Positions 1 through 37,955 of a stretch of DNA of 37,955 bases are shown here, piece by piece; within the stretch, counting starts at the first letter, position 1; every line of letters starts with the position of its first letter. The notes beneath the pieces were generated by a model that was given only the letters and a program-made list of their open reading frames with translations, did no database searches and had not been told where the DNA came from. The position numbers and the translations under genes were made by a program. This DNA comes from an uncultured Alphaproteobacteria bacterium (GTDB lineage Bacteria > Pseudomonadota > Alphaproteobacteria > HIMB59 > GCA-002718135): contig CACGRD010000010.1 of assembly GCA_902575375.1 (NCBI GenBank), forward strand, positions 1 to 37,955, in the 5' to 3' direction.

Positions 1-318
1 TCCATAACCATTAAATTCAAAGCTAATTGATTTTAATTTTTCATTTTCATTATAAAAAATTGGTGCAATATCTCGCATCCAAGAATCATCTAATTTACAT
101 TCTATAATATCTATATTTTTATGATCAGTTTTATTTTGAATTTCATTAATGTCTTCTTTATTTGACAAAACAATAACCTGCTCAGTTTTTGCAATTTCAT
201 TAATTACATTTGCAACTTCATCTCTAGCCTTATTAATAATTTTACCATAAAGATCTTTATTACATGGCCAAGCAATCAAACAATATTGGTGTTCATGCCA
301 TTCAGGAATTAGTTTCAT
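1..318 (-). CDS. Agmatine deiminase / peptidylarginine deiminase family protein, 3' end cut by window edge
   Basis: The first 106 residues of a PAD_porph/AguA-type protein. The N-terminus MKLIPEWHEHQYCLIAWP fits the family's opening (xPxEWxxHxxxxxxWP), and residues near 88-96 read DDSWMRDIAP, the conserved D-x-W-x-R-D-x-x-P substrate-guanidinium motif. The C-terminal part with the catalytic His and Cys is outside the window. Family members hydrolyse agmatine to N-carbamoylputrescine and ammonia, or act on related guanidino compounds. The ATG at 318 leaves only 13 bases to the divergent HD-domain gene, so the two promoters must overlap. Family assignment is firm; the exact substrate is not determinable from this fragment. 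Confidence 0.82.
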   Translation of the reverse strand, partial: MKLIPEWHEHQYCLIAWPCNKDLYGKIINKARDEVANVINEIAKTEQVIVLSNKEDINEIQNKTDHKNIDIIECKLDDSWMRDIAPIFYNENEKLKSISFEFNGYG

Positions 319-331
319 AAAATTTAAAAAT

Positions 332-910
332 ATGTATAATTATTTCATGTCTAAAGATGAAGTAAAATTCACTGAAATGAAACATGGTGATAAAGAGGAT
401 TATGAACTTCTTGCTAATTTTGAAGATAAATTTATTGAAGGTACAGCTGATAGAATAGTAAGAGTGCTAGAAAGTTTAGACAATTCTTTAGGTGGCTATA
501 AAGTATCTAGATTAGAACATTCTCTTCAAACTGCATCAAGAGCGTTACGTGAACAAGCTTCTGAAGAAATGGTGGTAGCCTCCTTATTGCATGATATAGG
601 TGATGAAATTGCACCTCTTAATCATTCTGAACTTGCAGCTGCAGTATTAAAACCTTTTGTGTCTGAAAAAACAAGATGGATTGTAGAACAACACGGTTTG
701 TTTCAAGCCTACTACTATAATCATTATTATGGAAAAGATAGAAATCTAAGAGATAAGTTCATAGGTCATGAATTCTTTAAAGACACTATAGATTTTTGTG
801 AAAGATGGGATCAAGCATCATTTGATCCAAATTATGATACAATTCCTCTAAAAGAATTTGTTCCAATGGTTCAAAGAATATTTAATAGAACACCTTATAG
901 AAATTTATAA
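332..910 (+). CDS. HD-domain protein, possible diiron oxygenase of the PhnZ/TmpB/MIOX type
   Basis: A 192-residue HD-domain protein. Putative metal ligands are H63 (LEHSLQTA), H87-D88 (LLHDIGD), H98 (NHSE), H121 (VEQHGLF) and D160 (CERWDQ). That is a six-ligand set compatible with two irons, as in HD-type mixed-valence diiron oxygenases (PhnZ, TmpB, myo-inositol oxygenase), rather than only a one-metal phosphohydrolase. The 24-residue spacing from H63 to H87 equals the H34-H58 spacing I recall for PhnZ. It converges on the thioesterase of the carnitine module with no spacer. An ATG at 347 (MSKDEV) is an equally possible start and leaves more room for a promoter. Oxygenase function is inference; 'HD-domain protein' is firm. 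Confidence 0.75.
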   Translation: MYNYFMSKDEVKFTEMKHGDKEDYELLANFEDKFIEGTADRIVRVLESLDNSLGGYKVSRLEHSLQTASRALREQASEEMVVASLLHDIGDEIAPLNHSELAAAVLKPFVSEKTRWIVEQHGLFQAYYYNHYYGKDRNLRDKFIGHEFFKDTIDFCERWDQASFDPNYDTIPLKEFVPMVQRIFNRTPYRNL

Positions 911-1378
911 TTATTTTTTTAACTTGTTGATTAGTGTAAGGTTACCTGGATCAAAGTTATTTTTATTTTCTTGAATAAATTTATCTATATCTTTTTGCTT
1001 TTCTAATTCTAATTCAGAAACTTTTCTAATATTTAAATCAACATATAAAGAACAAACCTCTGTTGTTGCTGCTCTGTAACCTTCAAGCTTATGAGTCATT
1101 TCTAATTTGTAAATTAATCTTTTTTGATCCCTATCAAGAAATAACAAATTAATATCTACTTCATCGCCCTCTTTCACTTCTTTGTCATAAGTTGTGTGTG
1201 ACTCTACGGCAAAAGTAGTTTTCTTCTCTGTTTTTGCAGAAGTTTCACCCATATTAAATTTTTGTAAAAGAACTTCCCATCCAGCATCAAAAAGATGAAT
1301 ATAAAATGCTAAATTCATATGACCATTGTAATCTGTCCATTCTTTTTTAACTCTTCCTGAATTTAAATATATCTTCAT
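911..1378 (-). CDS. cdhB: Hotdog-fold acyl-CoA thioesterase, likely betainyl-CoA thioesterase
   Basis: A 155-residue 4HBT-type hotdog protein with the loop WTDYNGHMNLAFYIHLFD near residues 14-31 (D-x-N-G-H-M-N type). In bacterial carnitine catabolism (cdhCAB in Pseudomonas aeruginosa) a thioesterase releases glycine betaine from betainyl-CoA. Here it is divergent from the BKACE and carnitine dehydrogenase genes, separated by only 42 bases, which is the basis for the substrate. The 3' end abuts the stop of the HD-domain gene. Hotdog fold is clear; betainyl-CoA specificity comes from context. Confidence 0.8.
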   Translation of the reverse strand: MKIYLNSGRVKKEWTDYNGHMNLAFYIHLFDAGWEVLLQKFNMGETSAKTEKKTTFAVESHTTYDKEVKEGDEVDINLLFLDRDQKRLIYKLEMTHKLEGYRAATTEVCSLYVDLNIRKVSELELEKQKDIDKFIQENKNNFDPGNLTLINKLKK

Positions 1379-1420
1379 TGTTTTTCTTTATTAATTCAAA
1401 AAATATAGTAGTTTAAAATA

Positions 1421-2311
1421 ATGAATAATGAAGTAATAATTTCGTGTGCCGTTACTGGATCAGGAGATACAGCAGGTAAACATCCTGAATTACCTATAAC
1501 ACCAAAACAAATTGCTGATGCTTCAATTGAAGCTGCCAAAGCGGGTGCAGCAATAGCTCATGTACATGTAAGGGAACCTGATGGCAAACCTTCTAGAAAT
1601 TTAAGTTATTATAAAGAAGTAGCAGATAGAATTCGCTCTTCTGAAACTGATGTAGTTTTAAATTTTACTACAGGTATGGGTGGTGATTTTGAAGTTGGAA
1701 CAGGTAAAGATCCTTTAAATCCAGTGGGAGCAAATACAGATATGATCGATGCATTAAGCAGATTAGAACATGTTGAAGAGTTATTACCTGAAATTTGTAC
1801 TTTAGACTGCGGCTCACTAAATTTTGGTGACTCAAACATGACTTTTATTCATACACCGATACAACTAAGAACTGCAGCAAAAAAAATGCAGGAGCTTGGA
1901 GTGAAACCAGAAATGGAAGCTTTTGAAATGGGTCATTTATGGTTTGCTAACCAACTTTATAAAGAAGGTTTAATTGACGGCCCTCCTTTTTATCAAATAT
2001 GCCTTGGTATACCTTGGGGATCACCAGCAACAACGAGCGCAATGAAAGCAATGGCTGAAATGGTACCTACTGAAGGTATTTGGTCTGGATTTGGAATAGG
2101 AAGATCACAAATGCCGATGGCTGCACAAGCAGTTATTTTAGGAGGAAATGTTCGTGTCGGACTTGAAGACAATCTTTATTTAAAGAAAGGAGTTTTTGCA
2201 TCAAATGCACAGTTAGTTGAAAAAGCAAGATGCATTGTTGAAGATATGGGGGCCTCTATTTTATCCCCTCAACAGACTAGAGAGAAATTAAAACTAAAAA
2301 AACATTTTTAA
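1421..2311 (+). CDS. cdhC: BKACE-family (DUF849) beta-keto acid cleavage enzyme, likely dehydrocarnitine cleavage enzyme
   Basis: A 296-residue protein of the beta-keto acid cleavage enzyme family. Residues 46-51 (AHVHVR) carry the two metal-binding histidines, and [10 protein letters not shown] near 165 carries the conserved glutamate region. The family condenses a beta-keto acid with acetyl-CoA to give acetoacetate and a new acyl-CoA. With 3-dehydrocarnitine the products are betainyl-CoA and acetoacetate. The gene is followed one base later by carnitine dehydrogenase and faces the thioesterase, reproducing the cdh carnitine gene set. Length matches the family. Other BKACE substrates are possible, but the carnitine context is strong. 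Confidence 0.87.
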
Positions 2312-2312
2312 T

Positions 2313-3233
2313 TTGAAAAATACTGCTGTCATTGGAACTGGTGTAATTGGTACAGGCTGGATACTTAGATTTCTCGCTAATGGTATAAAAGTCAAAGCAT
2401 TTGATAAAAATTCTCAGCAATTACATTTTCTAAAAGAAGAAATAACAAGAACAAACTTAATTATAAAAAAATTATATAATACAAAAATCAATTTCAAAAA
2501 TTTGGAAATCGTAGACAGTATTGAAGAAGCAGTAAAAAATGCAGATTTAATTCAGGAAAATGTCCCCGAACGATTAACTTTAAAAAAAGATGTTATAAAA
2601 AATATAAGTAAATATTCACCCTCAAATTCAATAATTGCTTCAAGTTCATCTGGTTTACTTCCATCAGATTTACAATCAAAATGTATTAATCCAGAAAGAT
2701 TAATCATAGCTCATCCATTTAACCCTGTATATATTCTCCCTTTGGTTGAAATTGTAAAAGGTAAAAAAACTACAAATTTATATCTAAATAAAGCAAAAAA
2801 ATTTTATCAAAAAATTAAAATGAAGACATTATTAGTAGAAAAAGAATTACCAGGCTTTTTATCTGATAGATTGCAAGAAGCTTTGTGGAGAGAGGGGTTA
2901 CATATTGTAAATGATGGATATGCTTCAACAAAAGATTTAGATGAAGCAATCACTTATGGCCCTGGTATGAGGTGGGCTCTAATGGGAACTTTTCTTACTT
3001 TTCATCTTTCAGGAGGAGAAATGGGTATGAAACACATGTTAGATCAATTTGGGCCAGCATTAAAACTCCCATGGACTAAACTGAAATCTCCAAAATTGAC
3101 AAAAAAACTTAAAGAAAAAATCATCAAAGGAACAAAAAAACAATCAAATAATCATTCTATAAAAGATTTAAGTAACATAAGAGATAATTTCTTAATAGAT
3201 TTGCTAGAATTAAAGAAAAAATATAAATTATAA
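2313..3233 (+). CDS. cdhA: L-carnitine 3-dehydrogenase (3-hydroxyacyl-CoA dehydrogenase fold)
   Basis: A 306-residue NAD-dependent dehydrogenase. Residues 5-15 (AVIGTGVIGTG) form the Rossmann glycine motif, AHPFNPVYILPLVEIV is the typical 3HCDH substrate-domain motif, and the C-terminal stretches GPGMRWALMGTF and SGGEMGMKH are what I recognise from carnitine dehydrogenases. It oxidises L-carnitine to 3-dehydrocarnitine, the substrate of the preceding BKACE. The start is TTG at 2313, one base after the upstream stop; any ATG would remove the NAD motif, so TTG is chosen. Unlike some relatives there is no fused C-terminal thioesterase, which is instead the separate divergent gene. Confidence 0.88.
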   Translation: MKNTAVIGTGVIGTGWILRFLANGIKVKAFDKNSQQLHFLKEEITRTNLIIKKLYNTKINFKNLEIVDSIEEAVKNADLIQENVPERLTLKKDVIKNISKYSPSNSIIASSSSGLLPSDLQSKCINPERLIIAHPFNPVYILPLVEIVKGKKTTNLYLNKAKKFYQKIKMKTLLVEKELPGFLSDRLQEALWREGLHIVNDGYASTKDLDEAITYGPGMRWALMGTFLTFHLSGGEMGMKHMLDQFGPALKLPWTKLKSPKLTKKLKEKIIKGTKKQSNNHSIKDLSNIRDNFLIDLLELKKKYKL

Positions 3234-3235
3234 TT

Positions 3236-4243
3236 ATGACAATAATCTCAAAATATGTAGCTTTAAAAAATTATATACCAACTGGGTTACCTAAAGAAGA
3301 AGATTTTGAAATTAAATCTAAAACTTTAGAATTAGATGAAACAAATAATATTCATGTTCTTAATTTATGGATATCTGTTGATCCGTATATGAGAGCAAGG
3401 ATGACAGAACGTAAAAATTATAAACCACCCTTTTTACTAGGCGAGGAAATGGAAGGTTATGCAATTGGGTCAGTCCAAAAATCAAAAGATTCACAATTTA
3501 AAGAAGGAGATGTTGTTTTCAGTAATTTTGGAATGAGAGATAACTTCGTTTGCAAAGGCGGTGATTTAAAAAAAATAAAAAATTCCAATCTTCCAGTGCA
3601 AACTTATCTTGGACCTTTAGGAATGACAGGGCAAACTGCATATATTGGTCTTTTTAATCATGGGAATATAAAAAAAGGACAAAGTATTCTTGTATCTTCA
3701 GCAGGTGGAAGTGTTGGTTCAACAGTCTGTCAAATTGCAAAAAATTTAGGATGCAAAGTATATGCTAGTACTGGATCAGATGAAAAAGTTGATTGGTTAA
3801 AAAATGAATTAAATGTTGATGTAGCATTTAATTATAAAAAAATTGATAACCTTGTTGTTCACTTAAAAGAAATTTGTCCTGAAGGATTTGACTTATACTT
3901 TGATAATGTAGGAGGTGATTTTTTAGAGTCTGCAATTTTTCGAATGAAAAATTTTGGAAGAATTATTATTTGTGGAAGAATATCTCAAATGAATTCAACT
4001 TCTGCACCTGCTGGACTAAAAAATATGGCTCACGTATTAGTAAAAAGATTAACTATAAAAGGTTTTTTAATTTTTGATCATGAAAATGATAACGAGCCTT
4101 TTGAAACTGATATGCGAAATTGGCTTTCAGAAGGAAAAATAAAATTTAAAGAAACAATTTATGAAAATATAGAAAATGCTCCTAAAGCATTTATAGATCT
4201 ACTTAATGGTAAAAATTTAGGTAAAATGTTAGTCAAAATTTAA
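3236..4243 (+). CDS. NADP-dependent MDR-family oxidoreductase (CurA / leukotriene B4 12-hydroxydehydrogenase type)
   Basis: A 335-residue zinc-independent medium-chain reductase. VDPYMRARM near residue 50 and GEEMEGYAIG near 70 are hallmarks of the CurA/PTGR group. LGMTGQTAYIGL and VSSAGGSVGS near 140-163 form the NADP-binding segment. Members reduce the C=C bond of enones or enals. It starts three bases after the carnitine dehydrogenase stop and so is probably co-transcribed, but no step of the known carnitine-to-betaine route needs it. It converges on the regulator gene with no spacer. Confidence 0.82.
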   Translation: MTIISKYVALKNYIPTGLPKEEDFEIKSKTLELDETNNIHVLNLWISVDPYMRARMTERKNYKPPFLLGEEMEGYAIGSVQKSKDSQFKEGDVVFSNFGMRDNFVCKGGDLKKIKNSNLPVQTYLGPLGMTGQTAYIGLFNHGNIKKGQSILVSSAGGSVGSTVCQIAKNLGCKVYASTGSDEKVDWLKNELNVDVAFNYKKIDNLVVHLKEICPEGFDLYFDNVGGDFLESAIFRMKNFGRIIICGRISQMNSTSAPAGLKNMAHVLVKRLTIKGFLIFDHENDNEPFETDMRNWLSEGKIKFKETIYENIENAPKAFIDLLNGKNLGKMLVKI

Positions 4244-5683
4244 CTAAATTGTAACGTAGGGCGACGTCCCTCGATATTTTATATCTAATTTAAGTTCTTT
4301 ATCAATTGGAGGAAAAGCTCTTTGCTGACATTCCACTCTAGGGCATATCCTGCAAGAAACTCCAATTGGCATTTGTAATTTTTTATTATTTAGATCAATT
4401 CCTTCAGAATAAATTAGATCTTTAGCGTATTTCATATCACAACCTAGACCAATTGAAACAAAACTTTTAGGCATTCCATGTTTTTCAATTCCTTTCTCAA
4501 AAGCTCTTGCGATACAAAAATATACTCTCCCATCAGGCATCTTAGATATTTGAGGATGAATTTTTCCAGGATTTAAAAATGCAGTATACACATTCCATCT
4601 AGGACAAGAACCTCCATGTCTTGGTATATGAATACCAGATAAAGAAAATCGCTTTGACACATTTCCAGCAATATCTGTTTTTAAAAAATGAAATGGCACT
4701 CCTTCGTTTCCAGGTCTTTGAAGATTTGTTAATCTATGTGTAACTTGTTCAAAACTACAAGCATAATGATGCATCAAAATTTCCACATCATATTTATGTA
4801 ATTTAGCACTCTTTAAAAAATCGTTATAAGGCATCATAAAAGCAGCAGCGTAGTAATTTAATAAAGATAGTTTTAGCAAAGGCTCTACTTCTTCTGACTC
4901 AACATTATTATCTTTAATAACTTTATTGATAACATCATTAGCCTCTAAATAAGCAACTTGTGATGCTAAATGAAAGTTTCTTGATGTGTAAGTTAACATT
5001 TCAGAAAGATAAAAAATCTTTGAATTTTCATCAAATCTTTTTACTATTTTTTCATCTTCGTTTATGGTTACAATTTTAACTTCAATTCCATGTTTTTCTT
5101 TGAGATAAAGTGATAATTTAGATCCAGAACCAATGTTAGGTCCAGTTTCAAGACCTATTTCTTTTCTTAGATTTTCAGAACTTACTTCTAAATCATGAAA
5201 GTAATTTTTATTTTCTTGAAGAATATCTGAAACAATTTCAACAGGTAGTCTTGTTGGTTTTTCAATTTGATTTGCATTGACATCCATCGTTTCAAGTCGA
5301 TTTTGCATATCTTCTTTAAAACTTTTAAAAGAATCATTTATTGTCAGTAATGCTTTAGCTATGTTAGGATTTGAACCAATAAAGTCACTTGTGTCGTGAT
5401 TGGTTATCTTTAAATCATCAAAAATCTCATTGCTTAAAACATCCATTACGTCCGAAAGAAGTCGTTTGCTAGATTCTGTTGAGAAGTCTTTAATTGATAA
5501 ATCTAATTTATCAGCTGCTTTAATTAATAAGGAAAGTGGTATTTTTCTTTTTCCACTTTCAATTAAATTTAAATAACTGGGAGATATGCCAATAGTTTTT
5601 GATAATTCAGCTTGTGAAAAACCTTTGCTTATCCTTTGTTTTTTTAACCTTGGGCCAAAATTTATGTCAGATTCAATATTCAT
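4244..5683 (-). CDS. XRE-family short-chain acyl metabolism regulator (ScfR/RamB/PrpR type, DUF2083)
   Basis: A 479-residue regulator. An N-terminal helix-turn-helix occupies about residues 10-65 (RLKKQRISKGFSQAELSKTI). The middle is the IrrE/ImmA-like segment without an HExxH protease motif (RNFHLASQVAYLEA instead). The C-terminal DUF2083 region ends in a cysteine cluster, CRICPRVECQQRAFPP. Relatives (RamB, PrpR/MccR, ScfR) bind TTTGCAAA-like boxes and control acetate, propionate, glyoxylate or methylcitrate genes in response to acyl-CoA. Here two TTTGTAAA boxes overlap its own start and two more lie at the start of the divergent small gene, suggesting autoregulation. The effector is unknown. 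Confidence 0.88.
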   Translation of the reverse strand: MNIESDINFGPRLKKQRISKGFSQAELSKTIGISPSYLNLIESGKRKIPLSLLIKAADKLDLSIKDFSTESSKRLLSDVMDVLSNEIFDDLKITNHDTSDFIGSNPNIAKALLTINDSFKSFKEDMQNRLETMDVNANQIEKPTRLPVEIVSDILQENKNYFHDLEVSSENLRKEIGLETGPNIGSGSKLSLYLKEKHGIEVKIVTINEDEKIVKRFDENSKIFYLSEMLTYTSRNFHLASQVAYLEANDVINKVIKDNNVESEEVEPLLKLSLLNYYAAAFMMPYNDFLKSAKLHKYDVEILMHHYACSFEQVTHRLTNLQRPGNEGVPFHFLKTDIAGNVSKRFSLSGIHIPRHGGSCPRWNVYTAFLNPGKIHPQISKMPDGRVYFCIARAFEKGIEKHGMPKSFVSIGLGCDMKYAKDLIYSEGIDLNNKKLQMPIGVSCRICPRVECQQRAFPPIDKELKLDIKYRGTSPYVTI

Positions 5684-5791
5684 TTACAAAATTTACAAAA
5701 ATAATAAATTCAAAGTAATTTTCTTTACATTAAAACTAAGAAAAACTCTAGTTTTTTTTTTTTTTATTATGTATTTGTAAAATCTGTAAAT
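5681..5791. promoter_or_regulatory. Divergent regulatory region with two paired TTTGTAAA boxes
   Basis: At the regulator end, TTTACAAA occurs at 5683-5690 and 5692-5699 (TTTGTAAA read on the minus strand), overlapping its ATG. At the other end TTTGTAAA lies at 5774-5781 and a second half, TGTAAA, at 5785-5790, one base before the small gene's ATG. In both pairs the boxes are 9 bases apart and oriented toward the gene they precede. The motif resembles the TTTGCAAA-type sites of RamB-family regulators. A run of 14 T (5752-5765) preceded by AAAAAC/GTTTTT lies between them. Binding is inferred, not shown. Confidence 0.6.
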
Positions 5792-5971
5792 ATGAACAGT
5801 AAATTAACAGAAAATATTAATAACCAAAAAGACAGCCTAGAGCAGAGTTCTATTGAGAAGAAAGTTCTTGAAGGATCTATAGACTCAAATTATGACCTTA
5901 ATCTTGCTGATGGTATCGAAGCATACTATAGCGAAAGATACGGTTGGACTCTTAGAAGAAAAACTATCTAA
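5792..5971 (+). CDS. Small hypothetical protein, 59 residues
   Basis: An intact short frame from ATG 5792 to TAA 5971. It begins MNSKLTENINNQKDSLEQ and ends ADGIEAYYSERYGWTLRRKTI, with an acidic first half and a C-terminus rich in Tyr and Arg. It has no membrane segment or signal peptide. It sits divergent from the ScfR-type regulator, directly behind a pair of TTTGTAAA boxes matching those at the regulator's own start, and converges on the GMC oxidoreductase with a 20-base gap. I do not recognise the family. Codon choice and the non-repetitive C-terminus look like real coding sequence. Confidence 0.55.
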   Translation: MNSKLTENINNQKDSLEQSSIEKKVLEGSIDSNYDLNLADGIEAYYSERYGWTLRRKTI

Positions 5972-5991
5972 TTATATTAGATTTTAATTCT

Positions 5992-7593
5992 CTAACTAAT
6001 GGTACTATTTATTTGGTCGTAAGCTTTTTCAGCAATCATAATAGTCGTTGCATTTAAATTAGCACTAACAATATCTGGCATTACAGAAGCATCAATAACT
6101 CTTAAATTTTGAATTCCATGAACCCTTAAGTTTTGGTCTACAACTGAAGTTTTGTCCTCACCCATTTTATTTGTGCATGATGGATGATACGCAGATTCGG
6201 ATGTATTTTTAATAACTTCATCTAATTCATTTTGATTAGATACATTCTTCCCAGGCCTAATTTCAGTGCCAACATATTCTTTTAGAGCTTTTTGAGACAA
6301 AATTTTTTTAGCAATTCCCACACCTTCTCTCATTTGTTTTAAATCGTCTGCATGCTTAAGATAATTAAATTGTATTTTAGGATCATCTTTATAGTTATTT
6401 GTTTTAATTTTAACAAACCCCTTACTTTTTGGTCTATTTGGACAAACATGAAATTGAAAAGCTTCAAAATTAGGATTTTCTAAACCATGATTAATAACTA
6501 AGTATGGAAAAAAATGAAATTGTAAGTTTGGATGATTATATGATTTGTCAGATTTAACAAACCCTCCTAACTCTAAGTGTGAGTTTGCTAACCTACCTTT
6601 TTTAAACAAAAACCATTTTGATCCTTCAATTACTTGATAGAGAAAATTTGTTGCTAAAGAATGTAATGTTTCATTTTTTTTTGATTTATATTGAATATAC
6701 ATCTCTAAATGATCTTGTAAATTTTCTCCCACCCCAACTAAATTATTAATTACCTCTATTCCCAAGCTTTTAAGATGTTTTTCATTACCTATTCCGGATA
6801 ATTGAAGAATTTTGGGAGAATTAATTGAACCTGCACAAAGTATAACTTCTTTATTGGCTAAATAATTATTGGTTATATTTTTTTTAATCGTTTCAACACC
6901 AATTGCAGTTTTATTTTTAAAAAGAATTTTTTTAACATCAATATTATTTATTATTCTTAGATTTTTTCTATTTTGGATTGGCTCTAAATATGCTTTAGCA
7001 ACACTTTGTCTGACACCGTTGTTTATTGTTACATCAAAAGTTCCAAAACCTTCATTATCAATATTATTAGAGTCATTAAATATTTTATATCCAGCTTCTT
7101 GTGCAGCTTCTAAAACTTTTTTAAATAAAGGATATTTTTTATCTATGTTTGATTTATTTACTTTTAATGGTCCCTCTTTACCTCTTTCATTACTATTATG
7201 AGACCAAGTTTCTAATTTTTTAAAAAAAGGTACAACTTTTTCATATGACCAATCAGTTAATCCACTTGAAGACCATCTATCAAAATCTTCTTTATGACCT
7301 CTAGCAAAAACCATGCCGTTATGTGAAGAACATCCTCCAATCATTTTACCTCTTGGACAATATAAAGATCTATTATTTAAAAATGGCTCAGGCTCAGTAT
7401 AATATTTCCAATTATACTTGGGGTCATGCATTGCATATAGAAGTGCACTTGGCATATCAACCTTCCATGTTTTACTGGATGGTCCAGCTTCTAATAAAAT
7501 TACAGAATTCTTTGATTGTGAAGACAATCTGTTAGCTAAAACACAACCTGCTGAACCTGCTCCAACAATGATGTAGTCAGCGTTATTATCCAC
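5992..7593 (-). CDS. GMC-family FAD oxidoreductase, choline-dehydrogenase-like
   Basis: A 533-residue GMC flavoprotein. Residues 6-18 (YIIVGAGSAGCVL) bind the FAD ADP moiety, PRGKMIGGCSSHNGMVFARG near 84-103 is GMC signature 1, and AYHPSCTNKMGE near 468 contains the active-site histidine in a context very like BetA. DASVMPDIVSANLNATTIM closes the FAD site. Such enzymes oxidise an alcohol to an aldehyde, passing electrons to the respiratory chain. The start is GTG at 7593, sharing one base with the SDR stop, so translation is probably coupled. As last gene of the ABC importer operon, its substrate is probably related to the imported compound. Confidence 0.85.
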   Translation of the reverse strand: MDNNADYIIVGAGSAGCVLANRLSSQSKNSVILLEAGPSSKTWKVDMPSALLYAMHDPKYNWKYYTEPEPFLNNRSLYCPRGKMIGGCSSHNGMVFARGHKEDFDRWSSSGLTDWSYEKVVPFFKKLETWSHNSNERGKEGPLKVNKSNIDKKYPLFKKVLEAAQEAGYKIFNDSNNIDNEGFGTFDVTINNGVRQSVAKAYLEPIQNRKNLRIINNIDVKKILFKNKTAIGVETIKKNITNNYLANKEVILCAGSINSPKILQLSGIGNEKHLKSLGIEVINNLVGVGENLQDHLEMYIQYKSKKNETLHSLATNFLYQVIEGSKWFLFKKGRLANSHLELGGFVKSDKSYNHPNLQFHFFPYLVINHGLENPNFEAFQFHVCPNRPKSKGFVKIKTNNYKDDPKIQFNYLKHADDLKQMREGVGIAKKILSQKALKEYVGTEIRPGKNVSNQNELDEVIKNTSESAYHPSCTNKMGEDKTSVVDQNLRVHGIQNLRVIDASVMPDIVSANLNATTIMIAEKAYDQINSTIS

Positions 7594-8375
7594 TAATTCA
7601 TTCTTTCAGTATTTCCATCAACAGTCATGATTTGACCAGATATATTTTCTGAGGCATCACTTAATAAAAATAAAGCCATTGATGCAATATCTTCTTTTTC
7701 TACAAATGTGTTTAATGAAACCATTGACTCTAATTCTTTTCTTACTTTATTGCTTGTTGATTTAATTAATTTAGCTTTTGCATTTATTACTCTGTCCATT
7801 CTATCACCATTCACTGAACCTGGACAAATTGCATTTACTCGTATTTTAAATTTTCCTAATTCAACAGCTAATGTTTTAGTTAATCCAATTATTGCCCATT
7901 TACTAGATGTGTAAGGAGATCTTTGAGCATAACCAAACAAACCAGCAGTTGAAGATAAATTGATAATTGATGCTTTTTTAGTTTTTTTTAAGAATGGTAT
8001 AGCAAATTTGGTAAAGTAAAAATGTGAACTAAGATTTGTTTTGATTGTTTGATCCCATTCATCAATTGAAATATTCTGAAGATATTTTGTAGGTCCTGCA
8101 ATACCAATATTATTTATTAATCCATCTATTTTTTTTAACTTATTTAGTGAAGTAAAATATTCTTTTATATCTTTTGGATTTGTACAGTCTAAGTGTTGAG
8201 CAAATATTTTATTACGATATTTTTTATTTGAATTTATTTTATCAATTTTTGATTTATTTAAATCAGATAAATGTACCTTACCACCTGAATTAATTATCTT
8301 ATTTGCTATAGCAAAACCTAAACCATCTGCGCCAGCAGATATAACATAATTTTTTTTACTCAGATTGATTTTCAT
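7593..8375 (-). CDS. Short-chain dehydrogenase/reductase (SDR)
   Basis: A 260-residue classical SDR. The cofactor loop reads SAGADGLGFAIA instead of the usual TGxxxGIG, NNIGIAG is the NNAG equivalent, the catalytic serine lies in NLSSTAG and the Tyr/Lys pair in YTSSK. AICPGSVNGDRMDRV and the C-terminal SGQIMTVDGN are standard. It probably oxidises a secondary alcohol or reduces a ketone with NAD(H), but the substrate cannot be read from sequence. It lies between the small CBS-like gene (adjacent) and the GMC gene (one-base overlap) in the importer operon. Confidence 0.85.
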   Translation of the reverse strand: MKINLSKKNYVISAGADGLGFAIANKIINSGGKVHLSDLNKSKIDKINSNKKYRNKIFAQHLDCTNPKDIKEYFTSLNKLKKIDGLINNIGIAGPTKYLQNISIDEWDQTIKTNLSSHFYFTKFAIPFLKKTKKASIINLSSTAGLFGYAQRSPYTSSKWAIIGLTKTLAVELGKFKIRVNAICPGSVNGDRMDRVINAKAKLIKSTSNKVRKELESMVSLNTFVEKEDIASMALFLLSDASENISGQIMTVDGNTERMN

Positions 8376-8642
8376 TTATTGAATATTATCTATCTCTTTT
8401 TTAGAAATATATCCAATAGTTTTACCTTTATTGTCAGTAACTACTATTGTTAAATTATCTTCGAGAATTTTATTTTTAAAATTTTTTAGTTTTATATTTT
8501 GATTTACTTTGTAAATAGAACCTAATGTTAAATTATCTTTATTAAAATTGTTCTCAATTATCATTATATTTTTTGCCTCTAGATTGTCTATTCTATTTTC
8601 TTTGCTAGAAAAAAAATTAAGTAAAAATTTAAATATATTCAT
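8376..8642 (-). CDS. Small protein with a half-CBS-like C-terminus
   Basis: An 88-residue basic, Asn/Lys/Ile-rich protein. Its C-terminal segment LTIVVTDNKGKTIGYISKKE resembles the last strand-turn-helix of a CBS motif (hydrophobic strand, D-x-x-G, GxIS, charged helix), and MIIENNFNKDNLTLGSIYKV resembles the beginning of one. A normal CBS module has two such motifs; here at most one is present, so it could dimerise to form a site. It lies between the ABC ATPase (19 bases away) and the SDR (adjacent), so it is translated in the importer operon. Function is unknown. Confidence 0.6.
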   Translation of the reverse strand: MNIFKFLLNFFSSKENRIDNLEAKNIMIIENNFNKDNLTLGSIYKVNQNIKLKNFKNKILEDNLTIVVTDNKGKTIGYISKKEIDNIQ

Positions 8643-8661
8643 TATTTAAAATATAGATTTA

Positions 8662-10275
8662 CTAGGAAGATCTTTTATTCAGAAGATTGGTTAGCCAATC
8701 AGGATCCATTTCTGGGACTGAAGACAATAAAAGTTCTGTATAATCAGGATATGGTGGATTTAAAATTTTACTTTTCAAACCCTGTTCCACAACCTCACCT
8801 TGATACATAACAACTATTTCATCTGAGATTGCTTTAACTGTTGCTATATCATGAGTAATAAAAATATAAGTTACACCAAGCTCTTTTTGTAATTTTTGGA
8901 GTAATTTTAATATTCCTTCTTGAACAATTTGATCTAGCGCTGATGTCACCTCATCACAAATAATTAAATCTGGGTTAGCCGCTAAAGCTCTTGCAATGCA
9001 TATTCTCTGTTTTTGACCTCCAGATAATTCGGATGGTAATCTATCTAAAAAAGTTTCATCTAGCTCAATCATTTTTAATAATTCAATAACTTTTGCTTCT
9101 CTTTCTTTCCCTTTTATACCTTGATAAAATTCTATTGGCCTTCCTATTATTTCATCAACAGTTTGACGAGGGTTCATTGCAGTGTCAGGCATTTGAAAAA
9201 TTATTTGAATTCTTCTTAATTCTTCTTTTGACCTTTGCTCAAGTTTTGGAGACAATTTTTTTCCATCAAAAATTATTTCTCCTTTTAATTGAGGAAGTAA
9301 GCCTGTAATTACTCTTGCTGTTGTTGATTTCCCTGATCCACTTTCACCAACTATAGCTACTGTTTTACCTTTAGGAATATCTATAGAAACATTGTGTAAG
9401 ACCTTTGATGAGCCATATGCTGCATCAATATTTTTAATAGACAACATATAATCTTCATTTGTTTCTTCAGGCTTGATCAGTGATCTTACTGACCATAGAG
9501 ATTTGGTGTATTCTTCTTTTGGGTTTGATAGCATATCTCTTGTTTCAGCTTCTTCAACTTCTTCACCGTATCGCAAAACTTTTATTCTATCAGCCATTTG
9601 CGCAACTACGGCTAAATCATGAGTAATATAAATTGCTGCTGTATTAAATTTATCTACTATAGATCTCATAGCAGATAATACTTCAACTTGAGTTGTTACA
9701 TCTAAAGCTGTTGTGGGCTCATCAAATATAATTAACTCTGGTCTTGGGGACATAGCCATTGCAGTCATTATTCTTTGTAGTTGACCTCCAGATACTTGAT
9801 GCGGGTATCTATCTCCTATATTTTCCGCATCTGGAAGCTGTAGTGATTCATAAAGTTGAACTGCATCTTTTTTTAATACATCCGTTGGATTTATCTTTAA
9901 TCTATTAGCAGCACTTATTGTTTGGTCCATTAATCTATGGGCAGGATTAAAAGATGCTGCTGCTGATTGAGCAACATAAGATATTTTAGTTCCCCAAATT
10001 TTTCTCTTTTCAAATTCAGTTAGTTTAGCGAGGTCTATGCCATTAAAATTAATTTCTCCCTTTATAATCTTACAACCTGGTTGGGTATAGCCCATTGCAG
10101 CTTTACCCATAGTAGATTTTCCGGCACCACTCTCTCCAATTAATCCTAGTATTTCTCCTCTGTGTAAAGTCAAATCTACACCTTTTAAAATTTTATGCCA
10201 TCTCTCATCTGAAAATCCATCAATATGGATATTTTTCATTTCAAGTAGGAGTTCTTTTGATTTATTTAACGTCAT
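8662..10275 (-). CDS. ABC importer double ATPase (DppD-DppF-type fusion)
   Basis: A 537-residue protein with two complete peptide-type ATPase domains. Domain 1 has Walker A GESGAGKST (47-55), signature VSGGQLQR (161-168), Walker B LIIFDE (181-186) and the H-loop at H219. Domain 2 has GESGSGKST (310-318), LSGGQKQR (417-424) and LIICDE (437-442). It supplies both nucleotide-binding sites for the two permeases encoded just upstream. Its start overlaps the DppC-type gene by 14 bases. Fusion of the two ATPases is common in this transporter class (YejF, GsiA). Confidence 0.92.
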   Translation of the reverse strand: MTLNKSKELLLEMKNIHIDGFSDERWHKILKGVDLTLHRGEILGLIGESGAGKSTMGKAAMGYTQPGCKIIKGEINFNGIDLAKLTEFEKRKIWGTKISYVAQSAAASFNPAHRLMDQTISAANRLKINPTDVLKKDAVQLYESLQLPDAENIGDRYPHQVSGGQLQRIMTAMAMSPRPELIIFDEPTTALDVTTQVEVLSAMRSIVDKFNTAAIYITHDLAVVAQMADRIKVLRYGEEVEEAETRDMLSNPKEEYTKSLWSVRSLIKPEETNEDYMLSIKNIDAAYGSSKVLHNVSIDIPKGKTVAIVGESGSGKSTTARVITGLLPQLKGEIIFDGKKLSPKLEQRSKEELRRIQIIFQMPDTAMNPRQTVDEIIGRPIEFYQGIKGKEREAKVIELLKMIELDETFLDRLPSELSGGQKQRICIARALAANPDLIICDEVTSALDQIVQEGILKLLQKLQKELGVTYIFITHDIATVKAISDEIVVMYQGEVVEQGLKSKILNPPYPDYTELLLSSVPEMDPDWLTNLLNKRSS

Positions 10276-11182
10276 CTTTTAATCCGCTAGTAATGTAAAG
10301 ATACCAATCAACAACAAAATTAATTGATACACAAAGTAAAGCAATTGCAGCAGCTGGAATTAATGGTGTTAAACCTGCTGTTATATCATATTGCGCATAT
10401 TGAATAAGTATTGCATTTTCCCTCACCATTGATGCCCAATCTGCTGAAGGGGGTTGAATGCCAATTCCTAAAAAACTTAAACTAGATATTGTAAAAATTA
10501 TAAATATGAACCTTAAACCAAACTCAATAATCAAAGGTGAGGCTATATTAGGAAGTATTTCTCTGAAAATAATATATAATAAATTTTCACCTCTTAATCT
10601 CGCGACCTCTACATATTCTAGAACAACTTGACCAACAGCAACTGATCTTGATATTCTAAAAAATCTAGTTGACTCCAAAATTCCTAAAATGACAATTAAA
10701 TTAAAATTAGTAGGTCCAAAAACTGATAAAAGTATAAAAGTAAAAATCATTACAGGGATAGCCATAAGCGTGTCTACTATTCTACTTAATAGCTGATCTA
10801 AATACCTTCTATCCAGGGCAGCTATAATTCCAAATACTGTTCCAATTCCTAAAGCAATAAAAGTAGCCAATAAACAAATACCGATTGTATTTCTTGCAGC
10901 ATATATAATGCGAGAAAAAATATCTCTTCCAATTTGATCAGTACCAAATATATGACCATCACCCCAAGGAGCATAAGCTACTGGGAATATTTCTGCTTCT
11001 CCATGTGGAGCAATTAAGGGAGCAAATATTGCAGCAAAAAAATATATAAATAGTACAATCATACCAAACCAAGCTGAGATTGGAGCTTTTGATAAGGCAA
11101 TTTTTAATCTTTCTAATCTAGTTCTTCTTTTAATTAAATTTGCAACTTCACTTTTTGCAGAATAAGATAAATTTTCGCTCAT
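10262..11182 (-). CDS. ABC transporter permease, DppC type
   Basis: A 306-residue inner-membrane permease of the peptide/nickel class. A cytoplasmic N-terminus of about 35 residues is followed by a first membrane segment (WFGMIVLFIYFFAAIFAPLI), the periplasmic FGTDQIGRDIFSRI motif diagnostic of DppC/OppC proteins, and four to five further segments. The EAA coupling loop is at EVARLRGENLLYIIFREILP. It overlaps the DppB-type gene by four bases (ATGA) and the ATPase gene by 14, so all three are one transcription unit. The transported compound is not evident. Confidence 0.9.
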   Translation of the reverse strand: MSENLSYSAKSEVANLIKRRTRLERLKIALSKAPISAWFGMIVLFIYFFAAIFAPLIAPHGEAEIFPVAYAPWGDGHIFGTDQIGRDIFSRIIYAARNTIGICLLATFIALGIGTVFGIIAALDRRYLDQLLSRIVDTLMAIPVMIFTFILLSVFGPTNFNLIVILGILESTRFFRISRSVAVGQVVLEYVEVARLRGENLLYIIFREILPNIASPLIIEFGLRFIFIIFTISSLSFLGIGIQPPSADWASMVRENAILIQYAQYDITAGLTPLIPAAAIALLCVSINFVVDWYLYITSGLKDDVK

Positions 11183-12177
11183 TTTGGGTATAGTAACCTT
11201 GGGTTAGAAATAATTCCGATCAAGTCAGCAATTAAATTTAATATTACATATGTTGATGCAAAAATTAATGCACAAGCTTGAACAACGGGTAAATCTCGAT
11301 TATAGACTGATCCGACCATCAACCTACCAATACCTTGATAGTTAAAAACATATTCAACAACAACTGAGCCAATCAACATATAAGCTAAGTTTATTGCGAT
11401 TACTTGAGAAATAGGTGCCCAAGCATTTGGAAGTGCGTGTTTAACAATTACCTCGTATCTAGAAGCTCCCGATAATTTTGCCATTTCTATATATTCACTT
11501 GATAAGATATTTATTATCGCTGACCTTGTCATTCTCATCATGTGACCCATAGTAATTAATGTCAAAGTAAAAACTGGAAGAGCGGTCCTGTAAAATCTTT
11601 CAGCCAAAGTTGAAGCTTCATCCACATTAGAAATAGTTGGAAAAACTGGAAACAGTGTCGCTAGTAAAAGAATAAAAATATAGGCTGTAAAAAATTCTGG
11701 TGAAGATACGGTTACTAAGCTAACTCCAGTTGCTGACCTATCATAATAAGAGTTTCTGTATAATGCTGCTGAGATACCTAAGATTAAAGATAGAGGAATA
11801 GCCAACATGGCGGCAACCCCTGTTAAAAATAATGTATTTTTTAATCTGGGGACAATTAAACCAACAACTTCTCTAGACCTATCACCTTGATCCCCTTGAA
11901 CTTTAGATCTTCCAGAGAAAGAACTACCAAAATCTCCTTGAAAAACATTTCCTAACCAATCAAAATATCTTGTTACCGGAGGTTTATCTAAACCCAATTC
12001 TGCTCTTAGGGCTTTTACTGCAGATTTTGTTGCACTTTGACCTAATATTTCCGTGGCAAAGTCTCCAGGTAAAAAAGAGAATGTACTAAATATTATTACC
12101 GAAAATGCAAAAACTGTAACGAGACCAAGGCTAAGCCTTAACAAAATTGTTCTAAATATTGGATGAATTCTACTAAT
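11179..12177 (-). CDS. ABC transporter permease, DppB type, probably starting at a non-standard ATT codon
   Basis: A peptide-type permease with six membrane segments. It carries LPGDFATEILGQSAT after the first segment, and the coupling loop EMAKLSGASRYEVIVKHALP. The nearest conventional start, TTG at 12144, has no ribosome binding site and would begin inside the first membrane helix region. Eleven codons upstream in the same frame, ATT at 12177 follows AAGGAGG (12189-12183) at a five-base spacing and adds MSRIHPIFRTI, which matches the usual basic N-terminus of this group. I therefore place the start at 12177. If wrong, the gene begins at 12144. Confidence 0.82.
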   Translation of the reverse strand: MSRIHPIFRTILLRLSLGLVTVFAFSVIIFSTFSFLPGDFATEILGQSATKSAVKALRAELGLDKPPVTRYFDWLGNVFQGDFGSSFSGRSKVQGDQGDRSREVVGLIVPRLKNTLFLTGVAAMLAIPLSLILGISAALYRNSYYDRSATGVSLVTVSSPEFFTAYIFILLLATLFPVFPTISNVDEASTLAERFYRTALPVFTLTLITMGHMMRMTRSAIINILSSEYIEMAKLSGASRYEVIVKHALPNAWAPISQVIAINLAYMLIGSVVVEYVFNYQGIGRLMVGSVYNRDLPVVQACALIFASTYVILNLIADLIGIISNPRLLYPK

Positions 12178-12189
12178 ATTACCCTCCTT
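12175..12189 (-). promoter_or_regulatory. Strong Shine-Dalgarno followed by ATT initiation codon
   Basis: Reading the minus strand, AAGGAGG (12189-12183), GTAAT (five bases), then ATT (12177-12175). No ATG, GTG or TTG lies within usable distance in this frame. The Shine-Dalgarno sequence is one of the best in the window, in a genome where most starts have none, so it probably marks the true start of the DppB-type permease. ATT initiation is rare but known (infC). A sequencing error is the main alternative. Confidence 0.5.
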
Positions 12190-12378
12190 AAAGATACAAT
12201 CTTAATTCTTAAAGTTTTGTCTAAATTAGGTCAACATGTAAGCTAAAATTAATAATTTATACGTTGAATTAAAACGTTATATATGTTTTTATATATTAAC
12301 TTAAGTTTGTTTTTTGTTAAATTTCTAGAAATTATGAACAAAAATCTTAGGTTTTTGTTCAATTATAAGGGAGGACAA
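12178..12378. promoter_or_regulatory. Divergent promoter region and structured leader of the binding-protein gene
   Basis: This is the longest gap in the window, about 200 bases between the permease start and the binding-protein start. It must hold promoters for both directions. A short inverted repeat, ACGTT/AACGT (12261-12265 and 12273-12277), is a weak operator candidate. GAACAAAAA (12336-12344) and TTTTTGTTC (12352-12360) form a perfect 9-base stem with a 7-base loop, ending six bases before the AAGGGAGGA ribosome site (12367-12375). I see no recognisable riboswitch. No promoter boxes are convincing enough to place. Confidence 0.5.
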
Positions 12379-14007
12379 ATGAAAAATAAGAAAATAGACA
12401 AATACATTGAAGAACAGTCTTCAAAGCTAACAAAAGGGCTTATTAATAGAAGACAGTTCATGATGTCTGTCCTTGCTACTGGGGTCACGCTACCAATTGC
12501 ATTATCATTAGCAGATAAAGCAGTTGCAGCTACACCAAAAAAAGGTGGACATTTAAGATGGGGTAATAGTGCAGCAGATGCAACTGATACTCTTGATCCA
12601 GCAACTTATCAGAGCTCATTTATGCAAGCTACTGCTTGGTCATATCAGAACTGTCTAACTGTTGTTGATTCAGATCACACAATTGTTGGAGAGCTTGCTG
12701 AGTCAATTGAATCAGACGATGCTCAAACATGGGTATATAATCTTCGCAAAGGTGTTGAATTCCATAATGGTAAATCAATGACAGCAGAAGATGTTGTGCT
12801 CAACTATCAGTATCATATGAATCCAGATACTGCTTCGGCAGCAGGTGGACTTTTATCTCAAATTGAAACAGTTTCTACTGATGGAAATGACAGAGTTATT
12901 TTTAAGCTAAAAGGTGCAAATGCCGATTGGCCTGCAATAACTACTGACTATCACATTATGATTAAACCAACAAAAGATGGAGTTGTTGATGCTCAATCAA
13001 CGATTGGAACTGGTCCATATATTATGGATGAATTCAATCCTGGTGTTGGTGCAAAATTTGGAAAAAGAAATCCAAATTATTTCAAAGGTGATAGTGTTGC
13101 ACACTTTGATTCAGTTGAAGTAATCGGAATTAATGATCCTGCTACTAGACAAGCAGCATTATTAAACGGTGAAATTGACTGGATGAATGGTGTTGATCTT
13201 AGAACTGCTAATCTATTGACTAGAAATCCTAGTGTAGAAATTACAGCAGCTTCTGGTTACGCTCACTATACAGCTCCAATGAGATTGAACGTTCCACCGT
13301 TTGATAACTTTGATGTGCGTATGGCAATGAAGTTTGCAATTAAAAGACAGGAAATTGTTGATAAGATTATGCTTGGATATGGTACTGTTGGTAATGATCA
13401 TCCGATCTCTACTGCTCACCCATACCATAATAGCGCTTTAGAGCAGAGAGAGTTCGATGCTGATAAAGCTGCTTATCACTGGAAAAAATCTGGAGTAAGT
13501 GGACCAATTGAAATTAGTACTTCTGAGGTTCCTTATGCAGGATGTACAGACGCAACTAACTTGATAGCAGCATCTGCTCAAGAATGTGGTATCGATCTTC
13601 GAGTTAAAAAAGAACCTGAAGATGGTTACTGGAGTAACGTATGGAACACTAAAGGTTTCAGTATGAGTTCTTGGGGTGGAAGACCTACAGAAGATATGAT
13701 GTGGTCTGCTGCATTCACAGATGACACAGAGTGGAACGAAGCTGCTTGGGGTAATCTAGTTCAAACTGATTCAACTGTTCGTTTCAATGAACTTGTTAGA
13801 TCTGCTAGATCAGAACTTGATGCAGAAAAAAGAAAATCAATGTACTGGGAAGCACAAGCTCTTTGTAACTACGATGGTGGTGCAATTGTTTATGCATTTA
13901 ACCAATACGTTGGTGCTGGTTCTAAAAAACTTGCTCACGGTGAAGATGTTGCTGGTAACTGGGAAAGTGACGGTAACAAACTTTCTGAACGTTGGTGGTT
14001 TGCATAA
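12379..14007 (+). CDS. Tat-exported substrate-binding protein of a peptide/nickel-type ABC importer (SBP_bac_5)
   Basis: A 542-residue periplasmic binding protein. The start is ATG 12379, directly after AAGGGAGGA; an in-frame ATG 96 bases earlier would put a leader hairpin inside the coding region and lacks a ribosome site. The N-terminus carries twin arginines (LINRRQFMMSVLATGVTLP) and ends near AVAATPKK, so export is probably by Tat. DSLDPAT-type (TDTLDPATYQ) and VEFHNGKSMTAEDVVLNYQY motifs are typical of family 5 binding proteins. Codon use looks more GC-rich than neighbours, consistent with high expression. It is divergent from its own permease operon. The ligand is unknown. Confidence 0.9.
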   Translation: MKNKKIDKYIEEQSSKLTKGLINRRQFMMSVLATGVTLPIALSLADKAVAATPKKGGHLRWGNSAADATDTLDPATYQSSFMQATAWSYQNCLTVVDSDHTIVGELAESIESDDAQTWVYNLRKGVEFHNGKSMTAEDVVLNYQYHMNPDTASAAGGLLSQIETVSTDGNDRVIFKLKGANADWPAITTDYHIMIKPTKDGVVDAQSTIGTGPYIMDEFNPGVGAKFGKRNPNYFKGDSVAHFDSVEVIGINDPATRQAALLNGEIDWMNGVDLRTANLLTRNPSVEITAASGYAHYTAPMRLNVPPFDNFDVRMAMKFAIKRQEIVDKIMLGYGTVGNDHPISTAHPYHNSALEQREFDADKAAYHWKKSGVSGPIEISTSEVPYAGCTDATNLIAASAQECGIDLRVKKEPEDGYWSNVWNTKGFSMSSWGGRPTEDMMWSAAFTDDTEWNEAAWGNLVQTDSTVRFNELVRSARSELDAEKRKSMYWEAQALCNYDGGAIVYAFNQYVGAGSKKLAHGEDVAGNWESDGNKLSERWWFA

Positions 14008-14022
14008 AATTTTAATTTTCTA

Positions 14023-14046
14023 TGTGGCGCATTCAAATGCGCCACA
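14023..14046 (+). terminator. Hairpin after the binding-protein gene
   Basis: A perfect 10-base stem, TGTGGCGCAT (14023-14032) and ATGCGCCACA (14037-14046), closed by a TCAA tetraloop. It starts 15 bases after the binding-protein stop and is followed by a poor U-tract (CTATTTCTAC). It is the only GC-rich perfect hairpin seen between genes here. It probably ends or attenuates transcription and protects the binding-protein mRNA, leaving the downstream genes at lower expression by read-through. Confidence 0.75.
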
Positions 14047-14071
14047 CTATTTCTACTAATCTTCCAAAAAA

Positions 14072-14995
14072 ATGTTTTTAAAAAACACGAAATACCTCTT
14101 TGATGGAGGCTCAGGTCAAACTTTAATGGAAATGGGTTTGGAAACAACAGGTGATCTTTGGTCTGCACAAGCTTTATTAAATGAAAATAATCACTCAATG
14201 GTTTTAGATATGCACAAAAATTTTATAAATGCAGGATCACAATTAATCGTTACTTCAAATTTTAGTGTTAGAAGAAGGCTATTGAAAAAATATAATTTAC
14301 TTGATAAATTTGAATTTGGAATAAGATCTGCCGGATCACTCGCATTAAAAGCAAAAAATGAAAGTGATAAAAAAGTTATTGTTGCAGGCTCATTGCCAAA
14401 TCAAGGTAATACATATTCCCCAATACATTTTGAAACTGATGAAACAATGTTTAATTATTTTCATGAAATTGCAAAAATATTAAAAGATTATGTCGATATT
14501 TTTTACTTAGATGTTTTGTGTTCCATCAAAGAAATAAAAATTGCTTTAGAAGCTTCAAAAGAATTTAATAAACAAGTTCTTGTAGGTGCACACTTACGTT
14601 ATGATGGAAAATTACCATCTGGAGAAAGTCTTGATGAACTTTTTGAAACTATTCAAAAATTTAATTGTTGTGGGATAGTATCAGCCTGCGTATCACCTGA
14701 AATCGTTAATTTGAGTATTCCTATATTTAATAAACAAAAGCTTCCTTTTGGTTATAAAATGAATTTATTTAAACAACTGCCTACTAGTAATAAAGAAAAA
14801 TTCAATTCAGGGGGTTTTGAAGGACATTATGATTATATTGATCCCGTTGAGTTACTTGGAAGTCGAATTGAAGAATTTGGAGAAGAAAAATATAAAAAGT
14901 TTGTTTCAAATTCTTTAAATGAAGGTGTTACTCTAGTTGGTGGATGCTGTGAAGTAAAACCACGACATATTGAAGCTATTAAGAATTTATTTTAA
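14072..14995 (+). CDS. Homocysteine S-methyltransferase family protein
   Basis: A 307-residue Pfam S-methyl_trans protein. FDGGSGQTLMEMGL near residue 10 is the N-terminal barrel motif, TSNFSV the second strand, and VGGCCEVKPRHIEAI near residue 292 carries the paired zinc-binding cysteines; the third is probably C in VSACVSPE. These enzymes (MmuM, BHMT) move a methyl group from an onium donor such as S-methylmethionine or glycine betaine to homocysteine, giving methionine. It lies directly downstream of the importer binding protein and upstream of the GcvT-type genes. A T-run (14998-15007) follows the stop. The methyl donor is not determinable. Confidence 0.85.
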   Translation: MFLKNTKYLFDGGSGQTLMEMGLETTGDLWSAQALLNENNHSMVLDMHKNFINAGSQLIVTSNFSVRRRLLKKYNLLDKFEFGIRSAGSLALKAKNESDKKVIVAGSLPNQGNTYSPIHFETDETMFNYFHEIAKILKDYVDIFYLDVLCSIKEIKIALEASKEFNKQVLVGAHLRYDGKLPSGESLDELFETIQKFNCCGIVSACVSPEIVNLSIPIFNKQKLPFGYKMNLFKQLPTSNKEKFNSGGFEGHYDYIDPVELLGSRIEEFGEEKYKKFVSNSLNEGVTLVGGCCEVKPRHIEAIKNLF

Positions 14996-15036
14996 AATTT
15001 TTTTTTTATTATTTTGTGATAAGTTGAGTAAATTTT

Positions 15037-16266
15037 ATGGGAGATTTAGTTAGTAATTATAGATTTGTTGTAAAGCCAGTTATTAAAGAAACTGGTAGAT
15101 CTCTAGATTTGGCTAGACCCATGAAAATACATCCTCTAACTTATCAAGAGTTACCACTTAACCCAGAATATACTAACTATGCTGATGGCAGATTTACACT
15201 TGAAAAATTATCTCATGCTTCAGCAGATGAAATGTATTGGAAAGCTAGACAAGAAATAATTTTACGTCATACGGGTGAACATCCATATGAAATCTCTGGT
15301 CCGGATGCTGAAAATTTACTTCAACAAATATTTCCTAGAGATATTTCAAAAGTAAAAATTGGAAGATGCTCCTATCAATTTGCATGCTACCATGATGGAG
15401 GAATGATTTCAGATGGATTATTATTAAGATTAGAAAAAAATAAATTTTGGTTTGCACAAGGTGATGGACATTTATATAGTTGGTATAAAGCTCATTCAAA
15501 AAATTTAGATGTTGAAATTAAAGATCCAAATGTATGGGTCAGTCAAATACAAGGGCCTAAATCTCTAAAACTTCTAGAAAAACTAGTTGGTCAACCATTA
15601 AAAAATAATTTTAATTACTTTGATTGGGTTGAAACTTCAATTGCTTCAGAAGAAGTGATTATAAGCAGAACAGGGTTTACAAATGAACTTGGCTGGGAAA
15701 TTTATTTAAGGCCAGAAAATGATTCAAAAAAAATTGGAGACTTAATACTCAGTAAAGGTGAAGAAATGGGAATGATTCTAACAGCCTCACCAGGATTTAG
15801 ATGCAGAAGAATTGAGGCAGGTCTCTTATCTGCAGGGAGAGATTTTACAAGAGATCGATCTCCATTTGCTGTTGGATTAGGAAAGTTTATAGATTTTAAT
15901 AAAGGAGATTTTATTGGAAGAGATTATTTACTTAATGCAAGCAAAGATTGTTTAACATGGGGTATGAGAGTGGAAAATAGCTTTGCGTTGGTTGATTCTG
16001 AAATTTCTATTAATAATAAAAAAGTTGGAATGGTAACTTCAAGTACTTGGTCGCCATTTCAAGTTTGTGGTGTTGCTATAGTTCATATGGATAAAGCAGA
16101 ATTTGGACCAGACACAATAGTAGATGTTAGATGTGATGATGGTACTTTACAAAAAGGTGAAATATGTACTTTACCAATGTATGATAAGAAAGGAGAAATA
16201 CAAAGAGGTTTAAAAGAAGATATTCCGTCTAGCCCTATGCCTTGGAAGGGTATTTCAAAAAACTAA
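15037..16266 (+). CDS. GcvT-family aminomethyltransferase-like protein (probable folate-dependent demethylase)
   Basis: A 409-residue protein of the glycine cleavage T / DmdA superfamily. An N-terminal extension of about 60 residues precedes the fold. DGGMISDGLLLRL near 115-130 holds the conserved Asp of the folate site, SRTGFTNELGWEIYL near 210 the central motif, and RRIEAGLLSAGRDF near 260 the family's IEAGL motif. It is not the glycine cleavage enzyme itself, as no gcvH or gcvP lies nearby. The family moves a methyl or methylene group from N- or S-methylated substrates to tetrahydrofolate. It is first of seven tightly packed genes. Substrate unknown. Confidence 0.82.
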   Translation: MGDLVSNYRFVVKPVIKETGRSLDLARPMKIHPLTYQELPLNPEYTNYADGRFTLEKLSHASADEMYWKARQEIILRHTGEHPYEISGPDAENLLQQIFPRDISKVKIGRCSYQFACYHDGGMISDGLLLRLEKNKFWFAQGDGHLYSWYKAHSKNLDVEIKDPNVWVSQIQGPKSLKLLEKLVGQPLKNNFNYFDWVETSIASEEVIISRTGFTNELGWEIYLRPENDSKKIGDLILSKGEEMGMILTASPGFRCRRIEAGLLSAGRDFTRDRSPFAVGLGKFIDFNKGDFIGRDYLLNASKDCLTWGMRVENSFALVDSEISINNKKVGMVTSSTWSPFQVCGVAIVHMDKAEFGPDTIVDVRCDDGTLQKGEICTLPMYDKKGEIQRGLKEDIPSSPMPWKGISKN

Positions 16267-16314
16267 TATATTTTATAATAGAATTATAAATTATATTAGA
16301 ATACAAATATTAAA

Positions 16315-17478
16315 ATGAATGATCTCATTAAAGCTAGCACTAAAATCCATACAATAGATGATGCAATTAGGTTATCTAAAAAGAGATTACCAAAATTAGT
16401 CTTTGATTTCATTTATGGAGCATCAGGAGATGATAAACTTGCTGAAATTAATAGTAAAGCATTAGATCAAATTAGACTGGAACCTAAGGTTTTCAGAAAT
16501 GTCGAGAATAGAAATTTAAGTAAAAAAATATTTGATTTTCATTTTGATTATCCATTTGGATTTGCACCAATGGGAATGACAAATCTTTCATGGCCTGAAG
16601 CAGATAAAATGATAGCAAAAGAAAGTGCGTATAATAATATTCCAACATGTGTTTCAATGGCTTCTAGTACTACGCTTGAAGATATGTTTACTTTTTCAGA
16701 AGGTCATTCATGGATGCAAATATATATTTTTCAAAGTGAAGAATTTATTATGGAATTATTAAAAAGAGCAGAAAGCATTGGATACAAGGTTTTGATCCTC
16801 ACTGTCGATGTTCCAATTCTTTCAAGAAGGGCCAGAGATGACAGAAATGGCTTTGGTTATCCATTTAAAATTGGCCCAAAACAATTTTTAGATTTTGCAC
16901 TACATCCTCAATGGAGCTTAACAACTTTATTTAAAGGTGCTCCACAACCAATGAATTATGTTACCTCTAAAAGTGGTGATCAAGTTTTTAGACGAAAAGA
17001 AAGTAGAGGAGCAACTGATTGGAATACTCTAAAAAGGGTTCGAGACGCTTGGAAAGGAAAATTAATAATCAAAGGAGTAATGAATTCTGAAGATGCTTTG
17101 AAAATTAAAGAAGCTGACGCTGATGCAATTCAAGTATCAAATCATGGTGGGAGACAATTAGATAGTGCTACTGCTTCTATTAATGCTTTACCATTAATAC
17201 GAAAAGCTTTGGGAGATGATTTTCCAATACTTTTTGATAGTGGCATTAGAAGTGGTAGTGATATTTTACGAGCATTAGCTCTGGGAGCTAACTTTGTTAT
17301 GTTTGGCAGACCTTTAATGTATGCTATTGGAGCAGATGGTGCAAGAGGTCTTAGAAGAATCATTAACCTAATTAAAGAAGAGTTAAGTACAAATCTTGGC
17401 TTAGTGGGATTAACCGATATAAATGAAGTTGATAAAAAAATTATAGCAGAGAAATTTTTTAAGGATATAAAGTATTAA
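16315..17478 (+). CDS. FMN-dependent alpha-hydroxyacid dehydrogenase (LldD/glycolate oxidase family)
   Basis: A 387-residue flavin enzyme. PFGFAPMGMTNL (about 80-91) and WMQIYI (133-138) line the FMN, TVDVP (163-167) is the strand before the substrate pocket, and QVSNHGGRQLD (273-283) holds the catalytic His277 and the substrate-binding Arg280. DSGIRSGSDI binds the FMN phosphate. These enzymes oxidise a 2-hydroxy acid to a 2-oxo acid. It is followed one base later by a ThDP enzyme, a pairing that suggests oxidation then cleavage or decarboxylation of the 2-oxo acid. Lactate or glycolate would be the default substrates, but the context argues for something more specific. Confidence 0.9.
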   Translation: MNDLIKASTKIHTIDDAIRLSKKRLPKLVFDFIYGASGDDKLAEINSKALDQIRLEPKVFRNVENRNLSKKIFDFHFDYPFGFAPMGMTNLSWPEADKMIAKESAYNNIPTCVSMASSTTLEDMFTFSEGHSWMQIYIFQSEEFIMELLKRAESIGYKVLILTVDVPILSRRARDDRNGFGYPFKIGPKQFLDFALHPQWSLTTLFKGAPQPMNYVTSKSGDQVFRRKESRGATDWNTLKRVRDAWKGKLIIKGVMNSEDALKIKEADADAIQVSNHGGRQLDSATASINALPLIRKALGDDFPILFDSGIRSGSDILRALALGANFVMFGRPLMYAIGADGARGLRRIINLIKEELSTNLGLVGLTDINEVDKKIIAEKFFKDIKY

Positions 17479-17479
17479 G

Positions 17480-19222
17480 ATGGGAGATAAAAAGATTAGA
17501 GGTGGGGCATTAGTTGCTAGAGCTCTTAAAGACAAAGGTATTGATAATGTTTTTACACTTTCTGGAGGTTTTTGTAATCCGGCACTTGAAGGATTTATGG
17601 AGTGTCAAATTAATGTAATTAATTGTCCTCATGAACAAATTGCTGGTCATTTAGCTGATGGTCATACTAGAATATCAAGAAAACCTTCTGTTTGTATTGT
17701 TGGACCAGAAGGTTTTGCAAATGCAGTACCCTCAATGATGGAAGCTTGGGGTGAAAGATCCCCTGTTATTTTTATAACTGGATCTAGTAGCTTAAAAAGA
17801 CAAGGATCAGGGGGTTTTAAGGAAATAGATGATGTATCTATTGCTGCACCTTTAACAAAATACAGTGCAAGTATAACAGATGGCAATAGAATAAGGGAGT
17901 TCGTAGATAAAGCTTATAGAATTGCAACAAATGGCTATCCTGGTGCTGTACATTTAAGTGTACCAGTAGATATAATGTTTTCATCATTTGCAGATGATGC
18001 AGGTTTAGAAGAAAGACCTTTTACTCATCAAAAGAAACCTTTAGCAAAAGCTTGGCCTGATCCTGAGAGTTTAAATGAAATATTTAATCTGGCAATTAGT
18101 GCGCAAAAACCTGTTTTTATTGGAGGGCATGGTGTTTGGTGGTCTAGTGCAGAAAAAAAATTAGAACAAGCTGGCTTTGAATTAAACATTCCAATATTTA
18201 ATATACCATACCATCAAAAGCTTTTAGGTGAAGAGGCAGATACATACATGGGTCTGGCAGATATTCATCAATATCCTCCATCAAAAATGGCTCTAAATGA
18301 ATCAGATTTGGTTCTTATGATTGGTGCACGTCTTGATAATCAAATGAATTTTGGTAATCCTCCACTTTTTCCAAAAAGCACTAAGCTTATTTGTATTAAT
18401 GGATCGCATGAAGAAATTGAACTAAATAGAGCTGCAGATATTAACTTACTTTGTGATCCTGGAGTTTTTTTGGACAAACTCATAGAATTAAAGAAAAACA
18501 GTAAATGGAAATTAAACAATCAATGGTTTGATAAGAATAAAAAAGAGAAAAAAAATTGGATTGATAAAACATTAGATAAATTAAATAAAGAAACTGAAGA
18601 GACGAAAAAAAATGGCGGAAAAATTCATCCTCTTCAATTAGCTTTAGATGTTCAAGAAGTATTAACTGAAAATGATTGGTTAGTTATTGATGGTGGAAAT
18701 ACACATTTCTGGTCTGAGATCGCAATTAATATTGCTGGATCAAAAGGTAAAAAACTTGGAGGAATATTGCATCCAGGTACTTTTAGTATGTTAGGTGTTG
18801 GAGTTCCTTTTGCAATATCAGCGAAAAATCTTAATCCTAAATCTAATGTTGTTTTAATAAGTGGAGATGGTGCATTTTTATCTGGTGGATTATCAATTGA
18901 AGCTGCATTTCAAGAAAAAAAACCTATTGTTGTAGTTATAGATAACAATGGAGGTCTTGACTGTATCTTACAACAACAAGAAAGATTATTTGAAAGTGGG
19001 AAACACTTTGCAACTGATTTTAGAGATATTCCATTTCATTCAATTTTTGAGGGTTTTGGAGGGCATGGGGAATTAGTTACTAAAAGAGAAGATTTAGCCC
19101 CGGCTTTAAAAAGAGCGTTAGATAGTGGTAAAACTGCATGTGTAAATGTTAAGGCTAAAGGTGTTATAAGTCCAATAGTTGCTGCAGTTAGTGATAAAAG
19201 AGATAAAGCGTCTATAGAGTAG
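17480..19222 (+). CDS. Thiamine-diphosphate enzyme (acetolactate synthase / 2-hydroxyacyl-CoA lyase superfamily)
   Basis: A 580-residue ThDP enzyme. E52 in CPHEQIAGHLADGH is the cofactor-activating glutamate. ITGSSSLKRQGSGGFKEIDD near 95-115 resembles the 2-hydroxyacyl-CoA lyase / oxalyl-CoA decarboxylase branch. SGDGAFLSGGLSIEAA near 467, ending in VVVIDNN, is the ThDP/Mg motif. It may decarboxylate or cleave a 2-oxo acid or 2-hydroxyacyl-CoA to an aldehyde. It begins one base after the FMN dehydrogenase stop. No small acetolactate-synthase subunit is nearby, so branched-chain biosynthesis is unlikely. Confidence 0.85.
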   Translation: MGDKKIRGGALVARALKDKGIDNVFTLSGGFCNPALEGFMECQINVINCPHEQIAGHLADGHTRISRKPSVCIVGPEGFANAVPSMMEAWGERSPVIFITGSSSLKRQGSGGFKEIDDVSIAAPLTKYSASITDGNRIREFVDKAYRIATNGYPGAVHLSVPVDIMFSSFADDAGLEERPFTHQKKPLAKAWPDPESLNEIFNLAISAQKPVFIGGHGVWWSSAEKKLEQAGFELNIPIFNIPYHQKLLGEEADTYMGLADIHQYPPSKMALNESDLVLMIGARLDNQMNFGNPPLFPKSTKLICINGSHEEIELNRAADINLLCDPGVFLDKLIELKKNSKWKLNNQWFDKNKKEKKNWIDKTLDKLNKETEETKKNGGKIHPLQLALDVQEVLTENDWLVIDGGNTHFWSEIAINIAGSKGKKLGGILHPGTFSMLGVGVPFAISAKNLNPKSNVVLISGDGAFLSGGLSIEAAFQEKKPIVVVIDNNGGLDCILQQQERLFESGKHFATDFRDIPFHSIFEGFGGHGELVTKREDLAPALKRALDSGKTACVNVKAKGVISPIVAAVSDKRDKASIE

Positions 19223-19225
19223 GTT

Positions 19226-19561
19226 ATGGCAATTTTTTCTACACATTTACTAAACTCAATAGATGGTACGCATGCAAGTGATGTAGAAATTGTTATTCAT
19301 AAAGTAAATAATAATAACAAAGTTGTATTTCTAGAGGATAAAACAGATAGCACTGGAAGAATGCTTAAAGAATTTGAATTAACGAAAGAAGATTGTGAAA
19401 GTGATTATGAAATGATAATTAATTCTGGTAAATATTTTAGAAATACTAGTGAAATAATTAATTCAATAAGTGTTAAATTTAAAATGAAAGATCCTCTTAA
19501 AAAATACCACATACCTCTAATTATTTCTCCAAATGGATACTCAATATGGTGGTCAAAATAA
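19226..19561 (+). CDS. Transthyretin-like / 5-hydroxyisourate hydrolase family protein with altered C-terminus
   Basis: A 111-residue protein of the HIUase/transthyretin fold. H7 (FSTHLLNSIDG), R45 (TDSTGRM) and H95 (KYHIPLIISPNGYS) match the three catalytic residues of HIUase. The diagnostic C-terminal Tyr-Arg-Gly-Ser is replaced by Trp-Trp-Ser-Lys. No uricase, OHCU decarboxylase or other purine gene is in the window. It lies between the ThDP enzyme (gap 3) and the DmdA-like gene (gap 1). It may hydrolyse a different ring or lactam-like intermediate, or be non-catalytic. Fold is confident; function open. Confidence 0.8.
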   Translation: MAIFSTHLLNSIDGTHASDVEIVIHKVNNNNKVVFLEDKTDSTGRMLKEFELTKEDCESDYEMIINSGKYFRNTSEIINSISVKFKMKDPLKKYHIPLIISPNGYSIWWSK

Positions 19562-19562
19562 A

Positions 19563-20684
19563 ATGAGTAATTCAGGATTAAACATGTCTAGACGTATAAG
19601 GAGAACTCCTTATACCGAGAAAGTAATTGAGGCTGGTGTAAGTGGTTTTACTGTAGTTAATCATATGCTTCTTCCAAAATCATATAAAGCAACAGTAGAA
19701 GAAGATTATTGGCACTTATCTAAAAATACTCAAATTTGGGATGTTTCATGTCAACGACAGGTTCAAATACTAGGAGAAGATGCTCCAAAATTAATACAAC
19801 TCATGTCTCCAAGATCTATAAAAGATATGCCTATTGGTAAATGTTACTATTATCCAATGATTGATGAAAATGCAGGGATGATAAATGATCCTGTACTTTT
19901 AAAATTAAGTGAAAATAAATATTGGCTATCAGTTGCAGACTCAGATGTTCTTCTTTGGGCAAAGGGATTGGCTGTAGGAAGAAACTTTAAAGTTGATATT
20001 ATAGAGCCAGATATTTACCCCCTAGCAATTCAAGGTCCAAAATCTGAAGAATTAATGTCATCAATATTTGGAGAAAAAATTAAAAAATTAAAATTCTTTC
20101 ATTTTTCTTTTTTTGAATTTGAAGGAACAAAGCAGATAATTGCAAGATCAGGATATAGCAAACAAGATGGTTTTGAGATTTATCTTAAAGGTTTTAGTTT
20201 AGGGAAAAAACTTTGGGAAACTATTTGGGAAGCAGGAAAAGATTTTAATATTTCACCTGGATGTCCAAATTTAATTGATAGGATAGAAGGTGGTTTATTA
20301 TCTTATGGTAATGAATTTACTTTAGAAAATAATCCAATTGAATGTGGATTTGATAATTATTGTAACAATTTATCTCATGATTTCATTGGAAAAAAAGAAC
20401 TAAAAAAAATATTAAAAAAAGGAATAGAAAAAAAAATAAAAGGAATTACTTTTGATGGGTCCCCGACTCCTCAATGCTCAATACCTTTTCCTGTATATTC
20501 AAAAAATAGATTTCAAATTGGTAATATCACCTCTGGTATTTATTCACCGTTTTTAAAAACCAATATTGGGCTATCAATGGTTGATAGAGATTATTGGAAT
20601 GATGGACAGGATGTTATCGTATTGACACCAGACAATATTGAGAGAAAAGGTAAAGTGTGCTCACTACCTTTTAATAATTCTTAA
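19563..20684 (+). CDS. dmdA: DmdA-like folate-dependent demethylase (DMSP demethylase family)
   Basis: A 373-residue protein from ATG 19563. A frame open from 19533 overlaps the upstream gene and is not needed; ATG 19584 (MSRRIRRTP) is another option. The segments SRRIRRTPYTEKV, YTVxNHMLLP-type (FTVVNHMLLP), DYWHLSKN, QIWDVSCQRQVQI, INDPVLLKL, PLAIQGPKS, ARSGYSKQ and CPNLIDRIEGGLLSYGNE follow the DMSP demethylase pattern closely. DmdA moves a methyl group from dimethylsulfoniopropionate to tetrahydrofolate, giving methylmercaptopropionate. Close paralogues act on other substrates, so DMSP is likely but not proven. It is co-transcribed with a second GcvT-type gene. Confidence 0.72.
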   Translation: MSNSGLNMSRRIRRTPYTEKVIEAGVSGFTVVNHMLLPKSYKATVEEDYWHLSKNTQIWDVSCQRQVQILGEDAPKLIQLMSPRSIKDMPIGKCYYYPMIDENAGMINDPVLLKLSENKYWLSVADSDVLLWAKGLAVGRNFKVDIIEPDIYPLAIQGPKSEELMSSIFGEKIKKLKFFHFSFFEFEGTKQIIARSGYSKQDGFEIYLKGFSLGKKLWETIWEAGKDFNISPGCPNLIDRIEGGLLSYGNEFTLENNPIECGFDNYCNNLSHDFIGKKELKKILKKGIEKKIKGITFDGSPTPQCSIPFPVYSKNRFQIGNITSGIYSPFLKTNIGLSMVDRDYWNDGQDVIVLTPDNIERKGKVCSLPFNNS

Positions 20685-20685
20685 A

Positions 20686-21132
20686 ATGAGTCATTCAATT
20701 GAATTAAAGTGGGAATTAGGAGATCAAAAACTCGAATTTGGAAAATACTTAACTGATCACACAGTAATACTTAACGAAAATGTATCTATTGATGCGGGAT
20801 CATCTCCAGATTATGGAGGGAGTGAAACCAATATTAATCCAGAACAAAAACTAGCTGCGGCTGTAAGTAGTTGTTTTATGATGACGTTTTTAGCTTTAGC
20901 TGCAAAAATGAAATGGCCAGTTATTAATTATAAAGATAAAGCAATTTCGTATTTAGGAAAAAATGCAGAGGGAAGAATGTACGTTAACAAAATAGAGCTA
21001 AATCCAGCCATAGTATTTGAAGATAATTTTACTATTACTGATGAAGAAATGAAAAAAATGAAAGAAAGATCGCATAAATATTGTTTTATCGCTAATTCAC
21101 TATCTAAAGATGTTGAAATTCAAATCAATTAA
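20686..21132 (+). CDS. OsmC-like two-cysteine protein
   Basis: 148 residues from ATG 20686, one base after the DmdA-like stop. A longer in-frame start at 20638 would overlap that gene and adds a non-homologous leader. The first conserved cysteine is C63 (AAVSSCFMMTFLALA) and the second C133 (HKYCFIANSLS), the OsmC/Ohr arrangement. Members reduce organic hydroperoxides by a thiol mechanism, using a partner thiol for recycling. In this operon it may handle a sulfur species or peroxide made by the FMN enzyme; that is speculation. The stop directly abuts the next ATG. Confidence 0.8.
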   Translation: MSHSIELKWELGDQKLEFGKYLTDHTVILNENVSIDAGSSPDYGGSETNINPEQKLAAAVSSCFMMTFLALAAKMKWPVINYKDKAISYLGKNAEGRMYVNKIELNPAIVFEDNFTITDEEMKKMKERSHKYCFIANSLSKDVEIQIN

Positions 21133-21924
21133 ATGAATTTTAATCTAATTTTAACAGAAAAAAATAATAATATTTTTAGCATTATTCTTAATGACCAGAA
21201 AAACCAAAACACTTTAAGTGAAAACATGATCAATGAATTAACATCAGCATTAGATAATGCTGATAAAGATGATGAAGTAAAAGTAATTATTTTATCATCA
21301 AAAGGTGACATTTTTTGTGCAGGACATAATTTAAAAGATTTAAATTCTCAAAGATTGCAAAATGACAAAGGTGAAAGCTATTTTAAAAAAATATTTCAAA
21401 TGTGCTCTCAACTTATGCTGAAAATTAATAAAAATAATAAACCAGTTATAGCTATGGTTGATGGTATCGCTACCGCAGCAGGCTGTCAGTTAATTTCTAG
21501 TTGTGATTTAGCTTACTCAAGTAGCAGAGCAAAATTTGCAACTCCTGGTGTTAATATTGGATTATTTTGTTCTACACCAATGGTTGCATTATCAAGGACT
21601 GTAGGGAAAAAGCAAGCAATGGAAATGCTTCTCACTGGAGATCTTATAGATGCAAATAAAGCATTAAGGATTGGTTTAATAAATGATGTGTTTGAAGAAG
21701 ATAGTTTAAAAGAAAATGTATTTCAAATTGCTAAAAAAATATCGTCTAAATCTTCTAATACTATTAAAATTGGTAAAGAAGCATTTTACAAACAAAAAGA
21801 TATGAATTTAGAAGACGCATATACTTTTACTTCAGAGGTAATGACAGAAAATATGTTACATGATGATTCCAGGGAAGGTATTGAAGCTTTTTTAGAAAAA
21901 AGAGAACCAAACTGGAAAGAATAA
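21133..21924 (+). CDS. Crotonase-fold protein (ECHDC3-like), lacking the hydratase glutamates
   Basis: A 263-residue crotonase-family protein. FCAGHNLKDL (61-70) and GIATAAGCQLISSCD (111-125) give the CoA-binding and oxyanion-hole segments. The two glutamates of enoyl-CoA hydratase are missing: Q119 stands in the first position, and ATPGVNIGLFCSTP has Gly/Val where the second would be. It is therefore probably not a hydratase but another crotonase activity (isomerase, decarboxylase or thioester hydrolase), in line with ECHDC3-type relatives. It is the last gene of the plus-strand block, converging on an aldehyde dehydrogenase seven bases away. Confidence 0.82.
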   Translation: MNFNLILTEKNNNIFSIILNDQKNQNTLSENMINELTSALDNADKDDEVKVIILSSKGDIFCAGHNLKDLNSQRLQNDKGESYFKKIFQMCSQLMLKINKNNKPVIAMVDGIATAAGCQLISSCDLAYSSSRAKFATPGVNIGLFCSTPMVALSRTVGKKQAMEMLLTGDLIDANKALRIGLINDVFEEDSLKENVFQIAKKISSKSSNTIKIGKEAFYKQKDMNLEDAYTFTSEVMTENMLHDDSREGIEAFLEKREPNWKE

Positions 21925-21931
21925 TTACTTC

Positions 21932-23404
21932 TTAAAATGGGTTTGGTTGAGATGGATTGGTAGCTAGCCAAGTAGATTTAGTCTGCATGTAACTTTGCAT
22001 TCCCTCCCATCCATTTTCACGACCGTATCCTGATTGCTTGAAACCTCCAACTGGAGATTGAGTAGAAGCATTAAAATAATTATTTATATAAACAGTTCCA
22101 GCCTCTATCTTATCAGCTAATCGTATAGCTTTATTAGTATCCTTAGTCCAAATACCTGCTGCAAGACCATAAATACTATCGTTTGCAATTTTAATTACTT
22201 CATCTTCATTATCCCAAGATTGTATTGAGGCGACAGGTCCAAATACTTCATTTTGAGCTAAATCATCTTCATTTGGAACATTATCAAAAATAGTTGGTCC
22301 AATATAGTACCCTTCAGATTTTTGTTCTTTTCTTCCATCAATTAATAATTTTAAACCTCTTTTTTCAGCCGCTTCTATCTTAGATAAAATAAAATCATAT
22401 TGCTCTTTATTTGCTATAGGCCCTATTTGTGTTGCTGTATCATTTGGGTGACCAACTTTAGCTTTTTTAACAACTTCTAATAAATTTTGAGTAAATTTAT
22501 CTTTTATATCTTTATGCACTAATATTCTTGATCCTGAAATACAGCTATGACCTGAAACTGGAAAGATTCCTGAAACAACTCCATTAACTGATAAAGTTAA
22601 ATCAGCATCTTTAAATATAATTTGTGGTGATTTTCCTCCTAGCTCCATAATAATAGGTTTAACGTTTTTGGATGCACTTAAACTAGCAGCACTCCCCCCT
22701 TTTGTTCCGCCTGTAAAACTTATCATTCTAACATCTTGGTGTTCAATAAGAGGTGCACCAGTGGTAGGACCAAAACCAGTAACAACATTAATCAAACCTT
22801 CAGGAAGATCCGCTTCTTCTAAAATTTTCATTAACTCTAATGTAGAGCACGATGCTCTTTCTGATGGTTTAATTACAACTGTATTGCCTGCAGCTATTGC
22901 CGGCGCTAATTTCCAGATCAATGTGCCAATTGGTGAGTTCCAAGGAAGAATAAGTGCAACAACTCCAAATGGTTCCCATTTTAAATAATTATGCATATTT
23001 GGAACCTCTGAAGGTATCAATCTACCTTCATACTTATCACACATGCCTGCATAATAATAAAAACTCTCAGTCTGCCAGCTGGTTAAAGAAGGAGTAATAT
23101 TTTTTGGAAGTTTGCCGTTGTCTTTAGTTTCTATTTGCCCAATGCGTTCTGCATTTTTAGCAATAATATCTCCAATTCTATTTAATGTTCTCCCTCTTTC
23201 TGCTGGATGCATTTTACCATAAGGGCCATTATAATAAGCATGTTTAGCAGATGATACTGCAAGATTAATATCTTTTTCATTACAGTCAGGAACCCTTGCC
23301 CATACTTTACCGATAGATGGATCCTCACTTTCAAAATATTTTTCAGAAGAAGGGTCATGCCATTTATTTCCTGCATAAAATTTGTAGGTTTGAATTTCAG
23401 ACAT
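21932..23404 (-). CDS. NAD(P)-dependent aldehyde dehydrogenase, betaine-aldehyde-dehydrogenase-like
   Basis: A 490-residue ALDH-superfamily enzyme. LILPWNSPIGTL near 150 lines the active site, SFTGGTKGG is the cofactor loop, IIMELGGKSPQ carries the general-base Glu, GHSCISGSR contains the catalytic Cys near 288, and EVFGPV is the usual C-terminal motif. It is encoded 49 bases after a GMC alcohol oxidoreductase on the same strand, a pair that would convert an alcohol to an acid as BetA/BetB do with choline. It could equally serve the adjacent central operon. Exact substrate unknown. Confidence 0.88.
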   Translation of the reverse strand: MSEIQTYKFYAGNKWHDPSSEKYFESEDPSIGKVWARVPDCNEKDINLAVSSAKHAYYNGPYGKMHPAERGRTLNRIGDIIAKNAERIGQIETKDNGKLPKNITPSLTSWQTESFYYYAGMCDKYEGRLIPSEVPNMHNYLKWEPFGVVALILPWNSPIGTLIWKLAPAIAAGNTVVIKPSERASCSTLELMKILEEADLPEGLINVVTGFGPTTGAPLIEHQDVRMISFTGGTKGGSAASLSASKNVKPIIMELGGKSPQIIFKDADLTLSVNGVVSGIFPVSGHSCISGSRILVHKDIKDKFTQNLLEVVKKAKVGHPNDTATQIGPIANKEQYDFILSKIEAAEKRGLKLLIDGRKEQKSEGYYIGPTIFDNVPNEDDLAQNEVFGPVASIQSWDNEDEVIKIANDSIYGLAAGIWTKDTNKAIRLADKIEAGTVYINNYFNASTQSPVGGFKQSGYGRENGWEGMQSYMQTKSTWLATNPSQPNPF

Positions 23405-23453
23405 AATTTATTTAAACTTAAATATTTTCATTGGTCAACTTATTTGTGATTAA

Positions 23454-25091
23454 TTAATTTTTTAATATCATATCTGATGCTTTTTCTGCTAACATAATTA
23501 CAGATGCATTTATATTTCCACTTATCATATCTGGGAAAGAAGATGCATCTACTACTCTCAGATTGTCTATTCCTCTAACTTTAAGCTGATTATCAAGTAC
23601 TGCCATTTTGTTATTACTTGAACCCATTGCGCAAGTAGATGCAGGATGATGCCCTGTTTGTACATGATTTCGAACTGACTCTTTTAAATCCTGATCACTT
23701 TTGATTTTTTTTCCAGGAAGTAATTCTTCCGAAACAATTTTAGCTAAACTAGGTTTTGATAATACTTCTCTTGTATGCTTCATCCCCTCTATCATATCTT
23801 CCATATCAGATGGATCGATGAACCAATTTGGATTTATATTAAGTTCATCATTTGGATTTGAGCTTTTAAGTTTTACACTTCCTGTACTTTTTGGTCTTAG
23901 TAAATTAATTTGAAAGTGCAATCCTGGAAAAGCTTTTTTACCTCTAGAAAAAAATAATGAACCAAAATTTAATAAATTGTCTAAACTCATAGACCAATTA
24001 TCTTTTTCTTCTTTGAAACACATAGGTGTCATGAATACTTGTATTTCAGGCATATCTTTTTCTCTTATTGCATGGAATAGATTTGTTGACCAAAAAGGAG
24101 CTGCAGCTAATCCCTTTTTGAATAAAATATATTTTAATCCCACAATAATAGCTCTATCAATCCTTTGATATTTAGAGAAACTTAAATTATTGTTTTGAAA
24201 AGCCCAATTCATTGGCATAACAGGATGATCGTGAAGGTTTTCACCCACTCCAGGTAAATTAATTAATAAATCTATGTTTTTTTCTTTTAAATGTTCTTCT
24301 GGTCCGATTCCTGATAACATTAAGCATTTAGGACTACCGAATGCTCCTAAAGATAATATTACCTCTGATGATGCATAAACTTCACCATTTGATAAAAGTA
24401 ATCCTTTAGCTTTATTTTTCTCAATTAAAATTTTTATTACAGATGTATTTTTATAAATAGTTAAGTTTCTAGGTTTTAATTTTAAATAAGCTTCTGCGGA
24501 TGATTGTCTTTTTCCATTCCATACCGTAACATCATATCGACCTACTCCATGTAAATTGCCATCATAAAAATCATTATTAATTTCTGCTCCAGCTTCAACA
24601 CATGCATCAATGAATGCTTTATCGATAGAATTGTAATTACCAGCTTGTGTAAGTTTTAAAGGACCTGAATGAGAGTGATATTCATTTTTTGTTCTATGAA
24701 AAGCCGAAGCAGATCTTTTAAAATATGGTAATACATCGTTATATGACCAACCCTCTAAGCCCTTTTGTCTCCACCTATTAAAATCACCCGAAGCACCTCT
24801 CATGTAAATCATACCGTTTAAGAGAGAGGATCCTCCTAGTCCTTTACCTCTAGGGTATAAAATTTTTCTGTTATTTAAAGAGGGTTGAGGTATTGACTCA
24901 AAACCCCAATCAAATTTAGGGTTTCCAAAAATATATCCGTTACCACCGGGCATTTGAGTGAATAAACTTTTTCCTGACCCCCCTGCTTCTATTAATAATA
25001 CCTTTATATCTTTATTTTCAGATAATCTTGAGGCTAATGTACAGCCAGCAGAGCCTCCACCGGCTATTATATAATCAAATGTTTTTTTCAT
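23454..25091 (-). CDS. GMC-family FAD oxidoreductase (second copy)
   Basis: A 545-residue GMC flavoprotein. YIIAGGGSAGCTLASRL at the N-terminus binds FAD, PRGKGLGGSSLLNGMIYMRG near 81-100 is signature 1, and TGHHPASTCAMGSS near 477 holds the active-site histidine. That histidine segment (GHHPASTCAMG) differs from the BetA-like AYHPSCTNKMG of the copy at 5992-7593, so the two probably act on different alcohols. It precedes an aldehyde dehydrogenase in the same direction and is divergent from the HTD2-like gene across a 59-base AT-only gap. Confidence 0.87.
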   Translation of the reverse strand: MKKTFDYIIAGGGSAGCTLASRLSENKDIKVLLIEAGGSGKSLFTQMPGGNGYIFGNPKFDWGFESIPQPSLNNRKILYPRGKGLGGSSLLNGMIYMRGASGDFNRWRQKGLEGWSYNDVLPYFKRSASAFHRTKNEYHSHSGPLKLTQAGNYNSIDKAFIDACVEAGAEINNDFYDGNLHGVGRYDVTVWNGKRQSSAEAYLKLKPRNLTIYKNTSVIKILIEKNKAKGLLLSNGEVYASSEVILSLGAFGSPKCLMLSGIGPEEHLKEKNIDLLINLPGVGENLHDHPVMPMNWAFQNNNLSFSKYQRIDRAIIVGLKYILFKKGLAAAPFWSTNLFHAIREKDMPEIQVFMTPMCFKEEKDNWSMSLDNLLNFGSLFFSRGKKAFPGLHFQINLLRPKSTGSVKLKSSNPNDELNINPNWFIDPSDMEDMIEGMKHTREVLSKPSLAKIVSEELLPGKKIKSDQDLKESVRNHVQTGHHPASTCAMGSSNNKMAVLDNQLKVRGIDNLRVVDASSFPDMISGNINASVIMLAEKASDMILKN

Positions 25092-25150
25092 TTTTAAAAA
25101 TATAAATTATACTAATTATTAATTTATAAGTAAACTCGAGTATATTAAAT

Positions 25151-25969
25151 ATGAATTATTACAAAGATTGGATTGGAAAGAAAATTTCAAGAAGTGATAT
25201 TATTACTCCTCGATTAGTTGATCATTTAAAAAAAACAATCGCTCAGAACTGTTTGGGTAATCAAACATTGCCTGAGGGAATTTTTTTATGCTTATGCCCA
25301 GATGTGGCTTCAATAAATGATCTAGACAAAGATGGAAATACAAAATTAGGAATTTTCTTACCTGAGTTACCTTATAAAATTAGAATGTGGGCTGGTGGTA
25401 AAATAAAAATATTTGATAAATTTGAAATTGGATCTGAAATTAAAAAAAATTCTACAATTTTAAGTATTGATTTTAAAGAAGGTAGATCAGGCAATCTATG
25501 TTTTGTTAATATTAATCATGAATATGTAAATAAAAATAAATTAATAGTATCAGAAGATCAAACTGCTGTTTATAGAGAAAAAATAAATAAAAACTCCATT
25601 ACTCCTAAAATAAAAGATGAATTAAATTTAATTGATAAAGTAGAAATTTTTAGTTCATCAACTTTGCTATTTAGATATTCTGCCTTAACTTTTAATGGAC
25701 ATAAGATTCATTATGATAATGATTATACAAAAAATTATGAGGGCCATACGGGGTTATTAGTCCATGCGCCTCTTCAAGCAACATATCTTTTAAATCTTGC
25801 AAGAAAAAACGAGATTGGGTTTAATTCTTTTGAATATAAAGCTACAGCGCCTCTTGTATATAACAATAATTTCTTTGTAGAAATTGGTGAAAATCGAGAT
25901 GATGAAATTATTGGAAGAATTCTTAATGAAAAACAAGAAATTACAATGATTGCAAAATATAAAAAATGA
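25151..25969 (+). CDS. FAS1/HTD2-type MaoC-fold acyl-CoA hydratase (mesaconyl-C4-CoA hydratase-like)
   Basis: A 272-residue double-hotdog protein. The C-terminal motif FRYSALTFNGHKIHYDNDYT, followed by GLLVHAPLQATYLLNL, is characteristic of HTD2/mesaconyl-CoA hydratase relatives, with Asp/His-type hydratase residues in NGHKIHYD. The N-terminal half (LPELPYKIRMWAGGKIKIFD) is the FAS1-like dehydratase domain. It would hydrate or dehydrate a C4-C5 enoyl thioester. The next gene overlaps it by four bases (ATGA), so the two are translated together. Confidence 0.8.
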   Translation: MNYYKDWIGKKISRSDIITPRLVDHLKKTIAQNCLGNQTLPEGIFLCLCPDVASINDLDKDGNTKLGIFLPELPYKIRMWAGGKIKIFDKFEIGSEIKKNSTILSIDFKEGRSGNLCFVNINHEYVNKNKLIVSEDQTAVYREKINKNSITPKIKDELNLIDKVEIFSSSTLLFRYSALTFNGHKIHYDNDYTKNYEGHTGLLVHAPLQATYLLNLARKNEIGFNSFEYKATAPLVYNNNFFVEIGENRDDEIIGRILNEKQEITMIAKYKK

Positions 25970-27291
25970 GTTTTCATAAAAAATTTTGTAATTGGGCATC
26001 ACAAAAAAAAATTAATATCAATAAGGTAACTTATAAAAGAGCAGAAAATGCATTCATAGATACCTTAGCTTGTATATTATCAGGTGTTAAAGAAAAACAA
26101 TCAAAGGTTGCCTTAAAATACTGTTTAGAAAATAATAATTCAAAAAACATTAAGATATTTGGAGGAGGAAAAAAATTATCTATTTCTGCAGCATGTTTTT
26201 TACATGGAGTAAGATCAGCGTCTATAGACTTTGATGATTATGAATACGTTGCAGGATCTCATCCTAGTGCGCCAATTTTTTCAGCCCTCATATCTATTGC
26301 TCAAATGAAAAACATCTCAATTGAGGAAACATATCAGGGATGGGTAGTAGGGTATGAATTAATAATAAAATTAGGACAAGCACTTAGCTATGATCATTAT
26401 TATCAAGGATGGCATTCAGCAAATACAATAGGAGTGGTTGGAACTGCTGCAGCAGTATCAAAAGTATTAAAATTAAATGCAGATCAAATGGCAAATGCAA
26501 TTTCTATTGCAACAAGTTTTTCATCTGGTTTAAAACAACAATTCGGAAAAGATACAAAAGCTTTTCATATAGGGTTTGCCGCACAAGCAGGGGTACAGTC
26601 AGCCTTACTTGCAAAAAATGGAGGGACAGCTAATCAAGATATTTGGAATATTGAGAGAGGATTTATTGATTTGTATGGTAGTAAATTTTCTAAAAAATTA
26701 AATAATAATTTTAAAAGATCAGATTTAGGGAAAGCAATAATTAAATTTCCAAATTTCATTAAGTTTTGGCCAGTTTGTAGTTATTCACAAAGAGTAATAC
26801 AAGGAGGATTAATCTTAAATAAAAAAATTATTATAAAAAAAAATATTAAATCTATCACAATTGAGTTTCCAGAACCTTGGTTCAGAGTATCAAAATTTCT
26901 TATACCTAAAAATTCTACAGAAGCTAGATTTTCATTGAGTTATTGTTTAGCAACCGCTCTCATTAATGGTAAATTTGATTTAACTAGTTTAAATATTTCT
27001 AAAAATAAAAAAAGTTTAAAATTGACTACAAAGATTAAACTAATCACTTACAAAGTGCCAAGTAATTTTGAAGACTATGATCCTAAGTATCCTGATATAA
27101 TTAAAGTAATAATGAATGATGGAAGTATATTGATTGAAAAAATATCACATATTAAAGGAGGAAAAAATAATCCTTTAAAAGACGAAGATATTGATAATAA
27201 ATTTATAATGTGTGGAGGTAAAAAAAATATTTTAAATAAAATAAGAAATCAAAAATATAGGAAGAAAAATTTAAAAGAAATAATTTTTTAA
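25966..27291 (+). CDS. MmgE/PrpD family protein
   Basis: A 441-residue member of the 2-methylcitrate dehydratase / cis-aconitate decarboxylase fold. FIDTLACILSG near the start, HGVRSASIDFDDYEY near 81-95, HPSAPIFSALI, YQGWHSANTIGVVGTAAA near 148 and KQQFGKDTKAFHIGFAAQAG near 190 are the usual segments. The family dehydrates or decarboxylates tricarboxylates, or epimerises related compounds. Pairing with a mesaconyl-CoA-hydratase-like gene suggests a branched C4-C5 dicarboxylate substrate (itaconate, mesaconate or methylcitrate type). Those are candidates only; no prpB or prpC is present. It converges on the EamA gene. Confidence 0.85.
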   Translation: MSFHKKFCNWASQKKININKVTYKRAENAFIDTLACILSGVKEKQSKVALKYCLENNNSKNIKIFGGGKKLSISAACFLHGVRSASIDFDDYEYVAGSHPSAPIFSALISIAQMKNISIEETYQGWVVGYELIIKLGQALSYDHYYQGWHSANTIGVVGTAAAVSKVLKLNADQMANAISIATSFSSGLKQQFGKDTKAFHIGFAAQAGVQSALLAKNGGTANQDIWNIERGFIDLYGSKFSKKLNNNFKRSDLGKAIIKFPNFIKFWPVCSYSQRVIQGGLILNKKIIIKKNIKSITIEFPEPWFRVSKFLIPKNSTEARFSLSYCLATALINGKFDLTSLNISKNKKSLKLTTKIKLITYKVPSNFEDYDPKYPDIIKVIMNDGSILIEKISHIKGGKNNPLKDEDIDNKFIMCGGKKNILNKIRNQKYRKKNLKEIIF

Positions 27292-27292
27292 T

Positions 27293-28153
27293 TTAGCTAT
27301 TTTTTCTTTCTCTGTAAGCTATAAATATTCCAGTACTAATAATTATTGCTCCCCCTAAATAAATACTTAAAGTTGGGACCTCAGAATAAATTAAATATCC
27401 CATTATTCCTACAAATATAAAAGATGAATATTCAAAGGGTGAAGTAATTGCAACATCTGCGTATTTAGCTGCTTGAGACATAAATAAATGTCCTAGTGAT
27501 CCCATCACACCTAAACTCATAGCTAAAATTAATTGAATTCCATTTGGCATAATAAAATTATCAGGGAAAAATATTATTGATGTAATTAATAATGCAAAAG
27601 AGTAATAAAAAACAATTGCAACACTAGAATCAGTACTCATTACTGATCTCGTTGATAAATAAACAGAAGCCATAAAAGCTGCAGATATTAGAGGATAGAG
27701 TGTTTCTAATTTGAATAAGTCAGTACCAGGTTTTACAATGATTAATACACCGATAAAACCAATTAAAATTGCAGTAGTTCTAAAAATTCCAATTCTCTCA
27801 CCAAGTATTGGTACAGCAAGAAATGCAGCAATAATAGGGGCAGAATGTGCAATAGCTATGTTTTCAGATAACATTAAATGATTAATTCCATAAATATAGA
27901 ATACAACACAAGCAGAAGCAGAAAGAGCTCGAATGGCATGTCCAACTGGTTTTTTAGTTTTTAATTTATCAAGCCCAAAATACATTGCTAAGAAAGTTGC
28001 AATTATACTTCCACTTAGTGCTCTGAAGAATATTGACTCCCATACAGGAAAATGAAAACTTAAATACTTATATGTAATATCATTTATACTAAGACAAAAC
28101 ATAGACAATAACATGAAAGAAATTCCTAAGAGATTATTATTTTTTGATATCAT
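27293..28153 (-). CDS. DMT-superfamily transporter (EamA, two domains)
   Basis: A 286-residue, very hydrophobic protein with about ten membrane segments arranged as two EamA repeats. The first begins LLGISFMLLSMFCLSINDITYK and the second near TLYPLISAAFMASVYLSTRS. FEYSSFIFVGIMGYLIYSEVP near 240-260 is the typical C-terminal repeat motif. It is an inner-membrane carrier, generally exporting or taking up amino acids or small metabolites. It is a single gene flanked by a convergent and a divergent neighbour, so context does not define the cargo. Confidence 0.87.
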   Translation of the reverse strand: MISKNNNLLGISFMLLSMFCLSINDITYKYLSFHFPVWESIFFRALSGSIIATFLAMYFGLDKLKTKKPVGHAIRALSASACVVFYIYGINHLMLSENIAIAHSAPIIAAFLAVPILGERIGIFRTTAILIGFIGVLIIVKPGTDLFKLETLYPLISAAFMASVYLSTRSVMSTDSSVAIVFYYSFALLITSIIFFPDNFIMPNGIQLILAMSLGVMGSLGHLFMSQAAKYADVAITSPFEYSSFIFVGIMGYLIYSEVPTLSIYLGGAIIISTGIFIAYRERKNS

Positions 28154-28203
28154 TAATTTGTTAAATATACTAAGTTAATTTATTCAGATATAAATATTTC
28201 AAA

Positions 28204-29343
28204 ATGAGTAGTAAATATCATGTAAAAAAATTAGAAAAAAAGAATGACCACCTAAGTATTGTATGGAAAGATAATTTTGAAAGTAAATTCCACTTTATGT
28301 GGCTGAGAGATAATTGTCCAACAGCAATACATCCTACTGCAAATATGCGAGTCTTTAATATTTTAACTGTTAGTAAAAATATATTTCCTAAAAAGTATAA
28401 AATTGAAAAAAATAAACTCAATATTGATTGGAGTGAAGGTGATCATAAAAGCAAATTCAACTTAAAATGGTTAAGAGATCATTGTTATACCGAAATAAAT
28501 AGACAAAAATATAAATCACCTTATGTTTTTTGGGATGGTAAATTAAAAAAAAATTTAAAGAAAATTATTATTGATCATAATAGTGTTATTAAAAATGACA
28601 AACACTTAAGCAAATGGCTAGGTTTACTTCATACATATGGTTTTGCATTAATCAAAAATGCACCTACTAAAAAAAAATCTGCATTTAAAATATTAAATAG
28701 AATAAGCCATCATAGAGAAACATTTTTTGGTACACCATTTGAAGTAATTAACATTCCAAAGCCAAATAACACTGCTTATACGGCAGATGCATTAAGAAAT
28801 CATACCGACTTACCTTATTTTGAATATGCTCCTGGTTATCAGTTTCTCCATTGCTTAGTAAATGAAGCTAATGGTGGATTATCATCTGTTGTAGATGGTT
28901 TTGCAGTTGCAAATTATTTAAAAAAAAATGAAAAAGATGTTTTTAAAATTTTAACAAAAACTCACGTTAAATTCAAAGATACTGATTATACTCAAAAAGC
29001 TATCAGAATTCTTCATTCACCAATAATAACACTTACAAAAGATAACGATTTCAATGATATTAGATTTAGTATGGCTGCAATGGGTGCTGTAGATGTTGAT
29101 CCAAAAAAAATGAAAAAATTTTATAATGCCTACCAATATTTTGCATCATTGCTTCAAAACAAAAAATTTAAAATTGATTTTAGATTAGAGGCAGGTGATA
29201 TATTTTGTTTTAACAATAGAAGAGTATTACATGGGAGGACTGAATTTGATCCAAACTCTGGAAATAGACATCTTCAAGGATTTTATATTGAAAGAGATGA
29301 AATAATAGGAAGATTAAATTATTTTAATAATATTAAAGTTTAG
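28204..29343 (+). CDS. Gamma-butyrobetaine-hydroxylase-type Fe(II)/2-oxoglutarate dioxygenase
   Basis: A 379-residue GBBH/TauD-family oxygenase. H200-x-D202 (NHTDLPYF) and H343 (RRVLHGRTEF) form the iron triad, and R355 (NSGNRHLQGFY) is the 2-oxoglutarate arginine; these nearly match human GBBH numbering (202, 204, 347, 360). Y192 and Y361 could belong to the trimethylammonium cage. The N-terminal zinc domain is altered: C38 is kept, but positions 40 and 43 are Thr and His instead of Cys, with H93 further on. It probably hydroxylates gamma-butyrobetaine to carnitine, feeding the CdhA/B/C genes at 0.9-3.2 kb. A TmpA-like role on trimethylaminoethylphosphonate is the alternative. Confidence 0.82.
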   Translation: MSSKYHVKKLEKKNDHLSIVWKDNFESKFHFMWLRDNCPTAIHPTANMRVFNILTVSKNIFPKKYKIEKNKLNIDWSEGDHKSKFNLKWLRDHCYTEINRQKYKSPYVFWDGKLKKNLKKIIIDHNSVIKNDKHLSKWLGLLHTYGFALIKNAPTKKKSAFKILNRISHHRETFFGTPFEVINIPKPNNTAYTADALRNHTDLPYFEYAPGYQFLHCLVNEANGGLSSVVDGFAVANYLKKNEKDVFKILTKTHVKFKDTDYTQKAIRILHSPIITLTKDNDFNDIRFSMAAMGAVDVDPKKMKKFYNAYQYFASLLQNKKFKIDFRLEAGDIFCFNNRRVLHGRTEFDPNSGNRHLQGFYIERDEIIGRLNYFNNIKV

Positions 29344-29344
29344 A

Positions 29345-30775
29345 TCATTCCCATCCGCAGATAGTTTTAATTTCTAAATATTCTTCCAGACCCCAATCAC
29401 CTCCCTCTCTTCCATTACCAGATTGTCTATAACCACCAAAGGGAGTTCCTGGTTCCGCACTATTTCCATTTATATAGACACCTCCAGATCTAAATTTTCT
29501 TGCAACTCTTTTAGCCTTTTCTTTATCTTGAGTTTGAACGTAGTTTCCTAGACCATAGGATGTATCGTTAACAATTGATATAGCTTCATCTTCATCTTCA
29601 AATGGAATTACAGATAATACTGGTCCAAAAATCTCTTCTTTTGCAATTCTCATATTATTAGTTACATCTGTAAAAATTGTTGGTTTAACAAAATAACCCT
29701 TTTCTAGACCATTTGGTTTTTCAGGACCTCCAGCTACGAGCGTAGCCCCTTCATTTATACCGCTATTAATTAGATCAATAATTTTATCATACTGTGTTTT
29801 AGAAATAACAGGACCGATATGATTTCCTTTCTTAGAAGCAATATCAACTTTGATTTTATTTGCTTCATCAGCTGCCTCTTCTATTGCTCTTTTATAGATT
29901 GATTTTTCAACTAGCATTCTTGTTGGAGCATCACAAGATTGACCAGAATTACTCATTATATTCCTTACCCCCTCTCTTACAGCATCTTTATGTGAATCAC
30001 TAAAAATAATATTACCTCCTTTACCTCCTAATTCAAGACAAACTCTCTTGATAGTATCTGCAGCATTTTTAGATATAAGTTTTCCAGCTCTTGTTGACCC
30101 TGTAAAAGAAATCATATCGATATCAGGATGATTGGATAAATCAGTTCCCACCCCTGCTCCATCTCCATTAATTAAATTAAATACACCATTTGGAAATCCT
30201 GATTCATCAATAATTTCAGCTAAAATCATACCTGATAATGGGGCTAGTTCTGAAGGTTTCAAGATCATGGTACAACCAGTTGCAAGAGCTGGGATAACTT
30301 TTAAGGTAATTTGATTTATTGGCCAATTCCATGGAGTAATTAAACCACAAACACCTATAGGCTCATAGGTGATATAATTATTTGATTTATCATCAAACTT
30401 TTTTTCAAATTCAAATTCTTTTAATCTTTTAATAAAATCTTTTATATGATCATATCCAGAAGATGTTTGAGGTGAGGATGACCAATCCAAAGGGGCTCCC
30501 ATTTCATTGGACATAGTTTCAGTAAGCTCGTCCCATCTAGAGTAGTAAATTGATGATAGTTTTTCCAAAAGATCAATTTTATTTTTTTTGTCTACTTGAC
30601 TCCATGTAATAAAAGCATTTTTTGCTGCATTTACAGCAATGTTTACATCTTCTTTATTACCAAGCGATATGACTGCATAGGTTGATTCATTAGATGGATT
30701 GATTACTTCATAGTCATTTTTTTCAATTGGATTAACCCATTTACCATTAATATAGAACTGTCTTTTATCAAGCAT
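29345..30775 (-). CDS. NAD(P)-dependent aldehyde dehydrogenase (second copy)
   Basis: A 476-residue ALDH. LITPWNWPINQITLKVIPAL near 138-157 is the substrate-channel motif, SFTGSTRAGK the cofactor loop, CLELGGKGGNIIF carries the catalytic Glu, and NSGQSCDAPTRM the nucleophilic Cys near 281. EEIFGPVLSVIPF and PFGGYRQSGNGREGG are standard. It converges on the GBBH-type oxygenase gene with a one-base gap and stands alone on its strand. A gamma-trimethylaminobutyraldehyde (butyrobetaine precursor) substrate would fit its neighbour but is conjecture. It is clearly diverged from the copy at 21932-23404. Confidence 0.87.
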   Translation of the reverse strand: MLDKRQFYINGKWVNPIEKNDYEVINPSNESTYAVISLGNKEDVNIAVNAAKNAFITWSQVDKKNKIDLLEKLSSIYYSRWDELTETMSNEMGAPLDWSSSPQTSSGYDHIKDFIKRLKEFEFEKKFDDKSNNYITYEPIGVCGLITPWNWPINQITLKVIPALATGCTMILKPSELAPLSGMILAEIIDESGFPNGVFNLINGDGAGVGTDLSNHPDIDMISFTGSTRAGKLISKNAADTIKRVCLELGGKGGNIIFSDSHKDAVREGVRNIMSNSGQSCDAPTRMLVEKSIYKRAIEEAADEANKIKVDIASKKGNHIGPVISKTQYDKIIDLINSGINEGATLVAGGPEKPNGLEKGYFVKPTIFTDVTNNMRIAKEEIFGPVLSVIPFEDEDEAISIVNDTSYGLGNYVQTQDKEKAKRVARKFRSGGVYINGNSAEPGTPFGGYRQSGNGREGGDWGLEEYLEIKTICGWE

Positions 30776-30860
30776 AAGAATTAATTTAATATAAGCATTT
30801 TATATTATTTATTTATTTTTTTTTAATTTAGAATAAAATGATATACAATAAGAGGCTAAA

Positions 30861-32108
30861 TTGACAATTGAAAATATAAAACTTGACATAAATTTTGTTA
30901 GATCAAAATTCCCTGCATTTAGTGAACCACTATCAAAAGAATGGTCATTCTTCGAGAATGCTGGCGGTAGTTATGTGCCTAAAAATGTCATAGATAAATT
31001 AACAGAATTTATGATTTCGACGAAAGTACAGCCATACGCAGATTATCCAATGTCAAAAATCGCTGGTGAAAATATGGATAAGGCAACAAATATATTTGCA
31101 AAAATGATTAATGCTAAAGAAAAAGAGATACTTATTGGTGGGTCAACTTCTATAAATCTTTATGTGCTTTCAAATGCGCTTAAAAAATTTATTAAACCTG
31201 GAGATGAGATTATTGTAACAAACCAAGATCATGAAGCAAATATAAGCCCTTGGCGAAAACTGGAGAGCATTGGTGCGAAAATTATAGAATGGAAACTTAA
31301 TATTGAAAATCATGAACTTGAAATTTCTGAACTAAAAAAAATCATCAATAACAAAACTAAAATATTAGCAGTTACACATTGCTCTAATATTGTAGGATCG
31401 GTTAATAATCTCAAATTAATATCCAATTTAGCTCATGAATTTGGAACTATAGTGATAGGAGATGGTGTTTCATATGCTCCACATGGTTTTCCAGATGTTA
31501 AAGAGCTAGGTGTAGATTTCTATACCTTTAGTCTTTATAAAACATATGGACCTCATCTTGCGTTACTGTATGGAAAAGAGGATATCTTAAAACAATTACC
31601 TAATCAAAACCATGAATTTTTAGAAGGAGAATATCCTTATACAATTAACCCAGGAGGTCCAAATCATGAAGAATTAGTATCATTGATTGGTATAGAAGAG
31701 TATTTTAATGAGCTGTATCATCATCATTTTAATGACAAAAATATAAGTACTAGAGAAAAAATTAATAAAATAAATGAATTAATTTCCAAACATGAAGAAG
31801 AGATTGCAAACCCAATATTAGAATTAATATCATCAAAAAATAACTTAAAGTTAATAGGTAAAAACCAAATAGTTAATAAAAATAGAGCTCCGACGATATC
31901 GTTTGTTAGTAATAATCGATCTTCCAAAGAAATTAGTAAAATTTTAGTTGAAAATAATATTGCAACAAGAAACGATAATTTTTACGCTTGGAGATGTCTA
32001 AAAGCATTAGATATTGACCCAAATGATGGCGTGGTGCGATTAAGTATGGTCCACTATAATAATGATATGGAAATCAAAAAATTATCTAATGTAATAAAAA
32101 ATATTTAA
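30861..32108 (+). CDS. Class V PLP-dependent aminotransferase (cysteine-desulfurase-like)
   Basis: A 415-residue fold-type I PLP enzyme. FFENAGGSYVPKNVID near 29-44 is the N-terminal glycine loop, the PLP-binding Asp lies in VIGDGVSYAPHGFP, and the Schiff-base Lys in FYTFSLYKTYGPHLALLYG near 225-243. NATRDDNFYAW-type sequence (IATRNDNFYAWRCL) closes the C-terminal domain. The start is TTG at 30861, preceded by AAGAGG five bases upstream; no ATG precedes the conserved N-terminus. No suf or isc gene is nearby, so Fe-S assembly is unlikely. The 3' end overlaps the convergent nucleotidyltransferase by four bases. Confidence 0.85.
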   Translation: MTIENIKLDINFVRSKFPAFSEPLSKEWSFFENAGGSYVPKNVIDKLTEFMISTKVQPYADYPMSKIAGENMDKATNIFAKMINAKEKEILIGGSTSINLYVLSNALKKFIKPGDEIIVTNQDHEANISPWRKLESIGAKIIEWKLNIENHELEISELKKIINNKTKILAVTHCSNIVGSVNNLKLISNLAHEFGTIVIGDGVSYAPHGFPDVKELGVDFYTFSLYKTYGPHLALLYGKEDILKQLPNQNHEFLEGEYPYTINPGGPNHEELVSLIGIEEYFNELYHHHFNDKNISTREKINKINELISKHEEEIANPILELISSKNNLKLIGKNQIVNKNRAPTISFVSNNRSSKEISKILVENNIATRNDNFYAWRCLKALDIDPNDGVVRLSMVHYNNDMEIKKLSNVIKNI

Positions 32109-32512
32109 TTTTTTTTAGATAAATTTTTCTTTGCCTTATTTCTAATAATGTTTGAAGAAATATTTTTCGTTCTTGGAAATAATTTTAATTTTTCTTTTAT
32201 TATAGGATTTACGTTGTCAGATCCATGTATCAAATAATCTATATCATGTTTTTTTAGGAAATTTTCAGTAATTATCCATGAGCTAGATACAACTTTATTT
32301 ACGTACTTAATTGAAAGTAAGATTTCTTTCCTATAAATAAATTTGATTTCTGGATTAAGTTTTTTATATTTAATAATATCCCTATCCTTAGTAAGGGCAA
32401 CTATAACTTTTCCATATTTTGCTGCTTTTTTTAAAAGCCTTATATGTCCATGATGTATAATAGTTGCCGACATATCAACCATAACATTTTTTTTTGATTT
32501 TATTTTATTCAC
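32105..32512 (-). CDS. TagD-like nucleotidyltransferase
   Basis: A 135-residue cytidylyltransferase-fold protein. MVDMSATIIHHGHIRLLKKA (11-30) contains the HxGH nucleotide motif, and ISSNIIRNKAK near the C-terminus is the ISSxxxR motif. Relatives couple CTP (or ATP) to a phosphorylated alcohol such as glycerol-3-phosphate or phosphocholine-like groups. It overlaps the PglF-like gene start region by eight bases and is the last gene of the glycan cluster, so it probably activates a phospho-substituent that decorates the surface glycan. The precise substrate is unknown. Confidence 0.8.
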   Translation of the reverse strand: MNKIKSKKNVMVDMSATIIHHGHIRLLKKAAKYGKVIVALTKDRDIIKYKKLNPEIKFIYRKEILLSIKYVNKVVSSSWIITENFLKKHDIDYLIHGSDNVNPIIKEKLKLFPRTKNISSNIIRNKAKKNLSKKN

Positions 32513-34430
32513 TTAAACTATCCAATTTATGATCTTTTATTATATATTTTATAATTTCATACATCTTTGTGTAATTAAACTCATTAGAATATTGTATTAA
32601 TTCTTTAATATTCTTATTTATAATATCAAAATTAAAATTATTATTATTACTTTCTTGAAAAATTTTTTCGTTTATCATTTTTGAATTATTTTTATTAAAA
32701 AGCAATTCTTCATGTAATTTTTCAGTCTTTTTCAAAGAAGTTATTAATATTTCAATAGAATTAACATCAGAAATTTTACCTTCTTGACCACTCTTACTTA
32801 TATTATAATTGTAACCATAAAAATTTATCATTTGTTTTGCTAAATCTATAATTCGAACGGGGTCTCCCATATCTAAGATATATATATTTCCTGGTTTAGA
32901 GATAAAACTTGTAAAGATAACCAAATTAACTGCTTCAGATATAGTCATGAAATATCGTGTTACGTTCTCATTTCTAACAGTAACAGGACCCCCTGATAAA
33001 ATTTGTTGTTTAAAAATAGGAATAACTGATCCAGATGAATTTAATACATTCCCAAATCTTACAGCTGAAAAAGATGTTTTGTTATTTAATTTATTTTGCA
33101 TACTCTGAATATATATTTCAGATAATCTCTTTGAAGCTCCCATTAAAGTTGATGGAAAAACAGCTTTATCTGAAGAAATTAGTACATATTTACCAACATT
33201 AAATTTGCTAGATAAATTCGCAGATACTAAAGTTGATTTTAAATTATTGATTAGTCCACTAATTTGATTTTTTTCAACTAAATCAACATGTTTATAAGCG
33301 GCACAATGGAAAACTATATCAAATTTTTCAGATTGAAATATTTTATTCATAATATTTTCATCACAAATATTAGATAATATTGGTTTTAAAATTGTATTTT
33401 TATTTGCTGTTTGAGCTTTTATTAAATTATAAATATTAAAAAGAGAAAGTTCAGAATGATCTAACAAAAATAGTTTTTTAGGTTTTAATTTTAGTATCTG
33501 TTGAGATATTTCAGAACCAATCGACCCTCCTGCACCTGTAATTAATATATTTTTGTTTAAATTTTCTTTAAAATTTTGGTGTTCCTCAATTTGTAATTGA
33601 GGACGATTTAGAAAGAATTCATAATCAATATCTTTTAAATTCGTAATTTTTATATCATTATCAAAATAATCCAAATCATCAATTATCTTAATTTTAATTT
33701 TGTTCTGAATAAAATAATTTAAGAACTTTCTATCTAAAGAATAATTTTTGTCATTCTTAGCTAGTATTACTTGCTTGATAGTGTTTTGCTTTATTAAAGA
33801 TTTTATTTTTGATATGTGGTAAATAATTGTGTTTCCTAAATATTGATTATTAAGAGTTTTGTCATTATCTATATAGCAATATAAATCTAGCTTCGTGCTA
33901 TATTTAATATTTTGAGCTATCTTTACACCTAAATCATTGGCTCCATAAATTATTACCATATCTCTTAATTTGTTGTAACCATTTGACTTTTTAAACTGAT
34001 AATTATCAATAATAATTCGCATTAATATTTTAGAAATAATAATTAGAATAAAAGTTAATAAGATTTGATATGTAACTATTAGTATTGCATTAATGAAAGT
34101 AGTAAAAAAGATAAAAACAAATAGATATAAAAAATAATAAATTACAAATGATTTAAATAGATTAATGAAATAATTAAAATCTATATATCGAACAAAATTT
34201 TGATATATTTTAAAATAACTAAATATAATTAAAAGCGAAGGGACTAAAATTATATTTACTACTGTTAAGTCACTAAATATAATTTTTTTATAGTAGTAAT
34301 TGTAATAAAATATAATCGTAAAAGATCCCAACATATGAGATGAAAGTGAAATAATAAAGTCTATAAAAACTAATATAAGCTTTTTAGTTTTTCTATTTAA
34401 AGTAATAACCTTTTGAATTAAATTGTTCAT
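32505..34430 (-). CDS. pglF: Membrane-bound UDP-GlcNAc 4,6-dehydratase-type protein (PglF/WbpM/FlaA1 family)
   Basis: A 641-residue protein. Four N-terminal membrane segments span about residues 15-140, followed by a nucleotide-binding domain (IIYGANDLGVKIAQNI near 160) and a second Rossmann domain starting TGAGGSIGSEISQQIL near 300. The catalytic segment SSDKAVFPSTLMGASKRLSE has Met in place of the usual SDR tyrosine, as in PglF/WbpM. It converts UDP-GlcNAc to the 4-keto-6-deoxy sugar on the cytoplasmic membrane, the first step to bacillosamine. The C-terminal region after IIDLAKQMINFYG is Asn/Lys-rich. It overlaps the aminotransferase gene by four bases. Confidence 0.85.
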   Translation of the reverse strand: MNNLIQKVITLNRKTKKLILVFIDFIISLSSHMLGSFTIIFYYNYYYKKIIFSDLTVVNIILVPSLLIIFSYFKIYQNFVRYIDFNYFINLFKSFVIYYFLYLFVFIFFTTFINAILIVTYQILLTFILIIISKILMRIIIDNYQFKKSNGYNKLRDMVIIYGANDLGVKIAQNIKYSTKLDLYCYIDNDKTLNNQYLGNTIIYHISKIKSLIKQNTIKQVILAKNDKNYSLDRKFLNYFIQNKIKIKIIDDLDYFDNDIKITNLKDIDYEFFLNRPQLQIEEHQNFKENLNKNILITGAGGSIGSEISQQILKLKPKKLFLLDHSELSLFNIYNLIKAQTANKNTILKPILSNICDENIMNKIFQSEKFDIVFHCAAYKHVDLVEKNQISGLINNLKSTLVSANLSSKFNVGKYVLISSDKAVFPSTLMGASKRLSEIYIQSMQNKLNNKTSFSAVRFGNVLNSSGSVIPIFKQQILSGGPVTVRNENVTRYFMTISEAVNLVIFTSFISKPGNIYILDMGDPVRIIDLAKQMINFYGYNYNISKSGQEGKISDVNSIEILITSLKKTEKLHEELLFNKNNSKMINEKIFQESNNNNFNFDIINKNIKELIQYSNEFNYTKMYEIIKYIIKDHKLDSLSE

Positions 34431-35602
34431 CTTTGAATTTCAGTAAAAACATTTTTTAATTTTTCTAAATATAGTTTTAAGAATTTTTTAGAAAAATTTT
34501 GATTTATATTTAAACAAATTGTTTTGTTGCTTAAATTTCTAGTATTCTTCAAGAAGTAGTTTTTTTTTGTATAATTTTTAAACACTTTTTCCTTATACAA
34601 TTCAGGACAAGCCCCAATACTGCATATTATGCCTGAATTTCTTAATGTATTTATTATTTTATTAATATTAATATTTTTTTTAATTCCATTTTTATTTAAA
34701 AATAAATAGCAAACATAATATGCATTATAATTATCTTTATTAAATATCGGTTCTCTAAATAATTTAGGGAATTTATTTGATAATTTATAAATTGATTTAG
34801 CTATAAAATTTCTTGTTCTTAAGTTTTTATTTAACTTTTTAAGTTGAATTCTTCCTAAACAAGATTGAAATTCTGTTATTCTATAATTTGTACCAAATGT
34901 ATTATGTATATAATTGTAATTTAAAAGAAATTTATTCTGTTGTTTGAAATCTTTACCATGATCTTTATATTCATAGACTTTCCTATATAGTTGTTTTTCA
35001 TTAGTTAAAACAATACCCCCTTCACCACCAGTAGATATTATTTTATCATTACAAAAAGAAAAAACAGATATCCTACCAAATGAACCAACTTTTCTATTTT
35101 TAACTGACGCTCCATGTGCTTGGGAACAATCTTCAATGAGAGAAATATTATTTTTTTTAGCAAAATTACTTATTTTAATTATATCACAAGGAACTCCTCC
35201 TAAATGCACAGCAATTATTGCTTTTGTTTTATTTGTAACAACTTTTTTTATACTTTCTAAAGTTAAACCAAGAGTATTTTCATCAATATCTGCAAAAACT
35301 GGTTTTGCTTCAAATAAGATAGGTATACTTGACGAAATTATAAAACTTCTAGGAGTAACTATTACTTCATCATTTTTCTTTATATCTAATGCACGCAATG
35401 CTAATTCTAGAGCTATACTTCCATTAAATACTGCTATTCCATATTTAACACCAATATAGCTTGCAAACTCTCTTTCAAATTTATTGGAGTAATAACCACT
35501 TCTATAATTAACTTGTCCTTTATTTAACAAACTAGAAACAGTTTTTATTTCTTCGTTACTAAATGAAGGCCATTTTGGAAATTTATATTTATTTGTATGC
35601 AT
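34427..35602 (-). CDS. pglE: DegT/DnrJ/EryC1-family sugar aminotransferase (PglE-like)
   Basis: A 391-residue PLP-dependent sugar aminotransferase. RSGYYSNKFEREFASYIG and AVFNGSIALELALRAL are the N-terminal motifs, LIEDCSQAHGASVKNRKVGS holds the PLP Asp, and SFCNDKIISTGGEGG the Schiff-base Lys near 189. It would aminate C4 of the UDP-4-keto-6-deoxy sugar made by the dehydratase. It abuts the acetyltransferase start and overlaps the dehydratase. Lys- and Asn-rich stretches reflect the low GC of this cluster. Confidence 0.83.
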   Translation of the reverse strand: MHTNKYKFPKWPSFSNEEIKTVSSLLNKGQVNYRSGYYSNKFEREFASYIGVKYGIAVFNGSIALELALRALDIKKNDEVIVTPRSFIISSSIPILFEAKPVFADIDENTLGLTLESIKKVVTNKTKAIIAVHLGGVPCDIIKISNFAKKNNISLIEDCSQAHGASVKNRKVGSFGRISVFSFCNDKIISTGGEGGIVLTNEKQLYRKVYEYKDHGKDFKQQNKFLLNYNYIHNTFGTNYRITEFQSCLGRIQLKKLNKNLRTRNFIAKSIYKLSNKFPKLFREPIFNKDNYNAYYVCYLFLNKNGIKKNININKIINTLRNSGIICSIGACPELYKEKVFKNYTKKNYFLKNTRNLSNKTICLNINQNFSKKFLKLYLEKLKNVFTEIQR

Positions 35603-36162
35603 TATTTTTTTATAATTGATCCAGCTTTAACAAGGGTATTTTTTTTTACTTTAACATTTGGAATAATAATAGAACCAATTCCAATTAAGCACATTTTATC
35701 TAAGTATACACCACCACCTAACATACTTCCTGGAGCTACATGAGTAAAATCACTGATATAGCAATCATGTTCGATTATTGACGCAGTATTAATTATACAA
35801 CCTTTTTCTATGCAGGCTCCTGAATTTATTATTGCTCTTGGCCCTATTAAAGTGCCTGGCATAATTTTAGAATTTTTTGATATTAAGCTGCTAGTATTTA
35901 TAATAGTTTCTAACTTTAAATTTCTTGACAAAAGATATAAAATTATTTTTTTTCTAATCTTGTTATTGCCAATAGCAACAAAATATAAATCTTTTTTGTT
36001 AATTGGAATGGCAGAAACTTTATTTATAATTTTGATATCTCCCAATTTATTAATTTTGGGATACTTATCGTCATATAAATAAATATTTGAATATTTTTTT
36101 TTGTTTAAGCTATCTATTACAACTTTAGCATGTCCTCCAGCTCCAATAATATGAAGTTTCAT
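35602..36162 (-). CDS. pglD: Left-handed beta-helix sugar N-acetyltransferase (PglD/NeuD family)
   Basis: A 186-residue protein. The N-terminal Rossmann-like part starts LHIIGAGGHAKVVIDSL, and the C-terminal hexapeptide repeats run from about residue 90 (SKNSKIMPGTLIGPRAIINS) to the end. ASIIEHDCYISDFTHVAPG contains the His expected to act as base, as in PglD. It would acetylate the C4 amino group, giving UDP-diacetylbacillosamine. It shares one base with the aminotransferase gene and lies three bases after the sugar transferase stop. Confidence 0.84.
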   Translation of the reverse strand: MKLHIIGAGGHAKVVIDSLNKKKYSNIYLYDDKYPKINKLGDIKIINKVSAIPINKKDLYFVAIGNNKIRKKIILYLLSRNLKLETIINTSSLISKNSKIMPGTLIGPRAIINSGACIEKGCIINTASIIEHDCYISDFTHVAPGSMLGGGVYLDKMCLIGIGSIIIPNVKVKKNTLVKAGSIIKK

Positions 36163-36165
36163 AAT

Positions 36166-36735
36166 TTAACCCTTAAACTTTTTTGCAATAATTTTTTTAT
36201 TAAAGTCATTATTATTATTTTTAAATACCATTTTAAAAGTTTTAAATATTATTTTAATATCTAACAAAAAAGACCTATTTGTTACATAATCTAAGTCATA
36301 GTTAAATTTTTCATTCCAATCAATTTTATTTCTTCCATTAACTTGGGCCAAGCCAGTTATTCCTGGTTTTACATCATGTCTTTTTAATTGATCTTCAGTA
36401 TATAATTCTAAGTATTCTACCAGTAATGGCCTTGGACCAACAATATTCATATCACCTTTTAAAACATTAATAAAATTAGGTATTTCATCTAAACTATATT
36501 TTCTTAAAAATTTACCTACATTAGTTATATTACTTGTAGCATGTTCAGTATTATTTATACCCATTGTTCGAAACTTGATCAGTAGAAACTTTTTATTTTT
36601 AAATCCAATTCTCTCCTGATAGTAAAAAATTGGAAATCCAGAATAAAACAATATAATCAATATAATCAATATAAAAAAAGGCAAAAAAAGTAATAAGAAA
36701 ATAAATGATATTATAATATTTAAAACTGTTGGCAT
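36166..36735 (-). CDS. pglC: Initiating phosphoglycosyl transferase (PglC-like bacterial sugar transferase)
   Basis: A 189-residue monotopic enzyme. A very hydrophobic N-terminal segment (about residues 5-32) is followed by YYQERIGFKNKKFLLIKFRT, SLDEIPNFINVLKGDMNIVG with the Asp-Glu catalytic dyad, GPRPLL, and GITGLAQVNGRN. It transfers a phosphosugar to undecaprenyl phosphate, starting a lipid-linked glycan. Length matches PglC rather than the longer WcaJ/WbaP proteins. Neighbours suggest diacetylbacillosamine-phosphate as the donor group. Confidence 0.88.
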   Translation of the reverse strand: MPTVLNIIISFIFLLLFLPFFILIILIILFYSGFPIFYYQERIGFKNKKFLLIKFRTMGINNTEHATSNITNVGKFLRKYSLDEIPNFINVLKGDMNIVGPRPLLVEYLELYTEDQLKRHDVKPGITGLAQVNGRNKIDWNEKFNYDLDYVTNRSFLLDIKIIFKTFKMVFKNNNNDFNKKIIAKKFKG

Positions 36736-36738
36736 GAA

Positions 36739-37854
36739 TTATATTTTATCTAAATAATTTAGCAAATTATTACTTACATAATCATTTCTAAAGTTATTAT
36801 ATACAAATTCTCTACAATTTTTACTTAGTTTACTTAATTTATCCCTATTTTTATAACAGAAAATAATTTTTTGCTTCAATGTCTCCTTGTTATTAATATC
36901 AAAGACAAACCCAGTATTATTCTCTACAAAAGAATCTCGTAATCCATAAATATTTGATACTAACGATGGGACACCACAAGAAGCTGCTTCAATGACAATA
37001 TTTCCAAAACCCTCTCTGTAACTTGGTAAACAAAGTACATTTGATGCATTTATATATTTTTCAGGGTAATCAGTGTGAGCTTTTAATTTAATATTATTAG
37101 ACTTTATTAATTTATATATTTTTTTTGAAATATCTTTTTCAATATTACCTATTAGTAAAAGTACAATATCGCAGTAATTATTATTTAGTTCATTAATAGT
37201 ATTTATAAGATCAATTACCCCTTTATCAGCATTCATTCTGCCGATAAATGCAACTACAAAATCATTTTTAGAAATATTAAGTTCATTTCTAATTTTATAA
37301 AAATCTGTATCATTATATTGAAATTTTTTTATATCTACACCAGATATTGAGCCATTACCAAGGACTTTTGATTTTCTATGATTAACAACTGAATTATTAA
37401 TTAAAAAATTTCTTTGTGAATTACTATCTATTAAAATATTAGTTGATAAAATAGATATAATTTTATCTATATTTTTAAAAAAAAATTTTTTAAAGTATTT
37501 TTTGTTTGACCACAATTGACCAGTAAAATAATGAACACGTTTTTCAATATTAATTAATTTTGATGCTATAGCACACAATAACCCTGCCTTTGGTGTTAAT
37601 GAAATAGTTAAATAGTAATTATTTATTTTAATTATTTTTAATAAAGAAAAAAAAGATTTAATATCTTTAAATAAATTAATTTTCCTTTCCATGTTTACTT
37701 CAATTTTATTAATATCAGAATTTAACTTAATATAATTGGTATCCTTACATATAATATCAATTTGATATTTATTTTTTAATACATTTATATGATTAAGTAA
37801 AAAAGCATTTACTGTAATTGCATTAGTAACAATTATTCCAATTCTTTTTTTCAT
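36739..37854 (-). CDS. Family GT4 glycosyltransferase (PglA-like position)
   Basis: A 371-residue GT-B glycosyltransferase. VAFIGRMNADKGVIDLINTI near 202-221 is the donor-domain entry, and YREGFGNIVIEAASCGVPSLVS near 280-301 carries the E-x7-E motif. It would add the second sugar to the lipid-linked acceptor made by the PglC-like enzyme, as PglA does in Campylobacter; acceptor and donor here are inferred from position only. It overlaps the stop of the preceding partial gene (ATGA) and lies three bases before the pglC-like gene. Confidence 0.85.
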   Translation of the reverse strand: MKKRIGIIVTNAITVNAFLLNHINVLKNKYQIDIICKDTNYIKLNSDINKIEVNMERKINLFKDIKSFFSLLKIIKINNYYLTISLTPKAGLLCAIASKLINIEKRVHYFTGQLWSNKKYFKKFFFKNIDKIISILSTNILIDSNSQRNFLINNSVVNHRKSKVLGNGSISGVDIKKFQYNDTDFYKIRNELNISKNDFVVAFIGRMNADKGVIDLINTINELNNNYCDIVLLLIGNIEKDISKKIYKLIKSNNIKLKAHTDYPEKYINASNVLCLPSYREGFGNIVIEAASCGVPSLVSNIYGLRDSFVENNTGFVFDINNKETLKQKIIFCYKNRDKLSKLSKNCREFVYNNFRNDYVSNNLLNYLDKI

Positions 37855-37955
37855 TTTAATAATTTAATAAAATCTTCATGATCAACTTTTGTACTAATAA
37901 CTTCTTCACTTAATTTTATTTTCTTTTTATTGTTAAAAAAGTTATTAAACTTAAA
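37851..37955 (-). CDS. C-terminal end of an unidentified gene upstream of the glycan cluster
   Basis: The last 34 codons of a minus-strand frame run in from beyond the window, ending LSEEVISTKVDHEDFIKLLK with TGA at 37853-37851, overlapping the glycosyltransferase ATG by the ATGA pattern seen elsewhere in the cluster. The overlap and the Lys/Asn-rich codon use suggest it belongs to the same operon. The fragment is too short to recognise. Confidence 0.55.
   Translation of the reverse strand, partial: FKFNNFFNNKKKIKLSEEVISTKVDHEDFIKLLK

Follow-up and report, generated by a model that had tools for sequence, protein, structure and literature searches.

Demethylation of DMSP by DmdA, a folate-dependent demethylase of the GcvT fold, is among the closest described systems to the locus here presented, and to our knowledge FMN, ThDP or transthyretin-like enzymes form no part of that pathway. 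In the mandelate/benzoylformate and 2-ketoarginine (AruI/GbuA) pathways, a 2-hydroxy or 2-amino acid is turned into a 2-oxo acid on which a ThDP-dependent step follows; we know of no methyl-transfer genes in either of them. Transthyretin-fold 5-hydroxyisourate hydrolases (HIUases) act on a purine ureide, and MttB-like proteins have been associated with nitrogen compounds. Demethylation of glycine betaine by MtgBCD has also been described (PMC12478193).

The operon lies in a window (the whole stretch of DNA analysed) of 37,955 nucleotides from a HIMB59-order alphaproteobacterium. Its demethylase, DmdA-B, shares the fold of DmdA, passes the DMSP demethylase model and shares 48% identity with P. 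ubique DmdA (3tfh), but falls in a separate clade. The module would follow a logic comparable to that of the mandelate/benzoylformate and AruI/GbuA pathways, with a ThDP step on a 2-oxo acid, although the ThDP families of those pathways are absent among the matches listed for the operon enzyme. As a likeness to MtgBCD, some loci, SAR116-type and Rhodobacteraceae-like, carry an MttB-superfamily methyltransferase next to the module. A conserved catabolic unit in which methyl-transfer genes accompany 2-hydroxyacid oxidation and ThDP chemistry is apparently undescribed, and we lean slightly towards reading it as a widespread, uncharacterised module of marine Alphaproteobacteria for the catabolism of a hydroxy acid bearing a methylated onium group (N- or S-methyl).

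Composition of the locus

The ORF list and Pfam/NCBIfam profile searches revealed eight same-strand genes (14072-21924, Table 1), of the families assigned to them in the sequence-only reading, with two starts to be moved. The DmdA ORF as listed overlaps the transthyretin-like gene, while ATG 19563 lies one base past the stop of the latter and matches the N-terminus of relatives upon sequence comparison, being probably the true start; that of OsmC is probably ATG 20686, one base after DmdA. With both starts moved, the gaps of 0-48 bases reported earlier are right, those among the first five genes being 41, 48, 1 and 3 bases, and the crotonase gene directly following that of OsmC. Its earlier description as a non-hydratase also fits, since the two positions that we take to be the usual catalytic Glu, as read directly off the sequence, are Gln and Gly.

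The unit is bigger than previously stated, as it borders on the SBP_bac_5 gene and on divergent Dpp-type permease and ATPase genes (8662-12144). Between the SBP gene and the first operon gene there is a hairpin (14023-14046), but terminator-like sites are at chance level (4 observed versus 4.4 expected). The eight operon proteins are under purifying selection, with pairwise dN/dS values, computed with the longer listed starts, of 0.05-0.20 against a same-genus genome and of 0.06-0.16 for seven ORFs against a more distant locus, where dS for OsmC is saturated. The DppC-type permease shows a value of 0.019 against the same-genus genome.

Table 1. Genes of the operon and its surroundings in the window.
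Feature	Coordinates	Strand	Basis and remarks
DppDF-type fused ABC ATPase, peptide/opine-type importer	8662..10275	-	divergent from operon; family read from sequence
DppC-type permease	10262..11182	-	ORF; module-adjoining homologues
DppB-type permease	11179..12144	-	ORF; DppB matches in other loci
SBP_bac_5 (PF00496) solute-binding protein of importer	12283..14007	+	upstream, same direction as operon
Homocysteine S-methyltransferase (PF02574)	14072..14995	+	profile match
GcvT-A, stand-alone GcvT/folate-binding protein (PF01571)	15037..16266	+	profile match
FMN-dependent 2-hydroxyacid dehydrogenase/oxidase (PF01070)	16315..17478	+	profile match, residues
ThDP enzyme, three-domain	17480..19222	+	Pfam domains, PDB relatives; no close characterised relative
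Transthyretin/HIUase-type hydrolase (PF00576), separate kind	19226..19561	+	profile match, residues
DmdA-B, DmdA-like folate-dependent demethylase (PF01571 GcvT/DmdA)	19563..20684	+	profile, tree; ORF listed from 19533
OsmC/Ohr-type peroxiredoxin (PF02566)	20686..21132	+	profile match; ORF listed from TTG 20638
Crotonase-fold protein (PF00378)	21133..21924	+	PRK08139 model, over cut-off
Aldehyde dehydrogenase (ALDH)	21932-23404	-	adjoins operon in window; likewise in L113, L114

Order of the core and its exchangeable partners

The core order FMN, ThDP, transthyretin-like and DmdA-like is found again in genomes of SAR11, SAR116-type, Rhodobacteraceae-like and HIMB59-order bacteria, so that the arrangement whose conservation the sequence-only reading had proposed to check is kept far outside the contig. 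Among 115 loci scored (54 HIMB59-order, 26 SAR11 and 35 others), the transthyretin-like gene lies directly downstream of ThDP in all 115, the DmdA-like gene downstream in 109, and the FMN gene upstream in 107. Six of the loci have the ThDP and transthyretin-like genes without FMN and DmdA, which counts against the onium reading, as methyl groups may play no part in the core reaction. Gene order in itself carries no direct information on chemistry.

Flanking genes vary by lineage while the core order is kept. The homocysteine methyltransferase appears in 43/54 HIMB59-order, 1/26 SAR11 and 0/35 other loci, and GcvT-A upstream in 48/54, 23/26 and 0/35, respectively; OsmC and crotonase genes were found in 50 and 47 of the 54 HIMB59-order loci. 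MttB-like proteins (329 bits, under the cut-off of 525) have matches in 9 of the 35 other loci, and PhyH-type (2OG) dioxygenases appear in L181 and L183. These swapped partners fit the removal of methyl groups, and in L206 the module stands next to a formate-THF ligase (904 bits) as well as a FolD-like ORF. Judging from its PF02574 domain (138 bits) and C-terminal GGCC zinc motif, the homocysteine S-methyltransferase belongs to its family, with the general and betaine-type NCBIfam models tying at 85 bits, both below cut-off. GcvT-A is far from DmdA (184 bits versus a cut-off of 410).

Core enzymes and candidate reactions

Domain score (391.7 bits) and catalytic residues place the FMN enzyme in PF01070, the equivalents of Tyr129, Asp157, Lys230, His254 and Arg257 being kept in 35/35 proteins. 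Its best PDB relatives are tandem lactate oxidase constructs, followed by (S)-mandelate dehydrogenase 6bfg. Lactate, mandelate and glycolate oxidases being its closest relatives, ordinary use of a 2-hydroxyacid such as glycolate or lactate might be considered, with the demethylases serving some other end; a GlcD-like ORF near the module in L209 (read from sequence) also agrees with it, as do the transporter genes of TRAP and Tct-like type close to some of the loci. Nonetheless, we regard it as quite improbable. Tyr24, a carboxylate ligand in glycolate oxidase, is replaced by Phe in 31 proteins and kept in 2 (gapped in the remaining 2 of the 35), the DmdA-like gene follows ThDP in 109/115 loci, all 28 operon copies in the DmdA tree form one clade, and glyoxylate carboligase chains reach no more than 95 bits against the ThDP enzyme.

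The three ThDP Pfam domains of the latter are over cut-off, while of 51 NCBIfam models the 25 best all fall short of theirs, which assigns the superfamily but not a named family. Its counterparts from two other families share 70-73% identity with it, and Glu52 and Lys114 are invariant in 42/42. Its best PDB relative is of the 2-hydroxyacyl-CoA lyase/oxalyl-CoA decarboxylase type (8vzc, 184 bits), which, together with the PhyH-type proteins adjoining ThDP in L181 and L183, recalls alpha-oxidation. However, the lyase similarity is remote, no acyl-CoA ligase was noticed in the core module, and most loci have an FMN dehydrogenase instead.

The transthyretin-like protein is akin to HIUases (2g2n, E 3e-11) and keeps equivalents of His9, Arg47 and His98, presumably the HIUase catalytic residues, in 40/40 clustered proteins (those from two of the 42 loci fell outside the cluster and were left out). 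On the contrary, the YRGS signature is lost in 40/40 and the tail Tyr is Trp in 40/40, tails being mostly W-x-S (WWSS, WWSE, WWSK, WYSG and others); the TIGR02962 score, 69.7 bits, is under the cut-off of 87.45, and, unlike in HIUases, a ThDP gene adjoins at every locus scored. The purine ureide substrate of HIUases indicates a ring or amide substrate, which counts against the onium reading. In such a pathway, the HIUase-like protein would open a cyclic amide or ureide, or an N-methylated heterocycle, the ThDP enzyme would cleave the product, and methyl-transfer genes would merely clear N-methyls. The conserved triad, the constancy of this gene as ThDP partner and the recurrence nearby of amide-hydrolase-type families (S51 peptidase; asparaginase in L050 and L184; agmatinase-family proteins in L207 and L213; an AllD/malate-dehydrogenase-type protein in L048, under cut-offs) speak for it. 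We consider it unlikely all the same, given the lost substrate signature, the few loci holding each of the agmatinase, asparaginase and AllD-type genes, the fact that no gene for urate or allantoin was apparent among the labelled ORFs, and the company of the paralogous ThDP family.

These paralogues sit either with choline/betaine genes, which in L217, as in L263, are those of an OpuAC/ProX-type binding protein, a choline-type ABC system, choline sulfatase (in L217 615 bits, cut-off 433) and a GMC protein resembling choline dehydrogenase, or with a DmdA-like gene, in L218 and L264, in the order GMC-ThDP-DmdA-like-crotonase. A flavin alcohol oxidase beside ThDP beside onium genes counts for the onium reading.

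The best NCBIfam models for the SBP_bac_5 protein (NikA/GsiB/Opp-like) are all far under cut-off; DppB matches appear in 38/54 HIMB59-order, 20/26 SAR11 and 16/35 other loci, many of them cut by contig ends, and DppDF-type ATPase homologues adjoin the module in many SAR11 and SAR116-type and some Rhodobacteraceae-like loci. Dpp, TRAP, Pot-type and, as judged by eye, Tct-like transport genes near the loci indicate several solute classes, against the onium reading, and the S51 peptidase, common in SAR11 and SAR116-type loci and lacking in HIMB59-order ones, suggests that even the first step differs between lineages.

For an onium hydroxy acid, we infer an order in which the substrate would enter through the ABC importer (in a few loci perhaps TRAP-type genes) and the flavin enzyme would oxidise its hydroxyl to a carbonyl, the FMN enzyme converting a 2-hydroxy into a 2-oxo acid. 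The ThDP enzyme would attack this carbonyl, with ensuing cleavage or decarboxylation, and the transthyretin-fold hydrolase would act on the labile product. DmdA-B and exchangeable helpers (GcvT-A, homocysteine methyltransferase, MttB-like) would pass methyl groups to folate, homocysteine or corrinoid, while OsmC may remove peroxide arising at the FMN step. No gene establishes the onium substrate, and neither an S-onium nor an N-onium is proven.

DmdA-B and the reading of DMSP surveys

DmdA-B scores 530.6 bits on the DMSP demethylase model NF009133 (cut-off 410) and its SAR11 operon copy 521; this model is loose, since it lets through a remote DmdA-like protein from L218 as well (420 bits). In the tree, the 28 operon rows form one clade (99/93), sister to that of the 14 canonical rows including 3tfh (99/95), which places DmdA-B, as far as its sequence tells, outside the clade of characterised DmdA. 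The onium-contact Trp of DmdA, W171 (PMC7487153), which we equate with 3tfh Trp197, is Tyr in operon rows and Trp in SAR11/HIMB59 canonical rows, with Tyr also in canonical Rhodobacteraceae-like L219 and L221. Around four canonical dmdA genes, no FMN, ThDP or transthyretin-like genes were found.

While the general idea of methylated onium 2-hydroxy acid degradation proposed earlier gains from the conserved unit and its methyl-removal partners, the specific route from DMSHB through the 2-oxo acid and aldehyde to DMSP, then demethylated by the operon DmdA, does not hold up well and appears highly unlikely. The FMN, ThDP, DmdA and ALDH families fit it. However, the demethylase is non-canonical and 11 of 18 carriers checked hold a canonical DmdA elsewhere (in the genome of the window, on another contig); the annotated loci of SAR11, SAR116-type and Rhodobacteraceae-like genomes show no ALDH next to the core among their labelled ORFs; the route leaves the transthyretin-like hydrolase, ThDP's most constant partner, without a job; and on chemical grounds one would expect dimethyl sulfide to be lost from the aldehyde by elimination. 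L049 has one ALDH-like match, beyond the importer. The argument from clade and second DmdA is weaker than it first appears, because in 7/18 carriers (three of them one-contig genomes; G292 is one case) the operon gene is alone over the DmdA cut-off, and there DmdA-B could simply be a DMSP demethylase.

As a special case of the onium reading, DMSP synthesis might run in reverse, DmdA-B converting DMSHB into MTHB, the FMN enzyme yielding MTOB and, in the SAR11 version, an aminotransferase methionine, which would supply reduced sulfur to cells in need of it. At least one microbe is reported to accumulate DMSHB (PMC11306096), DmdA-B is sister to a dimethylsulfonium demethylase, a class IV aminotransferase lies downstream in 20/26 SAR11 loci, and in L213 a Cys/Met-metabolism PLP enzyme adjoins DmdA-B. 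Still, there is little to recommend it: the ThDP and transthyretin-like pair would have no part, a dimethylsulfonium has one transferable methyl whereas most HIMB59-order and SAR11 loci hold two or three methyl-transfer proteins, MttB-like proteins are associated with nitrogen compounds, and the SAR11 aminotransferase passes a branched-chain model.

Surveys link dmdA subclade B/3 to Ca. Puniceispirillum marinum (PMC6309047), and subclades B/3 and B/4 have been assigned to SAR116 (PMC6771949). We tentatively suggest, as a possible though doubtful extension, a common unrecognised onium-hydroxyacid pathway shared by SAR11, SAR116, some Rhodobacteraceae and the HIMB59-order lineage, with surveys counting its demethylase as 'dmdA clade B'; the suggestion is tempered by the 7/18 carriers just mentioned, where DMSP is still possible. 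With two pure cultures of SAR116 in existence (PMC8547437), the question may be directly testable.

The operon gene is easily mistaken for a DMSP-degrading enzyme, and passing the DmdA model, or possibly matching dmdA clade B primers, need not mean DMSP demethylation. Carriers of the module include some of the sea's most numerous heterotrophs and its order is kept across bacterial orders, which makes its substrate probably a common metabolite, one that, as far as searches show, the literature has not linked to these genes. If the proposal is true, part of the ocean 'DMSP demethylation potential' would be a different reaction, and the transthyretin-like/ThDP pair would be a new enzyme couple.

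The probable catabolic unit and its genomic setting

The window, contig 10 of its assembly, belongs to a genome of 1.09 Mb that is 66% complete. Among named genomes, its closest relatives are single-cell genomes of uncultured marine alphaproteobacteria, AG-891-K05 and AG-337-I02 included; the sister family within the order includes a closed genome of 1,410,127 bases. Profile searches assigned all eight catabolic genes to the families named by the sequence-only reading, in the order homocysteine methyltransferase, GcvT-A (a stand-alone GcvT), FMN 2-hydroxyacid dehydrogenase, ThDP enzyme, transthyretin-like protein, DmdA-B (a DmdA-like demethylase), OsmC and crotonase. The gaps of 0-48 bases that it had described were also borne out, once the starts of DmdA-B and OsmC, probably listed too early, were moved downstream. 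Upstream of the operon lies a codirectional SBP_bac_5 binding-protein gene, with Dpp-type permease and ATPase genes divergent; since these adjoin the catabolic genes, the unit probably combines import and catabolism. Promoter and terminator scans returned sites not above those of shuffles, and hairpin or terminator-type sites in the window were counted at chance level.

Coordinates of the features in the window and in the compared loci (L numbers)
Feature	Position	Strand	Description
Window, eight catabolic genes	14072-21924	+	One direction; ORFs with family assignments
Window, DmdA-B, probable start	19563		
Window, OsmC, probable start	20686		
Window, hairpin	14023-14046		Ten pairs, between binding-protein gene and start of the catabolic genes; may be an attenuator or mark a 3' end
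Window, flanks of operon	911-3233 and 28204-30775		Carnitine/gamma-butyrobetaine-type genes on either side: thioesterase, BKACE-family, carnitine-dehydrogenase-like, gamma-butyrobetaine-dioxygenase-like, aldehyde dehydrogenase; all below NCBIfam cut-offs
Window, HD-domain protein	332-910		Weakly similar to phosphonate oxygenases TmpB/PhnZ
L217 and L263, second ThDP family	5581-14614 (L217); 6287-15360 (L263)		ProX/W/V-type transporter (in L217 a binding protein of OpuAC/ProX type with ABC ATPase and permease of choline/betaine type; similar genes in L263), GMC choline-dehydrogenase-like protein, choline sulfatase, ThDP enzyme
L119 (SAR11)	14727-21103		Pot-type transporter, Asp/Glu-racemase-like and M24-peptidase-like genes near module
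L213 (Rhodobacteraceae-like)			Pot-type transporter and Asp/Glu-racemase-like genes near module
L044 (same genus) and L174 (distant family)	16521-17456 (L044); 12003-12986 (L174)		Membrane fatty-acid-hydroxylase/sterol-desaturase-like protein just past module, by eye; none at corresponding place in window

Conservation of the core across lineages

Relatives of the ThDP enzyme were confirmed in at least 537 stretches of named genomes, the best 80 of 537 being kept as those closest to the query by score, and counts from them are not those of a random sample. Matches were found in 6 of 385 genomes sampled for the class (own genome and one congener included; E <= 1e-90), in 2 of 398 for the phylum (own included), and in 33/136, 5/14 and 12/295 genomes of three further groups (E <= 1e-110). 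The viral contigs searched held no relative of this enzyme. Within the genus, the protein was found, whole or partial and at 84-100% identity, in 36 of 49 genomes (own included); as the searched genomes are 53-89% complete, it may be near universal there.

Gene order was scored in 54 loci of HIMB59-order type (L061-L114), 26 of SAR11 (L115-L140) and 35 of other genomes, these last being the subset of matches retrieved with long flanks from sampled genomes; ORFs lacking an HMM call were labelled by eye from sequence, and several missing partners correspond to contig ends. The transthyretin-like gene lies 3' of the ThDP gene, on the same strand and within 400 bases, in every locus (54/54, 26/26 and 35/35, respectively). 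A DmdA-like gene follows downstream in 54/54, 26/26 and 29/35, and the FMN gene precedes in 53/54, 26/26 and 28/35, the single HIMB59-order-type locus lacking it beginning inside the ThDP gene. GcvT-A is found upstream in 48/54, 23/26 and 0/35, and the homocysteine methyltransferase in 43/54, 1/26 and 0/35. The gene order thus recurs outside this contig, the check that the sequence-only reading had proposed, and, since genes outside the module vary by lineage, it is the cluster itself that is conserved and not general synteny.

Typical SAR11 loci show a Dpp importer followed by GcvT-A, S51 peptidase, FMN, ThDP, transthyretin-like, DmdA-B, thiolase and class IV aminotransferase genes, and SAR116-type ones a Dpp importer, S51, MttB-like in some, LysR, and the FMN to DmdA-B core. 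The same core is displayed by Rhodobacteraceae-like loci, frequently with LysR and with varying MttB-like, TRAP-type, Ldh2-type, PanE-like and FAH genes. Six loci (L050, L181, L183, L184, L185 and L216) carry the ThDP and transthyretin-like genes alone of the core, and L206 lacks FMN and keeps the DmdA-like gene. In L181 and L183 the pair is accompanied by PhyH-type dioxygenases, and L183 also holds a NuoE/F-like protein and a molybdopterin oxidoreductase, read as a putative formate dehydrogenase. PanE-like plus FAH, agmatinase-like, proline-racemase-family and ACAD-like genes, each in only one or two loci, were kept out of the mechanism. S51 peptidase was found elsewhere in 0 of 10 HIMB59-order genomes, a search run without positive control that shows little.

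DmdA-B and canonical DmdA

DmdA-B scores 530 bits, passing the NCBIfam DMSP demethylase cut-off of 410, and is 48% identical to the P. ubique DmdA structure (3tfh); each of the 20 genomes examined holds at least one protein above this cut-off. Among 18 operon carriers, 11 have a second over-cut-off copy outside the operon, which falls in the canonical clade; the window's genome is one of these 11 (contig 3 copy, 67% identical to 3tfh). The operon gene is the sole such protein in the other seven (G292, G458, G941, G905, G1092, G1156 and G1246), several of which are incomplete, G292, G458 and G941 being single contigs; the proposition that all carriers possess a canonical DmdA besides the operon gene is therefore wrong. 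Both non-carriers examined (G049 and G050) contain the canonical copy. In a 49-row tree, 28 operon proteins form one clade (99/93) and 14 canonical proteins another (99/95), and a 58-row tree restoring the nine rows left out (eight GcvT-A and one distant GcvT) agrees with it. No FMN, ThDP or transthyretin-like genes were found around four canonical genes. Separate clades, second canonical copies and these differing surroundings weigh against the operon enzyme being simply the DMSP demethylase of the cell, and do so most clearly where both copies are present, in 11 carriers. Trp or Tyr at the DMSP-contact position was dropped as a test of DmdA function, two canonical rows also having Tyr.

Active sites, candidate substrates and wider meaning

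Three catalytic residues are kept in 40/40 transthyretin-like proteins, the signature Tyr being Trp in 40/40. The FMN enzyme retains five catalytic positions in 35/35, its Tyr24 equivalent being Phe in 31, Tyr in 2 and a gap in 2, and the ThDP enzyme retains Glu52 and Lys114 in 42/42, Lys114 being, we find, unusual. These proteins look like working enzymes with altered substrate sites. Gene content and order, the clades and the conserved residues are what was observed; beyond them we infer a route in which (i) the substrate would be imported, (ii) its hydroxyl oxidised to a carbonyl, (iii) the carbonyl attacked by ThDP, (iv) a labile product hydrolysed by the transthyretin-like protein, and (v) methyl groups handed to folate as well as further acceptors.

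A second ThDP family, at 36-38% identity, occurs in two arrangements, that of L217 and L263, apparently an undescribed choline-related route, and a GMC, ThDP, DmdA-like and crotonase series in L218 and L264, these four loci belonging to three genomes (L217 and L218 both to G1177). Common to both ThDP families is a flavin alcohol oxidase beside the ThDP gene, together with onium genes, a pattern that provides the best, albeit indirect, support for an onium substrate. As to the kind of onium, the indications diverge, the MttB-like and choline-type neighbours pointing to nitrogen and the kinship with DmdA to sulfur. The homocysteine methyltransferase scores equally with general and betaine-type models.

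Among natural 2-hydroxy acids carrying a methyl-onium group, DMSHB (4-dimethylsulfonio-2-hydroxybutyrate) is the only one that we can name. The sequence-only reading suggested, as one concrete route, its conversion to DMSP and then demethylation by the operon DmdA, a route whose odds are slightly raised by the seven carriers without a second DmdA. DMSHB is not favoured as substrate, because it leaves the ThDP/transthyretin-like pair and several demethylases unexplained, and we consider this route very improbable. A study of DMSP synthesis reports a DMSHB decarboxylase domain that resembles ureidoglycolate lyase, and the absence of DMSHB decarboxylase activity from R. pomeroyi (PMC11306096); the former offers an interesting parallel to the HIUase-like protein of the module. 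A module for a methylated onium hydroxy acid, N- or S-methyl, remains our main reading.

The gene set is not described in the literature covered, partly accessible and with most subscription journals outside its scope, which dealt with the breakdown of DMSHB, the combination of genes itself, homarine operons, the structure of DmdA and its paralogues, AEGEAN-169, and clade B of dmdA. The enzyme families are known; what appears new is how they are combined, together with the transthyretin-like subtype and the sister clade of DmdA found there. As far as their accessible parts go, surveys tie dmdA clade B to SAR116 (PMC6309047, PMC6771949), and a SAR116 genome study reports that dmdA is confined to a subgroup other than that of the isolates (PMC8547437). 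The dmdA clade B of surveys may be the operon gene. Lowered by the seven carriers without a second DmdA, our expectation is a tentative one, doubtful on balance: marine lineages would harbour an unrecognised onium-hydroxyacid pathway, its demethylase being counted as dmdA clade B.
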